From Sinosporangium album (GTDB lineage: Bacteria > Actinomycetota > Actinomycetes > Streptosporangiales > Streptosporangiaceae), in NCBI RefSeq assembly GCF_900100605.1, contig NZ_FNCN01000006.1, positions 150,476-214,475 on the forward strand: 64,000 nucleotides of DNA, written 5' to 3'. Below the pieces are notes generated by a model. It worked only from the letters and a program-made list of their open reading frames with translations, did not search any database and had not been told where the DNA came from. This document shows positions 1-64,000 of the stretch, in pieces. The position numbers were made by a program, and so were the translations under genes. How positions within the stretch are numbered: position 1 is the stretch's first letter; the number at the start of each line of letters is the position of its first letter.

Positions 1-147
1 TTTAGTACACCAGTGTGAGGAGGCCGTATCTCACAGGTGTGGCAACTGTACCCTTCCAGGGGACTATAACTCACTGGAAAGTCCTGGGATAACTATATAT
101 AAAGAGTATCAAGAATCTTGCCGAACCCCCATCCGCCGGAGTGAATC

Positions 148-396
148 ATGAAATTCATGCGCCGCATCGGCCCGCACCCGCACGATCGCCCGCAAGGAGG
201 GGGTTCTACCGGCCAGAGCTCGTGCCCCGACATATGGGAGCTGGATTCGGGCGACTTCGCGATCATCGGCTTCGACGGACACAACGATCTGATCGGAAAT
301 CTGCCGCACGACGCCAACTGCCATAGCGATGAGCGGATCATCATAATCCCACGCGAGACCCTGATATTAGCCAAACCACAGATTCCGGAGTACTAG
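148..396 (+). CDS. Small conserved-type hypothetical protein, 82 aa
   Basis: I do not recognise a named family. The product is small and soluble, with a Gly/Pro-rich N-terminus, a central CPDIWEL-x-SGDFAIIG stretch and no membrane segment. The ATG is preceded by GGAG at six bases. It ends four bases before the GTG of the following DUF6879-like gene, so the two form a translationally linked pair. Such small partners are common upstream of DUF6879 genes in actinomycetes, often with an XRE-type regulator nearby; any such regulator would lie before this window. Function unknown. Confidence 0.7.
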   Translation: MKFMRRIGPHPHDRPQGGGSTGQSSCPDIWELDSGDFAIIGFDGHNDLIGNLPHDANCHSDERIIIIPRETLILAKPQIPEY

Positions 397-399
397 CAC

Positions 400-993
400 G
401 TGATCCAATTTCCCCTCCCCGAGGATGTCATCGAACGCACCCTGACACGCTCGGAGTGGCGGCTGGAATTTCAGATAGCCCAGTCGTCCACCCGCCATGC
501 GATCAGAAAGCTGGAAAGTCGGCAGAATTACCTGGAGCCCGGCAATCCAAGCTGGGAGGCCTGGATAGCCGGATATGAGAAGCGCGCCCAAGCGCTGGCG
601 GAGGCCAATCGGGCAGAGCAGGCAGGCGTCCTGCGGCCACTCGAGGACAGAGGCGTGTCATTCATCCGCGTACATGTCCTCGAATACCCGCTGACGCCAT
701 ATATCCGATTCGAGCTTGACCACTACCGGATCAGCTCCGAACTCGGAGAGCAGATCTTTCTCGTTGATAGATCCGATATCGAAGACATCGAATCTCAGGA
801 AAGTCTCCAGGACTTCATCCTCTTCGATGAGAGCCGAGCCCTGGTAGAGAAGTTCTCCTCCGAGGGACTTCTGCTCGGGGGTGCGCTAGTGCGTGATCGC
901 GACTACCTGGCCTGGATGGCTGATCTCCACGACTCACTCCGCAAGCGCGGCACTACGTATGAGGCTTTCAGAGAGCGACTCACTCCGCTGTGA
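400..993 (+). CDS. DUF6879-like protein
   Basis: 197 residues, resembling the actinobacterial DUF6879 family (recognised by pattern: an RVHVLEYPLTPYIRFELDHY core followed by SSELGEQIFLVDRSD). No signal peptide or membrane span. The GTG start has GGAG nine bases upstream and lies just after the stop of the 82-residue gene. A Trp/Arg-rich N-terminal helix region precedes the core. The biochemical role is unknown; in other actinomycetes these genes accompany XRE/DUF397 regulatory genes, so a regulatory or toxin-like role is possible but not shown. A strong hairpin follows about 50 bases downstream. Confidence 0.75.
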   Translation: MIQFPLPEDVIERTLTRSEWRLEFQIAQSSTRHAIRKLESRQNYLEPGNPSWEAWIAGYEKRAQALAEANRAEQAGVLRPLEDRGVSFIRVHVLEYPLTPYIRFELDHYRISSELGEQIFLVDRSDIEDIESQESLQDFILFDESRALVEKFSSEGLLLGGALVRDRDYLAWMADLHDSLRKRGTTYEAFRERLTPL

Positions 994-1045
994 GACTGCT
1001 GTGAGACTTCCGAGTCCACCCAGGCACCACGACAGCCAGAGAATG

Positions 1046-1081
1046 TGATCACACTGCCAAACCGGCTTGGCAGTGTGATCA
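1046..1081. terminator. Perfect 15-bp hairpin after the DUF6879 gene
   Basis: TGATCACACTGCCAA and its exact reverse complement are separated by a six-base loop. There is no T-tract on the plus strand. It lies between the DUF6879 gene and the next gene, so it most likely ends the upstream transcript; an operator for the downstream gene is the alternative. Confidence 0.6.
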
Positions 1082-1137
1082 TCCTCGCCCTCAAGACAGG
1101 GCACCGATGAGAAATGACCCGACTACAGGGGCATCCC

Positions 1138-1785
1138 ATGAAGAAGCAGACCTCCCTGCTACCACGGGCTATGCTCTGGATCTCGGCGGCAACTCTACTT
1201 GTTCTTGTCTGGCTGATATCCCCCATCGCACTCGGCACGCTGTTCGACGCGGCTCCGAGGACCCTGGAGCAGCGAGGATCCATAGGTGAATCCTTCGGTG
1301 CGGTCAGCGCTCTGTTCTCGGCCCTTACGCTCTTCGGAATGATCGTGACATTGGCCATTCAACGCAAGGACCTCGCCGGGCAGCGAGAAGAGCTCGCCTA
1401 CCAACGCGAAGAGCTACAGCACACCAGACAAGAACTCAAGAAAGCCGCCGATGCAGGTATCCGAGCACTACACGTCGAAATTCTCAAGCTGAGCATCGAG
1501 CACCCCCATCTCACACCCGTGTGGCCGCGTTGGCCGGATGCCACCATTGAGGAAGAACAGCAGTACCTCTATGCCAATCTCATCGTCGCCCACCAGGAAA
1601 TGCTCTACGAGCAAGGCGTTTTCGGCCGCGATGACGTCGAGGCTGTTTTCCGCCACCTCTTCGAAAGCGAGATCATCTACCGATTCTGGACCCATGCCCG
1701 TAAGACCAGGGCCAAGGTGACTCCGAAGGAGACCAGCACCTGGAGCTTTTTCGAGACCGTGGAGTCGGTTTATCGAACGGTCTAG
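1138..1785 (+). CDS. DUF6082-like two-TM membrane protein
   Basis: About 215 residues. Two hydrophobic segments near the N-terminus (MLWISAATLLVLVWLISPIA and SALFSALTLFGMIVTLAIQ) are followed by a charged QREELAYQREELQHTRQEL coiled coil and a cytoplasmic helical domain. This order matches the actinobacterial DUF6082 family. The ATG at 1138 is chosen because MKKQ directly precedes the first helix and a GGGG sits upstream; an in-frame ATG at 1114 is the alternative. It converges on the pyrophosphorylase gene. Function unknown; the family is often found near DUF6879/XRE gene groups. Confidence 0.7.
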   Translation: MKKQTSLLPRAMLWISAATLLVLVWLISPIALGTLFDAAPRTLEQRGSIGESFGAVSALFSALTLFGMIVTLAIQRKDLAGQREELAYQREELQHTRQELKKAADAGIRALHVEILKLSIEHPHLTPVWPRWPDATIEEEQQYLYANLIVAHQEMLYEQGVFGRDDVEAVFRHLFESEIIYRFWTHARKTRAKVTPKETSTWSFFETVESVYRTV

Positions 1786-1827
1786 AGGGCGCGGAGGCTC
1801 CCTGTCGTACGTGTGGGGTGGAAGGCG

Positions 1828-2946
1828 TCAGAGCTCGCTGGAGGTGCGGATGGCGCAGTCGGGGAGGGTGATGCCGGGCCAGAGGCGGGTGCCGGGGGCG
1901 AGTTCGTTGCGGGGGCCGACGACGGCGTGGTCGCCGATGACGGCGCCTCGGACGATGGCGCCTTCGGCGATGCGGGCGCCGGTGCCGACGACGGAGTCGG
2001 CGACGACGGCGCCGGCGGCGACGCTGCTGTCGTCGCCGAGCACGCTGCCGCTGACATGGGCGCCGGCGGCGACGGCGGCGCGGGCGCCGACGACGGTGCC
2101 GCCTTCGACCTTGGCCTGCGGGGAGACGTCGCTTCCGGGCAGGGCGAGGTGGTCGCCGGGCGGGCCGGGCAGGGCGGGCGAGGCGAGGCGGCCGAGCACG
2201 AGGTCGCGTGAGCCTTGGACGAAGGCGGCGGGCGTGCCGACGTCGAGCCAGTAGGAGTGGTCGGCGTAGCCGAGGACGAGGGCTCCGGCGTCGATGAGGC
2301 CGGGGAAGGTCTGCCGCTCGACGGACACGACCTCGCCGGCGGGGATGGTGTCGATCACGGAGCGGGTGAAGACGTAGCAGCCGGCGTTGATCCGATTGGT
2401 GACCGGGTCGGGGGTCTTCTCCAGGAAGGCGGTGACGCGGCCGGCGTCGTCGGTGGGCACACAGCCGAAGGCGGTGGGGTCGTCGACCTCGGTGAGGTGG
2501 AGGGTGACGGCGGCGCGGCGTTCGACGTGGAGGCGCACCTGGTCGGCGAGGTCGTGGCCGGACAGGACGTCGCCGTTGAGCACGAGCACGGGGTCGTCCG
2601 GGCCGCAGGTGAGCCCGGCGGCGGCGTTGCGGATGGCGCCGCCGGTGCCGAGGGGGCTGTCCTCGGTCACATAGACAAGGGTGAGGCCGAACGCCGACCC
2701 GTCGCTGAAGACCTCTTCGAACATGGCCGCGCGGTAGGAGGTGGCGAACACGACCCGGGTGACTCCGTAGGAGCGGGCGCGGGCGAGCTGGTGGGCGAGG
2801 AACGGCACCCCGGCGGTGGGGAGGAGCGGCTTCGGCGTGTTGATGGTCAGGGGGCGAAGCCTGGTGCCCTGCCCTCCCACGAGCAGGATCGCCTGGAGCT
2901 CGCCTGACGGGTGGGGCGCGGGGGCGCGCACATCGCTCTGCGTCAC
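1828..2946 (-). CDS. NDP-sugar pyrophosphorylase (mannose-1-phosphate guanylyltransferase-like)
   Basis: 372 residues. An N-terminal nucleotidyltransferase fold carries the signature AILLVGGQGTRLRPLT followed by PKPLLP, and the metal-binding VLVLNGDVL. From about residue 270 a left-handed beta-helix of hexapeptide repeats runs to the end. This layout is typical of actinobacterial ManC/RmlA-type enzymes that make GDP-mannose or a similar activated sugar; the exact nucleotide and sugar cannot be told from sequence. The start is GTG. It lies 18 bases after the GT4 gene and is probably co-transcribed with it, so it may supply that enzyme's donor. Confidence 0.85.
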   Translation of the reverse strand: MTQSDVRAPAPHPSGELQAILLVGGQGTRLRPLTINTPKPLLPTAGVPFLAHQLARARSYGVTRVVFATSYRAAMFEEVFSDGSAFGLTLVYVTEDSPLGTGGAIRNAAAGLTCGPDDPVLVLNGDVLSGHDLADQVRLHVERRAAVTLHLTEVDDPTAFGCVPTDDAGRVTAFLEKTPDPVTNRINAGCYVFTRSVIDTIPAGEVVSVERQTFPGLIDAGALVLGYADHSYWLDVGTPAAFVQGSRDLVLGRLASPALPGPPGDHLALPGSDVSPQAKVEGGTVVGARAAVAAGAHVSGSVLGDDSSVAAGAVVADSVVGTGARIAEGAIVRGAVIGDHAVVGPRNELAPGTRLWPGITLPDCAIRTSSEL

Positions 2947-2964
2947 CCCCGAGAGGCTAACGCA

Positions 2965-4086
2965 CTATTCGATCGCCCGTTGGTACGACACCATGTGCGC
3001 CTCCGCCGACGCCTCCCACGTGAACTCCCCGGCGCGGGCCCGAGCGGCGGAGGCCAGCTGTTCACGCTGATCGGGGGAGGTCAGCAGGGTTTCAAGCCCG
3101 CGGGCGATGCCGTCGACGTCGGGCTCGGTGTAGGCGACGGCGTCCCCGCCGACCTCGGGCAGGGCCGTACGGTGGGTGGTGAGTACGGGCGCCCCGCACG
3201 CCATGGCCTCCAGCACCGCCATGCCGAACCCCTCGCCCCGGGATGGGAAGGCGGCGACGAGCGCCCCGCCGAGGAAGCCGGGCAGGTCGGCGAAGGCGAG
3301 ATATCCCGGGCGCACCACTCGGATGCTGGCGGGCACTTCGCCGACGGCGGCGTCGACCTCGTCGTCGTGCACTCCGCCGGCGAGCACAAGAGCGGGCGGG
3401 TTCGGGAGGTTCTCCACCGCACGCACAAATCCGCGGATGAGGTTGGGCACGTTCTTGCGGGGTTCGAGCGCGCCGAGGAACGCGACGTACGGCTGAGCCC
3501 GCAGTCCGAGGCGCGCGGAGACCCTGCGGATCTCGTCGGCGCGCGGTCGGCGGAATCGCTCGGTGTCCACGCCGTGATAGGCGACGTCCAGCCGGGTGGA
3601 GTCGGCGGAGAGCACCCTGACCAGCTCGTCCCGGGTCGCCTTGGACGGCACGATGACCCGGGCGGCGTGCCGGATCGCGGTGCGCGTGGCGGAGCGGAAG
3701 AAGGACGCCTTGTCCTGGCTGTGGTGCGCGGGCTCGGTGAACCACGACACATCGTGCACGGTGGCCACGGTGGGCACGCCCGCCGCGATCGGCATGGAGT
3801 AGTAAGGCGCGTGGATGACCTTGGCGCCGACCCGCTTGGCGAGGATCGGCAGCGCGTTCTGCTCCCAGGCGAGCCTGCTGGCCCTGTGGGCGATGGACAC
3901 CGGGCCCGCCACCACCCGGGCCGACGGCGCGAGATGGCCGTATCTCTCGGTGTCGGCGCGCTGGCACGCGACCGCCAAGTCGACCCCCGCCCGGTCCAGC
4001 GCGCTGATCAATCCGTCCACATATCTCGTCAAAGCGCCACGATCCGCAGGTACGGCAGCGGCATCGACGAGCACGCGAGGCATCAC
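2965..4086 (-). CDS. GT4-family glycosyltransferase
   Basis: 373 residues with the GT-B layout of family GT4: an N-terminal acceptor half, then FLGALEPRKNVPNLIRGF and a C-terminal donor site FPSRGEGFGMAVLEAMACG with the EX7E-type acidic pair. No membrane span, so it is a cytoplasmic or peripheral enzyme. A GTG directly followed by ATG can both serve as start, and GAGGGGAGAG lies upstream. It resembles enzymes that add mannose to lipid-linked or protein-linked glycans. The downstream pyrophosphorylase gene probably belongs to the same operon. Confidence 0.88.
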   Translation of the reverse strand: MMPRVLVDAAAVPADRGALTRYVDGLISALDRAGVDLAVACQRADTERYGHLAPSARVVAGPVSIAHRASRLAWEQNALPILAKRVGAKVIHAPYYSMPIAAGVPTVATVHDVSWFTEPAHHSQDKASFFRSATRTAIRHAARVIVPSKATRDELVRVLSADSTRLDVAYHGVDTERFRRPRADEIRRVSARLGLRAQPYVAFLGALEPRKNVPNLIRGFVRAVENLPNPPALVLAGGVHDDEVDAAVGEVPASIRVVRPGYLAFADLPGFLGGALVAAFPSRGEGFGMAVLEAMACGAPVLTTHRTALPEVGGDAVAYTEPDVDGIARGLETLLTSPDQREQLASAARARAGEFTWEASAEAHMVSYQRAIE

Positions 4087-4280
4087 AATGGATCTCTCCC
4101 CTCAAGATCCGTACGGCGGATTCGACCGCCGTCCCCCCGTTTACTCTATTGCCGCACTCTGCGAATCGTGGGCTAAATCACAGGGCATTTTCCTGAGCTT
4201 GACATGCGCTCCTCTCTCCCACAAAGAGGACTTCCAATCCATATACGGAAGCATTCCTGCATTTCATGCTCGCGCTTTGC

Positions 4281-5318
4281 TCAGGCTTTGAGACGTCCGT
4301 GCGAAGGGCCCGCCCGGCCGACGGCCGTTCGACGGGCGGCGAACCCGCCCGCCGCCGCGCACACCAGGTCACCCGCCACGATGACCACGCGGGAGACCAG
4401 GGCGACGGCGATGGCGGTGCCCTGCGCCGAGGCCGACGCGGCGCCCTGGCCCAGCAGCGGCACGAGGACGGCGACCATCGCGACCTCCCGCACGCCGGCC
4501 CCCGCCGGCACCACGAAGGTCATGATGCCGAGGCACCAGGAGAGGGCGAAGGCGCCGACGGCGAAGACGGCGAGCCGGACGGGCTCCACCCCCTCGGCGA
4601 AGTCGGCGAGGACGGCCGCGAGGTGCATGCCGTACATCACCCAGCCGAGAGCGGCCCACAACAGCGCGGTGAGCATGCCGCGGCGCGTGAGAGGGCGCGG
4701 AAGGGGGTCGCGCCGGAGCCTGCGCAGGCCGAAGGAGATGATCGCGTTGACGACGCGGGGTTCGAGGGCGACCGCGAAGACGGGAATCAGCAGCAGCGCC
4801 CACGCGTAAGGCCCGAGCGCGCGCGGCACGGAGGCGAGGAGGGTGACGGCGGCGATCACCAGGCCGGTGCCGAGCTGCACGGGGAAGGCGAGGAAGAAGG
4901 CCGCGGCGCTGCGCGACCTCGGCACGCCGTGATCGCGGCCCATCTCCATCTGGGCGAGCATCGGCCACACCGAACCCGGGATGTATTTTCCGAGCTGGCC
5001 GATAAAGAAGATCTTGGCCGCTGAGCGCAGCGGGAGCGGCGACCCCAGGTCGGCCAGCAGCGCGCGCCACACCATCATGCCGCAGGCGAGCGCCCCCACG
5101 ACCGCGACCAGCGACAGCAGCGGCGACCACCACGTCAGGCGGGCGAACGCCGCCGCCACCGCGTCCCACTGGCCGGCGACGGCCCACGCGCCGAGCCCGA
5201 GCGCGACCACCAGGAAGGCCACCCGGACCGCCTTGGCCACTCCCCCGCGCCCGCCGCCTCCGGACTCCGCCGGAGGGGAGGCCGTGCCCTCGGGGGCCGC
5301 CGGGCGCTTCTCGCTCAC
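4281..5318 (-). CDS. Flippase-like integral membrane protein (LPG synthase TM-region family)
   Basis: 345 residues with about eight hydrophobic helices, and the family signature IFFIGQLGKYIPGSVWP followed by MEMGRDHG. It belongs to the lysylphosphatidylglycerol synthase TM-region/AglD-like group, thought to translocate or process polyprenyl-linked sugars. The GTG start overlaps the methyltransferase stop by four bases (GTGA), showing translational coupling. A short Pro/Gly/Ala-rich cytoplasmic leader precedes the first helix. A clear paralogue lies about 900 bases away on the other strand with the same GQLGKYxPGxVW motif. Substrate unknown. Confidence 0.82.
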   Translation of the reverse strand: MSEKRPAAPEGTASPPAESGGGGRGGVAKAVRVAFLVVALGLGAWAVAGQWDAVAAAFARLTWWSPLLSLVAVVGALACGMMVWRALLADLGSPLPLRSAAKIFFIGQLGKYIPGSVWPMLAQMEMGRDHGVPRSRSAAAFFLAFPVQLGTGLVIAAVTLLASVPRALGPYAWALLLIPVFAVALEPRVVNAIISFGLRRLRRDPLPRPLTRRGMLTALLWAALGWVMYGMHLAAVLADFAEGVEPVRLAVFAVGAFALSWCLGIMTFVVPAGAGVREVAMVAVLVPLLGQGAASASAQGTAIAVALVSRVVIVAGDLVCAAAGGFAARRTAVGRAGPSHGRLKA

Positions 5319-6184
5319 AGCGGGCGGACCCGCTCGGGCGGCTGGGGCAACCGCGCACCACGCGGCATCATCGGCGTTTTCGTGGCGACCCAGAGATAAG
5401 TGGGCACCACCGGCAGGAGAAGGCGCAGCACGTCCCTCGGCACCCAGGCCAGGACGGCACCGGCCAGCCTGCCGACCACCCCGGGGAACAGCTCCGCGCC
5501 CGCGAAGCGGCCGGGCGTGGCGAGCACCGGGAAGGTGTAGTCCCACACGTGGAAGGCGCGCATCATCCTGCGCAGGCCGCGCCGGGTGCGGAAACGCTCG
5601 TAATAGTGGTCCGCCCGGCCGAAGGCCCGCACATAGCGGTCGGCGAGCGCCGGCGGCAGATAGGACAGGAACGGCAGCTTGTAGTGCGGCTCCATCACCC
5701 CGAGCCGGTTGCCGAGCCCGAGATAGAGGACGCCGGTGTCGGAGAGGACCCGGCGCATCTCCGCGACGACCGCGTCGGGGTCGACGACGTGCTCGTAGAT
5801 GTGGTTGAACACCAGCACGTCCACCGACCCGTCGGGAAACGGCAGCGCGGTGCCGTCGGCGCACACGAACTCGACCCGGTGGCCGAACCGGCCCGCCGCT
5901 CTGCGCAGCCCCGGCACGTCGATGTCGACGCCGAACGTGTGCTCGGCGCCCGCCTCGGCGAGCTCGTCGGCGATGAACCCGGCCGAGCATCCGATGTCGG
6001 CGACCGTCAGCCCCTCAAGGGGCCTGCCTCCGGGACCCGTGGAGCCGCTGCCCAGGAAGTGACCCAGCACCGCAATGATCTTGGCGGCCTTGCGGCGGCG
6101 TTTGGCCTCGTCGAGCATCGCCCCCTGGAACTCGGAGTATTCGAGCTGCGCGACGCGTTCCTTTGCGACTCCCACGCCGCCCAA
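5315..6184 (-). CDS. Class I SAM-dependent methyltransferase
   Basis: 289 residues. Motif I is VADIGCSAGFIADEL and is followed by FGVDIDVPGL. The post-I and motif II region is CADGTALPFPDGSVDVLVFN, with the EHVVDPDAVVAEMRRVL stretch typical of Methyltransf_11. The C-terminal 100 residues contain hydrophobic patches and several aromatic residues, and could bind a lipid-linked acceptor. The start is TTG at 6184, with GTG at 6175 as a likely alternative. It is coupled to the flippase-like gene and divergent from its paralogue. A role in methylating a glycan or polyprenyl glycolipid is inferred from context only. Confidence 0.82.
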   Translation of the reverse strand: MGGVGVAKERVAQLEYSEFQGAMLDEAKRRRKAAKIIAVLGHFLGSGSTGPGGRPLEGLTVADIGCSAGFIADELAEAGAEHTFGVDIDVPGLRRAAGRFGHRVEFVCADGTALPFPDGSVDVLVFNHIYEHVVDPDAVVAEMRRVLSDTGVLYLGLGNRLGVMEPHYKLPFLSYLPPALADRYVRAFGRADHYYERFRTRRGLRRMMRAFHVWDYTFPVLATPGRFAGAELFPGVVGRLAGAVLAWVPRDVLRLLLPVVPTYLWVATKTPMMPRGARLPQPPERVRPL

Positions 6185-6242
6185 CAGTACCGGCGGCGCG
6201 TGTCCGCCACAGCCCGGTAGGGCCGGCGCGTAGTCTTGTCGG

Positions 6243-7208
6243 ATGCTCAGCCGTCTGCGCGCCAGCCGTACGCTCCGCGTCCTCCTCGCGCTGACCGCCC
6301 TGGCCTTCCTCGGATACGGCCTGGCCAGAGACTGGGATCAGACGACCGAGGCCCTCGCCCGCCTGTCGTGGTGGTCGATCGCCGGGGCGTTCGCCGCGGT
6401 GCTGCTCGGGCAGGGCCTGATGCTCGTGGCGTGGCGCGTCGTCGTGGCGGGGCTCGGCTCGCCGCTGGCCTACGGCCTGGCCGCGAGGGTGATGTTCGTC
6501 GGTCAGCTGGGCAAATACGTCCCTGGCACGGTGTGGGCGTATGCCGCCATGATGGAGCTCGGCCGCGACCACGGCTGCCCGCCGAGGCGCACCTTCGCCG
6601 GCACCTCCCTGTCCCTGGTGATCTCGCTCGGCTGCGCGCTCACCCTGGCGGCCGCGACGCTGCCGCTGACCGCGCAGGAGGTCATCCGCCAGGCGTGGTA
6701 TCTCGTGGCGCTGATCCCCGTCATCGTGGTCTGCATGCATCCGCGCGTGCTCACTTGGGGGCTCAACCTGGCCATGCGGATCGCCCGCAGGGAGCCGCTG
6801 GAGCGGGTCCTGCCGGGCTCCGCCGTACTCGTCGCGGCGGCCTGCTCGATAGCGGCCTGGATGATCTACGGCGTGCAGGTGTGGCTGATCACCTCGGATC
6901 TGTCGCCGGGCACCGATCCGTGGACGCTGCTGCTGGTATCGGCGGGCGCTTATGCGATCGCCTGGGCCACCGGGCTGCTGTTCGTGGTGGCCCCGGCGGG
7001 CATCGGCGTCAGGGAAGGGGCTATGGTCCTCGCCCTGACCCCGATCATCGGCGCCGCCGGCGCGCTCGTGGCCGCCGTGGTGACGCGGCTGGTCGTCACC
7101 CTCTGCGACCTGATCTGGGCCGGTGTCGGGTTCATGCTCGGCCGCCGCGCCCACGCCACCCCCCTGCGCGAGGGCGAGCCGATGCCCGAGGCGGGCGTGA
7201 CCACCTGA
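6243..7208 (+). CDS. Flippase-like integral membrane protein, paralogue
   Basis: 321 residues, about eight TM helices, and the same signature as its neighbour: VMFVGQLGKYVPGTVWAY with MELGRDHG. The conserved PAGIGVREGAM loop of this family is present near residue 255. It is transcribed away from the methyltransferase gene from a 58-base divergent intergenic region. Two paralogues flanking one methyltransferase suggest two related lipid-linked substrates, or a heteromeric transporter. The ATG start has no strong ribosome-binding site. Annotated function of the family (flipping or lipid modification) is largely inferred. Confidence 0.82.
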   Translation: MLSRLRASRTLRVLLALTALAFLGYGLARDWDQTTEALARLSWWSIAGAFAAVLLGQGLMLVAWRVVVAGLGSPLAYGLAARVMFVGQLGKYVPGTVWAYAAMMELGRDHGCPPRRTFAGTSLSLVISLGCALTLAAATLPLTAQEVIRQAWYLVALIPVIVVCMHPRVLTWGLNLAMRIARREPLERVLPGSAVLVAAACSIAAWMIYGVQVWLITSDLSPGTDPWTLLLVSAGAYAIAWATGLLFVVAPAGIGVREGAMVLALTPIIGAAGALVAAVVTRLVVTLCDLIWAGVGFMLGRRAHATPLREGEPMPEAGVTT

Positions 7209-7270
7209 GAAGCCCCGCGGCAGGCCGATCTAGCGGCTACCGGTCCGGCGGGCACCGGTCGGGTGGTGGC

Positions 7271-8347
7271 CTATCGGGTGCCAAGCAGGGTGTCGAGATA
7301 TGTCGCCCAGTGCGGGTCGGGGTCCACGGCCTTCACTCCGGCGCGGAGCCGTTCCGGCTCGCCCGGCGCGTAGAAGCGCGCCAGCGCCCCGGCCAGCGCC
7401 TCCGGCGAGCCCGGCTCCACCAGCAGGCCGTCTACCCCGTCGGTGACGTGGTCGGCGAGGCCGCCCACGGTGGTCGCGATCACGGGGACGCCGTGCTCGT
7501 GCCCCAGCCAGACGTTCTGGCTGGCCGTCGCCGAGCGGTACGGCAGCACCAGCGCGTCCGCCTCCGCGAACAAGGCGGGCACATCCTCGGCCGCCACGTA
7601 GCCCGGCCGCAGCTCCACCCGGTCGCCGAGGCCGAGTTCGCGCACGAGCGCCGTCGTGTCGTCCAGCCCGCCCCAGAACTCCCCGGCGACCGTGAGCCGC
7701 ACGCCGGGCGTCGCAGCGAGCGCGCGCAGCAGCAGGTCAAGCCCCTTGTACGGCCTCACCATGCCGAAGAACAGCAGCCTGCGGCGCACCGCCTCACTCC
7801 CCGGCCGCCCCGCGGCCGTCACCGGCAGGTGCGGCGGCAGCCCCGCCACGGCCACGGGCGCGGGCGTCAGCTCGCGGGCCAGCGCGCCCTGCGCGTCGGA
7901 GTGCGCGAGGACCCGGTCGACGCGGCGCAGCAGCGCCTTCACCAGCGGCACGTCGTACGGCTTGCGCTCATGCGGCAGCACGTTGTGGCAGAGGGCGAGG
8001 ACCGGGGCCTTTTGGGCTATGCCGTACAGGATGCCGAGGTAGGGCGGGACCTGCACCGGGCTGAGCACGGTGAGCACGACGAGGTCGGCCGACCGTGCCG
8101 CGCGGCCCCGGCGCACCCAGCCGTCGGGCCTGCGCCAGTCGAGCCGCCGATTGGTGTGGGGGAACGGCGTGCCCTCCGGCGCGCTGATCGTCTGCTGTCC
8201 GGGATAGAGGAAGGAGGGGTATTGCGCCTTCCAGGACTCGATGACCACCTCGTGCCCGCGGGCGGCGAGCCGGTGGGCGAGCTCGGTCGTGTGCTGGGCC
8301 CCGCCGCCTTTGTAGGGATATGTCGGGCCGACGATCGCGATGCGCAT
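7271..8347 (-). CDS. GT4-family glycosyltransferase
   Basis: 358 residues. It starts MRIAIVGPTYPYKGGGAQHT, the usual GT4 N-terminus with the Gly-rich acceptor loop. A LLFFGMVRPYKGLDLLLRAL segment opens the donor domain, and ADALVLPYRSATASQNVWLG replaces the common EGF-type loop. The ATG overlaps the preceding GT2 stop by one base (TGATG), so the two are coupled. Upstream in-frame codons belong to the GT2 gene region and are not part of this protein. Likely adds a sugar to the glycan started by the GT2 partner. Confidence 0.87.
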   Translation of the reverse strand: MRIAIVGPTYPYKGGGAQHTTELAHRLAARGHEVVIESWKAQYPSFLYPGQQTISAPEGTPFPHTNRRLDWRRPDGWVRRGRAARSADLVVLTVLSPVQVPPYLGILYGIAQKAPVLALCHNVLPHERKPYDVPLVKALLRRVDRVLAHSDAQGALARELTPAPVAVAGLPPHLPVTAAGRPGSEAVRRRLLFFGMVRPYKGLDLLLRALAATPGVRLTVAGEFWGGLDDTTALVRELGLGDRVELRPGYVAAEDVPALFAEADALVLPYRSATASQNVWLGHEHGVPVIATTVGGLADHVTDGVDGLLVEPGSPEALAGALARFYAPGEPERLRAGVKAVDPDPHWATYLDTLLGTR

Positions 8348-9279
8348 CAATTGCCCCTGGATCGCACGATGAGGTCCGCCAAGAGGGCGAGCGACCCGAT
8401 GATCATGCCGGTGGTGAACATCACGACGGTGTTCTGCGCCAGGTAGAACGGATTCCGGATCATATCCCAGACCAGGCCCTTCACGACGGCCACGACGATC
8501 AGCGTCAACGCCGGAGGCATCAGCACCTTGAGCGGGTTGAAGTACATGACCATGCGGAGCACCTGCAGGATGTAGCGGTAGGCGTCCGACACGAAGCTGA
8601 ACTTCGACGTGCCGGCGCGCTTGCTGTAGTCGATCGGCAGGTAGTAGACGTCGTGCTGGTTGGACAGGAACGCCAGCGTGATCGTCGTGACGCAGGAGAA
8701 CCCCGGAGGCAGCAGCCGCAGATAGGGCCGCGCCACCGACTTGCGAAACGCCCGCAGCCCGGAGTTGAGGTCGGGAATCTCCTGACCGGCCAGGCGCTCC
8801 GCGACCTTCCTGATGAACCACTTCGCCGGGACCCTGAGGAACTTGTGCGACCCCTGCTCGCTGGTGCGCGCCCCCACAACCTGATCGATGCTCGGATCCT
8901 TCTCCAGGATCTGCACCAGCTCAGGGATGCGCTCGTTCGGGTAGGTCATGTCGGCGTCGGTCCAGACGACGATCTCGCCGCGCGCCTCCTGCGACCCGAT
9001 CCTCCGCACCGTGCCCGACCCGCCGTTGCGGTGGAACGCCACGACCTTCATGCGGGGAAATCTCGGCTCGGCCTCCCGCAATCTGGCCAGCGTCCCGTCG
9101 CTGGAGTGGTCGTCGATGGCCAGCAGCTCATAGCTATAGCCGCTTTCGTTCATCGCGGCGGTGATGCGCTCGATCTCCTCGATGACGTGATCCTGCTCGT
9201 TGTAGCACGGCAGAACGATCGTGACGTAAGGGCTGTCGTCCACTGCGGGTCCAGGGTTGGAGGTCGGGGGCATGCTCAC
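8347..9279 (-). CDS. GT2-family polyprenyl-phosphate sugar transferase-like protein
   Basis: 310 residues. The GT2 domain shows VTIVLPCYNEQDHVIEEIE, then LAIDDHSSDGT and WTDADMTYPNERI (DXD site). Two hydrophobic helices occupy the C-terminal 70 residues. This order matches GtrB/DPM1-like enzymes that transfer a sugar from a nucleotide to a polyprenyl phosphate at the membrane. GTG at 9279 or ATG two codons later may be the start. It is first in a two-gene operon with the GT4 gene. Lipid-linked sugar made here could feed the large membrane glycosyltransferases nearby. Confidence 0.87.
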   Translation of the reverse strand: MSMPPTSNPGPAVDDSPYVTIVLPCYNEQDHVIEEIERITAAMNESGYSYELLAIDDHSSDGTLARLREAEPRFPRMKVVAFHRNGGSGTVRRIGSQEARGEIVVWTDADMTYPNERIPELVQILEKDPSIDQVVGARTSEQGSHKFLRVPAKWFIRKVAERLAGQEIPDLNSGLRAFRKSVARPYLRLLPPGFSCVTTITLAFLSNQHDVYYLPIDYSKRAGTSKFSFVSDAYRYILQVLRMVMYFNPLKVLMPPALTLIVVAVVKGLVWDMIRNPFYLAQNTVVMFTTGMIIGSLALLADLIVRSRGN

Positions 9280-9554
9280 GACCGGCGAGGATACTCGTCA
9301 AAGCTGTGCCCCGGACGCATAACCACGCTCGACGCGGCTACTCAGCGTCAACTCCCCTGGTCAACCCCACTACCAATACCGCATGCGTCACACATGTCGT
9401 GGAGAAGGAGGAAGTAGCCCTCCCACAGGACATCTTCGGCGGAAGTTCTGGACAGAGACGAATCCGCTTAGAGCCTCTCCGCAAGCGCCCGATCCACAGA
9501 GTTGGAGTGAGCGCTGTTCATCGACGAGGGAGGCCGAGCAGCGGCCGGGGCGGG

Positions 9555-11750
9555 TCAGGGAGTGGACATCCAGACGGTCATGGAGAACGACCATGTGGCG
9601 TTGGGCGGGTCGACGAGGGAGCGTTCGTCCTGGCGGGTCTTGAGGTCGAGGACCTTGTGGGCGGTGCCGTACGGCTGCACCTGGCGCTCTTCGGCGCCGA
9701 GGAGGACGGGGCGGCGGCCGGCGCTGCGGATGCGGTCGAGGAGTCGGCCGAGGTCGGCGGAGGCGGCGACGGGGTCGGGCGGGAGGTCGACCTTGGCGGT
9801 GGGGACGCCGCACATGCCGCGGACGACCTGGGTGAAGCGGTCGGCGGTGGCGCGGTCGACGATGAGGACGGAGGCGTCGGGCGGGATACGGCGGCAGAGC
9901 CCCTCGACGGCGGCGAGTTCCCCGCGTTCGATGGGGGTGAACGCCGTGCCGATGGAGGTGACGGCGGTGGGGACGAGCATGAGCAGGGCGCCGACGGCGG
10001 CGACATACGTCTGGGGGCGCGAGCCGTACCCTTTGCGCCTGGCCTTCTCCTTGGCCCAGCGCAACCCCCAGACGCCCAGCACGATCAGGCCGGGGAGCAC
10101 GACGGGCACGAGGCGCCTGGCCGCCCACGGGTGGTCGGGGGTGATGTCGGGGCGGATGAGCGTGGTGACGGTGGTCCAGCCGATGACCGCGAGCGGCAGC
10201 AGCCAGGCGGCTTCGCCACCGCGCAGCATGCGCCGCACGAGGAGTGCGGCGGCGATGGTGGCGAAGGCGACGGTGGGCACGCCGATGTACCAGAACACCC
10301 AATACAGCGAGTCTTCGTAGTAGAGCCGGGTGGGATCGACCGCCAGGCCGTTGTTCTCCTGCACTTGGGAGATGAAACCGGCGTTGAGCGCGTCGGCGGG
10401 GTTCGTCGGCACCCGCCTGACCGTCGACACGAAGGGGCGTACGGCGAAGGCGGCCATGAGCAGCGCCACCGCGACCGCGGCCATGTCGGGGAGCCGCCGG
10501 GGAAGCCTCCTTCGCCCGGTGATGTACGGCCTGGCGAGATACGGCCCGGCCAGGGCGCCTGCGGCGGTGAGCACCAGGACGGCGGCGCAGATCGCCAGCA
10601 GGGGCACCAGGGCACCGGAGAGGTATTCGAGATACGGCCTGGACAGCACGTATGCCGCCGGCCCCGACAGCAGCGCCAGGCCGACGGCGAGCCCGCCGAG
10701 CAGCGGCCAGCCGAATTCCGGCCAGCCGGCCATGAGCCCCCGCTGGAGCCGTCCGGGCTCCGTGCCTGCGAGGGCGGGCGCGGCGCGGCGCATCCGCCGG
10801 AGGGCGATCAGCAGCCCGGCGAAGACGAGCACGGGCAGCAGGTCGCGCAGGCCGTCGATGCGGACGGACACGGCCAGCCCGAAGATGAGCCCGGCGAGTG
10901 CCGCGCCGAGACGGGCGCGCGTCAGGGGACGGGAGGCGGGCGCCGTACCGGCGGCGGTGGTGCGGGCGTGGGCGGTGCCGGCGTGGGCGGTGCCGGCGTG
11001 GATGGTGCGGGCGTGGGCGTCGAGGAGGAGGGCGAGGGCTCCGAGCAGCAGGATCAGCGACGGGATCTCGCTGAACGTGGTGCGGGAGGTGTAGAGGATG
11101 GGCATGCAGACCGCGAACACCGCGGCGGCCAGGGGAGCCCACGCCGCCCCGACGAGCCGTGCGGCGAGGCCGGCGACGGTGAGCACGGCCAACGCGCCGA
11201 TCGCGGGCGGCGTCAGCAGCATGCCGATGGCGCCGCCGAGCCAGTGGCCCGCCGCGTAGACGATCGGCGCTCCGGGCATGAACTGCGGGACGATCGCCCC
11301 GTCCATGCCGTAGAAGCCGATCGTCACGAATTCCAACGCCGGGTCGGGCCCACCGAAGGCGCCTAAGTGGGCGGGGATGGGAAGCGATCCATGCTCGGCC
11401 ACCCAGACGGTGTATTGCGCGTAGGTGGCCGGGTCGCGCCGCACCGCGAGCTGCTCGGTGTGGAACAGCGCGTTGAACACCCCCGAGGCCGCGGCGACGC
11501 CCACCACGCCGAGTGCTTGCCCCGCCGTGGCGTCGACCCACTCGGGCAGGCGGCGCAGCGCGACGGCGGCGAGCCCGCAGAGCACGGCGGCGGCCAGGAG
11601 GACCGTGGGCAGCGGACGGAACCAGCCGAGCAGCAGCAGCGGCACGCCCGCCAGGAGCCAGGCCGCGAGCAGCAGGACCGGCAGCACCGTGACCACGGCG
11701 AGCACCCGGCCCGCCGACGGCCATCGCGTGTGATCGATCCTGGCGCTCAT
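9555..11750 (-). CDS. Large polytopic membrane glycosyltransferase-like protein
   Basis: 731 residues from the ATG at 11750 (MSARIDH); an upstream ATG at 11795 lacks support. At least twelve hydrophobic helices are visible, with a loop after the first helices containing FHTEQLAVRRDPATYAQYTV and a C-terminal soluble domain of about 150 residues rich in Asp and Arg. The pattern fits the ArnT/PMT-like GT-C superfamily, which uses polyprenyl-phosphate sugars outside the membrane; the acidic RRDPATY loop would hold the catalytic Asp. A His/Thr/Ala repeat (AGTAHAGTAHA) sits in one loop. Specificity unknown. Confidence 0.72.
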   Translation of the reverse strand: MSARIDHTRWPSAGRVLAVVTVLPVLLLAAWLLAGVPLLLLGWFRPLPTVLLAAAVLCGLAAVALRRLPEWVDATAGQALGVVGVAAASGVFNALFHTEQLAVRRDPATYAQYTVWVAEHGSLPIPAHLGAFGGPDPALEFVTIGFYGMDGAIVPQFMPGAPIVYAAGHWLGGAIGMLLTPPAIGALAVLTVAGLAARLVGAAWAPLAAAVFAVCMPILYTSRTTFSEIPSLILLLGALALLLDAHARTIHAGTAHAGTAHARTTAAGTAPASRPLTRARLGAALAGLIFGLAVSVRIDGLRDLLPVLVFAGLLIALRRMRRAAPALAGTEPGRLQRGLMAGWPEFGWPLLGGLAVGLALLSGPAAYVLSRPYLEYLSGALVPLLAICAAVLVLTAAGALAGPYLARPYITGRRRLPRRLPDMAAVAVALLMAAFAVRPFVSTVRRVPTNPADALNAGFISQVQENNGLAVDPTRLYYEDSLYWVFWYIGVPTVAFATIAAALLVRRMLRGGEAAWLLPLAVIGWTTVTTLIRPDITPDHPWAARRLVPVVLPGLIVLGVWGLRWAKEKARRKGYGSRPQTYVAAVGALLMLVPTAVTSIGTAFTPIERGELAAVEGLCRRIPPDASVLIVDRATADRFTQVVRGMCGVPTAKVDLPPDPVAASADLGRLLDRIRSAGRRPVLLGAEERQVQPYGTAHKVLDLKTRQDERSLVDPPNATWSFSMTVWMSTP

Positions 11751-11918
11751 CGGTGGTGGGGAGCCTACTCGTTTCCCGTGCCTTTCCCCGTCCATACGGC
11801 TCGGCCGCGGTCGATCGGGTCGCCGCGGGGGCGCGCGGCCGGTCCCGTCACCTCCGGTGCGAGCGGGTAACGTACGGCCAGCCGAATCGGGCCATCACCA
11901 GCGGAGGACGGGGGCGAC

Positions 11919-13397
11919 GTGGCCGAGGGGATCAGCGCGGAGCGACCGCCGCCCGGGGCGGTCTCCGCGCGCCGCGACACGTCCCCTCGGGCGTGGCGCG
12001 GGCGGGTGTGGCACGCCCTGCTGAAGCGGCACCGGTGGTTCGCCGCGGTTTTGGCGGCCGGACTGGTGGTGCGGGTCGTCGCGGTGCTGGGCTATCGCCC
12101 CGCCCTGTGGTTCCCCGACTCCTACACCTACGTGATCACGGCGCTGCGCCCCCGCCCCGATCTCGTGCGGCCCGCGGGCTATTCGATGTTCCTGAAGCTG
12201 CTGGAGCCGTTCCACGCCTTCGCCGTGGTCACCGCCGTGCAGCATCTGCTCGGACTCACCGCGGGGGTGCTCGTCTACGTGGTGGCGCGGCGGCTCGGCG
12301 CTCCGGCCTGGGCTTCGGCGCTCGCCTCGGTTCCGGTGCTGCTGGACGCCTACCAGGTCGAGTTGGAGCACCTGCTCGTCTCGGACTCGCTTTTCACCGT
12401 CCTGGTGCTCGGCGCGGTCTGCCTGTGCCTGCGGCAGCGCGTCACGTGGCGTACGGCCTGCGCGATCGGCCTGCTGCTCGCGGCTGCCACGCTGACCCGC
12501 ACGGTGGGGTTGCCGCTGGTGGCGGTGGTCGCCGCGTGGCTGTTCGCGCGTCGGCGGTTCGCGGCGGCGGGGGTGATGCTGGTCGCGGCGGCGGTGCCGG
12601 TGCTCGCCTACGGCGGATGGTTCTACGCGACTTACCAGCGGGTCGGGCTGGTCGGGGCGAACGGGGTGTTCCTCTATGCCCGGACGATGGCGTTCGCCGA
12701 CTGCGGCCTCATGAAGCCCCCGCAGGATCTCAGCGTGCTCTGTGATGCGCGTCCCCCGGCGGAGCGCCCGCCGTCGCAGGACTACATCTGGCGGCGGGAC
12801 TCGCCGCTGGTCCAATTGCCGGGCATCACGTTCACCAAGGAGACCGACGACCTCGCGGGCCGGTTCGCGATGTTGGCGATCCGCACCCAGCCGCTGGATT
12901 ATGTGGTCTCGACGCTGTCGGAGCTGTCGCGGACCTTCACCGTGACCCGTCACGTATACCCGGACCAGGAGATTTACGACCTCTACGAATTTCCCGCGGT
13001 GTCCCCGCCTCCCCCCACGCGGGAGGCGGCGGTGGTCGGGGCGCGGTTCGCCGAGCAGTACGAGCGCGGTCCGATCGGGACGGAGGTGGTGGAGCCCTAT
13101 GCGGGGTGGATGAGGAAATACCAGGACATGGTGTGGATGCCAGGAGCGGGGCTTCTCGTCATTCTGCTCGTTCCCCCTGCGATCGCCGCAGGTCGGATGA
13201 TGCGCCGCACGCCCGGCCACCCCCTCGACCCGGCCGTGCTCCTTCCCTGGGCGACGGCCTGGACTCTGCTGGTCATACCTGCGCTGACCGCGGAATTCGA
13301 CTACCGCTACGTGCTGCCCGCCGTACCTTTGGCCGCGCTGGCCGCGGCACTCGCCGTACGCGGGCGGATCGTCCCAGGTCGGAAACCCTCCACCTGA
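11919..13397 (+). CDS. PMT/ArnT-like membrane glycosyltransferase
   Basis: 492 residues with about ten hydrophobic helices. The first extracytoplasmic loop has WFPDSYTYV, an Asp-containing motif like the catalytic loop of GT39/GT83 enzymes, and LEHLLVSDSLF follows. The GTG start is supported by GCGGAGGACG upstream. It is divergent from the large membrane protein at 9.6-11.8 kb, sharing a 168-base intergenic region. It probably transfers a sugar from a polyprenyl-phosphate donor to a secreted or lipid acceptor. The C-terminal helix is followed by a short basic tail. Confidence 0.78.
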   Translation: MAEGISAERPPPGAVSARRDTSPRAWRGRVWHALLKRHRWFAAVLAAGLVVRVVAVLGYRPALWFPDSYTYVITALRPRPDLVRPAGYSMFLKLLEPFHAFAVVTAVQHLLGLTAGVLVYVVARRLGAPAWASALASVPVLLDAYQVELEHLLVSDSLFTVLVLGAVCLCLRQRVTWRTACAIGLLLAAATLTRTVGLPLVAVVAAWLFARRRFAAAGVMLVAAAVPVLAYGGWFYATYQRVGLVGANGVFLYARTMAFADCGLMKPPQDLSVLCDARPPAERPPSQDYIWRRDSPLVQLPGITFTKETDDLAGRFAMLAIRTQPLDYVVSTLSELSRTFTVTRHVYPDQEIYDLYEFPAVSPPPPTREAAVVGARFAEQYERGPIGTEVVEPYAGWMRKYQDMVWMPGAGLLVILLVPPAIAAGRMMRRTPGHPLDPAVLLPWATAWTLLVIPALTAEFDYRYVLPAVPLAALAAALAVRGRIVPGRKPST

Positions 13398-13636
13398 GGG
13401 CATCCTGAGAAGAATGCAAATAGACGTTTAAGAACATTCCTCGCAATGTCCGGTTCTGTATGCTGTGGCCCTGGATCATCCGGGCAGGGGGCCAACGAGA
13501 TCACGGTCCTTCTCGGCCGATCATGGCACCGGCTCTCATGCCGGTGACCTAGTCTTCTGGCGCGACGAACGATCGAACGAACTCGCGTGCGGCACATGCC
13601 CGCCGGGTTCGCAGGACCACGAGGCGGGGGGTGGGG

Positions 13637-15574
13637 ATGAGCGAGCGTCGGCGTGCCGCTCAGAACAATCCCCGGACGGCATCCCAACAACCCGGGCGCG
13701 GCGACGACGGCCCCGCAGACCCCCTACGCAGGGGTTCCGCACCGCCGGAGACGGGATTCATGGGCGTCGCGCCGCCGGCGCGCGGCCGCAGGCACGCCCC
13801 CGCGCCGGACCCCGCAGACCCCCGCGCGGCGGCAGGCCCCGCACCGCCCGCGGCACCGGGCGTGAGGGGCGGCGGACGCCGAGGAGTCGCTCCCGCCGAG
13901 AACGCGCACGCCGCTACCGCTCCCCCGGGCACCGGCCGCAGGGGGTCGCGCCATGCGAACCCCGCCCCGGGCACCGGCCCGGGAATGCCTCCCGCGGGAC
14001 CACCTCCCGGAGCGCCCGGCGGCTCCCCCGGCGATGCCCCGGGAAAGCCTCCCGGCGGGCCGACGGGCGGCAGGCGCGGCGCGGGCGGCCCCGCGGACGG
14101 TAAGAAGAGGCGCGTGATGGCCTGGGTCAGCATCGCACTGACCGTCGTGCTCGTGGCCGTCACCCTCGGGGCCTACAAGGTCTACCTCGACCTCGAAGGC
14201 AACATCGCACGCAAGGACATCGAAGACGAACTCGGCGCCAACCGCCCGCCGGAGACGGGCGCGCTCAATGTGCTGCTCGTCGGCTCGGACACCCGGGTCG
14301 GCGCCGCCAACAAGAAATACGGCCCAAAGAGCCAGAATCTCGGCGAGCGCACCGACACCATCATCCTTCTCCACGTCTCCCCCAACCGGGACAAAGCGAC
14401 CCTGGTGAGCTTCCCGCGCGACTCGATGGTCCAGATCCCGGAGTGCAGGAATCCCCAGACCAAAGCGGTGGTCGCCGCCGGCCTGCGCATGATCAACTCT
14501 GCCTTCAACGACGGAGGCATCGCCTGCACGATCAGGACCATCGAATCCCTGACCCAGATCCACATCAACCACTACGTGAAGGTGGACTTCGCCGGCTTCA
14601 AGGGCATCATCGACGCCCTCAAGGGCATCGAGATCTGTCTGCCGAAGGACGTCGACGACAAGGCAGCCAAGTTCAAGAAGCCGGCGGGCAGGCATGTGGT
14701 AATGGGCGAGGAGGCCCTGGCATACGTGCGGATCCGCAAGAACCTCGGCAACGGCAGCGACACCGACCGCATCAAGCGGCAGCAGGTGTTCCTCACACAG
14801 GTGATGAAGAAGGCCACGAGCATGGACCTCTTCACCAACCCCGCGCAGCTGCTCGACTTCCTCAACGCGGCGACCAAATCCGTGGAGATGGACAGCAATC
14901 TCACCGTGCCGCGTCTCGTCGAGATCGCGGGAAGCGCCCAGGCCCTGACCGCCAACAAACTGCAGTCGATCACCGTGCCGTGGGAGCCGTACCCCGCCAA
15001 CGAGAACCACGTGCAGTGGAAGAAACCCGACGCCGACGATCTGTTCGCCATGATCCGCAGCGACATCGAGGTCACCCCTTCCGCGAAGCCCAAGTCGAGC
15101 TCAAGCGCCTCCGCCAAGCCGGCCATCAAGCCCGCCCAGATCAGGGTGCAGGTGCTCAACGGCACGACCACGTACGGCAAGGCCAAAGAGGTCGCCGACG
15201 CGCTGTCGGCCCAGGGCTTCGTGGTCACCCATGTGGGCAACGCGCCCCTGGAGAACGGGGTCTCGGCGCCCAAGAGCCGGGTGCTCTACGCCGAACGGGC
15301 CGCGCAGGGCCCCGACTACGCCTCCCCGCTGGCCGCGAAGATGCAGAACAAGGTCACCCCCGAGGCCGGCAAGCTGCAGAGCCCCAACCTCTCCGCTTAC
15401 ACCGCCCCGCCGACCGCGGCGCCGTCGGGCACCCCGTCCTCCGCGGTCACCCCCGGAAGCCCGATCATCCAGCTCGTCATCGGGGACGACTGGCAGGGTG
15501 TGAAGGTGCCGGTGAAGATCCCGGAAAGCGTCAAGGGCTCGGTGGTCAACGCCAAGACCAACATCTGCCAATGA
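13637..15574 (+). CDS. LytR-CpsA-Psr (LCP) family ligase with LytR_C domain
   Basis: About 645 residues. A 155-residue Pro/Gly/Ala/Arg-rich cytoplasmic leader is followed by one TM helix (WVSIALTVVLVAVTLGAYKV). The LCP domain contains NVLLVGSDTR, GERTDTIILLHV, LVSFPRDSMVQIP and DTDRIKRQQVFLTQ, covering the conserved Arg/Asp residues that bind polyprenyl pyrophosphate. After a Ser/Lys linker comes a LytR_C domain (IRVQVLNGTTTYGKAKEVA). LCP proteins attach wall glycopolymers to peptidoglycan outside the membrane. ATG at 13637 is preferred over GTG two codons earlier because a G-rich site precedes it. A second LCP gene lies near 46-48 kb. Confidence 0.9.
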   Translation: MSERRRAAQNNPRTASQQPGRGDDGPADPLRRGSAPPETGFMGVAPPARGRRHAPAPDPADPRAAAGPAPPAAPGVRGGGRRGVAPAENAHAATAPPGTGRRGSRHANPAPGTGPGMPPAGPPPGAPGGSPGDAPGKPPGGPTGGRRGAGGPADGKKRRVMAWVSIALTVVLVAVTLGAYKVYLDLEGNIARKDIEDELGANRPPETGALNVLLVGSDTRVGAANKKYGPKSQNLGERTDTIILLHVSPNRDKATLVSFPRDSMVQIPECRNPQTKAVVAAGLRMINSAFNDGGIACTIRTIESLTQIHINHYVKVDFAGFKGIIDALKGIEICLPKDVDDKAAKFKKPAGRHVVMGEEALAYVRIRKNLGNGSDTDRIKRQQVFLTQVMKKATSMDLFTNPAQLLDFLNAATKSVEMDSNLTVPRLVEIAGSAQALTANKLQSITVPWEPYPANENHVQWKKPDADDLFAMIRSDIEVTPSAKPKSSSSASAKPAIKPAQIRVQVLNGTTTYGKAKEVADALSAQGFVVTHVGNAPLENGVSAPKSRVLYAERAAQGPDYASPLAAKMQNKVTPEAGKLQSPNLSAYTAPPTAAPSGTPSSAVTPGSPIIQLVIGDDWQGVKVPVKIPESVKGSVVNAKTNICQ

Positions 15575-15808
15575 GCGCATCGGCAGCCCTTCCCCTTCCG
15601 TCCACTCGACACCACAGGTGAACCCGACATTCGCCATGCAACTTCGTGTTCGTGCGGCCCTTACGCGACAGTGGTCGCAGAGGCGGTTACTGTGGATGGG
15701 TCGGCGGCACGGGGCCTGCCGGTCCACTCGACATCATCTGGCAGCGCACGCACCACCCAGGCGCGACTCTGCCTTCCGTCCGCTAACAGATAGCTGAGTG
15801 TTCCTCCC

Positions 15809-18649
15809 GTGAGTGACATCCGTTCCCCGTTCAATGTGCCGGCCCCGCGCGACACCGACCCAGACTCCGATGTTCCAGCAGCTCCCGGGCATGCCCCGGC
15901 AGAGCCTCCCGAACGGCGAAGCGACGTGCGTCCGCCACCTCAGCACGGCCCCGCATCCGACTCCTGGCCGGGCGACCGAGGCGGGCACACCCGCCCGAGC
16001 GGCGGAGACGCCGCCGCCTCCTTCTCCGACGACGAGGATGAGGCCGAGATCACGGCCTGGGGCTATCCCGCATACGGCAGCCGCCCCTACGAGGGCCTCG
16101 CGCAGTCGCAGGGGCACAGCCCATCGGCGGGATCCCCGCAGTCAGGGGGGCCCGGCCCATCTCCGGCATATCCACAGTCAGGGGCGCACGGCCCACCGCC
16201 GGGACACGCCCGGGAGACGCAACGCGACCCGGGCACCGACCCACTCGGGCACTTCGCGCCGCCGCAGCCAAGCGGCCGGCCTTACGCCGACTCGCCCTAC
16301 GCGGAGCCGTCCCCCGGCGACAGCCTCGGCGGGCAGACGCGCGATCCGCTGGCTTCGCCGTACGAGCGTCCCGCGCCTCGCCGGCCCGCCGCATGGGAGC
16401 AGGATGCCCCGTCCACAACCGGCGGCACCTACTGGGACAAGGCCTGGGATAAGGCACCCGCCCCGGGCACACACGATCCGCTCGGTGCGCCGCCCGCACC
16501 GCCCGCGCCTCCTCAGAGCACCGACCCGTACGGCACAGCCACCTCAAGCGGCGCCGACCCGTTCGACCACTTCTCCGCGCGCGGCGGCACCGACCCGCAC
16601 GGCCGCGCCGCCCCCTGGAGCGGCACGGACGCCTTCGGCCGCGCGTCCTTCCCGGGAGACGGCCACGACCCGCTCGGCCCCGTCTCCCCGCGCGGCGGCA
16701 CCGATCCGCTGGGCCGACCCTCCCAGCCGGGCGGCGCCGACCCCCTCAGCGGCCTTCCCGTCGGCACCGACTCCTTCGGCCGGCCGAACCCGCCCGCCGG
16801 CACCGACCCCTTCGGCCGACCGGCGCCTTCCGGCAGCACTGACACATTCAGCGGCACAGATGTATTCGGCGGCACGGACCCGTTCGGCGGCACAGATGCG
16901 TTCGGCAGGACGGACGCGTTCGGCGGCACGGATGCGTTCGGCAGGACCGGCGTCTCCCGCAGCGCGGGCATCGAGCCGTTCGGTCAGACGCCCAGGACCG
17001 ACGGCACCGACCCCCTCGGTCAGATCCCCCAGACCGGCAACATCGATCCAGTCGGCCCGCCTTCCGCCCTGAGCGGTACCGACCACTTCGGCCGAATCGC
17101 CCCACCCGATGGCACCGACCACTTCGGCCGAATCGCCCCACCCGGCGGCACCGACCACTTCGGCCAGGCTTCCTTCCCCGGCGTCACCGACCCCTTCGCT
17201 CGGCCGAACCCGCCCGCCGGCACCGACCCCTTCGGCAGGACCGGGTCCGGCCACGGCGGCGGCACCGACCCGTTCGGCCAGGGGCCGCATGGCGGCACGC
17301 CACCGCAGCCGCACACTCCCGGGGGGCAGTGGCCCGGGCCCACCGACCACGTGGACCACCTGTCGCCCGGGGGCGTCCCACTGCCCCGGCCGACCGACCG
17401 CCACATGACGAACCCCCACGGCGTCGACACGCAGCACATGGGCCTGCACGCGACCCGTCCCCAAGGCGTCCCCCACAGCATTCCCCCCGGCGTCCCCCCC
17501 GGCGTCGAGTCGGCACCGCCGGAGCGCACCACATCGGTGCAGATTCCCGAACGCACGGGGATGCCTCCTCGGGGCGGCGCGATCCTGACCGCGGTGACCG
17601 AGACCGGCATTCGCGCACGTACGGCTGCCGCCGCCCCCGCCCAGGGGGCGCGCGCGCCGAGGAAGCGCGAGCCGTACCTCGACAACGTGAAGTTCATCCT
17701 GATTTGGCTGGTGGTGGCGGGCCACGCCCTCGTGCCGACCCTTGACGCGCACTCCGGGAAATCCGCCTATATTTTCATTTTTGCCTTCCACATGCCGCTT
17801 TTCGTCATGATCAGCGGTTATTTGAGTAGGAATTTCTGGAACTCGAATGCGAAGACCAACAAACTGGTCGACACATTCCTGATCCCCTATGTGATCGTTG
17901 AAGTCGGCTATGCCCTGCTCCGTCTCGCCACCGGGCAGAAGTGGAGCTTGACGATCATGGACCCGGCCTGGCTGAACTGGTATCTCTTGGCCCTGCTGCT
18001 CTGGCGGCTTTCGACACCGGTGTGGAAGCGCATGCGCTATCCGTTCCTGGTGTCGGTGGTGATCTATATGCTGGCGGGCTTCTCCGCGATCTCCGGCGAT
18101 TTCAGCATGGACCGGTTCTTCGGGCTGCTGCCGTTCTTCGTGCTCGGCCTCCTGCTCCAGCCGAAGCACTTCGAGATGCTCAACCGGGGCTGGGTCAAGA
18201 TCCTCGCCGCGGTGACGCTGGTCGGCGGGGCGGGCGTCGCGATCCTCGCCGCGCCGCACATGTCGGTCAGGCCCATGTATTTCAAGTACGGCTTCGAGGA
18301 TCTCGGGCTCACCTGGCTGCCCGGCCTCGGGATGCGCGCGGCCCTGCTCATCGGGTCGATGGCGCTGTCCTTCGCAGTGCTGGCGCTCGCGCCCCGCGGC
18401 GAGACGTGGTACACCGATCTCGGCACGCGCACGCTCTACGCCTACCTGCTGCACGGCATCCCCGTGATGATCGGCAAGGAGACCGGCCTGCTCAACCTGC
18501 CCTGGCTGCACGGACCGCTCGGTGTCATCGCGATCTCCACCGCCTCACTTCTACTGGCCGTCATTCTCTGTCTGCCGATCACCCGCACCGCTTTCAAGTG
18601 GCTGCTCGAACCCCGCCTCGTCTGGCTCTACCGGCGGCCTTCCCGCTGA
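15809..18649 (+). CDS. Acyltransferase-3 family protein with a long repetitive N-terminus
   Basis: 946 residues. Roughly the first 615 are disordered, Pro/Gly/Asp-rich and presumably cytoplasmic. The C-terminal third is an acyltransferase-3 domain of about ten TM helices, opening with LDNVKFILIWLVVAGHAL, where the His is the family's conserved residue, followed by FAFHMPLFVMISGYLSR. Such enzymes move acetyl or other acyl groups onto extracellular sugars. The acyltransferase alone is about 330 residues, the usual family size, so the leader is an added region. GTG start without a clear ribosome-binding site. It follows the LCP gene by 234 bases. A hairpin terminator follows. Confidence 0.82.
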   Translation: MSDIRSPFNVPAPRDTDPDSDVPAAPGHAPAEPPERRSDVRPPPQHGPASDSWPGDRGGHTRPSGGDAAASFSDDEDEAEITAWGYPAYGSRPYEGLAQSQGHSPSAGSPQSGGPGPSPAYPQSGAHGPPPGHARETQRDPGTDPLGHFAPPQPSGRPYADSPYAEPSPGDSLGGQTRDPLASPYERPAPRRPAAWEQDAPSTTGGTYWDKAWDKAPAPGTHDPLGAPPAPPAPPQSTDPYGTATSSGADPFDHFSARGGTDPHGRAAPWSGTDAFGRASFPGDGHDPLGPVSPRGGTDPLGRPSQPGGADPLSGLPVGTDSFGRPNPPAGTDPFGRPAPSGSTDTFSGTDVFGGTDPFGGTDAFGRTDAFGGTDAFGRTGVSRSAGIEPFGQTPRTDGTDPLGQIPQTGNIDPVGPPSALSGTDHFGRIAPPDGTDHFGRIAPPGGTDHFGQASFPGVTDPFARPNPPAGTDPFGRTGSGHGGGTDPFGQGPHGGTPPQPHTPGGQWPGPTDHVDHLSPGGVPLPRPTDRHMTNPHGVDTQHMGLHATRPQGVPHSIPPGVPPGVESAPPERTTSVQIPERTGMPPRGGAILTAVTETGIRARTAAAAPAQGARAPRKREPYLDNVKFILIWLVVAGHALVPTLDAHSGKSAYIFIFAFHMPLFVMISGYLSRNFWNSNAKTNKLVDTFLIPYVIVEVGYALLRLATGQKWSLTIMDPAWLNWYLLALLLWRLSTPVWKRMRYPFLVSVVIYMLAGFSAISGDFSMDRFFGLLPFFVLGLLLQPKHFEMLNRGWVKILAAVTLVGGAGVAILAAPHMSVRPMYFKYGFEDLGLTWLPGLGMRAALLIGSMALSFAVLALAPRGETWYTDLGTRTLYAYLLHGIPVMIGKETGLLNLPWLHGPLGVIAISTASLLLAVILCLPITRTAFKWLLEPRLVWLYRRPSR
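16540..17290 (+). repeat. GTDPFGR-type coding repeat array
   Basis: Within the acyltransferase gene, some two dozen copies of a Gly-Thr-Asp-x-Phe/Leu-Gly core recur about every 8-12 residues (GTDPFGRPAP, GTDAFGRTDAF, GTDHFGRIAPP and variants). Spacer length and sequence vary, so this is a degenerate protein repeat rather than an exact DNA array, although adjacent 27-42 base blocks are nearly identical at about 17,080-17,160. Confidence 0.8.
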
Positions 18650-18684
18650 TCCACTCCCGCTGATCCACCCCTACGGGGGACGAC

Positions 18685-18731
18685 ACGCTTCCGACGGGCC
18701 CGAACCTGGCAGGCGGGCTCGTCGGAAGCGT
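18685..18731 (+). terminator. Hairpin terminator after the acyltransferase gene
   Basis: ACGCTTCCGACG pairs perfectly with CGTCGGAAGCGT; an inner GGCCCG/CGGGCT extends the stem with one G-U pair. It lies 36 bases after the stop codon. No T-run follows, as is common in high-GC actinomycetes. Confidence 0.65.
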
Positions 18732-18735
18732 CCTC

Positions 18736-18787
18736 GTACAGGAACCGCGTACAGGAACCGCGTACAGGAACCGCGTACAGGAACCGC
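18736..18787. repeat. Four tandem 13-bp repeats
   Basis: The unit GTACAGGAACCGC is repeated exactly four times without gaps, directly after the terminator hairpin and about 60 bases before the candidate iron box of the O-methyltransferase gene. Function unknown; it could be a slipped-strand expansion or protein-binding array. Confidence 0.9.
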
Positions 18788-18848
18788 CGATCTCGCCCCG
18801 GAACCTCCGGATCACTGTGACCTCATGTCTTGGACGCCGGACAACTGG

Positions 18849-18867
18849 TTAGGTTAGCCTCACTTCC
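18849..18867 (+). promoter_or_regulatory. Candidate iron box (IdeR/DmdR type)
   Basis: TTAGGTTAGCCTCACTTCC matches 14 of 19 positions of the actinobacterial iron-box consensus (TTAGGTTAGGCTCACCTAA, recalled from DmdR/IdeR studies); the left half is perfect and the right half is weak. It lies 52 bases before the O-methyltransferase start, where a repressor could block the promoter. Confidence 0.5.
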
Positions 18868-18918
18868 ACCATTCGATGGTTGACCATGGTGCCCCCAGCT
18901 TGGCGACAAGGAGATGAG

Positions 18919-19977
18919 ATGACCGATTCCCCCACAACCCGCCTGGCCACCGACGACCAGACGTACGTCCTCCGGCTGCTGTTCGGCTTCTTCGGTGCTC
19001 AGGCCATGCAGGCTTTCGCCTCCCTCGGCTTCGCAGACCACCTGGGCGACAAACCCCGCAGCGCCGAGGAGGTCGCCGCAGCGACCGACTGCGATGCCCC
19101 CTCGACCTACCGCCTCCTGCGCCTGGCCGCGGTGCTGCGCCTCGTCGAGGCCCATGGCGACGGCACGTTCACCCTCGCTCCCGCCGGCGCCCTGCTGGCC
19201 TCGGACCACCCGAACTCGCTCCGGGACATCGTCCGGTTCTTCGCCGGGCGCGAGCAGTGGCTCTCCTGGGCAGAGCTCGATACGGCGGTCAAGACCGGCG
19301 ACCCCACCGTCGACCAGGTGCTGGGGAAATCGTTCTTCCCCTATCTCGCCGAGCACCCGGAGCGCTCGCAGGTGTTCAACTCGGCGATGACCGGTTTCAC
19401 CAGGCTCGACGGGCCCGGCATCGCCGCGGGCGCCGACCTCTCGTCGTTCACGAGCATCGTCGATGTCGGCGGCGGCAACGGCGCTCTCCTCGCCGCGTGC
19501 CTCCAGGCCAATCCGTCGCTGCGCGGCGAGCTCCTGGACTCGGAGAAGGGCCTCGGCGAGGCCGAGGCGGTGCTGCAGGCCGCGGGCGTGCGCGACCGGG
19601 TCACTCTCACCGCCGGGGATTTCTTCGTCTCCGTTCCCCAGGGGCACGACGCCTACATGCTCAAAAGCATCATCCACGACTGGGACGATGAGAAGTCCCG
19701 CCTGATCCTCTCCACTTGCAGGGAGGCGATGCGGCCGGACTCCACCCTCCTCGTCGTGGAGCCGGTCGTCGCCGACGACCCCGCCGCCTGGTCGGAGGCG
19801 CCGGCGCTCCTGATGAGCGACCTCAACATGCTGGTGATGACCGGAGGCAAGGAACGCACGGCATCCGAATTCGAAGCCCTGCTGTCCAGCGCCGGTTTCC
19901 GGCTGGAGGGCATCGTCTCCTGCCCCGGCACGGGATTCCAGATCATTCGGGGGAAGCCGCAACCGCAGGACGCCTGA
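18919..19977 (+). CDS. O-methyltransferase (AcsM/hydroxyindole O-methyltransferase-like)
   Basis: 352 residues. A winged-helix dimerisation domain (residues 1-100) precedes a Rossmann SAM domain with FTSIVDVGGGNGALLAACL, the KSIIHDWDDEKSRLIL segment that carries the catalytic His/Asp of this family, and VVEPVV. These enzymes methylate hydroxyl groups of small aromatic or polyketide metabolites. The ATG at 18919 is fixed by an excellent AAGGAGATGAG site. A candidate iron box lies upstream, hinting at iron-controlled expression. No biosynthetic core enzyme is adjacent, so the substrate is unknown; a GT4 gene follows by 119 bases. Confidence 0.87.
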   Translation: MTDSPTTRLATDDQTYVLRLLFGFFGAQAMQAFASLGFADHLGDKPRSAEEVAAATDCDAPSTYRLLRLAAVLRLVEAHGDGTFTLAPAGALLASDHPNSLRDIVRFFAGREQWLSWAELDTAVKTGDPTVDQVLGKSFFPYLAEHPERSQVFNSAMTGFTRLDGPGIAAGADLSSFTSIVDVGGGNGALLAACLQANPSLRGELLDSEKGLGEAEAVLQAAGVRDRVTLTAGDFFVSVPQGHDAYMLKSIIHDWDDEKSRLILSTCREAMRPDSTLLVVEPVVADDPAAWSEAPALLMSDLNMLVMTGGKERTASEFEALLSSAGFRLEGIVSCPGTGFQIIRGKPQPQDA

Positions 19978-20096
19978 TCCGGCCCGCCTCCGGGACAGGC
20001 GTGACCCGGAGGCGGCACCGGCTGTTCCGCGGGACTTCACCGAAAGTTCACACAGGTCACGCAGAGTGGTCGACCTGGCGTCGCAGGCTCGCGACT

Positions 20097-21158
20097 GTGC
20101 GGTTCTGTATCGGGACAATCATTCACCATCCTGAGGACACCCGGATCATGCACCGGCAGATCCAGGCGCTTCTCAACGCTGGTCACGACATCACCTACAT
20201 CGCGCCGTTCACCCACTGCAACGTCACCCCGCCCGCCGGAATACGGGCCGTGGACGTGCCGCGTGCCGTGGGCTCCCGCCGTACGCGGGCGTTGCGGCAC
20301 GCGCGGAGCGCGTTGAAACGGGCGGTGGGCGACGCCGACATGCTCATCGTGCACGACGCCGAACTGCTGCGGTGCCTGCCCCGGCAGCGGCCCGCGACCG
20401 TGTGGGACGTTCACGAACACCCCACCCCCTCGTGGTTCGACCGGTGGACCGCGAGCCGCATGGAGCAGCGCATCCACATCATCCTGAGCGAACCCACCCT
20501 GAACGAGCGTTTCGCCCGCCGCCATCGCGTCATCCCGGACGGCGTCGTGGTCCCCGCCGGTCCGCCTCCGGTTCCCGGTGACCGCCGCGTCGTCCATGTC
20601 GGGCGGCTCTCCGTGGAACGCGGCGCGCTGGAGCTCATCGAGCTCGGCCGGGCGCTGACCTCACGCGGACTGAGGCTCGACCTCATCGGGCCGGCCGACC
20701 CCCCGGTACGGCCGGCCCTGCGTGACGCCCAGCGTGAAGGCGTCCTCGACTGGTATGGCCATGTGAGCCACCCCCACGCCATGCGCATGGCCCGCGGGTC
20801 ACTCGCCGGGCTGTCGTTGACGCGTGACGTCCACCCGGTACGGCGGTCGCTTCCGACGCACATCATCGAATACATGGCGGGCGGCATCCCCGTGGTCGCC
20901 ACGCCGCTACCCGCCATCGACGAGGTGCTGGAACGTTCCGGCTGCGGCCTCACGGTCCCGTTCGGCGACGTGGACGCCGCGCTGCGCGCCGTCCTCGACC
21001 TGCGGGCCGACCCGGAACGGCGTACGGCCATGGGCCGGGCCGGCCACGCCGAGGCCCTCCGCGGCCACCGGTGGGACCCGGCCCCGCTCGTCCGGCGGCT
21101 GGAAGGGTGGGCCGCTCCCCGGCCGCACACCGCCATGGCGGCTGAGCTCTTCGCCTAG
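20097..21158 (+). CDS. GT4-family glycosyltransferase
   Basis: 353 residues from a GTG giving VRFCIGTIIHHPEDTRIMHR, a typical start of this GT4 subgroup. It has VVHVGRLSVERGALELIEL at the donor domain entrance and HIIEYMAGGIPVVATPLPAI at the sugar-nucleotide site. No membrane spans. Codons upstream of 20097 are open but overlap the O-methyltransferase and lack family similarity. It may be co-transcribed with the O-methyltransferase. Its stop overlaps the convergent membrane-protein stop by four bases. Acceptor and sugar unknown. Confidence 0.82.
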   Translation: MRFCIGTIIHHPEDTRIMHRQIQALLNAGHDITYIAPFTHCNVTPPAGIRAVDVPRAVGSRRTRALRHARSALKRAVGDADMLIVHDAELLRCLPRQRPATVWDVHEHPTPSWFDRWTASRMEQRIHIILSEPTLNERFARRHRVIPDGVVVPAGPPPVPGDRRVVHVGRLSVERGALELIELGRALTSRGLRLDLIGPADPPVRPALRDAQREGVLDWYGHVSHPHAMRMARGSLAGLSLTRDVHPVRRSLPTHIIEYMAGGIPVVATPLPAIDEVLERSGCGLTVPFGDVDAALRAVLDLRADPERRTAMGRAGHAEALRGHRWDPAPLVRRLEGWAAPRPHTAMAAELFA

Positions 21159-22114
21159 CGGTTCAGGTCGAACTGGGCATCGGCGAGGCGGATCGTCCGC
21201 ACCGCCGGGTCCTCCAGCATCGACGCGAGCCGTTCCACGGCATGGGACGCGACGAAACCGTAGGCCAGTCCCTCCTTCGCGGCTTTGCGCAGCCGTTCGA
21301 ACTTCAGGCCCACGCGGCCGATGTTCACGGCGTCGTGGTCAGTGCGTTTCTCCACCCAGAAGCGGAAATCCTTGAGCACCTCCTCGGATCTCTCGCTGCA
21401 CATGGCACCGCCCTCTCCGAAACCGTCGTTGGGGTACGCAATCGTGCGGTAGTCCTCGCTCCAGGTGATGGGGGTTGATCCTGGGGCGCGTTCGTAGACG
21501 ACCTGTCCGGCGCAGGCGTCATGCTTCTTTGCGAAGGCGGAGAGCTCTTGGGAGGTCAGCGGCCGGGTGAACTCGACCACGGCCAGCCCGTTCAGGGATT
21601 TCGGCAGGTTCTTCAAGACCCGCCTCATCTCCTCCTTGGGGTTGATGTCCCGGCCGATATAACTGAGCGCCTGGTTGAGCGTTGTGCCCATGCTGCCCGC
21701 GTCGAGCGGCACCGGACTCAGACGGCCGAAGAAGTCCTGTTCTATGGTCCGGGTGACGCCGCCGAAGCCTCTCCCGGTGAAAAACGCGCCCATCGCCCGC
21801 CTCGGCGACAGCGTCACGGTGAAGGACATCGATGTGACGTCCGTGTCGCAGCACTCCCCGACCTCGATGTGCAATCCCGGATAGGCGACCCGCAGTGCCG
21901 TACCCGCCACGTCCAGCATGCGCAGGCCCCTGTCACCGCGCATCTGGAGGAGGGAAGAGCCGGTCACCACGGCTGCGGGCACCAGGACGAGAAGCGCCAC
22001 CACCACGATCGCCGTGCGCAGGATGCCTCGCCGTACGGCACGGCGTGTGCGTTTGGCGTCGAACTCGGGAATCGGAGGCAGCTCGTCCGCCTCCATGTCG
22101 TGGTCATTGCTCAT
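21155..22114 (-). CDS. Sigma-factor-coupled single-TM protein (possible anti-sigma factor)
   Basis: 319 residues. A 45-residue acidic then basic cytoplasmic segment is followed by one TM helix (TAIVVVALLVLVPAAVV) and a 240-residue extracytoplasmic domain with four cysteines (ECC, DAC, AMC). Its ATG overlaps the stop of the ECF sigma gene (ATGA), the classic arrangement for sigma/anti-sigma pairs. No zinc-binding HxxxCxxC anti-sigma motif is seen, so the anti-sigma role is inferred only from linkage and topology. I do not recognise the extracytoplasmic domain. Confidence 0.72.
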   Translation of the reverse strand: MSNDHDMEADELPPIPEFDAKRTRRAVRRGILRTAIVVVALLVLVPAAVVTGSSLLQMRGDRGLRMLDVAGTALRVAYPGLHIEVGECCDTDVTSMSFTVTLSPRRAMGAFFTGRGFGGVTRTIEQDFFGRLSPVPLDAGSMGTTLNQALSYIGRDINPKEEMRRVLKNLPKSLNGLAVVEFTRPLTSQELSAFAKKHDACAGQVVYERAPGSTPITWSEDYRTIAYPNDGFGEGGAMCSERSEEVLKDFRFWVEKRTDHDAVNIGRVGLKFERLRKAAKEGLAYGFVASHAVERLASMLEDPAVRTIRLADAQFDLNR

Positions 22115-22611
22115 ACGGGTGCTCCGTACTTCTCTGCGAAGGTGGCGCGGGCGCGCCACAGGGCGGTTTTGACGGACTGGGGTGAGCGGCCGGTCATGGC
22201 GGCGATCTCCGCTAAGGAGAATCCGTCGAAGTAGAAAAGCTCAAGCAGTCGGCGTGGGCCGTCCGGCATGCGCGCGAGGACGCGCCGGACGTCGAGGGCC
22301 GATTCCCGCTGCTCCTGTGGGAAGGCTCCGAGTTCCTCCGCCTTCGGGAGTGGCAGTTCCGTACGGCTGCGCCGCATGTGGTCGACGAGCGTGTTGCGGG
22401 CGATACTGAGCAGCCACGCGGCAGGTGAGCCACCCCGACGGCCCAGTAGGGCGCGGGTCGCCTTGACGAAGGTCTCCTGGGCGAGGTCCTCGGCGAGGTG
22501 CGGATCAGCAGTCCTGCGGAGGAGGTAGCCGCAGACCAGCCGCCAGTGTTCGCGGTACAGTCCCTCGATGTCGTCGCCGATGATCGCCTCCGCGGCGGTT
22601 GGATAGTCACC
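22111..22611 (-). CDS. ECF-type RNA polymerase sigma factor, start codon missing
   Basis: The frame encodes about 166 residues with both sigma domains: region 2 (YREHWRLVCGYLL, then AEDLAQETFVKATRALL and AWLLSIARNTLVDHMRR) and region 4 (MPDGPRRLLELFYFDGFSLAE, with the HTH AAMTGRSPQSVKTALWRAR). Between the upstream in-frame TGA and region 2 there is no ATG, GTG or TTG; the first in-frame ATG falls after region 2. A GTG preceded by a good context lies one frame away, and adding one base after it (CAACC to CAAACC) would restore a normal start. So the gene is either frameshifted, mis-sequenced, or uses a non-standard start. Confidence 0.75.
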   Translation of the reverse strand, partial: GDYPTAAEAIIGDDIEGLYREHWRLVCGYLLRRTADPHLAEDLAQETFVKATRALLGRRGGSPAAWLLSIARNTLVDHMRRSRTELPLPKAEELGAFPQEQRESALDVRRVLARMPDGPRRLLELFYFDGFSLAEIAAMTGRSPQSVKTALWRARATFAEKYGAPV

Positions 22612-22692
22612 TCACATAAGACGACACCGCACGCGAAAAGGTCACATGGCCTATGCGGCGGAGGTCGCGGCTGAGGCGACGGGAGCGTCGCA

Positions 22693-22748
22693 ATGTCCAT
22701 GCGCGGACATGTCCCCCAGAGGACAACGTCCCCAATAGGACATGTCCT
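22693..22748. promoter_or_regulatory. Cluster of GGACATGTCC palindromes
   Basis: GGACATGTCC occurs exactly at 22705-22714 and, extended to AGGACATGTCCT, at 22737-22748. Between them lies the related GGACAACGTCC, and ATGTCC half-site precedes at 22693. The cluster sits in the divergent region between the sigma gene and the carbonic anhydrase gene. It looks like an operator array for a dimeric regulator. The same core is the centre of a 30-bp palindrome near 48.05 kb. Confidence 0.55.
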
Positions 22749-22889
22749 AATTTGACCAGCCATAAAGCCTAGAACCCAGTTACCGCACGAAATATCGTGC
22801 AATTAGCCGATCAGCCGATTCCGGCAATCAGCAAATCCCCACTGTTCCGCCTGGCCGGATTGGCGTCGCACAAACTGGGAGGGCAAAGA

Positions 22890-23651
22890 ATGAAATTCCG
22901 CCGTACGCGTCTCTTGGGAGCCGCTCTCATCACAATGGCCGTATCCGCCTCACTCGCGCCCGTCAGCGGTGCGACGGCGTCAACGCCGGCCGAAAGCCCG
23001 ATCGATATCGTCACGGTGTCCTCGACGCCCGACACCCGGGATTTGGCGCCCAGCTACAACATCGCCACTCAGACCGTCACCATGGAATACAAGAGCAAGG
23101 GTTCTTGCACTGCCCGCCAGGCCGACGAGGACATTCACGGGAAGGCGAACGGCACCGCAACCTGGGATAAGTCCATTCAGTTCGACGGCGTCGACTATGT
23201 GTTCCAGGAGATCCACTACCACGCCACGGCCGAGCACGAGGTGTCCGGCGCGAACCGCGGCGCGGAGGCGCACCTCGTGCACAAGAACGCCGCCGGCGAC
23301 TACCTCGTGCTGGCGGTGCACCTCACGGACGGCGGCGCTACGGGCTCTGAGCACGACAAGCTCATCACCAGCTCCCCGCCGACCGAGTGCGGGGGCTCGG
23401 CGAACCGCACGGGCGTCAGCCTCAGAGGGCTTCTCCCCACCGACGTCGACCGCTCCTGGCGTTATGTGGGGTCGCTGACGACGCCTCTGGGCGGCCCGTA
23501 TCTCCAGCCCGTCCAGTGGGTCGTCTTCAAGGACACGATGACAGTGCAGACCAGCACCTGGAACGCCCTCCGGGGCATTTGGTCGGGGCTCACCAACCAC
23601 AACTCCAAGCCGCACACCGCCGACACCCCGGTTATCACGCAATATCCGTAA
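22890..23651 (+). CDS. Secreted alpha-carbonic anhydrase
   Basis: 253 residues with a Sec signal peptide (MKFRRTRLLGAALITMAV, cleavage near ATA-STP). The alpha-CA fold is shown by ESPIDI near residue 35, the zinc ligands His109 and His111 in EIHYHATAEHEVSG, His128 in AEAHLVHKN, and the GSLTTP segment with QPVQWVVF. These enzymes interconvert CO2 and bicarbonate outside the cell. The usual TTPPC-E substrate-pocket segment is replaced by TTPLGGPYLQ, so activity should be tested. The ATG has GGGAGGG upstream; an earlier ATG at 22797 would add a non-secretory leader. It ends at a bidirectional terminator. Confidence 0.85.
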   Translation: MKFRRTRLLGAALITMAVSASLAPVSGATASTPAESPIDIVTVSSTPDTRDLAPSYNIATQTVTMEYKSKGSCTARQADEDIHGKANGTATWDKSIQFDGVDYVFQEIHYHATAEHEVSGANRGAEAHLVHKNAAGDYLVLAVHLTDGGATGSEHDKLITSSPPTECGGSANRTGVSLRGLLPTDVDRSWRYVGSLTTPLGGPYLQPVQWVVFKDTMTVQTSTWNALRGIWSGLTNHNSKPHTADTPVITQYP

Positions 23652-23663
23652 CACCCCATAAAA

Positions 23664-23696
23664 TATCCCGCCCGGCCGCGAAGGCCGGGCGGGATA
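23664..23696. terminator. Bidirectional terminator
   Basis: TATCCCGCCCGGCC and its exact complement flank a five-base loop. It lies between the convergent carbonic anhydrase and subtilase genes; A-rich sequence precedes and T-rich sequence follows, so it can end transcripts from both sides. Confidence 0.85.
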
Positions 23697-23723
23697 CCGT
23701 CGTTTCCCTATCCGATCACATGC

Positions 23724-26700
23724 CTATGGGGCCGCCTTGTCTGGCCTTTCCGAAACTCGAATGGAATTGACAAGGGGGGAGCCGCTCCGCGCGAGGAAGG
23801 TCACATTGAGTTGCCCGTCGATGACTTTCACGGTGTACTGGCGGATGGTCGCGGCGCGCACACCGACTTCCTGTGCCAGGTCGAGGGCGGGCACGGCGAG
23901 TTCGTCTTCGACGTAGACGTCGACGACCCGACGCTCCGGGCGCATGTTGCGGGTTTCGGCGAAACCGAGTTCGACGGTGTAGACCCCTTGGGGAAGGTTG
24001 TCGAAACGGTATTCCGACATCGATTCGCGTCCACGCCTGAACAGTTCCTGGTCGGCGGTGCCCTTGATGGTCCTGCCCGTCGTGGAGACGCGGGTGCGGG
24101 TGCCCGCATAGCCGTGGCCGCCCGCGGTGTAGGCGCGGTCGGCGGCCCACTGTTCGCCGGTGGAGTCGACGACCTCGCGGGTGCCGCCCGCGTCGAGGGC
24201 GATGCGGAGCTTGGGCACGACCATGGTGACGGGGATCGCGATCTGCGGGTCCCTGCCGCTGGCCGAGCGCACCAGCAGCTTCCCGGCGCGGACAATGCCG
24301 GGGCCGGTGCCGGTGCTGCGCGCGGTGACGGTCACCGTGACGGACGCGCCCGGGGCGATGTCGCCGGTGGCAGGCGTCGCGCTCAACCAGCTTTGGGCGG
24401 GTTCGAGGGCCAAGGTGTAGGAGGTGGCGGAGCCGCCCAGGTTGGTGAGGATGACCGTGTCGGTCCTGCTGGACTCGGCGGGCATCACCAGGTCGAGTTC
24501 GCTCACCGAGGCGCTCACCCTGCCCGTGATCAGGGAGGCGTCCATGGCCGTGCGGGTGCCGGCGGCCACCGTGACGGGCTGGGTGACGGGGCCGTAGTGC
24601 TCCTTGGAGACGGTGACCTGGTGGTCGCCGACGGGGACCTGGGCGACGAAGGTGCCGTCCTCGGCCGTGGTGGAGGTCTCCCCGTCGCCGATCTTCACCG
24701 TGGCGCCGGCCAGGGGCCTGCCGTCGTTGGTGTCGGTGACGGTGCCGGCGAGCACCCCGTGGCGGCCGGCGGTGAAGGTGATGCTCTGGCCGTCCGTCAG
24801 GGAGGGCCTGTTGTAGGAATACTGGAATCCGTCGAGGCCGCCGTGGTCCTCGATGCCGATCGTGGCGCTGTCCCCCGACGAGAGCACGCCGCTCACCCCG
24901 CGGTAGCGGAAGCCGATCGAGCCGTCCTCACCGAGGACGGCGGCGAAGGAGATCTTGACGCTCCGGTCCTGGACGAAGGTCACGTCACGCCATTCGACGA
25001 CGAAAGACCGGCGCGGCGCCGTACCGACGGTGGCGGTGTAGACGCCCGATGCCCCCTCGACTGCGATGTCATCCCAGAACGGGTAGATCGCCGCGTTTGT
25101 CGGGCTGTACATGGGAACCTGCCGGTTCTCTTGCGAACCCCAGTCGTCGAGGAAACTGAGCCAGCCTCCCCGGGACACCCTGACGCCCGTGTAGGTCTTG
25201 CCGTAGTGCATGACGGGGAACGGCAACGCCACCGAGGGCACCGGCACCTGGGTGAAGTCCACCTTGCGGGTGCCGGGGACGTAGGGCTCCTTGCCGACGA
25301 CGCAGCTGTAGCCGAACGCGTCGGTACGGCGGGGCATCGCGATGTCCTTGGTCGTCGCCGCGTTCACCGTGACGGTCTCGGCCGTGGCGCCCGCGCAGCG
25401 GGTGCGCGGCGGGGTGGCCTCCAGGGTGTGGTCTCCGGCGGGCATCGGGAGGCTGTAGCGTCCCGCAGCGTCGGTGACCACCGTCGTCTCGGTGCCGGCC
25501 ACGCCGATCGTGACGCCCGCTTCGGGGCCGCCGTCGATGGTGACCGTTCCCGAGACGGGGTGCGTCGGCAGCGCGGTCAGCGCGATATCGTGGCGGGCCG
25601 TCCGGCCGTCGGACACGGTGACGGTCGCGGTGGCTTCGCCGTACCCGAGGCCGCGTGCGGTCACCCGGTAGGTGCCGACTTTAAGGTGGGGCAGGCTGTA
25701 GGTTCCGTCCTTGCCGGTGACGAGCTTGCGGTTCAGTGGCCCGGCGACGGTGAGCGCCACCTGCGCGACCGGGGAGCCGCCCGAGGTGCCCGAGGTGCCC
25801 GAGGTGACCGTGCCGCTGAGGCCGCCGACGCGGCCGGTGGGGGCGTCGGTCAACGCCCGGTGGGCGTCGAGGCGGCCCTCGCCCCAGACGTTGTTCTTGG
25901 CGGCGGTGCCGCCGCAGCTCCTGTCGTCGACGTCGACGGCCGTCCGGTCGAGTAGCTCGCGGGTCGCGGCGACGTCGCGCTTCAGCGCGGGCGCTGCCGC
26001 CCACAGCAGCGCCACGGTGGCCGCGACGTGCGGCGAAGCCATCGAGGTGCCGGATTTCAGGCCGTAGCCGTTCCCCGGCAGCGCGGAGCGGATGTCGACG
26101 CCCGGGGCGGCGATGTTGGGTTTGATCTCGCCTTTCTCGCCCGCGCCGCGCTTGGAGAAGTTCGCGATCGCGTTGTTGATGTCGAAGGCGCCCACGCTGT
26201 AGGCGTCGACGTCGGCTCCGGGGGACCCTGCGGTGTTGCAGGTCGCGTTGGCGTTGCCGCTGGCGAAGACGGGGAAGATACCGGCCGCGGTCCAGGTGTC
26301 GATCACCGGCTTGTACCAGGCGTTGATCTCGGTGACGGTCCAGGAATTGTTGACCACGTGAGGCGCGAGGTCGGGGCGGGGGTTCTGCCCCTTCAGGTCG
26401 GTGGGGGCCAGCAGCCACTGGCCGGCGCTCAGCAGGGAGCTGTGCGAGCAGCCGCCCAGGCACGCGTTGACCGAGATCCACGTCGCGCCGGGAGCGACGC
26501 CGACGGACTCGCCCACCATGGTGCCCATGCTGTGGGTGCCGTGGCCGTTGAGGTCGCAGGGCGTTCCGCCGGGGCACAGGCCGCTGTAGTCATACCAGTT
26601 GTAGTTGTGGTCGACGGTGCCGTCCGCCTTCTTGCCGCGGTACTGCGCGGCCAAGGCGGGGTGGTCGTACTGCACGCCGGTGTCGACGTTCGCCACCACG

Positions 26701-27290
26701 ATGCCTTCGCCTCGGGTGCCGAACTCCTGCCAGACCTTGGGCGCGCCGACGCGGTCGACGTTCCATTCGACCGCGCCCGCCGCCTTCGGCTTTGTGACGC
26801 CCTTCGTTCCTTTTGTTCCCTTCGCCGCCGTGCCGCCGCTCTTCGGCGGCTCAGGCACGGGAACGACGCCGTCGGGCTCGATGCGCTGCACCTCGGGCAG
26901 CTTCGCGATCTCGGCGGCCAGGTCGGCGTCGCCGACGACCTTGACCGCGTTGGCGATCCAGAACGGGGTGAACTCCGCCTTACGGGAGGTGAGTAGGGCG
27001 CGTAAGCCTTTCTGGGAGGTTTCCGCGTATGCCGTCTTGGCTCTGAAGACCTCCGCGGCCTTGTCCGCCTTGCCGGTGACCTTGGCCGCCGCGCTGAGGT
27101 CGGCGCCTTCCTTCAAGGCCACGAGGAAGGAGGTCCGGCCGGTCTTCAGTTTCGCGAAGAGGCCCGTGTCCACCTTTCCGGGGGCGGGTTCGGGCGCGGC
27201 GGCCTGTGCCGTACCCGTGGGGATGAGAAATGCGAGGGCGGTGAGGGCGCCGAGCAGCACCGACCGCCGTGGTCGGGGAGAGCGTGACAT
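23724..27290 (-). CDS. Secreted multidomain subtilase (S8), active-site triad intact
   Basis: 1188 residues. Order: signal peptide (1-30), I9-like propeptide (about 35-145), S8 catalytic domain with Asp203 (ANVDTGVQYDHP), His250 (NGHGTHSMGT), Asn314 and Ser416 ([11 protein letters not shown]), two carboxypeptidase-regulatory-like beta domains (about 490-655), a nidogen-like domain containing YPFWDDIAVEG, a third regulatory-like domain, an Ig-like BACON-type domain, and a C-terminal malectin-like domain (ALDAGGTREVVDSTGE). It should be an extracellular endopeptidase, possibly held on glucans by the malectin module. The ATG follows GGAGACATTTC. It is last of three tandem paralogues, 29 bases after the second. 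Confidence 0.92.
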   Translation of the reverse strand: MSRSPRPRRSVLLGALTALAFLIPTGTAQAAAPEPAPGKVDTGLFAKLKTGRTSFLVALKEGADLSAAAKVTGKADKAAEVFRAKTAYAETSQKGLRALLTSRKAEFTPFWIANAVKVVGDADLAAEIAKLPEVQRIEPDGVVPVPEPPKSGGTAAKGTKGTKGVTKPKAAGAVEWNVDRVGAPKVWQEFGTRGEGIVVANVDTGVQYDHPALAAQYRGKKADGTVDHNYNWYDYSGLCPGGTPCDLNGHGTHSMGTMVGESVGVAPGATWISVNACLGGCSHSSLLSAGQWLLAPTDLKGQNPRPDLAPHVVNNSWTVTEINAWYKPVIDTWTAAGIFPVFASGNANATCNTAGSPGADVDAYSVGAFDINNAIANFSKRGAGEKGEIKPNIAAPGVDIRSALPGNGYGLKSGTSMASPHVAATVALLWAAAPALKRDVAATRELLDRTAVDVDDRSCGGTAAKNNVWGEGRLDAHRALTDAPTGRVGGLSGTVTSGTSGTSGGSPVAQVALTVAGPLNRKLVTGKDGTYSLPHLKVGTYRVTARGLGYGEATATVTVSDGRTARHDIALTALPTHPVSGTVTIDGGPEAGVTIGVAGTETTVVTDAAGRYSLPMPAGDHTLEATPPRTRCAGATAETVTVNAATTKDIAMPRRTDAFGYSCVVGKEPYVPGTRKVDFTQVPVPSVALPFPVMHYGKTYTGVRVSRGGWLSFLDDWGSQENRQVPMYSPTNAAIYPFWDDIAVEGASGVYTATVGTAPRRSFVVEWRDVTFVQDRSVKISFAAVLGEDGSIGFRYRGVSGVLSSGDSATIGIEDHGGLDGFQYSYNRPSLTDGQSITFTAGRHGVLAGTVTDTNDGRPLAGATVKIGDGETSTTAEDGTFVAQVPVGDHQVTVSKEHYGPVTQPVTVAAGTRTAMDASLITGRVSASVSELDLVMPAESSRTDTVILTNLGGSATSYTLALEPAQSWLSATPATGDIAPGASVTVTVTARSTGTGPGIVRAGKLLVRSASGRDPQIAIPVTMVVPKLRIALDAGGTREVVDSTGEQWAADRAYTAGGHGYAGTRTRVSTTGRTIKGTADQELFRRGRESMSEYRFDNLPQGVYTVELGFAETRNMRPERRVVDVYVEDELAVPALDLAQEVGVRAATIRQYTVKVIDGQLNVTFLARSGSPLVNSIRVSERPDKAAP

Positions 27291-27319
27291 GAAATGTCTC
27301 CAACGGGAGAGTCAGTCGG

Positions 27320-30300
27320 CTAGGGGGCGGTCTTGTCCGGCCGTTCGGTGATGCGGATGGCGTTCACGATCGGTGTGCCGGTCCGTACGGCGAAGCGCAG
27401 ATTGAGCTGCCCGTCGGTCACCTTGACCGTGTAGCGCCTGGTGGTGGCCGTCTGCACGCCGACCTCCTGGGCCAGGTCGAGCACGGGCACCGCGAGTCGG
27501 CCTTCGGCCAGGACGTCGAAGACCCTCCCTCCGGGAGGTGTCGCGCGCAGATCGGCGAAGCCGAGCTCGACGCTGTAGACGCCGACGGGCACCTTGTCGA
27601 AGCGGTATTCCGCCATCGATTCGCGGGCACGTGAGAACAGGTCCTGCTCAGCGGTGTCCTTGACCGGCGTGTCCGTGGTCACGACCCTGGTCCTGGCTCC
27701 CATGTAGCCGAAGCTGCCCGGGGTGTAGGCGCGGTCCGCGCTCCACCGGTCACCCGCGGCATCCGTGATGTCCCGGGTGCCGCCCGCGTCGACGGCGACC
27801 TGGTGCCTGGGCACCGCCATCGTGACGGGGATCTCCACCTGCGGCGACCTGCCGCTGGCCGAACGCACCAGCAGCTTTCCGTGGCGGAACGCGCCCGGAT
27901 ACAGTCCCGCACTGTCCACGGTGACGGTCACCGTGACCGATCCGCCGGGAGCGATCTCGCCGGTGGCGGGCGCGGCGCTCAGCCAGCGTTGACCGGGTTC
28001 GGCCGCGGCGGTGAAGGCGGCGGCGGACCTGCCCACGTTGGTGAGGGTCACCACGGCGCTCTTGGTGGAGCCCGCCGGCAGGGTCAGGTCGATCTCGCTC
28101 ACCGAGGCGCTGACGCTGCCGGTGACCAGGGACGCGTCGGCGCGGGTCCACGCGCCGACGGTCACCGTGACCGTCTGGGCGACGGAGCCGTAGTGCTCCC
28201 TCTCGACGGTGACCCCGTGGTCGCCGGGCGGCACATAGCCCACGAAAGTGCCGTCGTCGGCCGTGGTGAAGGTCATCACCGCGCCCGGCTTCGCCGCGTC
28301 GCCCACCGTGACGGTGGCTCCGCCCAGCGGATGACCGTCGTTGGCGTCGGTGACGGCGCCGGTGAGGAGTCCGTGGCGTCCCGTGGTGAAGGTCAGATTC
28401 TGACCGTCGCTGAGGGCACGCGTGTTGTAGGAGAACAGGAAGGCGTCCGTGCCGCTGCCGTCCTCGATACCCACCGTGGCCATCTCTCCGGCGGTGAGAG
28501 CGTCGCCGACGCCGCGATACTGGAACTTGATCGACCCGTTCTCCCCGAGGAGCAGGGAGAACGAAAGCCGCCTGTTGTTCTGGAACAGGTAGACGTTGCG
28601 CCATTCGACGACGAAGGTGCGGGTGGGGGCGGTGCCCATCGCGGCCGTGTACACACCGGACTGGGCGTCGATCCTGAGGTCATCCCAGAAGGGGTAGATC
28701 GCCGCGTTGACCGAGTCGGAGGTCGGCAGGGGGACGTTCTCCCGCGCCCCCGCCGTTTCCAGGAAGGTCAGGAAACCGTTGGGCGCGACCCAGCCGCCGC
28801 GGTAGGTGTCTCCGTAGAAGGGAAACGCGAACGGCAACGCCACGCGGATCGGAGCCGGCGCGCTCCCGGAGAACGGCAGCTTGTCCGTGCCCGAGGTGAA
28901 CGGCGCCGCGCCGCCGACGCAGCCGTAACCGAAGGTGTCCGTACGGCGGGGCATGACGATGTCCTTGGTGAGCGCCGCGCTCACCGAGTCTTTGGTGAGC
29001 GCCGCGCTCACAGTGATCGCGACGGTGGCGGGGCCCGCGCAGCGGGCGGTGCCCGGGGCGACCTCCAGGGTGTGGTCTCCGCTCTCCAGGTCGAGCCGGT
29101 AGCGGCCCTGCGCGTCGGTGACCGCGCTCGTCATGGTGCCCGCCACGGTGAGCGTGGCTCCCGCTTCGGGGCCGCCGTCGGTGGTGACGGTTCCGGACAC
29201 GGCGTGGGTGGGCTGGGCCGAGAGCGGCACGTCGTGGACGGCGGTCCGGCCGGCGGCCACGGCGACGGTCGCGGTGGCTCCGCCGTACCCGACCTTGCGG
29301 GCGGTGACGCGGTAGTCGCCCGCGGGCAGGCGGGGCAGGGCATAGGCGCCGTCCTTGCCGGTGACGACCGTACGGTTCAGCGGTCCGGCGAGGGTGACGG
29401 TCGCCATGTCGAGGGGGGCGCCGGCCGAGGTGACCGTCCCCTTGAGCCCGCCGATCTGTCCGATCGGCGCGGCGCGCACCGCCTGGTAGGCGTCGAGACG
29501 GCCCTCGCCCCAGACGTTGTTCTTGGCGGCGGTGCCGCCGCAGGTCGTGTCGTCGAGGTCGGCGGCGGAGCGGTCGAGCAGGGCCCGGGTCGCCGCGACG
29601 TCGCCCTTCATCGTCGGAGCGGCCGACCACAGCAGCGCCACGGTGGCCGCGACGTGCGGCGACGCCATCGAGGTGCCGGAGTTGAGCTCGTAGCCGCCGC
29701 CGGGCACCGAGGAGCGGATGTCGACGCCGGGCGCGGCGATGTTGGGCTTGAGCTCGCCGTTCGCGCCGGAGCCTCGGCTGGAGAAGTCGGCGATCCGGTC
29801 GGTCGCGTCGAACGCGCCCGCGCTGTAGGTAGGGGCGTCGGCTCCCGGCGATCCGGTGCTCTGGCAACCGGGGCCGGTGTTGCCGCCGGAGAAGGCCGGG
29901 AAGATGCCGGCGGCGACCCACGCGTCTACGGCTGGCTTGAACCACGGGTCGACGGCCGGGCCGCCCCACGAGTTGTTGACGACGTCGGGCGCGAGGTCGG
30001 GCCGGGGGTTGCGCCCGGCCGCGTCGGTGGGCGCCAGCACCCACTGTCCGGCGGCCAGCAGGGCACTCGACGCGCAGTCCGTGGCCGAGCAGGCTTTGAC
30101 CGCGATCCAGGTGGCGCCGGGGGCGACGCCGACGGCGTCCCCGGCGGACCCACCGACCATGGTGCCCATGGTGTGGGTGCCGTGGGAGCCGCTGGTGCAC
30201 GGCACCGCCGGGGTGCATTCGCCGGTGGAGTCGTAGTAGTTGTGGTTGTGGTCGACGGTGCCGTCAGGCTTCTTGCCGCGGTACCGGTCGGCGAGCGCGG

Positions 30301-30973
30301 GATGGTCGAACTGCACGCCGGAGTCGATGTTCGCCACGACGACGCCCTCGCCGCGGACGCCGTACTCGTTCCAGACCTTCGGCGCGCCGACGCGCTCGAC
30401 GTTCCATTCGACGGCGCCCGCCGCCTTCGGCGTGACCGGCTTCGGCACGGTCGGCATCGGCACGGTCGGCATCGGCGTGGTCGTGCCCTTGGCCGGCGGG
30501 GGCAGGGGGATGGTGCGGTCGAGCTCGACGCTCCGCACTTCGGGGAGTTTCGCGATCTCGGCGGCGAGATCGGCGTCCCCGGTGACCTTGACGGCGTTGG
30601 CTATCCAATACGGGGTGAACTCGGCCTTACGCGAGGCGAGGAGGGCGCGCAGGCCCGCCTGGGAGGTTTCGGCCCTCGCGGTCTTGGCTTTGAGGACCTG
30701 TGCGGCCTTGCCGGTCTTGGTGGTGGCCCTGGCCGCCGCGCTGAGATCGGCGCTCTCGTTGAGATAGACGAGGAAGGTGGCGTTCGAGCTCTTGACCAGT
30801 TCGGCGGCCAGGGTTTTGCTGATCTTGTCGGGTTCCGGCGCGGCCTGGGCCGTGCCGGACGCAGCGCCGGACGTCGCGCCGGACGTCGCGCCGTAGGCCG
30901 TGCCGTACGGGAGGAGGAAGGCGAGGGCGGCCGCGATCAGAGCCGTCCGCCATCGCCGGGAGGTGTGTGACAC
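27320..30973 (-). CDS. Secreted multidomain subtilase (S8), active-site triad intact
   Basis: 1217 residues, same module order as its downstream paralogue. Catalytic residues are Asp217 ([12 protein letters not shown]), His264 ([10 protein letters not shown]) and Ser435 ([11 protein letters not shown]), with VVNNSWGG supplying the oxyanion Asn. The signal region is followed by [12 protein letters not shown] repeats. A nine-residue duplication (SAALTKDSV then SAALTKDIV) lies before the nidogen-like domain and reflects a 27-base direct repeat. GTG start after AAGGAGACC. Only 29 bases separate it from the next subtilase, with no terminator, so these two are probably co-transcribed. Confidence 0.92.
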
Positions 30974-31020
30974 GGGGTGGTCTCCTTTGAACCGGGGGAC
31001 TCCGTCCGCCCGGGGACCCG

Positions 31021-31048
31021 GACCGTCCCGCGCGGTGGCGGGACGGTC
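31021..31048 (-). terminator. Hairpin between subtilase genes
   Basis: GACCGTCCCGC and its exact complement flank a six-base loop, located between the stop of the third subtilase-like gene and the start of the second. It may terminate or attenuate transcription. A 12-base direct repeat CGTCGCTCGACT follows at 31048 and 31070. Confidence 0.6.
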
Positions 31049-31096
31049 GTCGCTCGACTACTCGGTCTTCGTCGCTCGACTGAGGGAGTGCTCGCC

Positions 31097-34000
31097 TTAC
31101 GGAGCAGCGGTCTTGTCAGGCCGTTCGGTGATGCGGACGGCGTTGACGAGAGGGCTGCCGCGCTGCCCGACGAAGCGCAGGTTGAGCTGGCCGTCGGTGA
31201 CCTTCACCGTGTAGCGGCGGGTCGTGGCCGTGTGAGCGCCGACGGACTGGGCGAGGTCGAGGACGGGGACGACGAGCCGCCCCTCGGCCGTGACGGCGAA
31301 AACGCGCTGACCGGGGCGTGTGTCGCGGGTGTCGGCGAAGCCGAGTTCGATGGTGTAGACGCCGTTCGGCACCTTGTCGAAGCGGTATTCGAGCATCGCC
31401 TCACGCGCGGTCTTGAACAGCTCCTGGTCGGTCGTGCCCTGGATCGGCCCCTCGAAGGTGTGTGTCGTGGTCTCGGCTCCCATGTAGCCGTGGCCGCCCG
31501 GCGTGTAGGCGCGGTCCGCGGTCCACCGGTCGCCTGCGGCGTCCGTGATGTCCTTGGTTCCGCCGACGTCAAGGGCGATCTGATGTTGGGGCACCACCAC
31601 GGTCACGGGGATGGACAGCCGGGGGTTGCCCGCGCTCGCGGACCGCACCACCAGCTCCCCGGCGCGGAACGAGCCGGGCGCAAGCCCCGCGCCGCTGCCG
31701 TGGACGGTGACGGTGACCGACGCGCCGGGCGCGAGTTCGCCGCTCCGCGGGGAGGCGGTCAGCCAGCTCTGCGCGGCGTCGCTCTCGACGGTGTACGCGG
31801 TCGCCGCGGTGCCCAGGTTCGTGAGGGTGACCGTGGCGCTCCTGTTCGCGCCTCCGGGCGCGACCAGCTCCACCGCCGTCGTGTCGGCGCTCACCCGGCC
31901 GGTGACCAGGCCGATGTCCGTGGCCATACGGGTGCCGAGGCCGACGATCACCTGCCTGCCGACCGTCCCGTAGTCCGTTTTCGACGCCGTGATCCGATGC
32001 TCGCCGGGCGGCGCGTAGGCGACATACGTGCCGTCCTCGCCCGTGGTCGTCTCCGCCACGTCGCCGATCTTGACGGTGGCCCCGGCCAGCGGACGCCCGT
32101 CGTTGGCGTCGGTCACGGTGCCGCGCACCAGCCCGTGCCGGGTCGGGGCGAAGGTCAGGCTCCGGCCCTCGGCGAGCACGGGCTTGTTGAAGGAGTAGAG
32201 GAAGGCGTCGTTGTCCGCCTTCGTGCCCTCCAGGCCGACGGTGGCGCTGGCGCCGCCGGTCAGCCCGCCGGCCGGCCCGTCGGCCGCGCCACGGTAGCGG
32301 AACCCGATCGAGCCGTTCTCCCCCAGCAGCGCCGCGAACGACACACGCTTAGTGGGATCACTCTTGAAGGTGACGTTGCGCCATTCGATGACATACGTGC
32401 GGTCGGGGATGAAGCCGGTGGTCGCGGTGTAGATGCCCGCCTGGTCGTCCACCACGACGTCATCCCAGAACGGGAAGATCGCGGCATCGTTGATGTTGGT
32501 GGTGGGTAGCCGCCAGTTGAAGGCCCGGGATCGGGGATCGACGGCGGAGAAGAAGTTCACGAAGCCCACCGGCGAGATCGACGCCTTGGTGTAGGTGCCG
32601 TTGTAGAACGGGAAGGCGAACGGCAGCGTGACGGAAATGGGCGTGTCGGGCTGCGTGGCGAGCTTCTCCGTGCCCGCCGCATAGGGGTGTGCGCCCTTCA
32701 CGCAGCTATAGCCGAAGAAGTCCGTACGGCGCTGCATGGCGATGTCCTTCACCACGTCGCCCGCACCGGCGGCCGGCGCGGCGGCAACGGGCCCGGTGGT
32801 AGCGGGCGCGGTGGTAGCGGGCGCGGTGATGGCCGCGGTCGTGGCTCCGCCGCAGCTCGGGGCGGGCGAGGTCACCTTCACCTCGTGGCCGCCGCCCTCG
32901 GGCAGCGGCAGGCTGTAGCGGCCGTCGGCACCGGTGACGGCGCTGTCCGGCGCACCGGACACGCGCACCGTCGCCCCCGCCTCGGGGACGCCGTCGAGGG
33001 TCACCGTGCCCGACACCGTGCGCGCCGCCGAAGGCGCCAGCGTCACGTCATGCACGGCCGTCTGCCCGGCCGTGACGGTGACGGTCGCGACGGCTTCGCC
33101 GTACCCCGCCTTCCTCACCGTCACCTGGCGGGCCCCCGCCGCCAGCCGCGGGATGCGGAAACCGCCGTCCGAGGCGGTGACAACCGTACGGCTCCCCGCC
33201 CCGGCCACCGTGACGCTCGCCAGGGCGACCGGCGACCCGCCGGCGGTCACGGTGCCCGTCAGGCCGCCGGCCGCCTCGGCGGGAGCCGCCTTCAGCGCCG
33301 CGTAGACGTCGAGGCGCCCCTCACCCCACACGTTGTTCTTCGCCGGAGTCCCGCCGCAACTCGTGTCGTCCACGTCGACCGCGGTGCGGTCGAGCAGCGC
33401 GCGGGTAGCAGGCACGTCACGGTAGAGACTGGGAACCGCGGACCACATCAGTGCGACCGCGCCGGCCACATGCGCCGCGGAGAAAGACTGGTCGGTCCAC
33501 GTCCGGTAGCCGTTGCCGGCGATCGCCGTGCGCACGTTGACGCCCGGTGCGGCGATATTCGGCTTGATCTCCCCGTTCTCCCCCGGCCCACGACCAGAGC
33601 CGGCGTTGATCGCGTTGTTGGCGTCGAACGTGCCCACGCTGTAGCCGTTGGCGTACTGCCCCGGGGAGAAGCTGGAATTGCACGCCTGGCTCCGAGGCCC
33701 GTTGTTCAGCGCGGGGAAAATGCCGGCCGCGACCCACGCGTCGACGATCTCCTTGTACCAGCGGTGATAGCCCGGAACTCCTCCGGACCTGTCCCCCGGG
33801 GTGCCCCACGAATTGGTGATGACGTCGGGCGCGAGATCCGGCCGCGGATTCCCACCGGTGAGATCCGTGGGGGCCAGCATCCACTGCCCGGCCGCGAGCA
33901 GAGAGCTGAAATAGCAGTAGCCTCCGTCGCAGCCCCTGGCGGTGATCCATTTCGCCTCCGGCGCGACACCGATGTCGTCGCCGACGCTCCCGCCCACCAT

Positions 34001-34969
34001 CAGGCTCATCTGCGGGGTGCCGAAACCATAGCCATTGCAGCTCGGTGAGATGGTGCACACATCGCACGGGGCGCCTTCACACGTCCCCATGGCGTCGAAC
34101 CAGTTGTAGTTGTGGTCCACGCCTCCGTCGGCTCTCTTGCCGCGATACTGCGCGGCGAGAGCCGGGTGGTCGAACTGCACGCCGGAGCCGATGTTGCCCA
34201 CCACGATGCCTTCGCCGCGGGTCTTGAACTCACTCCACACCTGCGAGGCGCCGATCCGCTCGATGTTCCACGCCACCGCGGCGGCGGCCTGCGCCCGTGC
34301 CGGGCTCTCGCCCTTGGGGCCGTCCGGCTCGACGCCGGCCGCGCTGTTCCCCGGGCTTTTCCCCGGGCTTTTCCCCGGGGCGTTCACCGGGCCGTTCGCC
34401 AGGACGATGTCGGGTTCGATCCGCTCCACTTCGGGAAGTGCGGCGATCTCGGCGGCGAGTGCGGCGTCGCCGGTCACATGGACGGCGTTCACGATCCACA
34501 GCGGCGTGAACCGCGCCTTGCGGGCCGCGAGCAGTGTGCGCAGCCCCGCTTGGGACGAGGCGGCGAAAGCGGTCTTGGCCTTGTAGACCTGCGCGCCCTT
34601 GTCGGCCCGGGTCGTGGCGGCCCGGGCGGCGTTGAGATCGGCGCCGCCTTTCAGCCGCACCAGGAAACCGGTCTTGCCATCGGCCGTGCGGCCGTCAGCC
34701 ATACGGCCGTCAGCCGTACGGCCGGGCGAACCGCCGGCCTTGGCGTTCGGCTTGGTGTCGGCCTTGCTGTCGGCCTTGCTGTCGGCCTTGGCAACGGCCT
34801 TCTCGGCCGCCTTCAACTCGGCCAGGAGGCTCCTGTCGATTTTGTCGTTCCCGGGAGCGGCGGGGGCGGCAGCGGGGGCTGCGCTCGCCACGCCCTGGGG
34901 GATGAGCAGGGTGAATGCGGTGACGGTTCCTAAAAGGATGGTTCGCCACCGCCGGGGGGTGCGCGGCAC
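31097..34969 (-). CDS. Subtilase-like pseudoprotease (S8 fold, triad broken)
   Basis: 1290 residues from GTG at 34969, which has AAGGAG five bases upstream. Module order equals the two downstream paralogues: signal peptide, propeptide with a KADSKADSKAD-rich insert, S8 domain, regulatory-like domains, nidogen-like domain, Ig-like domain and malectin-like end. The catalytic Asp is Gly261 ([12 protein letters not shown]) and the catalytic His is Phe316 (GYGFGTPQM replaces GHGTHxM); Ser495 survives (TDQSFSAAHVA) but the GTSMAS context is lost. Extra cysteines surround the lost His (CEGAPCDVC and SC). It should be proteolytically inactive and may act as a binding or regulatory homologue. First gene of the tandem set. 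Confidence 0.9.
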   Translation of the reverse strand: MPRTPRRWRTILLGTVTAFTLLIPQGVASAAPAAAPAAPGNDKIDRSLLAELKAAEKAVAKADSKADSKADTKPNAKAGGSPGRTADGRMADGRTADGKTGFLVRLKGGADLNAARAATTRADKGAQVYKAKTAFAASSQAGLRTLLAARKARFTPLWIVNAVHVTGDAALAAEIAALPEVERIEPDIVLANGPVNAPGKSPGKSPGNSAAGVEPDGPKGESPARAQAAAAVAWNIERIGASQVWSEFKTRGEGIVVGNIGSGVQFDHPALAAQYRGKRADGGVDHNYNWFDAMGTCEGAPCDVCTISPSCNGYGFGTPQMSLMVGGSVGDDIGVAPEAKWITARGCDGGYCYFSSLLAAGQWMLAPTDLTGGNPRPDLAPDVITNSWGTPGDRSGGVPGYHRWYKEIVDAWVAAGIFPALNNGPRSQACNSSFSPGQYANGYSVGTFDANNAINAGSGRGPGENGEIKPNIAAPGVNVRTAIAGNGYRTWTDQSFSAAHVAGAVALMWSAVPSLYRDVPATRALLDRTAVDVDDTSCGGTPAKNNVWGEGRLDVYAALKAAPAEAAGGLTGTVTAGGSPVALASVTVAGAGSRTVVTASDGGFRIPRLAAGARQVTVRKAGYGEAVATVTVTAGQTAVHDVTLAPSAARTVSGTVTLDGVPEAGATVRVSGAPDSAVTGADGRYSLPLPEGGGHEVKVTSPAPSCGGATTAAITAPATTAPATTGPVAAAPAAGAGDVVKDIAMQRRTDFFGYSCVKGAHPYAAGTEKLATQPDTPISVTLPFAFPFYNGTYTKASISPVGFVNFFSAVDPRSRAFNWRLPTTNINDAAIFPFWDDVVVDDQAGIYTATTGFIPDRTYVIEWRNVTFKSDPTKRVSFAALLGENGSIGFRYRGAADGPAGGLTGGASATVGLEGTKADNDAFLYSFNKPVLAEGRSLTFAPTRHGLVRGTVTDANDGRPLAGATVKIGDVAETTTGEDGTYVAYAPPGEHRITASKTDYGTVGRQVIVGLGTRMATDIGLVTGRVSADTTAVELVAPGGANRSATVTLTNLGTAATAYTVESDAAQSWLTASPRSGELAPGASVTVTVHGSGAGLAPGSFRAGELVVRSASAGNPRLSIPVTVVVPQHQIALDVGGTKDITDAAGDRWTADRAYTPGGHGYMGAETTTHTFEGPIQGTTDQELFKTAREAMLEYRFDKVPNGVYTIELGFADTRDTRPGQRVFAVTAEGRLVVPVLDLAQSVGAHTATTRRYTVKVTDGQLNLRFVGQRGSPLVNAVRITERPDKTAAP

Positions 34970-35611
34970 GCGATCTCCTTCAGGCCGAAGCGCGACGGAA
35001 CATCGGAAAATAAGATCTGTCAACCATGCGGAGAATGGTGGATCGATCCTAGTCGGCATTTCAACCTGTGGACCGTTGGAAAATCACGCTTATTGCAGAT
35101 TTAAGGTTGCGGGAGCGTTCTAAACATTACTCCGGAGCGCGAGGGAATCCCGTTGAAAATGGGGCCCATTTCGCCGCCCACTTCACAGATAAAGAACTCC
35201 CGCCAAAGGGTAGCATCGGCGTCGGGTGCCCTTCGCAGTGGACACCACCGCCAGCGGTTTACGGTGATATGCCGACCGCCATTGGGTCCGTCCATTCCCT
35301 GGAGAAGCCCCAGCTCATTCGGCACGGGATAATGAGAATACGTAAGGCCGCGCCTTTCAATGGCGACGTCGCAGGCCGCGTCGGCGCACACGGCGGGGTA
35401 CACGGCGGGGTGCACGGCGGCTCACGCAGCGAGATGCACGGCGGCGCACATGGCGGGGCACCAGGCCCACCCCCTGCCCCATGGGCCCCACGCCCCGCGA
35501 GCCGCCCCTCCCCAACGGCGGAACGCCCGGCTATATAGGACGACACGACACACGAAATGGCCACATGCCGGAGCCGTGGCGTACGGTCCCCCCACTTGAT
35601 GTACTGGAGGC
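34970..35611. other. Intergenic region upstream of the subtilase cluster
   Basis: 642 bases without a convincing gene. The 5' part is unusually AT-rich for this window (34,990-35,200) and should contain the promoter of the subtilase cluster. Between about 35,385 and 35,465 there are imperfect CACGGCGGGGT-type repeats. An open frame on the plus strand reads as His/Gly/Pro low complexity and has no ribosome-binding site. The promoter of the decarboxylase-like gene lies at the right end. Confidence 0.6.
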
Positions 35612-36358
35612 ATGGCACGGCATGAGATCCAAGGACGCACGATCACGACACCGGTGCGCGTACACGCGGCCTCGCTCTACAGCGCCTCCTATCTCGTGCG
35701 CGCCGACCCGGCGCGGGCTGTCATCGCCTACTCCGGCCTCGACGTCACCGAAGTGGTCCCCGGCAAGGCCCTGTGCAGCCTCCTGTTCGTCGACCACACC
35801 GCCGGCGACCTCGGCTCCTACCACGAGTTCGGCGTCTGCTTCGCCGTACGCCCTCCCGGGGCGCCCCGCGCGCCCGGCGGGAGGCGGCTCACCGCCGGTC
35901 TCGACGACATCCGCGCGTACGGCACCGGCGCATTCGTCCACTGGCTCCCCGTCGACCAGAGCCTCACCCTCGAAGCGGGCCGCTCGATCTGGGGCTACCC
36001 GAAGGAACTCGCCGACATCGACCTGCGCCTGAACTCCCCCTACAAACGCTGCGTCCTACGCACCAACGGCAGACTTGCCCTCGATCTCCTGATCCGCCCC
36101 GGCATACCCACCCCGCCGCCGGTGGTTTTGCCCCCGATCGACACCTACACCCACCACGACGGCATCACGCGCCGCGTCACCATGCGCCTCTTCGCCCGAG
36201 GCGTCCGCGCCCGCCCCGGCGGCGCCCACATCCGCCTCGGCAACCACCCCATCGCCAAAGAGCTCAGCGAACTCGGCCTTCCCCGGCGTCCCCTCTTCAC
36301 CGCCACCGCCGGCCACATCTCCATGCTCATCGACGACGCCGTCCGCGTCTTCCCCTGA
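35612..36358 (+). CDS. Acetoacetate decarboxylase (ADC) superfamily protein
   Basis: 248 residues. The ADC fold is indicated by SIWGYPKELADIDL, which matches the WGYPKE segment holding the Schiff-base Lys region of the family, and by the beta-barrel patterns before and after. No signal peptide. Family members decarboxylate acetoacetate or act on related keto acids, and many have uncharacterised activities, so the substrate is not certain. The ATG lies very close to a GGAGG. It converges on the M20 peptidase gene, with stop codons two bases apart. Confidence 0.8.
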   Translation: MARHEIQGRTITTPVRVHAASLYSASYLVRADPARAVIAYSGLDVTEVVPGKALCSLLFVDHTAGDLGSYHEFGVCFAVRPPGAPRAPGGRRLTAGLDDIRAYGTGAFVHWLPVDQSLTLEAGRSIWGYPKELADIDLRLNSPYKRCVLRTNGRLALDLLIRPGIPTPPPVVLPPIDTYTHHDGITRRVTMRLFARGVRARPGGAHIRLGNHPIAKELSELGLPRRPLFTATAGHISMLIDDAVRVFP

Positions 36359-36360
36359 CG

Positions 36361-37455
36361 TTAGAGATTTTCAAGGAATTCGACGAGCGCGCGATGGTAG
36401 GAAGCGATCGAGGCGATGTCCACATATTCATCGGGGCCGTGCTGACCGGCTCCGGTCACACCGAAAATGACGGCCTCCATGCCCCGCTGATAATAGAACC
36501 GGCCGTCCGCCGCGCCATGCTTCCTGAGAAAATCCCCTGAATACCCTTGCCTGCGGGCGGCCTCTTGAAGCGCCCGCACGTCGGGATTCGACGGGTCGGC
36601 ATAGTGCGGCGGATCGGCCTGAACGACGATCGGCGTGACACCTGGCTCGCAGAACTTCGACAGGTGGGCGGCGAGTTCCTCCCGAGTCCGCCCGTTGAAA
36701 TCTCCGTCCTCAGGGGTGAACCGGAAATCCAGCCACGCCTCCGCACGGTCGGGGACCTGGTTTCTGGCGGTGTTCGGCGTTGTGACACGGGAAACGTTGA
36801 CCGTGGTGCGCCACACCTCCTCCGCAGCGATCGGATAGGCCGCAATGACCCGGTCCAGGGTGCGCCACAGCTTGACGGCGGCGTTGTCTCCGAACCACTG
36901 ATACGCGCTGTGGGCGCTGCGTCCCTCCGCCCGAAGGTCGACGACGGCCATGCCTTTCGACTCGGTCACCAGGCACAGGTCGCTCTGCTCTCCGATGACG
37001 ATGAAATCGCCCGCCACCCCCAGGCCGAGCTGGTGGGCCGTCCCGTCGTATCCCCCGACCTCCTCATCGGTCACGAGCTGCAGCCCCACCGCGTACGGCA
37101 GACGCCCCGCCACCGCGCGGAACACGTCGGCCATCACCAACGCCGACACCTTCATGTCCTGCGCGCCCCGAGCGTAGAGACGCCCGCTTTCACGCCGGGG
37201 CGCGAACTGCTCGGGCGCCGCGGGGACGACGTCGAGATGGCCGTTGAGTATCACGCGGAACCGTTCAGGTCGCGCCGCCCCCGCGTAGACCAGGGCACTG
37301 GGTCTGCCGTTCGATGTGAAATGTTCAACGGTGAATGCCGACCCGATGTAGCCGAGCACGAAATCCAGCGCCCGGCGCAGCTCCTCTGGGCGTTCCGCGG
37401 TCGAAGGTATCGCGAGCAGTTTCTCCACCGAGGTCAGAAACGCGTCCACGTCCAT
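36361..37455 (-). CDS. M20-family metallopeptidase/deacylase
   Basis: 364 residues from ATG at 37455 (MDVDAFLTSVEKLL); a GTG at 37518 that overlaps the preceding GT2 stop by four bases is the alternative start. Metal and catalytic motifs are LNGHLDVVPA, RGAQDMK, TDEEVGGYDG, GEQSD and GQHGPDEYV, in family order, with an inserted dimerisation domain between. M20 enzymes hydrolyse acyl-amino acids or dipeptides (ArgE/DapE/carboxypeptidase G2 type) in the cytoplasm. The exact substrate cannot be assigned. It is probably co-transcribed after the GT2 gene. Confidence 0.85.
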   Translation of the reverse strand: MDVDAFLTSVEKLLAIPSTAERPEELRRALDFVLGYIGSAFTVEHFTSNGRPSALVYAGAARPERFRVILNGHLDVVPAAPEQFAPRRESGRLYARGAQDMKVSALVMADVFRAVAGRLPYAVGLQLVTDEEVGGYDGTAHQLGLGVAGDFIVIGEQSDLCLVTESKGMAVVDLRAEGRSAHSAYQWFGDNAAVKLWRTLDRVIAAYPIAAEEVWRTTVNVSRVTTPNTARNQVPDRAEAWLDFRFTPEDGDFNGRTREELAAHLSKFCEPGVTPIVVQADPPHYADPSNPDVRALQEAARRQGYSGDFLRKHGAADGRFYYQRGMEAVIFGVTGAGQHGPDEYVDIASIASYHRALVEFLENL

Positions 37456-37514
37456 TCCCTCATCATCCACCACCGCGCCCGGGGCATTGTGCGAATGCCG
37501 CGGACCGGCGGGGG

Positions 37515-38396
37515 TCACACGATCGGCGGGCGGCCGAGTTTGGCCATGCGCCAGGCGGTGGCCCAGGACATGGGGCGGCGTTCGCCGGCGGGTTCGCGGA
37601 GTCCTTCGCCGAAGCCGCGGAACCAGGCTTTGAGGGACGAGGGGGAGCGCTCACGCAGCAGCGTGAGGGCGATCCAGTCGAGGAGGTAGACGGCGGCGAG
37701 GGGCCAGGGGAGGTTGCGGCGGGCGAGCCAGACGCGGTTGCGGGCGTTGAGCCGGAAGAACTGCGCGTGGCGGGTAGGCGGCACCTGGGGGTGGTACATG
37801 ACGGTTTGGGCGTCGTATTCGATGCGGTAGCCCTCGCCGAGGAGCCGCCAGGCGAGGTCGGTCTCCTCGTGGGCGTAGAAGAAGTTCTCCGGTTGGCCGC
37901 CGACCTGGAGGTAGGCGGAGCGCCGGATGGCGCACGCGCCACCGAGGAAGGTGGTGACGGGTGAGGAGCGTTCGGGGTTGCCGGCGCGGAGGCGGGGCAC
38001 GTGGCGGCGTTGGCCGTTGCCGCCGTCGGGGTCCATGACGCGGAAGGAGATGACGGCGAGGTCGGGCTCTTTGGCGAACCGGTCGCGCACGTGGGCGGCG
38101 ACCCTGGGGCTGGCATACCACCCGTCGTCATCGAGGAACAGGACGATGTCGCCGGAGCATTCCTCGACACCGCGGTTGCGCCCGGCAGGGATGCCGGTGT
38201 TGTGCTGGAGCCGCACGATCTTGATGGTGGCGGCGCTCCCGATGCCCGGCGAGGCGTTGAGTTCGGGAACGTCGGCACCGTTGCCGACGATGACCACTTC
38301 GACGTCGCCGTCGATCTGGTCGAGGACGGAGGCGACCGCCCGGTCCAGCTCGGCGACCCGGTTGCCCATGGTGAGGATGACGCACGAGATCTTCAA
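37515..38396 (-). CDS. GT2-family glycosyltransferase
   Basis: 293 residues. The GT-A core begins ISCVILTMGNRVAELDRAV, with RNRGVEECSGDIVLFLDDDG (DXD site) and the acceptor-side HEETDLAWRLLGEGY. A weakly hydrophobic segment near residue 235 may touch the membrane. Start codon is TTG. It resembles rhamnosyl- or galactosyl-transferases of wall polysaccharide clusters. It lies downstream of the CDP-alcohol phosphatidyltransferase group, separated by a terminator hairpin, so it may have its own promoter in the 178-base gap. Confidence 0.86.
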   Translation of the reverse strand: MKISCVILTMGNRVAELDRAVASVLDQIDGDVEVVIVGNGADVPELNASPGIGSAATIKIVRLQHNTGIPAGRNRGVEECSGDIVLFLDDDGWYASPRVAAHVRDRFAKEPDLAVISFRVMDPDGGNGQRRHVPRLRAGNPERSSPVTTFLGGACAIRRSAYLQVGGQPENFFYAHEETDLAWRLLGEGYRIEYDAQTVMYHPQVPPTRHAQFFRLNARNRVWLARRNLPWPLAAVYLLDWIALTLLRERSPSSLKAWFRGFGEGLREPAGERRPMSWATAWRMAKLGRPPIV

Positions 38397-38504
38397 CGTG
38401 TCATCGTCCTGACGCGTCGAAAGGACCTGCGAAGCATTCTTCCATGATCACCAAGTCTGCTTGATGTGGCAATTCCGGGATGGATTTTCTTGCCGATTAG
38501 CGTA

Positions 38505-38567
38505 TCGGAACCCGCAGCCGCCCCCCGCCAAACCGGCTGTTCGCCGGAGGGCGGCCGCGGGTTCCGA
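38505..38567 (-). terminator. Terminator of the CDP-alcohol operon
   Basis: A 19-bp stem with one A-C mismatch (outer arm TCGGAACCCGC pairing with GCGGGTTCCGA) and a 25-base loop. It begins eight bases after the stop of the CDP-alcohol phosphatidyltransferase gene in the direction of transcription. Confidence 0.8.
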
Positions 38568-38574
38568 GGAATTC

Positions 38575-39342
38575 TCACTTGAGCCGCCGCGACGCCAGAA
38601 TGCTCACGAGGTGCAGAATGAGCTGGAGTCCCGCGATGACGGCGCAGGCCACGGTGAGCAGCCGGGTGGCGGCGAGGCTTCCCGTCGCGAGGTCCCAGAG
38701 GGCGGCGACCACCACGATGAGCGATAGCTCGACCGCCTGGATGACGCGGTGGAACCGGAACGCGGCGGCGATCTTGCGGGCGGTCCCCAGCCCTCGGGAC
38801 TGGAACTGCTCGGCCGACGTCTCGGTGGCCGCGATCAGCCCGGACCGGGCTCGGGCCACGTCGACGAGGTCGGTCTCGGCCTTGATGAGGATCGCGCCGA
38901 GGGCCGCGGCGAAGCCGAGCACGGTGTACCAGTCGGGCAGGGTCTCCGACGCGCGGAAGCCGAGCCCGATCAGCAGGGCCGCCTCCGCGAAGTAGTGGCC
39001 GACCCGGTCGAGGTAGACGCCGGTGATGGAGGTGCGCCCGGTCCACCTGGCGAGCTCGCCGTCGGAGCAGTCGAGCAGGAGGTAGACCTGGATGAGCAGC
39101 GCCGCCCCGAGCGCCGCCCAGAGGCCGGGCAGGGCCAGCACAACCCCGGCCAGCAGGCCGGACACGATCATCAGGCCGGTGGCCTGGTTGGGCGTGATCG
39201 GCGTACGGGCCAGCGCCCATGTGACGTAGATGGACAGTTTGCGCATGTAGAGCAGGCCGGCCCAGTGTTCGCCGCTGCGGCGGTCCATCGTCGTCTGCGG
39301 CTGGGCGACCGCGCGAATCTCAGCGACCGACGGCGCGGACAT
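38575..39342 (-). CDS. CDP-alcohol phosphatidyltransferase, variant active site
   Basis: 255 residues, integral membrane. The family motif DGx2ARx8Gx3Dx3D reads DGELAR, then G-VYL-D-RVG-H: the last Asp, the proposed catalytic base, is His. About six TM helices are visible. Such enzymes transfer a phosphate-alcohol group from a CDP-linked donor to an alcohol. The ATG start (MSAPSVAEIR) lies inside the end of the upstream dehydrogenase gene, a 23-base overlap, showing tight coupling. It probably uses the CDP-linked product of the nucleotidyltransferase in the same operon. Substrates unknown. Confidence 0.85.
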   Translation of the reverse strand: MSAPSVAEIRAVAQPQTTMDRRSGEHWAGLLYMRKLSIYVTWALARTPITPNQATGLMIVSGLLAGVVLALPGLWAALGAALLIQVYLLLDCSDGELARWTGRTSITGVYLDRVGHYFAEAALLIGLGFRASETLPDWYTVLGFAAALGAILIKAETDLVDVARARSGLIAATETSAEQFQSRGLGTARKIAAAFRFHRVIQAVELSLIVVVAALWDLATGSLAATRLLTVACAVIAGLQLILHLVSILASRRLK

Positions 39343-40378
39343 AGTCCTCAACCCGATCACGCACCTCGGACTCCGAAAGGCGCAGGTGTTCAAGGATGGT
39401 GTAGCGGCCGGGCCTGGTCGCCGGGGCGTGCATGACGGCGGTGGTGAACTGCTCGGCCGAAAGGCCCACGTCGCGCGGCGTGACCGGGAGGGAGTGGCCG
39501 CGCAGGCAGTCGACCACCTGGGTGAAGCGCTGCTCGTCCCGCCGGAGGAAGAAGCAGAAGGCCGCGCCGATGCCGGCGAGTTCGCCATGGTTGGAAGTGC
39601 CTGGATATAGCTGATCCACGGCATGAAGGATCTCATGGTCGCCACCGCTGGTGGGACGTGAAGATCCCGCGACGACCATGGCCACGCCGGAGAGGATGAG
39701 CGACTCGGCCAGCACGGTCAGGAACGCGTCGGACTCGATCGAGTCGCCGCGTCCGATGACCGCCTCCGCGGCGGTGCGGGCCATCGAGCAGGCCAGCCCG
39801 TCGATGGGTTCTCCGCGTTCGGCCGCACCCAGGTGCCAGTCCTCGATGGCCGACAGGTTGCTCACCACGTCGCCGACGCCGGACCGGACCAGGGCCGGGG
39901 GGGCGTCGTGGACGAAGTCGAGATCGACCATGATCGCCAGGGGCATGGGCACGCCGAACGACCCTTTGCCGCCCTCGTGGACGAGCGAGGCCACCGGCGA
40001 GCAGATGCCGTCGTGGGACAGGTTGGTGGCGACGGCGACCATGGGGATGCCCGCGAGCGACGCCGCGTATTTGGTCGCGTCGATGGTCTTGCCGCCGCCG
40101 ATGCCGACGACGGCCTCGTAGGCGCCTTTGCGCAGGTCGGCCCCGAGCGAGACGGCGGCGTCCACGGACCCGTCGGGGACGCGGAACACCTGGGCCTCGC
40201 CGAGGGAGGGCGCGATCACCTTGGCAATGTGATCGCCCTGCCCGGCGCCGACCGCCACGGCCACCCTGCCCGAGGTGGCGACTCTGCTGTCGGCGAGCAG
40301 CGAGCCGAGTTGCGCGACCGCGCCCCTTCTGACCTCCATCATCAGAGGCGCGGGGAGCATCCTCGCTAGAATCGGCAC
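39320..40378 (-). CDS. sn-glycerol-1-phosphate dehydrogenase-like enzyme (iron/zinc ADH superfamily)
   Basis: 352 residues from GTG at 40378, preceded by AAGGAGGTCGT. The cofactor loop is VGIGGGKTIDATKYAA, followed by VATNLSHDGICSPVASL, the segment typical of the EgsA/AraM group. Metal ligands are expected in GVGDVVSNLSAIEDWH and LHAVDQLYPGTSNHGELAGIG. The group reduces dihydroxyacetone phosphate to sn-glycerol-1-phosphate with NAD(P)H. It is flanked by a nucleotidyltransferase and a CDP-alcohol phosphatidyltransferase, which could activate and transfer its product. Another polyol phosphate is possible. Confidence 0.85.
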   Translation of the reverse strand: MPILARMLPAPLMMEVRRGAVAQLGSLLADSRVATSGRVAVAVGAGQGDHIAKVIAPSLGEAQVFRVPDGSVDAAVSLGADLRKGAYEAVVGIGGGKTIDATKYAASLAGIPMVAVATNLSHDGICSPVASLVHEGGKGSFGVPMPLAIMVDLDFVHDAPPALVRSGVGDVVSNLSAIEDWHLGAAERGEPIDGLACSMARTAAEAVIGRGDSIESDAFLTVLAESLILSGVAMVVAGSSRPTSGGDHEILHAVDQLYPGTSNHGELAGIGAAFCFFLRRDEQRFTQVVDCLRGHSLPVTPRDVGLSAEQFTTAVMHAPATRPGRYTILEHLRLSESEVRDRVEDYVRAVGR

Positions 40379-40433
40379 ACGACCTCCTTCACCGGCATGT
40401 TCACCGGTCCGGTGACTCCGCCGACCAGTAGCG

Positions 40434-41168
40434 CTAGTAGCGGCACGCGATCTCCCTGGCCTTGGCGAGGTCGTCGTGGTTGTCGACCTCGACCCAGTCG
40501 ACCCTGCCGATGGGCGCGATCGAGATCTTCTCTCCCCGGGCCACCATCTCGGCGTAACCGTCCTCGTAGTAGAGCTGCGGGTCACGCTCGAACGTGGCCT
40601 TCAGCGCGTCCGCGAGCCGCTCGGCGGCGCCTGGTCTGATCAGGGTCGCACCTATGTATTCCCCGGCGGCCTCCGCGGGGTTCATGAGCTTGGTGATGCG
40701 GGCGAGGTCTCCCTCGGGGGTGAGGGTGACCTTCATCTCCTCGTCGGCCAGCACCTTGACGTTGTCGACGGCGAGCAGCACGTCGGAGGTCACCGGGGCG
40801 GACAGGAGGGTCTCCTCGACCGACACGGGGTGCACGGTGTCGCCGTTGACGAGGAGCGCGCCCTCACCGAAGTGGTCACGCGCGCACCACAGCGAGTAGG
40901 CGTTGTTCCACTCCTCGGCCTTGTCGTTGTGCACCAGGGTGAGTTTGACGCCGTGGCGGCGCTCCAGCGCCTCTTTGCGTTCGTGTACGGCTTCCGCCGC
41001 GTAGCCGACGATCACCACCACGTCCCGCAGATCGACCGCCGCGAGGTTGCGCAGCGAGATGTCCATGATCGTGGTATCGCCGTCGACCGGCACGAGCGCT
41101 TTCGGCAACGTGTCGGTGTAGGGCCGCAGGCGTCGTCCGGCACCGGCGGCCAGCACCATTCCCAGCAA
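40434..41168 (-). CDS. Nucleotidyltransferase (phosphocholine/polyol-phosphate cytidylyltransferase-like)
   Basis: About 244 residues. The N-terminal signature MVLAAGAGRRLRPYTDTLPK and LLVNGDTVHP mark a nucleotidyltransferase of the LicC/GlmU-like type, without a beta-helix. The TTG at 41168 is favoured by GAGGAG six bases upstream; ATG at 41159 is the alternative. It starts the three-gene operon with the glycerol-1-phosphate-dehydrogenase-like and CDP-alcohol phosphatidyltransferase genes, so it likely makes the CDP-activated (or other NDP) head group. The nucleotide is inferred from its partners, not seen. Confidence 0.82.
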   Translation of the reverse strand: MLGMVLAAGAGRRLRPYTDTLPKALVPVDGDTTIMDISLRNLAAVDLRDVVVIVGYAAEAVHERKEALERRHGVKLTLVHNDKAEEWNNAYSLWCARDHFGEGALLVNGDTVHPVSVEETLLSAPVTSDVLLAVDNVKVLADEEMKVTLTPEGDLARITKLMNPAEAAGEYIGATLIRPGAAERLADALKATFERDPQLYYEDGYAEMVARGEKISIAPIGRVDWVEVDNHDDLAKAREIACRY

Positions 41169-41299
41169 GGTGCACTCCTCATCCGAGTGATGTTCAGGCC
41201 CCAAAGGTTAGTTGTCTTTGAGTGCAGATCGTGTAATGCACTCTCCGTCAACCCGTGCCGTCGCAGAACGTCAAGACCCAAAAAACAATGCGAAGTGCC

Positions 41300-41919
41300 C
41301 TAATCGTGCGCCCCCAGATCGGCCGCGTCCACACCCGTTCTGGGTGCCGCGAGCCAGCACGTGGTGCTTTCCCAGGCGAACAGCCCCCACAGGTATACCG
41401 CCAGCAGCACGAACACCGCCGTCACCCACCCGGCGAGGGCGCCGAGGGAGACCAGCAGCATGCGCCCCTCCCACCCAAGGCCGAACGTGGCGAGCCAGGA
41501 CGGCGGGTACACGTGCTGCCGAACCCGATAGACGATGTCGTAGTGGTGGAAGGCCATCGCGCCGAGCAGCAGCAGGATCAGAATCGGCGGCACATCGTGG
41601 GCGAAGCCGACGGAGGCGATGAAGCCGTACTCGGTGAGGCGGAGGATCGGCGGCACGAGCCAGTCGAGCCTGCCGTCGTGCCGGTGGGAGCTGCCCGGTC
41701 CGGCGAGCAGGAGCGCGACCGCCGGCGCGAAGACCGCGAGGCCGTCGCTGCCCGCCACGCCGACGGCGAGCAGGATGCCGGTCACGAAGGCCCCGGCGAG
41801 CGCCGGCGGCAGCGGCGGCAGTTGCCCGGCCACCAGGGTGCCCATGGCCTGGGACAGCGCCCCGTCGTCGCGGTAGGCCACCACGGAGCTGCGCGGCACC
41901 GGAGTCATGTGCACGGAGA

Positions 41920-41923
<4 letters not shown>
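41300..41923 (-). CDS. DUF5941-like integral membrane protein
   Basis: 207 residues with about five hydrophobic helices. It resembles the DUF5941 region that in other actinomycetes is found joined to a CDP-alcohol phosphatidyltransferase. Here it is a separate gene whose ATG overlaps the phosphatidyltransferase stop by four bases (ATGA). A conserved-looking YGFIASVGFAHDVPP and HHYDIVYRVRQ lie in the loops. It is probably a partner subunit of the upstream enzyme; its own activity is unknown. Confidence 0.75.
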
Positions 41924-43386
<1,463 letters not shown>

Positions 43387-43549
43387 GTCGCTCTATCTCC
43401 TTGGACTCGGGCGGGATCGCCGTCCGGACTGGGGAGCTGTGCGCACCCAGCGTAGCGATATGTTGACCCGATATCACGGGTGTGCGGTGACGTTTCACGC
43501 GCGATCGGGTAGTTCATGCGACACAACCATCGATCTCTGAGGATTCACC
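43387..43549. promoter_or_regulatory. Divergent promoter region of the CDP-alcohol block
   Basis: 163 bases between two divergently transcribed genes, both linked to CDP-alcohol chemistry. The central part is less GC-rich (around 43,455-43,540). Promoters for both directions are expected; I cannot define -10/-35 elements with confidence. Confidence 0.5.
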
Positions 43550-45037
43550 TTGGCCGTAGCTGAACCGCGTCTGCGCACCGTCGGAGTGATCCTGGCCGGT
43601 GGAGTGGGACAACGGGTGGGATCGAGCACCCCCAAACAGCTCATCGAAATTGCCGGTCGCCCTATCTTGGAACACACACTCGCACTTTTCGATGCGGCTC
43701 CCGAGATCGACGAAATCGTTGTGCTGATGGCTCCGGGTTTCACCGGGGACGTCGAAGCTCTGGTAGAGCGGGGCGGTTACCGCAAGGTGCGCCGGGTCGT
43801 CGAGGGCGGCGCCAGCCGTACGGAGTCGACGTGGCGGGCGCTGCAGGCGCTCGGGCCGCAGGAGTGCGACGTGCTGCTGCACGACGCCGTGCGTCCCCTG
43901 CTCGAACCCCGCATCATCACCGAGTGTGTCGAGGCGTTGAAGACCTACTCCGCGGTGGACGTCGCGATCCCGAGTTCCGACACGATCCTGGTGGCCGAGC
44001 CGGGGCCGCGGGGCGAGCTCATCAAGGACGTCCCCGAGCGTTCACGTCTGCGCCGGGTGCAGACACCGCAGTGTTTCCGGCTCTCCGTCATCCGTGAAGC
44101 GTATGAGCGGGCCTTCGCCGATCCCGACTTCGACAAACGGCCGCCGACCGACGACTGCGGCGTGGTGCTGCGCTACCTCCCCGATGTGCCGATCTACATC
44201 GTGCCGGGCAGCGAGCACAACATGAAGGTGACCCATCCGGTCGACATCCACATCGCCGAGAAGCTGTTCGAGCTCTTCCCCGTCCGGGCTCCGCGCCCCT
44301 CCTCGCAGGCCGTACGGGATGCCCTCGCGGGCAGGACCATCGTGGTGTTCGGCGACGGCCGCGGGGTGGACGCGCGGATCGCGGACCTCGCGCGGGGATA
44401 CGGCGCGGAGGTGTTCGCGTTCTCCCGCGGCCGGGACGACTCGCACGGCCGTGACTCCCCCGGTGACCCCCACGGTGCCCCCCACGGCCTGTACGGCGTG
44501 CGCGTGGAGGACCCGCGGGCGGTCGCGGACGCGCTGGCGCACGCGGCCAAGGAGACAGGTCGGATCGACTGCGTGGTCAACGCCGCGGCCGTGCCGTACA
44601 GGGGCAGCCTGGCCGAGGCGTCCGACGCGACGGTCGCCGAGACGCTGGGCGTCAACATGCTGGGCCCCGTCAACGTCGCGAAGGCCGCGTTCCCGCACTT
44701 GAAGGAGACCCGGGGGCATCTGCTGCTCTGCGCCGCCGCTCCGCACGCGCGGGGGCGGGCGGAGCAGAGCCTCCAAGCGTCGTCCATGGCCGCGGTGGTG
44801 CGCCTCACGCAGGCGCTCGCCGACGAATGGGCCGAGTACGGCGTGCGCGTCAACTGCGTCGACGTCGAAGGCGGGGGCGCTTCGCCGCTTGGGCGTCCGT
44901 CCGGCGCCCCGGCGCCGGGCGACGTGGCGCGCACCTCCCTGGAGGTGCTCGCCACGCGCCTCACCGGCCAGGTCGTCGCCGGAGCGAGCGTCGACGGGGC
45001 GGACGTCGACGGGGCGGACGTCGACGGGGCCGGCTGA
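43550..45037 (+). CDS. IspD-like cytidylyltransferase fused to an SDR domain (Bcs1-like)
   Basis: 495 residues from TTG, with GAGG seven bases upstream. Residues 1-240 are an IspD/TarI-type cytidylyltransferase: VILAGGVGQRVGSSTPKQL, LLHDAVRPL, QTPQCFR and PTDDCGVV are all intact. Residues 255-480 form an SDR Rossmann domain (VVFGDGRGVDARIADLA and VNAAAVPYRGSLAEA). The whole layout matches Bcs1/TarIJ-type CDP-ribitol synthases. However, the SDR catalytic Tyr-x3-Lys is not present: the segment reads LQASSMAAVVRL, so the reductase half may be inactive or altered. The C-terminus carries three VDGAD repeats. Confidence 0.85.
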   Translation: MAVAEPRLRTVGVILAGGVGQRVGSSTPKQLIEIAGRPILEHTLALFDAAPEIDEIVVLMAPGFTGDVEALVERGGYRKVRRVVEGGASRTESTWRALQALGPQECDVLLHDAVRPLLEPRIITECVEALKTYSAVDVAIPSSDTILVAEPGPRGELIKDVPERSRLRRVQTPQCFRLSVIREAYERAFADPDFDKRPPTDDCGVVLRYLPDVPIYIVPGSEHNMKVTHPVDIHIAEKLFELFPVRAPRPSSQAVRDALAGRTIVVFGDGRGVDARIADLARGYGAEVFAFSRGRDDSHGRDSPGDPHGAPHGLYGVRVEDPRAVADALAHAAKETGRIDCVVNAAAVPYRGSLAEASDATVAETLGVNMLGPVNVAKAAFPHLKETRGHLLLCAAAPHARGRAEQSLQASSMAAVVRLTQALADEWAEYGVRVNCVDVEGGGASPLGRPSGAPAPGDVARTSLEVLATRLTGQVVAGASVDGADVDGADVDGAG

Positions 45038-45062
45038 GGCCGGGGCGTCAGCGGGGCCGACG

Positions 45063-46094
45063 TCAGCGTGGTCGGCTGAGGCGGGGCGGGCTGGTCAGGA
45101 AGCCCCAGCCCCACGACATGTGCATGGTCATGTAGACGACGGGCAGGCGCGCCAGCGCGCCCGTGGGAAGGCCGCGCCCGGTCAGCACCGTTCCGGCGAG
45201 CACAGCGGCGACATAACCGCCCGGCAGCAGCGCGGCGGGCCAGAAGAGAGGCGTGGCGGCAAGGCCGAGAAGGATGGCGAGCACCGCGAGCGGCGGCGCG
45301 AGATAGCGCAGGTTGATCGTGCCCTCGTGGGTGCGGGCCACGACGCGCCGCCACCGTCCGTAGTGGAAGTATTGCTTGGCCAGCGCCTTGACGCTCGGCC
45401 GCGGCCGGTAGGTCACGCGCATGCGCGGCTGGAACCACACCAGGCCGCCGGTCTGGCGGATGCGGTGGTTCATCTCCCAGTCCTGGGCCCGCTGGAAGTG
45501 CTCGTCGTAGCCCCCGACGCGGGCGAGCGCCTCACGGCGGAAGACGCCGAGGTAGACCGTGTCGGCCGGCCCCTCCTCGCCTCCGGTGTGGAAGCGGGCG
45601 TTGCCCACCCCGATCCTGCTCGTCATGGCCCTCGCCACCGCCTGCTCGAACGGCGTGACGCCCTCGGCCGCCATGATGCCGCCCACGTTGTCGGCGCCGG
45701 TGCGCTCCAGCGTCTCGACCGCCACCTGGAGGTAGTCCGGCGGAAGCATCGCGTGGCCGTCGACCCGGGCCACGATGGCGTTGCTGGAGGCCCGGATGGC
45801 GGCGTTGAGGGCGTTGGGTGTGCGGCCCGTCGGGTTGGGCACCACGACCACGCGCGGGTCGTCGGCCGCGATGGCGTCGGCGACCTCCTGGGTGCGGTCA
45901 TGGCTCGGCCCGATGGCCAGCACGACCTCCATCGGCCCGTCGTAACGTTGCGCGAGCACCTGGCGAACGGCCTCGCGCAGGTGGCGTTCCTCGTTGAGGA
46001 CCGGCATGACGACGGAGATCGGGGGCCAGACGCGCGTCTTGGCGGACGGGGTCGGCATGGGCGAGTCGGGGAACTGCTTCATGGCTCCGCTCAC
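45063..46094 (-). CDS. GT2-family membrane glycosyltransferase
   Basis: 343 residues. The GT2 core begins ISVVMPVLNEERHLREAV, with ARVDGHAMLPPDYL (DXD) and RAQDWEMNHRIRQTGG near the acceptor site. Two to three hydrophobic helices lie at the C-terminus. GTG at 46094 or ATG at 46082 may be the start. It converges on the IspD-SDR gene and is divergent from the LCP gene, which ties it to wall-polymer synthesis. The sugar and acceptor cannot be assigned. Confidence 0.86.
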   Translation of the reverse strand: MSGAMKQFPDSPMPTPSAKTRVWPPISVVMPVLNEERHLREAVRQVLAQRYDGPMEVVLAIGPSHDRTQEVADAIAADDPRVVVVPNPTGRTPNALNAAIRASSNAIVARVDGHAMLPPDYLQVAVETLERTGADNVGGIMAAEGVTPFEQAVARAMTSRIGVGNARFHTGGEEGPADTVYLGVFRREALARVGGYDEHFQRAQDWEMNHRIRQTGGLVWFQPRMRVTYRPRPSVKALAKQYFHYGRWRRVVARTHEGTINLRYLAPPLAVLAILLGLAATPLFWPAALLPGGYVAAVLAGTVLTGRGLPTGALARLPVVYMTMHMSWGWGFLTSPPRLSRPR

Positions 46095-46186
46095 GCTACT
46101 GTACGAGCGGGTGGGGATCGCAACCGAAAGACCTCGGCTCCCGCGGTCTCACAGGCCCACGAGTCTCAGGGTGAGGGGGGCACCGG

Positions 46187-47809
46187 ATGCGTGACTCGCA
46201 TGGCGGAGGGGGATCTCCGGCCTCCGAGGGGGCCTCGGGCGGGGCCGGCTCCTCACGCGACGGCGAGGAGCCTCTCCCGGAGTCGGGCGTCCAGGTCGGG
46301 GGCGACGGCTACGGCGGCGTGCGCCTGGGCGGGCAGCAGCCCCAAGGCATGCGCGCCCTGCGCAAGAGCGCACGCGCGCGACGGCGCAACCTGATCCTGG
46401 CGGGCGCGATGTCGAGCGTGGTCCTCGCCGGCTCCGCCGTGCTCTGGGCGCTGCCGAACTACGCGGCGAGCCAGATCGGCTCGGTGGACGCGGGCGTCGC
46501 GGGCTCGCAGAGCCAGGGCGCGATGAACATCCTGCTCGTCGGAGTCGACAAGCGCGACAACCTCACCCGCAAGCAGCAGAACCAGCTGAAGCTCGGCCGT
46601 GAATCCGGGCAGCGCACCGACACCATGATGGTGGTGCACCTGTCCGAGGACCACTCCAAGGTGACCGTCGTCAGCCTGCCCCGCGACACCTGGACCACCA
46701 TCCCCGGCAAGGGCGAGCACAAGATCAACGCCGCCTACCAGCTCGGCGGCGCCAACCTCGCCGTCGACACCGTGGAGAAGGCCACCGGGCTCACCATCAA
46801 CCACTACGTCGAGGTCAACGTGCTCGGCTTCATCGAGGTCGTCGACTCCCTCGGCGGCGTCTCCGTCTGCACGCCGGTCGCCATCAACGACCCGAAGACC
46901 GCGCTCGACCTCGCACCCGGCACCTACCAGCTCGACGGTGTCAAGGCCCTCGCCTTCGCCCGCACGCGGGCCACCGCGCGTTCCGACCTCGACCGCATCG
47001 ACCGGCAGCAGCAGTTCATGTCCGCTCTGCTCAAGCAGGCGCTCAGCGGCGACACCCTCACCAACCCCGCCAAGCTCGCCGGGTTCATCGACTCGACCCT
47101 GAAGACCTTGACGGTCGACCGCGAGCTGGCGGGCGACCTCGTCGGCCTCGCCGACCAGCTCCGGAGCATCTCCACCGACGACGTCTCCTTCGCCACGGTG
47201 CCGATCGCCGACAGCGACTACCGCAGCCCCACCGGCGAGTCCGCCGTGCTGTGGGACAAGCCCGCCGCCCGTGACCTGTTCCGGCGCATCAACGCCGACG
47301 AGCCGCTCGTCCCCGGCGCCACGCCCTCCGGCTCGGCGAGCCCGTCGGCCTCCGCCGGTCCGTCCTCCGGGCCGACCGCCTCGCCGTCGCCGACGCCTTC
47401 CCCGACCGCGCTGAACGTCCCGCCCGGCCGCATCACCCTGCGCGTCCTCAACGGCACGCCCATCTCCGGCCTCGGCGCACGCACCCGCACCGCCCTCGTG
47501 CAGGCGGGGTTCCTCATCCCCGACAAGGCCGGTGACACCCGCCGCGACCACACTCAGACCATCGTCCGGTACGGCCCGGGCCAGCTCGACGCCGCCCGCA
47601 CCGTCGCCGCCTCCCTCCCCGGCTCGGAACTCCGCGATGTCGACATCGACGGCATCGAGGTCATCATCGGCCGCGACCAGCCCGCCGTCGAGAAGGTCAG
47701 CGTGACCGGCCCGCCTCCCTCCAGCACCCCGTCGGCGGCGCCGGCCACCCCGACCCCCACCACGACGGCGACGGCCCGGACCGCCACGCAGAACATCTGC
47801 AAGCAATAA
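46187..47809 (+). CDS. LytR-CpsA-Psr (LCP) family ligase with LytR_C domain
   Basis: 540 residues. A Gly/Ser-rich cytoplasmic leader of about 70 residues and one TM helix precede the LCP domain. Its motifs are NILLVGVDKRDN, GQRTDTMMVVHL, VVSLPRDTWTTIP and RSDLDRIDRQQQF, with the conserved Arg/Asp residues present. A Pro/Ser/Thr linker leads to LytR_C (ITLRVLNGTPISGLGAR), and the C-terminus is Thr/Ala-rich. The ATG follows a GAGGGGGGC site. It would link a wall glycopolymer to peptidoglycan; location beside the CDP-alcohol genes suggests that their product is its cargo. Confidence 0.9.
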   Translation: MRDSHGGGGSPASEGASGGAGSSRDGEEPLPESGVQVGGDGYGGVRLGGQQPQGMRALRKSARARRRNLILAGAMSSVVLAGSAVLWALPNYAASQIGSVDAGVAGSQSQGAMNILLVGVDKRDNLTRKQQNQLKLGRESGQRTDTMMVVHLSEDHSKVTVVSLPRDTWTTIPGKGEHKINAAYQLGGANLAVDTVEKATGLTINHYVEVNVLGFIEVVDSLGGVSVCTPVAINDPKTALDLAPGTYQLDGVKALAFARTRATARSDLDRIDRQQQFMSALLKQALSGDTLTNPAKLAGFIDSTLKTLTVDRELAGDLVGLADQLRSISTDDVSFATVPIADSDYRSPTGESAVLWDKPAARDLFRRINADEPLVPGATPSGSASPSASAGPSSGPTASPSPTPSPTALNVPPGRITLRVLNGTPISGLGARTRTALVQAGFLIPDKAGDTRRDHTQTIVRYGPGQLDAARTVAASLPGSELRDVDIDGIEVIIGRDQPAVEKVSVTGPPPSSTPSAAPATPTPTTTATARTATQNICKQ

Positions 47810-48267
47810 AGTCGCGGGGCGTGCGCGGGAGGCGCCGATCCGCCGCGGGCGCGTGCGGGGGCATGGCGTTGAGCGGCTCCGCCGTACGCTCCGCCGTACA
47901 CGGGGTGATGGGTATGCGTGCCGCGCCGGTCGCACGTCGAGGGTCGCGCTCCCAGGGAAATTCCTCTATTTAGATGAAATGTCAAACGTTACCCTTACAT
48001 TACCCCGGCTCTCATGCCCCGCATGTAGCGGCAGATGCGTCCTTTAGAGGACATGTCCTCTAAAGGACATTACCGGGTGACCGGCGGGTGGCGCAGGGTG
48101 AATATTCGCGCCCCACTTCATTGACGACGCCGACCCACCAAACGAACACAGAGCGGACAAACGTCTTACCACTTCATCGGGGGACCTATAGACCTAATCA
48201 CCATTCAGAGTAACAATATCCACTGAACCGTGCCAGGCACCTACCTCCCTGGCAGAACGGGGGATAA
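47810..48267. other. Intergenic region with 30-bp palindrome
   Basis: 458 bases without a gene, between the LCP gene and the LuxR-type regulator. The right half is AT-richer, consistent with promoter DNA. It contains the long palindrome listed separately. No clear terminator for the LCP gene was found. Confidence 0.6.
48039..48068. promoter_or_regulatory. 30-bp perfect palindrome centred on GGACATGTCC
   Basis: Each 15-base arm is GTCCTTTAGAGGACA or its exact complement, so the site also reads as two overlapping GTCC-n6-GGAC units. It lies 200 bases before the LuxR-type regulator. The core equals the palindromes near the sigma/carbonic anhydrase intergenic region. Likely an operator; autoregulation is an inference. 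Confidence 0.65.
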
Positions 48268-49761
48268 ATGTTCGAGTTACTCATGCCAAGCGAAGCGGTG
48301 AGGCTCTACGAACGTCTGGTCCGCGAAGGACTTCTGCCCATGGACATCCGCATCGTCGACACCACCAAGGCCACGGCGTGGAGAGACGCCCTCCGGGCCA
48401 TTCACCGCAACGCGTACACGGGGTACGGCACCGCCACGGGGAGCAATGCCGTACCCCTCGCCCCGCCGCCCGTCAAAGCGGCCAAATGCGGAGAAAGCGA
48501 CATTCCTGCCGCACCCACACCCACCACATCTACCCCGCAGCGTCCCGACTCCGAGTCTCCGGTGACCCCGGTGACCCCGGTGACCCTGGTGACCCCTGTG
48601 GCCCCGATAACGCGGCGGAGACTTGACGGGACCGCCGCCGATCGCCCGGCGACGCCGACGGCGGGACTGACGACCGACACCCGTCGGCCGCCGTTTCCCC
48701 CCACACCCGGCAGCCCCACCGAAGCGACGCTCGATCGCTTCTGGGCCTCACTCCAACATCGCGGATATATGCCGAAATCAACGGAAGCTGCCGTTCCTTG
48801 CACCGCGCCTTCCCCGAGGGGCAACGGGCCGTCCCCCACCTCCACGTTCCACGACCTGGGAACATTCACGGACCCGGCCTCGGCGGTGGCGGAGCTCCCC
48901 GACAAGGGGTTCGCCTCGACCGGCGACACCGCCCCGGCGACCTTGGCGGCCATCCCACGCGGCCAGATCTACCAACGGATCCTGGCCGACCAGCAGGCCC
49001 TCCTGGACGACATCCGCACCGAACTGACCGATCGCCATCACGGCCTGCTCGACCTGTACGACACGCTGGGACGCCTCCAAGCCCTGCTCGCGACCCAAGC
49101 CCCGGACATGCCGGACGACCAAGAGGTCGCCCGCCTCATCCAGGGCCCCATAACCGCCCCCGAAGCGGTCCTGGACCTGCACGCCAACGCCGTGGACGAG
49201 GTCAGGGTCCTCGGCACACTCGCCACCTGGGACCTTCTGGCCGTAGGCGGCGACCCCTCGGCACTTCCCCCGACATCCGCCGGAACCGTGCGGGTCGTCG
49301 TCTCGGCCGATGTCCTCCGGGACCGTCCCCACGCCACCCGGCTCGTCGGCGCCCTGGGCGACCACGGGGCCGCCGTCCGGGTGCACAACGGGCTCCCCGG
49401 GGCCGGCCTGTCCATCGTCGACGACGACGTCATCCTCCCCGTCCCCACCCCGACGTGCCCCGCCGTACTCGTCGTGCGGCACCCGCTGTTCACGGAGACG
49501 GCACGCCACCTGTTCGAAAGCGTGTGGCATCACCTGCCTCCCGCCGACCGGCGTCCGCCGCCCACTCCCGTGACCCAGCCCGTACGGCAGCGCATCCTGA
49601 CCCTGCTCGCCGCCGGACGCAGCGACCGCGAGGTCGCCAGAGAGGTCGGCGTCACCGAGCGCACCATTCGCCGGCACGTGGCCTCCCTCATGGAGGAATG
49701 GGGGGCGAAAACGCGCATGCATCTCGGGGCTCTTGCCGTACGGCACGGCTGGATCACCTGA
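48268..49761 (+). CDS. LuxR-type HTH transcriptional regulator
   Basis: 497 residues. The C-terminal 65 residues form a LuxR-type HTH (AAGRSDREVAREVGVTERTI and RRHVASLMEEWGAKTRMHLG). A central domain (about 250-420) resembles the sensor half of TrmB/PLD-like HTH regulators common in Streptomyces, with VVVSADVLRDRPHATRL. The first 200 residues are Pro/Thr-rich, with a VTPVTPVTLVTP stretch, and probably disordered. The ATG has GGGGGA upstream. A long palindrome in the promoter region may be its own operator. Effector unknown. Confidence 0.85.
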   Translation: MFELLMPSEAVRLYERLVREGLLPMDIRIVDTTKATAWRDALRAIHRNAYTGYGTATGSNAVPLAPPPVKAAKCGESDIPAAPTPTTSTPQRPDSESPVTPVTPVTLVTPVAPITRRRLDGTAADRPATPTAGLTTDTRRPPFPPTPGSPTEATLDRFWASLQHRGYMPKSTEAAVPCTAPSPRGNGPSPTSTFHDLGTFTDPASAVAELPDKGFASTGDTAPATLAAIPRGQIYQRILADQQALLDDIRTELTDRHHGLLDLYDTLGRLQALLATQAPDMPDDQEVARLIQGPITAPEAVLDLHANAVDEVRVLGTLATWDLLAVGGDPSALPPTSAGTVRVVVSADVLRDRPHATRLVGALGDHGAAVRVHNGLPGAGLSIVDDDVILPVPTPTCPAVLVVRHPLFTETARHLFESVWHHLPPADRRPPPTPVTQPVRQRILTLLAAGRSDREVAREVGVTERTIRRHVASLMEEWGAKTRMHLGALAVRHGWIT

Positions 49762-50290
49762 CCCCGCCGCCGGGCGGCACGCCGTGCGGGCCGGGAGCTC
49801 GCGAAATCCACGCCGAAGCCAATGCCTTCGATAATCGCCTACTGGACGACGTCTGACCCCGGGCGCCGGGGGCCGCCATTTTACTGACTCTGAGTAAAGC
49901 ATCGATCGCGTAGCGAAACGCTCTCTCTCGCCCCGCAAACGCAAGCATTACTCTAGAGTCCGGCCCCGCTGGCCGTACCCTAAATCACGGTAACAGCGGG
50001 GATTCGAATGCCGACGGCCCCCGGTGCGCCTTTCCACGCATAGCCGGATCAGTGCACCGGGTCGCGCTCTCACGGCGCGACATGCGGCAATCGCAAAGAA
50101 CGGTCACTTCCCGCGGCATATCCATGCGGACGCATAGGTCATCGAATTCCGCAGACACCGTTCCACGGCTCCGCCACCGCTTGAATCGCCACCGTCGCAC
50201 TTGTGAGCATGCCATTACCATGGCCCGCCGAGAGGCTCCGCCCGAGCCCCCGCGACAAACACCCCCCGCGAACACACGAATGGCGATCCC
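49762..50290. other. Intergenic region
   Basis: 529 bases with no convincing gene. It holds an inverted repeat TTTACT-n7-AGTAAA at 49,880-49,898 and an AT-richer stretch at 49,900-50,000. Short open frames here are Arg/His-rich and lack family similarity. The promoter of the secreted hypothetical gene should lie toward the right end. Confidence 0.55.
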
Positions 50291-51328
50291 ATGACGACCG
50301 GAAGCCGAGCGTCCCGGACACGAATAGCCGTGTTCACCGCCTTTGTTGCATCAGCTTCACTGTATTTTTCCGACAACGGGGTCGACCCTCGCCAGGTGGT
50401 CGCCCAGGCCGCCCGGGCCGCAGATCCCACGGTGCTCCCGGCTGCGGACACGGGCATGCAACCGGCCCCGGGCCGGGCCGCACAACCGGCAGTGCAACCG
50501 GACCCGGACCCGGCCGCCATCCTGATGGCGGCATATGGTTCCCCCAAGGACAACGCCGTGATCAAGGGCGCCGAACTGACGCTCGTCTCGGACTGCATGA
50601 AAAGGAAAGACTTCAGGTACGTCATCCCGGGCATCACCCAGGCAAGCGAACAGGAATGGCACGACAAATTCCACCTCGCAACCAACGATGACGTCGAGAA
50701 AAGCAGTCGCGAAGGCTACGGGTCATACGCCCTGGCCGGCGGCAGAAAAAAATCCCCCACCCCCAACGGCGACTACGTCTTCGCCCTGCCCAAAGAAGAG
50801 CAAAGGCAGTGGCTGCGGGGACTCAACGGCTCAGGGAAACAGATCACGGCCGAACTCCCCGGCGGAGGCTCCTACGGCACGCCCGCCGACGGCTGCCTCG
50901 CGGAGGCACGCACCGAACTCTACGGCGACCTGAACGCCTACGCGATCGCCTACGGCGCCGTGAGCACCTTCACCACCCCCGTCGCCAAGGCTATGGCACA
51001 AGACTCCGAGGTCACCGCGGCCGTCACCCGCTGGAGCGGCTGCATGTCCCAGAGGGACTTCGCCTTCAAAACCTGGAACGACGCCAAAAAGGCCGTCGCC
51101 GCCCTCTACGCCCGGGATAAAAGCCCTCTCCCGGCCCCGCATCCCCAGGAAACCAGGATCGCCGTCGCCGACGCAGAATGCAGCCAGGCCACCGGAAAAT
51201 CAAAAGTCGAACGCGACCGCTACAACCATCACCAATCCGCCCTCTTCCGCCTACGCGAAGCCCACATCCGCGCCTACCACACCATGCACGCCCAAGCCCT
51301 CGCCAAAGCCCAAACAATCCTCAAATAG
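50291..51328 (+). CDS. Secreted hypothetical protein with Cys-containing repeats
   Basis: 345 residues. The N-terminus (TRIAVFTAFVASASLYF) is a signal peptide or anchor; there is no lipobox. A Pro/Ala/Asp-rich linker is followed by a helical domain with four cysteines: SDCMKRKDF, DGCLAEARTEL, SGCMSQRDF and AECSQATGK. The two C-M-x-x-K/R-DF segments look like internal repeats, suggesting two disulfides. Similar secreted proteins of unknown function occur in actinomycetes. The start has no strong ribosome-binding site. I cannot assign a function. Confidence 0.75.
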   Translation: MTTGSRASRTRIAVFTAFVASASLYFSDNGVDPRQVVAQAARAADPTVLPAADTGMQPAPGRAAQPAVQPDPDPAAILMAAYGSPKDNAVIKGAELTLVSDCMKRKDFRYVIPGITQASEQEWHDKFHLATNDDVEKSSREGYGSYALAGGRKKSPTPNGDYVFALPKEEQRQWLRGLNGSGKQITAELPGGGSYGTPADGCLAEARTELYGDLNAYAIAYGAVSTFTTPVAKAMAQDSEVTAAVTRWSGCMSQRDFAFKTWNDAKKAVAALYARDKSPLPAPHPQETRIAVADAECSQATGKSKVERDRYNHHQSALFRLREAHIRAYHTMHAQALAKAQTILK

Positions 51329-51334
51329 CCCCGC

Positions 51335-51979
51335 TTATATGGGCGAGACCGGGGTGAAGTGGGAGGTGAACCAGTCGCGGGCGAATTCGGCCACCATGCG
51401 GAGGGCTCCTGGCTCCTCGAAGAGGTGTGTGGCCTCCGGGACGATGCGGAGTTCGTTCTCGCACCGCAGTTCGCGCTGGGCGGCGAGGTTGAGGTCGAGC
51501 ACCACCTCGTCGTACCCGCCGACGATGAGCAGCGTCGGGGCGCGTACGGCTCCGAGGCGCCCGGAGGCCAGGTCCGGGCGGCCACCGCGTGACACGATGG
51601 CGCGCACGTCGACGCCGGCGACGCCGGCCGCCCAGAGCGCCGCCGCCGCGCCGGTGCTGGCGCCGAAGTAGCCGATGGGGAAGCCCGCCAGATCGTCCTG
51701 GGCTTCAAGCCAGGCGGTCACTCCGACGAGCCGTTCGGCGAGCAGTTCGATGTCGAAGACGTTGTTGCGATCGAGTTCCTCTTCCAGGGTGAGGAGATCG
51801 AAGAGCAAGGTCGCCAGGCCGGCCTCGTTCAGTTCGTCGGCGACCTGCCTGTTGCGCGGGCTGTGCCGGCTGCTTCCGCTGCCGTGGACGAACGCCACGA
51901 CGCCTTCCGCCTGCGGCGGCACCACCACATGCCCCGGCAGCGAAATGCCGCCGACATCCACGCGTACTTCCTCGTTCAT
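51335..51979 (-). CDS. Dienelactone hydrolase-like alpha/beta hydrolase
   Basis: 214 residues from ATG at 51979, which has CGAGGGGGCGTG directly upstream; earlier in-frame codons read into promoter sequence. The nucleophile elbow is YFGASTGAAAAL (Ser in GxSxG), the acid Asp is in IVGGYDEVV and the His in VPEATHLFEEPGAL. The oxyanion region is VAFVHGSGSSRHSPRN. Family members hydrolyse esters or lactones, but the substrate here is unknown. Soluble and cytoplasmic. It converges on the preceding secreted hypothetical gene, six bases apart. Confidence 0.87.
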   Translation of the reverse strand: MNEEVRVDVGGISLPGHVVVPPQAEGVVAFVHGSGSSRHSPRNRQVADELNEAGLATLLFDLLTLEEELDRNNVFDIELLAERLVGVTAWLEAQDDLAGFPIGYFGASTGAAAALWAAGVAGVDVRAIVSRGGRPDLASGRLGAVRAPTLLIVGGYDEVVLDLNLAAQRELRCENELRIVPEATHLFEEPGALRMVAEFARDWFTSHFTPVSPI

Positions 51980-52104
51980 CACGCCCCCTCGACCGCGGCC
52001 CTCCCCATTCCGGGGGCCGAGCAGCACCCGGAACACGAGGAAATAGCTCGGGCGTGGCGGAATTGTTGCCGGGAGGCCGGGAAACAGCTCCGCTTCAACA
52101 AGCG

Positions 52105-52911
52105 TTACCAGTGGGCCGGATGTTTCAACGGTGACGAGACCACGGTTCGGTCGTCGCCGCGTGCCGCGTCGAGCTGGGATTGGATCAGGAAAAGGCTGTC
52201 GGAAAGGTTGGCCCCTTCCAGGCGGGCGCCGCGGAAATCGGCCCCGATGAGGTCGGCCTTCCGTAGATCGGCTTCACGCAGGTCGGCCCCGATGAGGTAG
52301 GCGCCCCGCAGGCTCGCCCCTCTCAGATCGGCCCGCCGGAGGTCGGCGCCGATCAGGTCAGCGCCTCTCCTGTCCTTGGCTTTGCGCCGCACTCCGGCGC
52401 GGACCAGTTCACTGGCCCGCAGCAAAACAGCGTTGACCTGCTGCCGATGCGGCATAACGTCCAGCCGGGCGAGTGCCTCGGCGTCCATGCGGGTGAGCCG
52501 TTCCGTTTCGTCGCGCAACCGCCCCAGCTCGCCGCGCGACTCCCTGGCCTCGCGGAATCCCAGGGCTTCGCTGAGATACCACAGCAGTTCGTGAAGGTGC
52601 CGCATGACCGCGAACGCCTCGAACATCAGCGTCGCCGCAGCCGGCTCCCGCCGCCAATCGCGGCCGCTGAACGTGACCTGCGAGACCTTCTGCCCCGCTC
52701 CGAAGCAGTCGAAGACCGTGCATCCGACGAAACCCCGCTCCCTGAGGCGGGAATGGATCCCGCACCGGAAGTCCGCCCCCAGGTTGGGGCATGCCTTTCC
52801 CGCGGGCTTGTCGATCGGGAAATCCGCCGACGCTGTGAAGGTCGGCGCGACGCAGCAGAGCCCGAAACACCGACCGCAGTCGGCTCTCAGGTCATCGAAA
52901 CGGCTGGACAC
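52105..52911 (-). CDS. Pentapeptide-repeat protein with Cys-rich N-terminus
   Basis: 268 residues. Residues 1-75 hold eight cysteines (DCGRCFGLCCVAP, KACPNL, FRCGIHSR, GCTVFDC), a spacing suggesting a metal or Fe-S site similar to YkgJ-like domains. A helical middle follows. Residues about 184-240 are a pentapeptide-repeat helix of about twelve A(D/S/N)LxG units. Such right-handed helices can mimic DNA or act as scaffolds. The GTG start is weakly supported. Combined layout occurs in other actinomycetes, but no function is established. Confidence 0.82.
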   Translation of the reverse strand: MSSRFDDLRADCGRCFGLCCVAPTFTASADFPIDKPAGKACPNLGADFRCGIHSRLRERGFVGCTVFDCFGAGQKVSQVTFSGRDWRREPAAATLMFEAFAVMRHLHELLWYLSEALGFREARESRGELGRLRDETERLTRMDAEALARLDVMPHRQQVNAVLLRASELVRAGVRRKAKDRRGADLIGADLRRADLRGASLRGAYLIGADLREADLRKADLIGADFRGARLEGANLSDSLFLIQSQLDAARGDDRTVVSSPLKHPAHW

Positions 52912-53171
52912 GATGGGGGGCCTCGCAGGGTGGTGACTCGGCCGCGTACGGCACGGCCCACGTCACTTTAGGGGAGAGCGGCGCTGGAGCGTCGCCATGC
53001 CGACGCCTGTGCGCCGGATGGCCGCGGGCTTTTCGGCCCGGCGGGTCCTGTTCGGCGAGCCCGCACTGGAGGCCGGGCGGCGTGCGAGGAGAACACGTCA
53101 TCATCGAGACCGCATGAGCTTTCAGTGACCCGACCAGGCCCGGCAAGCCGGGGTTCGCCCAGGCCATACCC

Positions 53172-54335
53172 CTACTTGAGAAGTTGGCGGGCCATCACCA
53201 TGCGCTGGATCTGGTTGGTGCCTTCGTAGATCTGGGTGATCTTGGCGTCGCGCATCATCCGCTCGACGGGGTAGTCCGTGGTGTAGCCGTAGCCGCCGAG
53301 GAGCTGGACGGCGTCGGTGGTGATTTCCATGGCGGCGTCGGAGGCGGCGCATTTGGCGGCGCTGGAGAAGAAGGTGAGGTCCTTCTGGGGCTGGCCGTGC
53401 ATGGCGAGTTCGGATTTGGCGGCGGCGGCGTAGGTGAGCTGGCGGGCGGCTTCGAGCTTCATGCCCATGTCGGCGATCATGAATTGGACGCCTTGGAAGT
53501 CGGCGACGGCCTTGCCGAACTGCTTGCGTTCTTTGACGTAGCCGATGGCGTAGTCGAGGGCGCCTTGGGCGATGCCGAGGGCCTGGGCGGCGATGGTGAT
53601 GCGGGTGTGGTCCAGGGTGGCGAGAGCGGTTTTGAAGCCGGTGCCGGGGGCGCCGATCATGCGCTCGGCGGGGATGCGGACGTTGTCCAGGATGACCTGG
53701 CGGGTCGGCGAGCCCTTGATTCCGAGTTTCTTCTCCTTGGGGCCGAAGCCGACGCCTTCATCGCTTTTCTCGACGACGAAGGCGGAGATGCCGCGGGCTC
53801 CGGCGTCGGGGTCGGTGACGGCCATGACGGTGTAGAACTCGGAGACGCCGGCGTTGGTGATCCACATTTTGGTGCCGTTGAGCACGTAGCGGTCTCCGTC
53901 GGCGACGGCGCGGGTTTTCATGGCGGCGGCGTCGCTTCCGGCCTCGGCCTCGGAGAGGGCATAGGAGAACATGGCGTCACCGCGCGCGACGGGGGAAAGA
54001 TAACGCTTGTTGAGCTCCTTGGACCCGGCGAGCAGCAGCGGTACGGTGCCGAGTTTGTTGACGGCGGGGATCAACGACGAGGAGGCGCAGGCCCGGGCCA
54101 CCTCCTCGATGACGATCACCGCGGCCAGGGCGTCCGCTCCGGCTCCGCCGTACTCTTCGGGGATGTGCACGGCGTGGAAGTCCGCCGCGGTGAGGTCCTT
54201 GTAGACCTCCCAGGGGAACTCCTCGGTGGCATCGGTCGCGGCGGCGCGCGGCGCGATCTTCTCCTCGGCGAGTGCGCGTACGGCCTCGCGGAGCATCTGG
54301 TGTTCGTCGGTGGGCGCGTAGGCAGGGAAGCTCAT
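53172..54335 (-). CDS. Acyl-CoA dehydrogenase
   Basis: 387 residues from ATG at 54335 (MSFPAYAPTDEH); upstream codons lack similarity. FAD and substrate motifs are FSYALSEAEAGSDAAAMKTRA and KMWITNAGVSEFYTVMAV; GIAQGALDYAIGYVKERKQFG and YEGTNQIQRMVMARQLL complete the C-terminal domain, with the catalytic Glu in the YEGTNQIQ segment. Full length for the short/branched-chain type. It oxidises acyl-CoA at the alpha-beta position and passes electrons to ETF. It is divergent from the UDP-glucose dehydrogenase gene. Chain-length preference not predictable. Confidence 0.92.
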   Translation of the reverse strand: MSFPAYAPTDEHQMLREAVRALAEEKIAPRAAATDATEEFPWEVYKDLTAADFHAVHIPEEYGGAGADALAAVIVIEEVARACASSSLIPAVNKLGTVPLLLAGSKELNKRYLSPVARGDAMFSYALSEAEAGSDAAAMKTRAVADGDRYVLNGTKMWITNAGVSEFYTVMAVTDPDAGARGISAFVVEKSDEGVGFGPKEKKLGIKGSPTRQVILDNVRIPAERMIGAPGTGFKTALATLDHTRITIAAQALGIAQGALDYAIGYVKERKQFGKAVADFQGVQFMIADMGMKLEAARQLTYAAAAKSELAMHGQPQKDLTFFSSAAKCAASDAAMEITTDAVQLLGGYGYTTDYPVERMMRDAKITQIYEGTNQIQRMVMARQLLK

Positions 54336-54518
54336 AACTGAATGGTAGGACGTCAAAGCTTCGTTGCACCGGTCCACCCGGCCCTAACTTGACTCGTGGG
54401 TAACTTTGCTGGTTTGCGCAGGTAAGACAGGAGAACACGACGAGCCGGTCGCATGCCCTGGACCCTCATACGCAAAGATGGCGCGTGCGATCCGGAGTTG
54501 GAGGAGAGGAGCCTGCCC

Positions 54519-55832
54519 GTGCCGTACCGCCTGACCGTTCTCGGGACTGGATACCTGGGAGCCACCCATGCCGCCTGCATGGCCGATTTGGGTTTCGAGG
54601 TTCTCGGCTTGGACGTCGACGCGGCCAAGATCGAGCGGTTGAAGGCCGGCGAACTGCCGATACATGAGCCAGGGCTGGAAGAGGTGCTCCGGCGCAATCT
54701 CGCGTCCGGGCGGCTGCGGTTCACGACCTCCTATGAAGAGGCCGCGGCGTTCGGGGACGTGCATTTCGTCTGCGTGGGCACGCCCCAGAAGAAAGGCGAA
54801 TACGCGGCGGACGTCTCCTATCTCGACGCCGTCGTGGAGTCGCTCGCGCCCCACCTGGACCGCGAGTGCCTGGTCGTCGGCAAGTCCACGGTGCCGGTGG
54901 GCACCGCGCAGCGCCTGGCCGACAAGCTCGTACGGCTGGCGCCCGCCGGTTCGCAGGTCGAGTTGGCCTGGAACCCGGAGTTTCTCCGCGAGGGCTTCGC
55001 CGTTCATGACACCTTGCACCCGGATCGCATTGTGCTCGGCGTGGCGAGTGAGCGGGCGGAGAAGGTCATGCGGGACGTCTATGAGCCGCTCGGCGAGGTG
55101 CCGATCGTGGTGACGGACTACGCGACCTCGGAACTGGTGAAAACCGCGGCCAACGCCTTTCTCGCCACCAAGATCTCTTTTATCAACGCGATGGCCGAGG
55201 TGTGCGAGGCCTCTCACGCGGATGTGAAGCAGTTGTCGCTGGCGTTGTCGTTCGATGAGCGGATCGGGGGCAAGTTCCTCAACGCGGGGCTCGGTTTCGG
55301 CGGCGGCTGCCTGCCGAAGGACATCCGGGCGTTCATGGCGCGGGCCGGGGAGCTGGGCGCGGACCAGGCGTTGACTTTCCTGCGGGAGGTCGACGCGATC
55401 AACATGCGGCGCCGCGCCCGCATGGTCGACCTGGCCCGCGAATTGGCGGGAGGTTCCTTCCATGGCTGCACGGTCTGCGTGCTCGGCGCGGCGTTCAAGC
55501 CCAACTCCGATGACATCCGGGATTCGCCCGCGTTGGATGTCGCCGTCACCATTGGACGGCAAGGGGGCCGGGTCACGGTGTACGACCCGGTCGCGCTTGA
55601 CAACGCCCGCCGCGCCCACCCGGAGCTGGCCTACGGCGAGTCCGCGTTGGACGCGGCGCGCGGGGCCAACGTGGTCCTGATGTTGACCGAGTGGCCGGAG
55701 TTCGTGACGCTCGACCCGGAGGAGCTGGGCTCGGTGGTGGAGACGCGCAAGATCGTGGATGGCCGCAACGCCCTCGACCCCATGAGCTGGCGCGCCGCTG
55801 CCTGGACATATCGGGCGCTCGGCCGCCCTTGA
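54519..55832 (+). CDS. UDP-glucose/GDP-mannose 6-dehydrogenase
   Basis: 437 residues from GTG at 54519 (VPYRLTVLGTGYLGATHAA), with GAGGAGAGGAG upstream. The N-terminal Rossmann GxGYLG, the central domain with AWNPEFLREGFAVHDT, and the catalytic Cys in LGFGGGCLPKDIRAF are all present, followed by the C-terminal NDP-sugar-binding half (LGAAFKPNSDDIRDSP). It oxidises UDP-glucose (or GDP-mannose) twice to the uronic acid with two NAD+. The product would supply uronic acids for envelope polysaccharides made elsewhere in the window. Confidence 0.92.
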   Translation: MPYRLTVLGTGYLGATHAACMADLGFEVLGLDVDAAKIERLKAGELPIHEPGLEEVLRRNLASGRLRFTTSYEEAAAFGDVHFVCVGTPQKKGEYAADVSYLDAVVESLAPHLDRECLVVGKSTVPVGTAQRLADKLVRLAPAGSQVELAWNPEFLREGFAVHDTLHPDRIVLGVASERAEKVMRDVYEPLGEVPIVVTDYATSELVKTAANAFLATKISFINAMAEVCEASHADVKQLSLALSFDERIGGKFLNAGLGFGGGCLPKDIRAFMARAGELGADQALTFLREVDAINMRRRARMVDLARELAGGSFHGCTVCVLGAAFKPNSDDIRDSPALDVAVTIGRQGGRVTVYDPVALDNARRAHPELAYGESALDAARGANVVLMLTEWPEFVTLDPEELGSVVETRKIVDGRNALDPMSWRAAAWTYRALGRP

Positions 55833-55903
55833 CGCCCCTCGCGGGACACCGGCCGGGCGCGGCACAGCCGCCCCGGCCCCCGGCTCAAGCGCCGGCGAGT
55901 GCG

Positions 55904-56407
55904 CTAGAGGTCGGCCGCCTCCGCCCTGAGGCGGGCGCCCTTGGCGTGGGCCTGGGCCTTGAGGTCGGCCTGGAACTCCACCATGCGGGCCTGGAGCTCC
56001 GGGTCGGAGGCCGCGAGAATGCGTACGGCGAGCAGCCCGGCGTTGCGGGCACCCCCGACAGCCACGGTGGCCACCGGCACGCCGGCGGGCATCTGCACGA
56101 TGGACAGCAGGGAGTCCATGCCGTCCAGGTACTTCAACGGCACCGGCACCCCGATGACCGGCAACGGGGTCAGTGAGGCCAGCATGCCGGGCAGGTGGGC
56201 CGCTCCCCCGGCCCCCGCGATGATCACGCGCAGGCCGCGGCCCGCGGCGGCTTCGCCGTACGCGACCATCTCCTGCGGCATGCGGTGTGCCGAGACGACG
56301 TCGGCCTCGAACGGGACGCCGAACTCGCTGAGCGCCTCGGCGGCGAGCCGCATGACCGGCCAGTCGGAGTCGCTTCCCATCACGATGCCGACCTGGGGGG
56401 TGCTCAC
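55904..56407 (-). CDS. purE: N5-carboxyaminoimidazole ribonucleotide mutase PurE
   Basis: 167 residues, normal length for bacterial class I PurE. Signature segments are [30 protein letters not shown], and [16 protein letters not shown], with the catalytic His in SAHRMP. It converts N5-CAIR to CAIR in purine synthesis. Its GTG overlaps the purK stop by four bases (GTGA), so the two enzymes of this two-step route are coupled. Confidence 0.95.
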
Positions 56408-57573
56408 GTATAGATCCCTTCGGTGAGGTAGACGGCGGCGTGGCGAGCGCGCTCCCGCACGGTCTCAAGGTCGTCGCCGAGGGCGGTGACATGGCCGATC
56501 TTGCGCCCGGGCCGCACCTCCTTGCCGTAGAAGTGCACCTTGATCCCGGGGTCGTGGGCCATGACGTGCTCGTAACGCGAGAACAGGTCCGGGTCGTCGC
56601 CGCCGAGCAGGTTGGCCATGACGACGACGGGCGCGGTCGGGGCGGGCGAGCCGAGCGGCAGGTCGAGGACCGCCCGGAGGTGCTGCTCGAACTGAGAGGT
56701 TCTGGCGCCCTCGATGGTCCAGTGGCCGCTGTTGTGGGGGCGCATGGCGAGCTCGTTGACGAGGAGCCCGCGGGCGGTCTGGAACATCTCGACCGCGAGA
56801 AGCCCAGTGACGCCGAGTTCGCGCGCGATGCGCAGGGCGATGCTCTGGGCTCCCGCGGCGACCTCGGGGTCGAGCCCGGGGGCGGGCGCGAGAACCTCGA
56901 CGCAGATGCCGTCGCGCTGGACGGTCTCCACCACCGGGTAGCTGACGCCCTGCCCGTGCGGGGACCTGGCGACCAGGACCGCCAGCTCCCTCTCGAACGG
57001 CACGAACGACTCGGCGATCAGCGCGACCCCGGAGGCCAGCACGGGGGCGGCCTGCTCGACCGCGTCGCAGACCCACACGCCTCGCCCGTCGTATCCTCCC
57101 CTGACAGCCTTCAGCACCACCGGCCAGCCGTGCTCCTCGCCGAAGGCGGCCACATCGGCCTCGTCGGCCACCCGGGCCCAGGCGGGGCAGGGCGCGCCGA
57201 TGGCGGTGAGCCGCTCGCGCATGAGCGCCTTGTCCTGCGCGTGCACGAGGGCATCGGCCCCGGGGTGTACGGCGAAGCCGTCGGCGGCCAGGGCCTCGAT
57301 GTGCTCAGTCGGCACGTGCTCGTGGTCGAAGGTGACCGCGTCACAGCCTTTGGCGAACTCGCGGAGATCTGCCGCCGAGCGGTAGTCGCCGAGGCGGGTG
57401 TCCACGATGACGCGGGCCGCGCTCTCGTCGGCCGAGGCCGCGAGGACGCGGAGTTCGATGCCGAGGGCGATGGCCGCCTGCTGGGTCATCCTGGCGAGTT
57501 GGCCGGCGCCGATCATGCCGACGACCGGCCCGACGAGGGGTGCGTTCGCCCCGGTCAGGCTAGGTGTGCTCAC
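56404..57573 (-). CDS. purK: N5-carboxyaminoimidazole ribonucleotide synthase PurK
   Basis: 389 residues. ATP-grasp enzyme: N-terminal [36 protein letters not shown], the [15 protein letters not shown] lid region and [18 protein letters not shown] near the metal site. It carboxylates AIR with bicarbonate and ATP; purE follows. GTG start. The upstream 490-base region is divergent with gtrA. Confidence 0.95.
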
Positions 57574-58063
57574 GGCGCCTCAGCGTACCCGCCCTTGGCG
57601 AGGATCTGGTGCGGGGGCGTCCGCCCATGGCTGAGCGGCCGTTCCGGGTAGCCTCGGGAGGCACGACCGCCCAGCGTCCTGGTCATCCCGGACATACGCT
57701 CTGGCATCCGGTCCCGTCTCAGGCGGTGAACCGGAAGGTGGCGTGCGCGGCCAGGAGGGGTCCATAGACGGACCATCACGGGAGCATGCGCAGATGTCCA
57801 GATTTCCCATGTGGTCTACACCTATGATCTGTCGCCAGAGTAAACCCAACAGCCACCGAGTGGACTACGTTTCACAAGGCTTCTCGGAATGACTTTCACT
57901 TCGGCCTTGCGCGGAGGTGGAAGCCGACCCCGGTAATCTGGTGCCAGCGCCGAAATCCGCATCGCCGGAACTGCAAGACCAGCACCGACGCCACCGAGAC
58001 GGAGCACTGAGACCGAGCACCACGGGCGCGACCGATCAGCGAACCGGAAAGGACCGTGCAGTC
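57574..58063. other. Divergent intergenic region purK/gtrA-like
   Basis: 490 bases without a convincing gene. It should contain promoters for purK (left) and the GtrA-like gene (right). Open frames within it are shadows without similarity. An AT-richer part lies near 57,790-57,900. I see no tRNA or obvious riboswitch. Confidence 0.5.
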
Positions 58064-58843
58064 GTGCAGCTACTTCGACGCGCTTATGATCAAATTGCCC
58101 ACCTCGTACATGAGATGGCAAAGTTCGGCGTGATCGGGGCTGTGGCCTTCGTGATCGACTTCTCTTTGTCTAACTATCTGAGGTTCGGCCTGGAGTGGGG
58201 TCCACTGATCTCCAAGGTCGTGGGCACGGTCGTCGCGGCGACCTTCGCCTACGCCGGCAATCGACTCTGGACCTTCCGCCACCGGGAGCAAAGCGGACTC
58301 GCGCGGGAATACTTCCTCTTCTTCCTCCTCAACGCGATCGGTTTGCTGATCTCACTCCTGGTGATCGGTTTTGTGACCTACACGCTCGAACTCACCGATG
58401 CGGTGAGCTACAGCGCCGCCCAGCTCGTGGGGCTCGTCCTCGGCACGCTGTTCCGCTTCTGGTCCTACCGGAAGTGGGTCTTCCTGGCGCCCGCCACGGC
58501 CGAAGCGGGCTCGGCGCCCGGTGAGCCCGCCGAGATCCCCACCCCTCGCGCGCCACTGCCGAACACGCAGCCGAACACATGGCCGAACACGCTGCCGAAC
58601 ACTGCGAACGGCAGCGCCACGAACGGCACCGTGAACGGCACTGCGAATGGCGGCGCTCCACATGACCGCGCCACACACAACAGCGCCACACACAACAGCG
58701 CCACACACAACAGCGCCACACACAACAGCGCCACACACAACAGCGCCACACACAACACTGCGCACGACAGGACCGCCACCCGTCCCATGGGGAGCGGCAT
58801 GCCGGGAGCGACCGCCGAGCAGGCAGCCGCGAGCGGCCGCTAG
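58064..58843 (+). CDS. GtrA-like membrane protein with repetitive C-terminal tail
   Basis: 259 residues from GTG at 58064, with AAAGGA upstream. Four TM helices occupy residues 20-140 and match the GtrA family (KFGVIGAVAFVIDFSLSN, NRLWTFRH, FRFWSYRKWVFL), which help move polyprenyl-linked sugars or stand beside glycosyltransferases. The final 110 residues are a hydrophilic Asn/Thr/Pro/His-rich tail with PNT, NGT and NSATH repeats. The tail is not a GtrA feature and may have grown by repeat expansion. Next to purK, as in other actinomycetes. Confidence 0.85.
   Translation: MQLLRRAYDQIAHLVHEMAKFGVIGAVAFVIDFSLSNYLRFGLEWGPLISKVVGTVVAATFAYAGNRLWTFRHREQSGLAREYFLFFLLNAIGLLISLLVIGFVTYTLELTDAVSYSAAQLVGLVLGTLFRFWSYRKWVFLAPATAEAGSAPGEPAEIPTPRAPLPNTQPNTWPNTLPNTANGSATNGTVNGTANGGAPHDRATHNSATHNSATHNSATHNSATHNSATHNTAHDRTATRPMGSGMPGATAEQAAASGR
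58668..58757 (+). repeat. Six tandem 15-bp coding repeats
   Basis: The unit GCGCCACACACAACA is repeated exactly six times in the 3' end of the GtrA-like gene, coding an Ala-Thr-His-Asn-Ser pentapeptide. Exact identity indicates recent slipped-strand expansion; a 15-base unit keeps the frame. Confidence 0.93.
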
Positions 58844-59003
58844 GCCGACGTCGACCGCCACCGGCCCGACCTCGCGCCGGACGGCCCCCGTCACCCACGT
58901 GTCCAGTCACCCACGTGTCCGGTTACACACTTGTCCGGGCGCGCACGTATCCGGTCTATCCGGTCCCGCATCTGTCCGACCTCACGCTGGGCCGGTCCGT
59001 CCG

Positions 59004-60281
59004 TTAGGCCGGTCCGCTCACCACCCGGTTGCGCCCAATGTCGCCGACCGGCCGGAGGAACACGGCGAAGGCCGCGGGACGGGGGCGTACCAGCTCTAGA
59101 CGGCCGCCGTCCGCGGCGGCCAGGGCCCGGGCGAGCGTCAGCCCGAGGCCGGTGCCCGTCCCCCCGCTGACGTTGCGCTCGAACACCCGGGGCGCGAGAT
59201 CCTCGCTGATGCCCGGCCCTTCGTCGGCCACCTCGATGACGATCGACTTCTCAGAGCTGCTCGTGGTGACGGTGACCGGCCCCCCGCCGTGCTGGAGGGA
59301 GTTCTCCAGCAGAGACGAGATGACCTGACCGAGGCCGCCGGTGGTGGCGAGGGCGAAGAGGCCACGCGTGCCGGTGAGCCGTACGGTGCGACCGGCACGG
59401 CGAAACGCCGGATCCCACTCGTGGACCTGCTGGTCGAGCACCTCGTCGATGTCGATCTGCTCGGCCTGCGAGTGGCGCTGGCGCCGTGCGGCTGCGAGCA
59501 GTTCGTCGATCACGGCGGTGAGGCGCTCCGCCTGGACGATGGCGGCTTCCCCCTCCTCCTGGACGATCGTCGGCTGGTCGGCCGCGGCGACGATCTCCTC
59601 AAGGCGCATGGTGAGCCCCGTCAAGGGGGTGCGGAGCTGGTGGGAGGCGTCCGTGGCGAACTCGCGCTCCCGGTTGAGCAGGTCGGATATGCGCGTGGCG
59701 CTGCGATCCAGGACCTCGGCGACGCGGTCGAGTTCCTGGATCCCATATCGGTGTCTGCTCGGTCTCGCGTCGCCGGACCCTAGTTTTTCAGCGATCATCG
59801 CGAGATCTTGCAGGGGTAGCGTCAGACGGCGCGACTGCACGATCGCGAGCCCGACTGCCACCGCGAGCGCCGCGGCGGCCAGAGCCACGATCAGCAGGAG
59901 GCGAGCACGCACGTCTTGCTCCACCTGGCCGCGGTCACGGCTGACCCGGACGTAGACCCCGTTCTCAGAGTGGGCGTCCTCGGTCATCTGGTGACCGGTC
60001 GGGGGTTCGGTGCCGACGATGGTCGCATTGGGGGGGTTTCCGCGTTCGTAGATCTGGATATATCGATTGCGATATTTCATCTCTAGTTGCGCGGGATCAA
60101 TGGGCTGATCCTGAATCCTGGAGTATTCAACCTCCCCAAGCAGGCGTGTCGCCTCTGACCGCAGCTCCTGAGACGCCTCGTCGACGATCAGGCGGCTGAC
60201 CACGACCCCGAGGGGCACGCCCAGCAGCAGGACCGCGATGACGGCGACGACCAGGGTGGAGGACAGCAGTCTGCGGCGCAT
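59004..60281 (-). CDS. Sensor histidine kinase (two-component)
   Basis: 425 residues. TM1 (LVVAVIAVLLLGVPLGVVV), an about 100-residue extracytoplasmic sensor, TM2 (LLLIVALAAAALAVAVGLAI), HAMP, a HisKA domain with the phospho-His in DASHQLRTPLTGLTMR, and HATPase_c with SLLENSLQHGGG, DEGPGIS and GTGTGLGLTLA. Full EnvZ/PhoR-type layout. It lies three bases after the response regulator gene and is co-transcribed. The stimulus is unknown; the sensor has no recognised fold. Confidence 0.93.
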   Translation of the reverse strand: MRRRLLSSTLVVAVIAVLLLGVPLGVVVSRLIVDEASQELRSEATRLLGEVEYSRIQDQPIDPAQLEMKYRNRYIQIYERGNPPNATIVGTEPPTGHQMTEDAHSENGVYVRVSRDRGQVEQDVRARLLLIVALAAAALAVAVGLAIVQSRRLTLPLQDLAMIAEKLGSGDARPSRHRYGIQELDRVAEVLDRSATRISDLLNREREFATDASHQLRTPLTGLTMRLEEIVAAADQPTIVQEEGEAAIVQAERLTAVIDELLAAARRQRHSQAEQIDIDEVLDQQVHEWDPAFRRAGRTVRLTGTRGLFALATTGGLGQVISSLLENSLQHGGGPVTVTTSSSEKSIVIEVADEGPGISEDLAPRVFERNVSGGTGTGLGLTLARALAAADGGRLELVRPRPAAFAVFLRPVGDIGRNRVVSGPA

Positions 60282-60284
60282 TCC

Positions 60285-60953
60285 CTACTCTCGCTCGAAC
60301 CGGAAGCCGACCCCCCGGACCGTGGTGATGTAGCGCGGCTTGGCGGCGTCATCGCCAAGCTTGCGGCGCAACCACGAAATGTGCATGTCAAGCGTCTTGG
60401 TGGAACCCCACCAGTTGGTGTCCCACACCTCACGCATGATCTGCTCTCGGGTCACCACCTTGCCCGCGTCACGCACCAGCACGCGGAGCAGGTCGAACTC
60501 CTTGGTCGTCAGATGCAGTTCCTTGTCTCCCATCCAGGCCCGGCGGGAGTCGGCGTCGATGCGCACCCCTTGGACCACGGGGGTCTCGGAGGTGCCCCGG
60601 CGCAGCAGTGCCCGCACCCGGGCCAGCAACTCGGCCAGTCGGAACGGTTTGGTCACATAGTCATCGGCGCCGGCGTCGAGCCCCACCACGGTGTCGACCT
60701 CGTCGACACGCGCGGTCAGGATCAGCACGGGCGTGCCGTGCCCTTCGGCGCGAATGCGCCTGGCCACCTCAAGCCCATCCATCTCTGGCAGACCGAGGTC
60801 GAGAACGATGAGGTCGATGCCTCCCGACAGAGCCCTTTCCAGGGCCTGCGGGCCGTCGGGACTCACCTCTACCTGATAGCCCTCACGGCGCAGTGCGCGC
60901 GCCAGCGGCTCAGAGATCGAGGTGTCATCCTCGGCGAGAAGTACGCAGGTCAT
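60285..60953 (-). CDS. OmpR/PhoB-family response regulator
   Basis: 222 residues. The receiver domain has the acidic pocket at VLLAEDDTS, phospho-acceptor Asp in LIVLDLGLPEMDGLEV, and the conserved Lys in YVTKPFRLAELLARV. The winged-helix DNA-binding domain ends in TTVRGVGFRFE. Partner of the adjacent sensor kinase. ATG start. The 278-base region upstream also holds the bfr terminator; targets are unknown. Confidence 0.95.
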   Translation of the reverse strand: MTCVLLAEDDTSISEPLARALRREGYQVEVSPDGPQALERALSGGIDLIVLDLGLPEMDGLEVARRIRAEGHGTPVLILTARVDEVDTVVGLDAGADDYVTKPFRLAELLARVRALLRRGTSETPVVQGVRIDADSRRAWMGDKELHLTTKEFDLLRVLVRDAGKVVTREQIMREVWDTNWWGSTKTLDMHISWLRRKLGDDAAKPRYITTVRGVGFRFERE

Positions 60954-61165
60954 GAAGCGATCGTAGGACCTTAGGCGATCGTTTCCCGGCTACAGCGCGC
61001 GGTTTGACTCGTCATTGACCCATCCATTGACCTGGGCAAACACTGATAAATGACGGTTAGTCATCACGCAAGGGTTGGAGATTGGAGGGTACGGCTACCG
61101 CCCCGAAGGGTAGGACACCTCGGGCGACCGGCCCTCCGCCCTCCGGAACAGTCTCGCAAAAACCA

Positions 61166-61199
61166 ACACGCCCGCACGGAAGGTACCCGGCGGGCGTGT
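61166..61199 (-). terminator. Rho-independent terminator of bfr
   Basis: ACACGCCCGC pairs with GCGGGCGTGT around a 14-base loop; on the minus strand it is followed by TTGGTTTTTG. It starts about 33 bases after the bfr stop codon. Confidence 0.85.
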
Positions 61200-61231
61200 C
61201 GTGTCATTTACCCCAGTAACACGCGTATCAC

Positions 61232-61714
61232 CTAATCCGCGGACGGCGGCTCCGCGAAGCGGGCGAGGTAGAGCTGCTCGCCCAGGGCGTCGATGAGCGC
61301 CAGCTCCGTCTCCAGGTAGTCGATGTGGTGCTCCTCGTCCTCAAGGATCTCCTCGAAGATCCTCGCAGAGGTGATGTCACCCTTTTCGCGCATGAGTTGG
61401 ATGGCGGGCTTGAGGCGCTTGACCACGCTCAGCTCGATCTCCAGGTCGGCCTGAAGCTGCTCCTGCACGGTCTGCCCGATGTGCAGGGTGCCGAGCCGCT
61501 GGTAGTTGGGCAGTCCCTCAAGAAAGAGAATACGATCGGTGAGTTTCTCCGCGTGGCGCATCTCATCGAAAGACTCCGCGCGCGTGTAGGAGGCGAGCTT
61601 GGTATAGCCCCAGTTCTCCTGCATCTTCGCATGGAGGAAGTATTGGTTGATCGCGGTGAGTTCGGCGGTCAACTGCTCATTGAGCAGCTCGATGATCTGC
61701 TTGTCGCCCTGCAT
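61232..61714 (-). CDS. bfr: Bacterioferritin
   Basis: 160 residues, the normal bacterioferritin length. Ferroxidase ligands are seen in NEQLTAELTAINQYFLHAK (Glu18), AESFDEMRHAEKLTDR (Glu51, His54 and haem-ligand Met52) and LEDEEHHIDYLE (Glu127, His130). It stores iron as a 24-mer ferric core. It follows the bfd gene by 13 bases and would be co-transcribed from the promoter with the iron boxes. GGGG precedes the ATG. A terminator follows. Confidence 0.96.
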   Translation of the reverse strand: MQGDKQIIELLNEQLTAELTAINQYFLHAKMQENWGYTKLASYTRAESFDEMRHAEKLTDRILFLEGLPNYQRLGTLHIGQTVQEQLQADLEIELSVVKRLKPAIQLMREKGDITSARIFEEILEDEEHHIDYLETELALIDALGEQLYLARFAEPPSAD

Positions 61715-61727
61715 GGCGGGCCCCTTG

Positions 61728-61907
61728 CTATGCGGTCGAAATCAATTCCTCAGACCGCTTCAGCATTGCACAGATCTTTCGTACGCAGGTGGCGCAGTCG
61801 CTCCCGGCACCCGTGGTGTCGCGGATTTGCTTCGCGCTACGGGCGCCGGACGCGATGCACTCGTGAACTTCATTTTCAGTCACAGCGCGGCAGATGCATA
61901 CATACAT
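61728..61907 (-). CDS. bfd: Bacterioferritin-associated ferredoxin, 59 aa
   Basis: Only 59 residues, so easily missed. The start MYVCICRAVTENEV and the later SDCATCVRKICAML give the four cysteines of a BFD-type [2Fe-2S] domain (C-x-C ... C-x2-C). In other bacteria Bfd reduces the bacterioferritin core to release iron. The stop lies 13 bases before bfr and GGAGGAG lies 13 bases before the ATG. The tandem iron boxes upstream suggest iron-dependent control of the pair. Confidence 0.92.
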   Translation of the reverse strand: MYVCICRAVTENEVHECIASGARSAKQIRDTTGAGSDCATCVRKICAMLKRSEELISTA

Positions 61908-61940
61908 TGGGGCAGCCGAACTCCTCCACCACTGAACCCA

Positions 61941-61989
61941 TTAGGTAAGGCATGCCTAAGATAGCACTGGTTCGGTAAGCCTTGCCTTA
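61941..61989. promoter_or_regulatory. Two tandem iron boxes upstream of bfd-bfr
   Basis: Box 1 (61941-61959) is TTAGGTAAGGCATGCCTAA, near-palindromic and 15 of 19 to the consensus recalled for IdeR/DmdR. Box 2 (61971-61989) is TTCGGTAAGCCTTGCCTTA, 13 of 19. Starts are 30 bases apart, three helical turns. Tandem iron boxes upstream of bacterioferritin genes are known in mycobacteria, where IdeR activates storage. Confidence 0.7.
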
Positions 61990-62144
61990 GCCCCTGTGGT
62001 AGTAACCGCACCACCCAACCGCGGACGCCGATCAAATCACCGCGCTTCATGATTCACAGGCGAATTCAAACCGAGAAAGATCACATAAAAGGATCTCCGT
62101 CGGCCGTCCGGAGAACCCGCCGCCGACCCGGAAACCCCGCGGAA

Positions 62145-62198
62145 ACAGGCAAGGCTGCGCTAAGCCAAGCCCTGCACACGCAGGCAAGCCTGCACTAA
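62145..62198 (-). repeat. Two iron-box-like direct repeats
   Basis: On the minus strand, TTAGCGCAGCCTTGCCTGT (62145-62163) and TTAGTGCAGGCTTGCCTGC (62180-62198) agree at 16 of 19 positions. Both share TTAG and the CCTTGCCT/GCTTGCCT core with the iron boxes, but match the consensus poorly (11-12 of 19). Confidence 0.5.
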
Positions 62199-62333
62199 CC
62201 AGCCTCAGGGCCTCCCCTCAGCGACCAAGGGTCGCACCGGGGAGCCCCCGCCCTCCCTCCGGCTAAACAGAGATCGCAAACGCTCGCCGGACAAGCACAG
62301 AAATGTGATGAACATCACACTGCCGAGAACACC

Positions 62334-62366
62334 GGCAGCCCCCCGGAGAGAGTCCGGGAGGCCGCC
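62334..62366 (-). terminator. Hairpin after the metallo-hydrolase gene
   Basis: A 14-position stem with two mismatches around a GAGAG loop, beginning 12 bases downstream of the stop on the minus strand. No T-run. Confidence 0.6.
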
Positions 62367-62378
62367 GTGGAGCGAATC

Positions 62379-62999
62379 TCAGTGGCCGCGGGCCACCCAC
62401 TCGTCCAGATGCGGAACCTCGTCCGCGATGGTGGTGGAATCGCCGTGCCCGGTGTGGACCACCGTCTCGCCGGGCAGCGTCAGCAGCCGCTCCTGGATCG
62501 ACTCGATGATCTCGTCGAAGGACGAGTAGGACCTGCCCGTGGCGCCCGGCCCCCCGGAGAACAGGGTGTCGCCCGAGAAGACGACGCCGAGGTCGGCCGC
62601 GTAGAAGCACACGGCGCCCGGCGCGTGGCCGGGCGTGTGCAGGACGCGCAGCTTCACGCCGCCCGCAGACAGCTCCTCGCCGTCCGCGAGAGGCGCGTAC
62701 GGCACGGCGTCGCCGTACACCGCCTCCCACAGAGGCTGGTCGGCGGGGTGCAGCAGGATGGGCGCGCCGGTGGCCTCGGCGAGCTCGCGGGCGGCGTTGA
62801 TGTGGTCGTTGTGCGCATGGGTGCAGGCGATGGCGGTGACCCGGCGGCCGGCGACGCCGTCGAGGATCGCCTGAGCGTCGTGGGCGGCGTCGATGACGAT
62901 GACCTCCTCGCCCGATCCGACGAGCCAGACGTTGTTGTCGACGTCCCAGGTGCCGCCGTCGAGGCTGAAGGTGCCGGAGGTGACGACTCTGGTGATCAC
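62379..62999 (-). CDS. Metallo-beta-lactamase-fold hydrolase
   Basis: 206 residues. Zinc motif [11 protein letters not shown] (HxHxDH), the [12 protein letters not shown] His, SGDTLFSG Asp and [10 protein letters not shown] His are present, as in glyoxalase-II-like enzymes. The GTG overlaps the dehydrogenase stop by four bases (GTGA), so both are coupled. In mycobacteria the corresponding gene beside the mycothiol-dependent dehydrogenase is thought to hydrolyse an S-formylmycothiol-type thioester or similar product. That reaction here is inferred. Confidence 0.88.
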
Positions 63000-64000
63000 A
63001 GGACCACCACCGAGCGCAGCACCTCTCCGCGGTGCATCTTGGCGAACGCCTCCTCGACGTCGCCGAGGCCGATGGTCTCGGTGACGAAGCCGTCCAGGTT
63101 GAGCCTGCCCTGGAGGTAGAGGTCGATGAGCATGGGGAAGTCGCGGCTCGGCAGGCAGTCGCCGTACCACGACGACTTCAGCGCGCCGCCGCGCCCGAAG
63201 ACATCGAGCAGGGGCAGTTCCAGGGTCATGTCGGGGGTGGGCACGCCGACGAGGACGACGGTGCCCGCGAGGTCGCGGGCGTAGAACGCCTGCTTGTAGG
63301 TCTCGGGGCGGCCCACGGCGTCGATGACGACGTCGGCGCCGTTTCCGCCGGTGAGCTCGCGGATGGCCTCGACGGGGTCGGTGGCGGCCGAGTTGACCGT
63401 GTGGGTCGCGCCGAATCCGCGGGCCCACTCAAGCTTCCTGTCGTCGATGTCCACCGCGATGATCTTGGATGCCCCGGCGAGCGAGGCTCCGAGTACGGCT
63501 GCGTCGCCGACCCCGCCGCAGCCGATGACCGCGACGCTGTCACCGCGCGTGACGCCGCCGGTGTTGATCGCGGCTCCGAGGCCGGCCATGATGCCGCAGC
63601 CGAGCAGGCCGGCCACGGCGGGCGGGGCCGCGGGGTCGACCTTGGTGCACTGCCCTGCGGCGACCAGGGTCTTCTCGGCGAAGGCGCCGATGCCGAGGGC
63701 GGGGCTGAGCGGCGTGCCGTCGGCCAGCGTCATCTTCTGGGCGGCGTTGTGGGTGCTGAAGCAGTACCAGGGTCTACCGCGCCGACAGGCCCGGCATTCG
63801 CCGCAGACGGCCCGCCAGTTGAGGATCACGTAGTCGCCGGGGGACACGGTGGTGACGCCGGGGCCGACGGCCTCGACGATGCCCGCGGCCTCGTGGCCGA
63901 GCAGGAACGGGAAGTCGTCGTTGATCCCGCCTTCGCGATAGTGCAGGTCGGTGTGGCAGACCCCGCAGGCCTGGACGTTGACCACCGCCTCGCCCGGCCC
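62996..64000 (-). CDS. mscR: S-(hydroxymethyl)mycothiol dehydrogenase, partial at window end
   Basis: 335 codons are visible; the first 25-30 residues lie outside the window. Class III zinc alcohol dehydrogenase: catalytic zinc at GVCHTDLHY and [13 protein letters not shown], four structural-zinc cysteines in [15 protein letters not shown], and cofactor loop [28 protein letters not shown] and [13 protein letters not shown] are close to mycothiol-dependent enzymes. It oxidises the formaldehyde-mycothiol adduct with NAD+. The coupled hydrolase would complete detoxification. The name mscR is given by resemblance. Confidence 0.88.

Follow-up and report, generated by a model that had tools for sequence, protein, structure and literature searches.

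The window, a stretch of 64,000 nucleotides, carries three subtilase paralogues in tandem on the minus strand (Table 1), and the first of them, gene 1, has lost catalytic residues that would make it a protease. Is this a duplicate on its way to disappearance, or has selection kept the protein for something other than proteolysis, and what might that be? An earlier note on this DNA, made from its letters alone, argued for a non-protease kept by selection. Its account of triad loss, open frame, selection and gene order stands. The Gly and Phe replacements are not shared by relatives, the role it gave to extra cysteines is not supported, and a decoy function is very unlikely.

Table 1. Positions of gene 1, its domains and catalytic codons, and neighbouring features in the window
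Feature	Position	Strand	Basis or remark
Gene 1 pseudo-subtilase	31097..34969	-	1290 aa from inferred GTG start
Gene 1 prodomain	34409..34666 (approximate limits)	-	Alignment and AF2, pLDDT >90 over most
Gene 1 Peptidase_S8 domain	33371..34216	-	Pfam, residues 282-563 of P0001
Gene 1 CarboxypepD_reg, best of three stretches	33038..33262	-	Pfam
Gene 1 Malectin domain	31142..31579	-	Pfam
Gly261 codon (catalytic Asp position)	34187..34189	-	Residue numbering of gene 1
Phe316 codon (catalytic His position)	34022..34024	-	Residue numbering of gene 1
Pro425 codon (oxyanion Asn position)	33695..33697	-	Residue numbering and alignment
Ser495 codon (catalytic Ser, kept)	33485..33487	-	Residue numbering of gene 1
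AT-rich promoter-like element 5' of gene 1	35016..35111	-	63.4 bits, in training set
Gene 2	27320..30973	-	Paralogue, Asp/His/Asn/Ser intact
Gene 3	23724..27290	-	Paralogue, Asp/His/Asn/Ser intact
Alpha-type carbonic anhydrase, convergent	22797..23651	+

Catalytic residues and predicted fold of gene 1

The open reading frame that holds gene 1 (31097-35059, minus strand) runs through 1,320 codons, in agreement with the earlier description of an intact protein in frame. Translation likely begins at the GTG at 34969, which is preceded by gaaggagatcgc and would yield 1,290 residues. A putative signal peptide was recognised by eye, and the family probably consists of large, secreted subtilases. Pfam detects in gene 1 a Peptidase_S8 domain (90.4 bits, cut-off 21.8), three stretches of CarboxypepD_reg, a BACON_2 Ig-like stretch (34.2 bits, cut-off 25) and a Malectin domain (75.2 bits, cut-off 23), the fold matches of which include malectin-like plant receptor ectodomains at a low overall TM-score. 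The regulatory-like and malectin-like modules proposed earlier are recovered in this way, but the nidogen-like module was recognised by eye only and has no Pfam match to the nidogen family.

In the numbering of the 1,290-residue protein the catalytic Asp is replaced by Gly261 and the catalytic His by Phe316, just as the note had read them, and Ser495 is kept in the changed context that it described, with DQSF in place of GTSM. To this we add the identity of that GTSM to DQSF change, the replacement of the oxyanion Asn by Pro425 and the presence of further family copies elsewhere in the same genome. Alignment to subtilisin supports these assignments: against a Tk-subtilisin profile, the four catalytic positions (Asp, His, oxyanion Asn, Ser) fall in the columns used here. 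By the measure of an active peptidase, the Asp/His/Ser triad plus the oxyanion Asn, gene 1 falls short, with Gly, Phe, Pro and Ser at the Asp, His, Asn and Ser positions. Extra cysteines are indeed present, at residues 305 and 311, but a re-stabilised fold is not supported, as they are private to this copy and none of the five other cassette gene-1 copies compared carries them.

The AF2 model of the prodomain and catalytic domain (pLDDT 86.1, pTM 0.89) predicts a subtilisin fold, and its best PDB matches in Foldseek are the pro-forms of Tk-subtilisin (E ~1e-17, TM 0.57 by query length). Pfam, the PDB profile and Foldseek together place gene 1 in Peptidase family S8 by predicted fold and by descent. 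On this modelled fold it is a pseudoprotease, combining the scaffold of a protease with the loss of catalytic residues in a gene held by selection.

An expanded family and its cassettes

The two Sinosporangium genomes contain 33 catalytic-domain copies of this family, 15 intact and 18 dead. Truncated and broken copies also occur, and this count leaves out G000 C44 368901 (without a catalytic domain), G001 C12 170775, five G001 C13 fragments and a G000 C59 fragment. With more than half of the Sinosporangium copies dead and their fold apparently kept, these proteins probably bind instead of cutting. All 57 S8 domains at the loci fetched from other genera are intact (hits below 300 aligned residues were dropped); the HMM used for this outside count was built from intact copies, and it does recover the dead Sinosporangium copies. 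Bacillus-type relatives appear at 31-35% identity, and we take the bacillopeptidase F-type subtilases to be a possible group for it.

A tree built without the catalytic columns recovers a gene-1 clade (SH-aLRT 99.9) in which 8/8 copies, from both species, are dead. Orthologues with an intact triad at other positions had been named as evidence that would speak against the loss, and the clade has no intact member, its members from the second species included. The loss is conserved but the replacements are not, the closest relative having Ser and Leu where gene 1 has Gly and Phe. Gene 1 most likely derives from a paralogue inactivated ahead of the split between the two Sinosporangium species. Six changes of state are required on the family tree, which are best read as repeated losses.

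Upstream of leader genes, dead and active alike, lies a conserved, AT-rich, promoter-like element of 104 nt that is new here. Among the matches listed, the two whole genomes contain 19 to this element (R1), each beside a family gene, and it is also present in 9 of the 12 loci searched from outside the genus. Gene 1 carries an upstream element of the same kind as active family members. As recognised earlier, it leads its cassette in transcription order; a scan of 30950-31150 for promoters and terminators found none, and genes 1-3 may be read as one transcript. The dead-active-active order is repeated in S. siamense C32a, where the sister pairs have support values of 85, 95 and 98, and a carbonic anhydrase homologue follows that cassette as well. 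We rejected a wider conserved synteny, the upstream ADC-like gene sitting on a different contig in S. siamense; among the nearby predicted genes compared, a single link was strong (76%, beside the C44 and C12a arrays) and the rest lay at 27-42%.

The explanation that we favour, and to which we give about an even chance, is that gene 1 encodes a folded, non-cutting extracellular binding protein made alongside active paralogues. Its product would be a subtilisin-fold protein unable to cut that most likely serves as a binding protein in the extracellular space. The prodomain-protease core would fold without self-processing and probably stay uncut and zymogen-like, with the prodomain presumably retained, while the regulatory-like, Ig-like and malectin modules at the C-terminal end would bind an extracellular target common to the active paralogues. 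The ligand may be a glycan or matrix component, and the protein may contact the active paralogues.

Gene 1 might instead act as a regulatory partner, forming a heteromer with active paralogues and controlling their folding, activation or localisation by analogy with CspC:CspA/CspB of Clostridioides difficile, which we consider possible though rather unlikely. Cassettes that mix dead and active genes in both species, the upstream element common to both kinds of leader gene and the conserved prodomain are in its favour, as is the C. difficile precedent in the available portions of PMC6636752 and PMC12880746. There CspC and CspA are, like gene 1, subtilisin-fold pseudoproteases and act with the active CspB; two members of the triad are missing from CspC, whose prodomain is not autoprocessed (PMC6636752). 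Each species, however, has one cassette without an intact member (G000 C56, 3/3 dead; S. siamense C32b, 2/2 dead), and dead family genes also occur alone (C53/C14), so that a partner in cis is not required, although one in trans is possible. The Csp proteins carry a jelly-roll insertion of ~130 residues in the subtilase domain that gene 1 lacks, its S8 match at 282-563 being one stretch over profile positions 1-276 and its model having no added barrel. Unlike them, gene 1 has long C-terminal modules after the S8 domain, and many Sinosporangium copies have a common, dedicated upstream element. The NCBIfam Csp models score gene 1 below their cut-offs (CspBA 37.2 bits against 1250, CspC 28.9 against 675).

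The catalytic cleft and selection on gene 1

Across 25 intact proteins 140 columns are conserved, and we scored these in the 18 dead ones. The median column shows zero change in dead copies, and the 14 most changed include the triad, the oxyanion Asn and neighbours in GTHTMGT and SGTSMASP, the remaining ones being the N123/S125 equivalents and a Ser that lies 14 residues ahead of the catalytic Ser. In dead copies change is thus focused on the catalytic cleft. Ranked by site rate within the catalytic domain of these copies, the H, N, S, H+3 and H+4 columns reach the 89th-97th percentile and the D column the 83rd, and because surface loops change as fast, we reject positive selection in the cleft and explain these rates by release from constraint. 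Of the 43 tree rows, structure alignment A3 includes 41, lacking G000 C44 359064 and G001 C12 186409 (the latter crosses a locus boundary), and A4 includes 36.

We tentatively hypothesize that Sinosporangium made a secreted protease family into a non-cutting recognition set, in which scaffold and upstream element were kept, the former cleft became one of the most variable regions and a diversifying ligand pocket, and a few active copies were retained to cut. The inhibitor-binding decoy suggested in the earlier note, which would capture inhibitor or substrate and shield the active enzymes from canonical inhibitors, fits the kept predicted fold and the encoding of gene 1 together with active enzymes. 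The cleft through which an inhibitor would enter is nevertheless the most diverged part (GTSM, oxyanion Asn, N123/S125 equivalents), and with the substrate cleft eroded we regard a decoy as very unlikely.

For the catalytic domains, NG86 estimates, which are rough in a genome of ~70% GC, give a dN/dS of 0.225/1.015, or 0.22, between gene 1 and its sister (nearest relative), 0.208/0.659 and 0.241/0.552 for the active neighbours and 0.123/0.435 for one further active pair. Other dead pairs are looser (0.212/0.365, 0.303/0.646, 0.086/0.160 and 0.160/0.386, ratios of 0.41-0.58), so some relaxation of constraint in the family is likely. Neutral simulation at dS 0.92-1.16 produced mean ratios of 1.05-1.09, with 0.69 the lowest single value over all settings, and left 14-20% identity against the 69% observed between gene 1 and its sister, with a stop in one or other copy at 9-10 of every 340 codons against none observed. 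The selection proposed for gene 1 as a non-protease is borne out as purifying selection by this comparison.

A decaying duplicate without function would suit a birth-and-death family with fragments (the G001 C13, G001 C12, G000 C44 and G000 C59 copies excluded above), fast change in the catalytic columns and several dead pairs with looser dN/dS, but it is hard to square with the intact 1,290-codon frame, the low catalytic ratio of gene 1, the inactivity of the whole clade in two species and a conserved upstream element, and we give it little credence. Gene 1 is a conserved pseudoprotease and no decaying pseudogene. A gain of function through newly conserved residues finds no support in residue conservation, the gene-1 clade having 11 such columns and the active gene-3 clade also 11. 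That the kept Ser495 teams with other residues in an altered catalysis is most improbable: Ser is present in gene 1 and its sister, but both have lost Asp, His and the oxyanion Asn, the residues leading into it differ (TDQS versus ADTS) and it is missing in 6/8 clade members.

Relation to other inactive proteases

To our knowledge, few bacterial pseudoproteases have a known role. Among the matches listed, the literature on them concerns C. difficile or its relatives, and the papers listed on pseudoproteases in connection with subtilisin, actinobacterial subtilases or gene family expansion, and those listed on bacillopeptidase F, include none whose title or opening abstract lines treat this family. 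The scabies mite inactive protease paralogues (SMIPP) are, in the available portions of their description, likewise a multicopy inactivated set in one lineage, but they come from serine and cysteine protease families of an animal parasite with a fold unrelated to that of gene 1. The SMIPP serine proteases belong to family S1. A survey of prokaryotic serine protease homologues found 42 of 966 to be putatively inactive, and its available portion describes no genus-wide inactive set with a common upstream element (PMC2605481).

Sinosporangium offers a natural series, with six state changes, active sisters, intact outside relatives and a common upstream element, that makes the transition from protease to binding protein directly testable. 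S8 matches in this genus are not to be read as proteases unless the triad is checked. The S8 relatives in Nonomuraea, Sphaerisporangium, Planotetraspora, Streptomyces and others, of which the closer loci match most of the query length, are unlike those of Sinosporangium in being all intact and present in 0-3 copies in the sampled relatives.

The gene 1 product and its cassette

The window carries three genes in tandem on the minus strand. Their large products share one layout, an S8 subtilase domain accompanied by three carboxypeptidase-regulatory-like stretches, one Ig-like stretch and a malectin domain; alignment and AF2 modelling place a prodomain ahead of the S8 domain. The earlier note held that the first of these, gene 1, had lost its catalytic Asp and His, and we found the same, with Asp replaced by Gly261, His by Phe316 and Ser495 kept, a column assignment backed by profile alignment to Tk-subtilisin. 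The oxyanion Asn is also replaced, by Pro425, and the GTSM motif reads DQSF. The AF2 model of its prodomain and catalytic domain has a pLDDT of 86.1 and a pTM of 0.89. The best PDB matches to this model are Tk-subtilisin pro-forms (E about 1e-17, TM 0.57 by query length), as expected because the query includes the prodomain, and mature subtilisins reach a TM of up to 0.88 by their own length. The C-terminal part (pLDDT 88.9, pTM 0.67) matches glycosidases of bacteria and malectin-like ectodomains of plant receptors, with a TM of ~0.2 or less by query length.

The most likely start of gene 1 is the GTG at 34969, given the gaaggag 5' of it and a like site before most other family members; the reading frame is open as far as 35059. 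By eye, we noted a putative signal peptide.

Features of the window and of two related loci
Feature	Sequence	Coordinates	Strand	Remark
Gene 1	window	31097-34969	-	pseudo-subtilase
Gene 2	window	27320-30973	-	intact paralogue
Gene 3	window	23724-27290	-	intact paralogue
AT-rich upstream element	window	35016-35119	-	
Alpha-type carbonic anhydrase	window	22797-23651	+	converges on cassette
Cell-envelope polymer genes	window	37518-47806		
Solitary dead gene, C53 (window genome)	locus L028	4133-6943		shorter orthologue
Solitary dead gene, C14 (S. siamense)	locus L053	3149-6004		shorter orthologue

A shared element upstream of leader genes

A conserved AT-rich stretch lies 5' of 14 leader genes, dead and active alike. 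We searched both Sinosporangium genomes with a sequence model of it (R1) at E <= 10, and among the candidates scored (the best 150 of 388 and of 518) found 19 matches (5 and 14), all adjoining family genes and none away from them. Four came from outside the training set (C45, 67.7 bits; the broken C13 array, 49.7; C44 of the window genome, 37.0; C57, 34.2), and one more weak match (18.3 bits, E 0.013) adjoins a training gene. In other genera, 9 of the 12 loci searched gave a match and 3 gave none, with 47.0 bits in Sphaerisporangium and 13.4-24.4 in Nonomuraea and Planotetraspora; five of the nine are weak (E 0.0017-0.027), and all nine end 24-59 nt 5' of the likely subtilase start codon. Since R1 matches precede subtilase genes in other genera, the element is probably older than the family expansion.

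The R1 search found no element before genes 2 and 3 in the window, and their co-transcription with gene 1 is therefore likely; the intergenic gaps are 123 and 29 nt, and a sequence scan found no terminator-like site between genes 1 and 2. By eye, the element seems to contain a pair of similar boxes (CGsTCC...TTrAAAT) spaced about 45 nt, which may represent a regulator site present twice. GC-rich inverted repeats, unlike the AT-rich leader element, were also seen by eye just 5' of the ribosome-binding site between many array genes (L045, L026, L049).

Loss of catalytic residues and remaining constraint

Our sample of the genus consists of two genomes, the window genome (7.06 Mb in 97 contigs) and its single congener in the genome collection, both of them drafts in which similar genes are repeated in tandem. 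Together they contain 33 catalytic-domain copies. Fifteen retain the Asp/His/Ser triad (in one of these the oxyanion Asn is replaced by Asp), and 18 are dead (8/13 in the window genome, 10/20 in S. siamense), all lacking the His. Outside the genus, every one of the 57 catalytic domains that aligned over 300 residues or more is intact, in loci fetched with two peptide patterns that do not cover the catalytic residues. Matches at E <= 1e-150 occur in 4 of 41 Streptosporangiaceae genomes (at most the best 16 candidates scored per genome), with at least 14 and 16 listed in the two Sinosporangium and one in each of two others; a deeper search of 11 genomes at E <= 1e-50 gave 14 and 23, and 0-3 in the nine others.

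In a tree of 43 proteins, built with catalytic columns removed by a quick method without bootstraps, the gene-1, gene-2 and gene-3 clades are distinct (supports 99, 99 and 100). The gene-1 clade (SH-aLRT 99.9) draws its eight copies from the two species, and every one is dead; 2 of 9 copies are intact in the gene-2 clade and 6 of 7 in the gene-3 clade. The dead-active-active order of the window cassette is paired gene for gene with the S. siamense cassette C32a (sister supports 85, 95 and 98). At least six changes of state are required, a count without direction, and losses are the natural reading because relatives outside Sinosporangium are intact; the ten outside rows do not fall on one side of a branch and have C12a and C44 array copies among them. 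A C-terminal tree recovers the three clades again. A catalytic-only tree (283 columns) groups 6 of 8 gene-1 copies (99), places the solitary pair C53/C14 elsewhere and recovers neither gene 2 nor gene 3 as one clade. Gene 1's particular Gly/Phe substitutions, which the earlier note proposed to look for in orthologues, do not recur in its nearest relative, which has Ser, Leu and Ser at Asp, His and Ser.

The NG86 dN/dS of the catalytic domain between gene 1 and its C32a relative is 0.225/1.015, and those of the two active neighbors are 0.208/0.659 and 0.241/0.552. When the gene 1 stretch was simulated under neutrality at 70% GC, ratios averaged 1.05-1.09 (no single value was below 0.69), identity at comparable dS was 14-20%, and stops occupied 9-10 positions per 340 codons. 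The catalytic ratio is higher in four other dead pairs (0.41-0.58) than in the active C50/C12b cassette pair (0.28), and constraint is thus looser in some dead copies. Across 140 columns conserved in 25 intact proteins, the median column shows zero change in dead copies; the most changed are the His, the Met after Ser, the oxyanion Asn and the Pro of SxPH, together with the GTH neighbors, Ser, Asp and the equivalents of N123/S125 (subtilisin numbering), with Asp, His and Ser partly circular, as they define the dead set, and the other columns not. The His, Asn and Ser columns rank within the fastest 3-11% of catalytic-domain sites in dead copies and the Asp column at the 83rd percentile, which fits release from constraint.

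Proposed function and genomic surroundings

We hypothesize that gene 1 encodes an uncut, probably secreted, subtilisin-fold protein with binding modules that would be produced alongside the active paralogues and is predicted to bind the same extracellular target without cutting it. For the uncut state, our model is CspC, whose prodomain stays uncleaved according to an account in PMC6636752. The same system suggests the main rival, in which gene 1 would act as a heteromeric regulator in the manner of CspC:CspA; the existence of all-dead cassettes and solitary dead genes makes it less likely that an active partner in cis is strictly required. The solitary genes C53 and C14 each have the upstream element and carry the same Gly/Asn/Asp at Asp/His/Ser in both species; they are 83-86% identical by region.

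Homologues of the carbonic anhydrase that adjoins the window cassette lie about 100 nt past the C32a cassette (39%) and near C45 (36%). The cell-envelope polymer genes comprise two CDP-alcohol phosphatidyltransferases, an IspD-like/short-chain dehydrogenase fusion, an Fe-ADH, family 2 glycosyltransferases and LytR-CpsA-Psr, and look like a teichoic-acid-type synthesis region.
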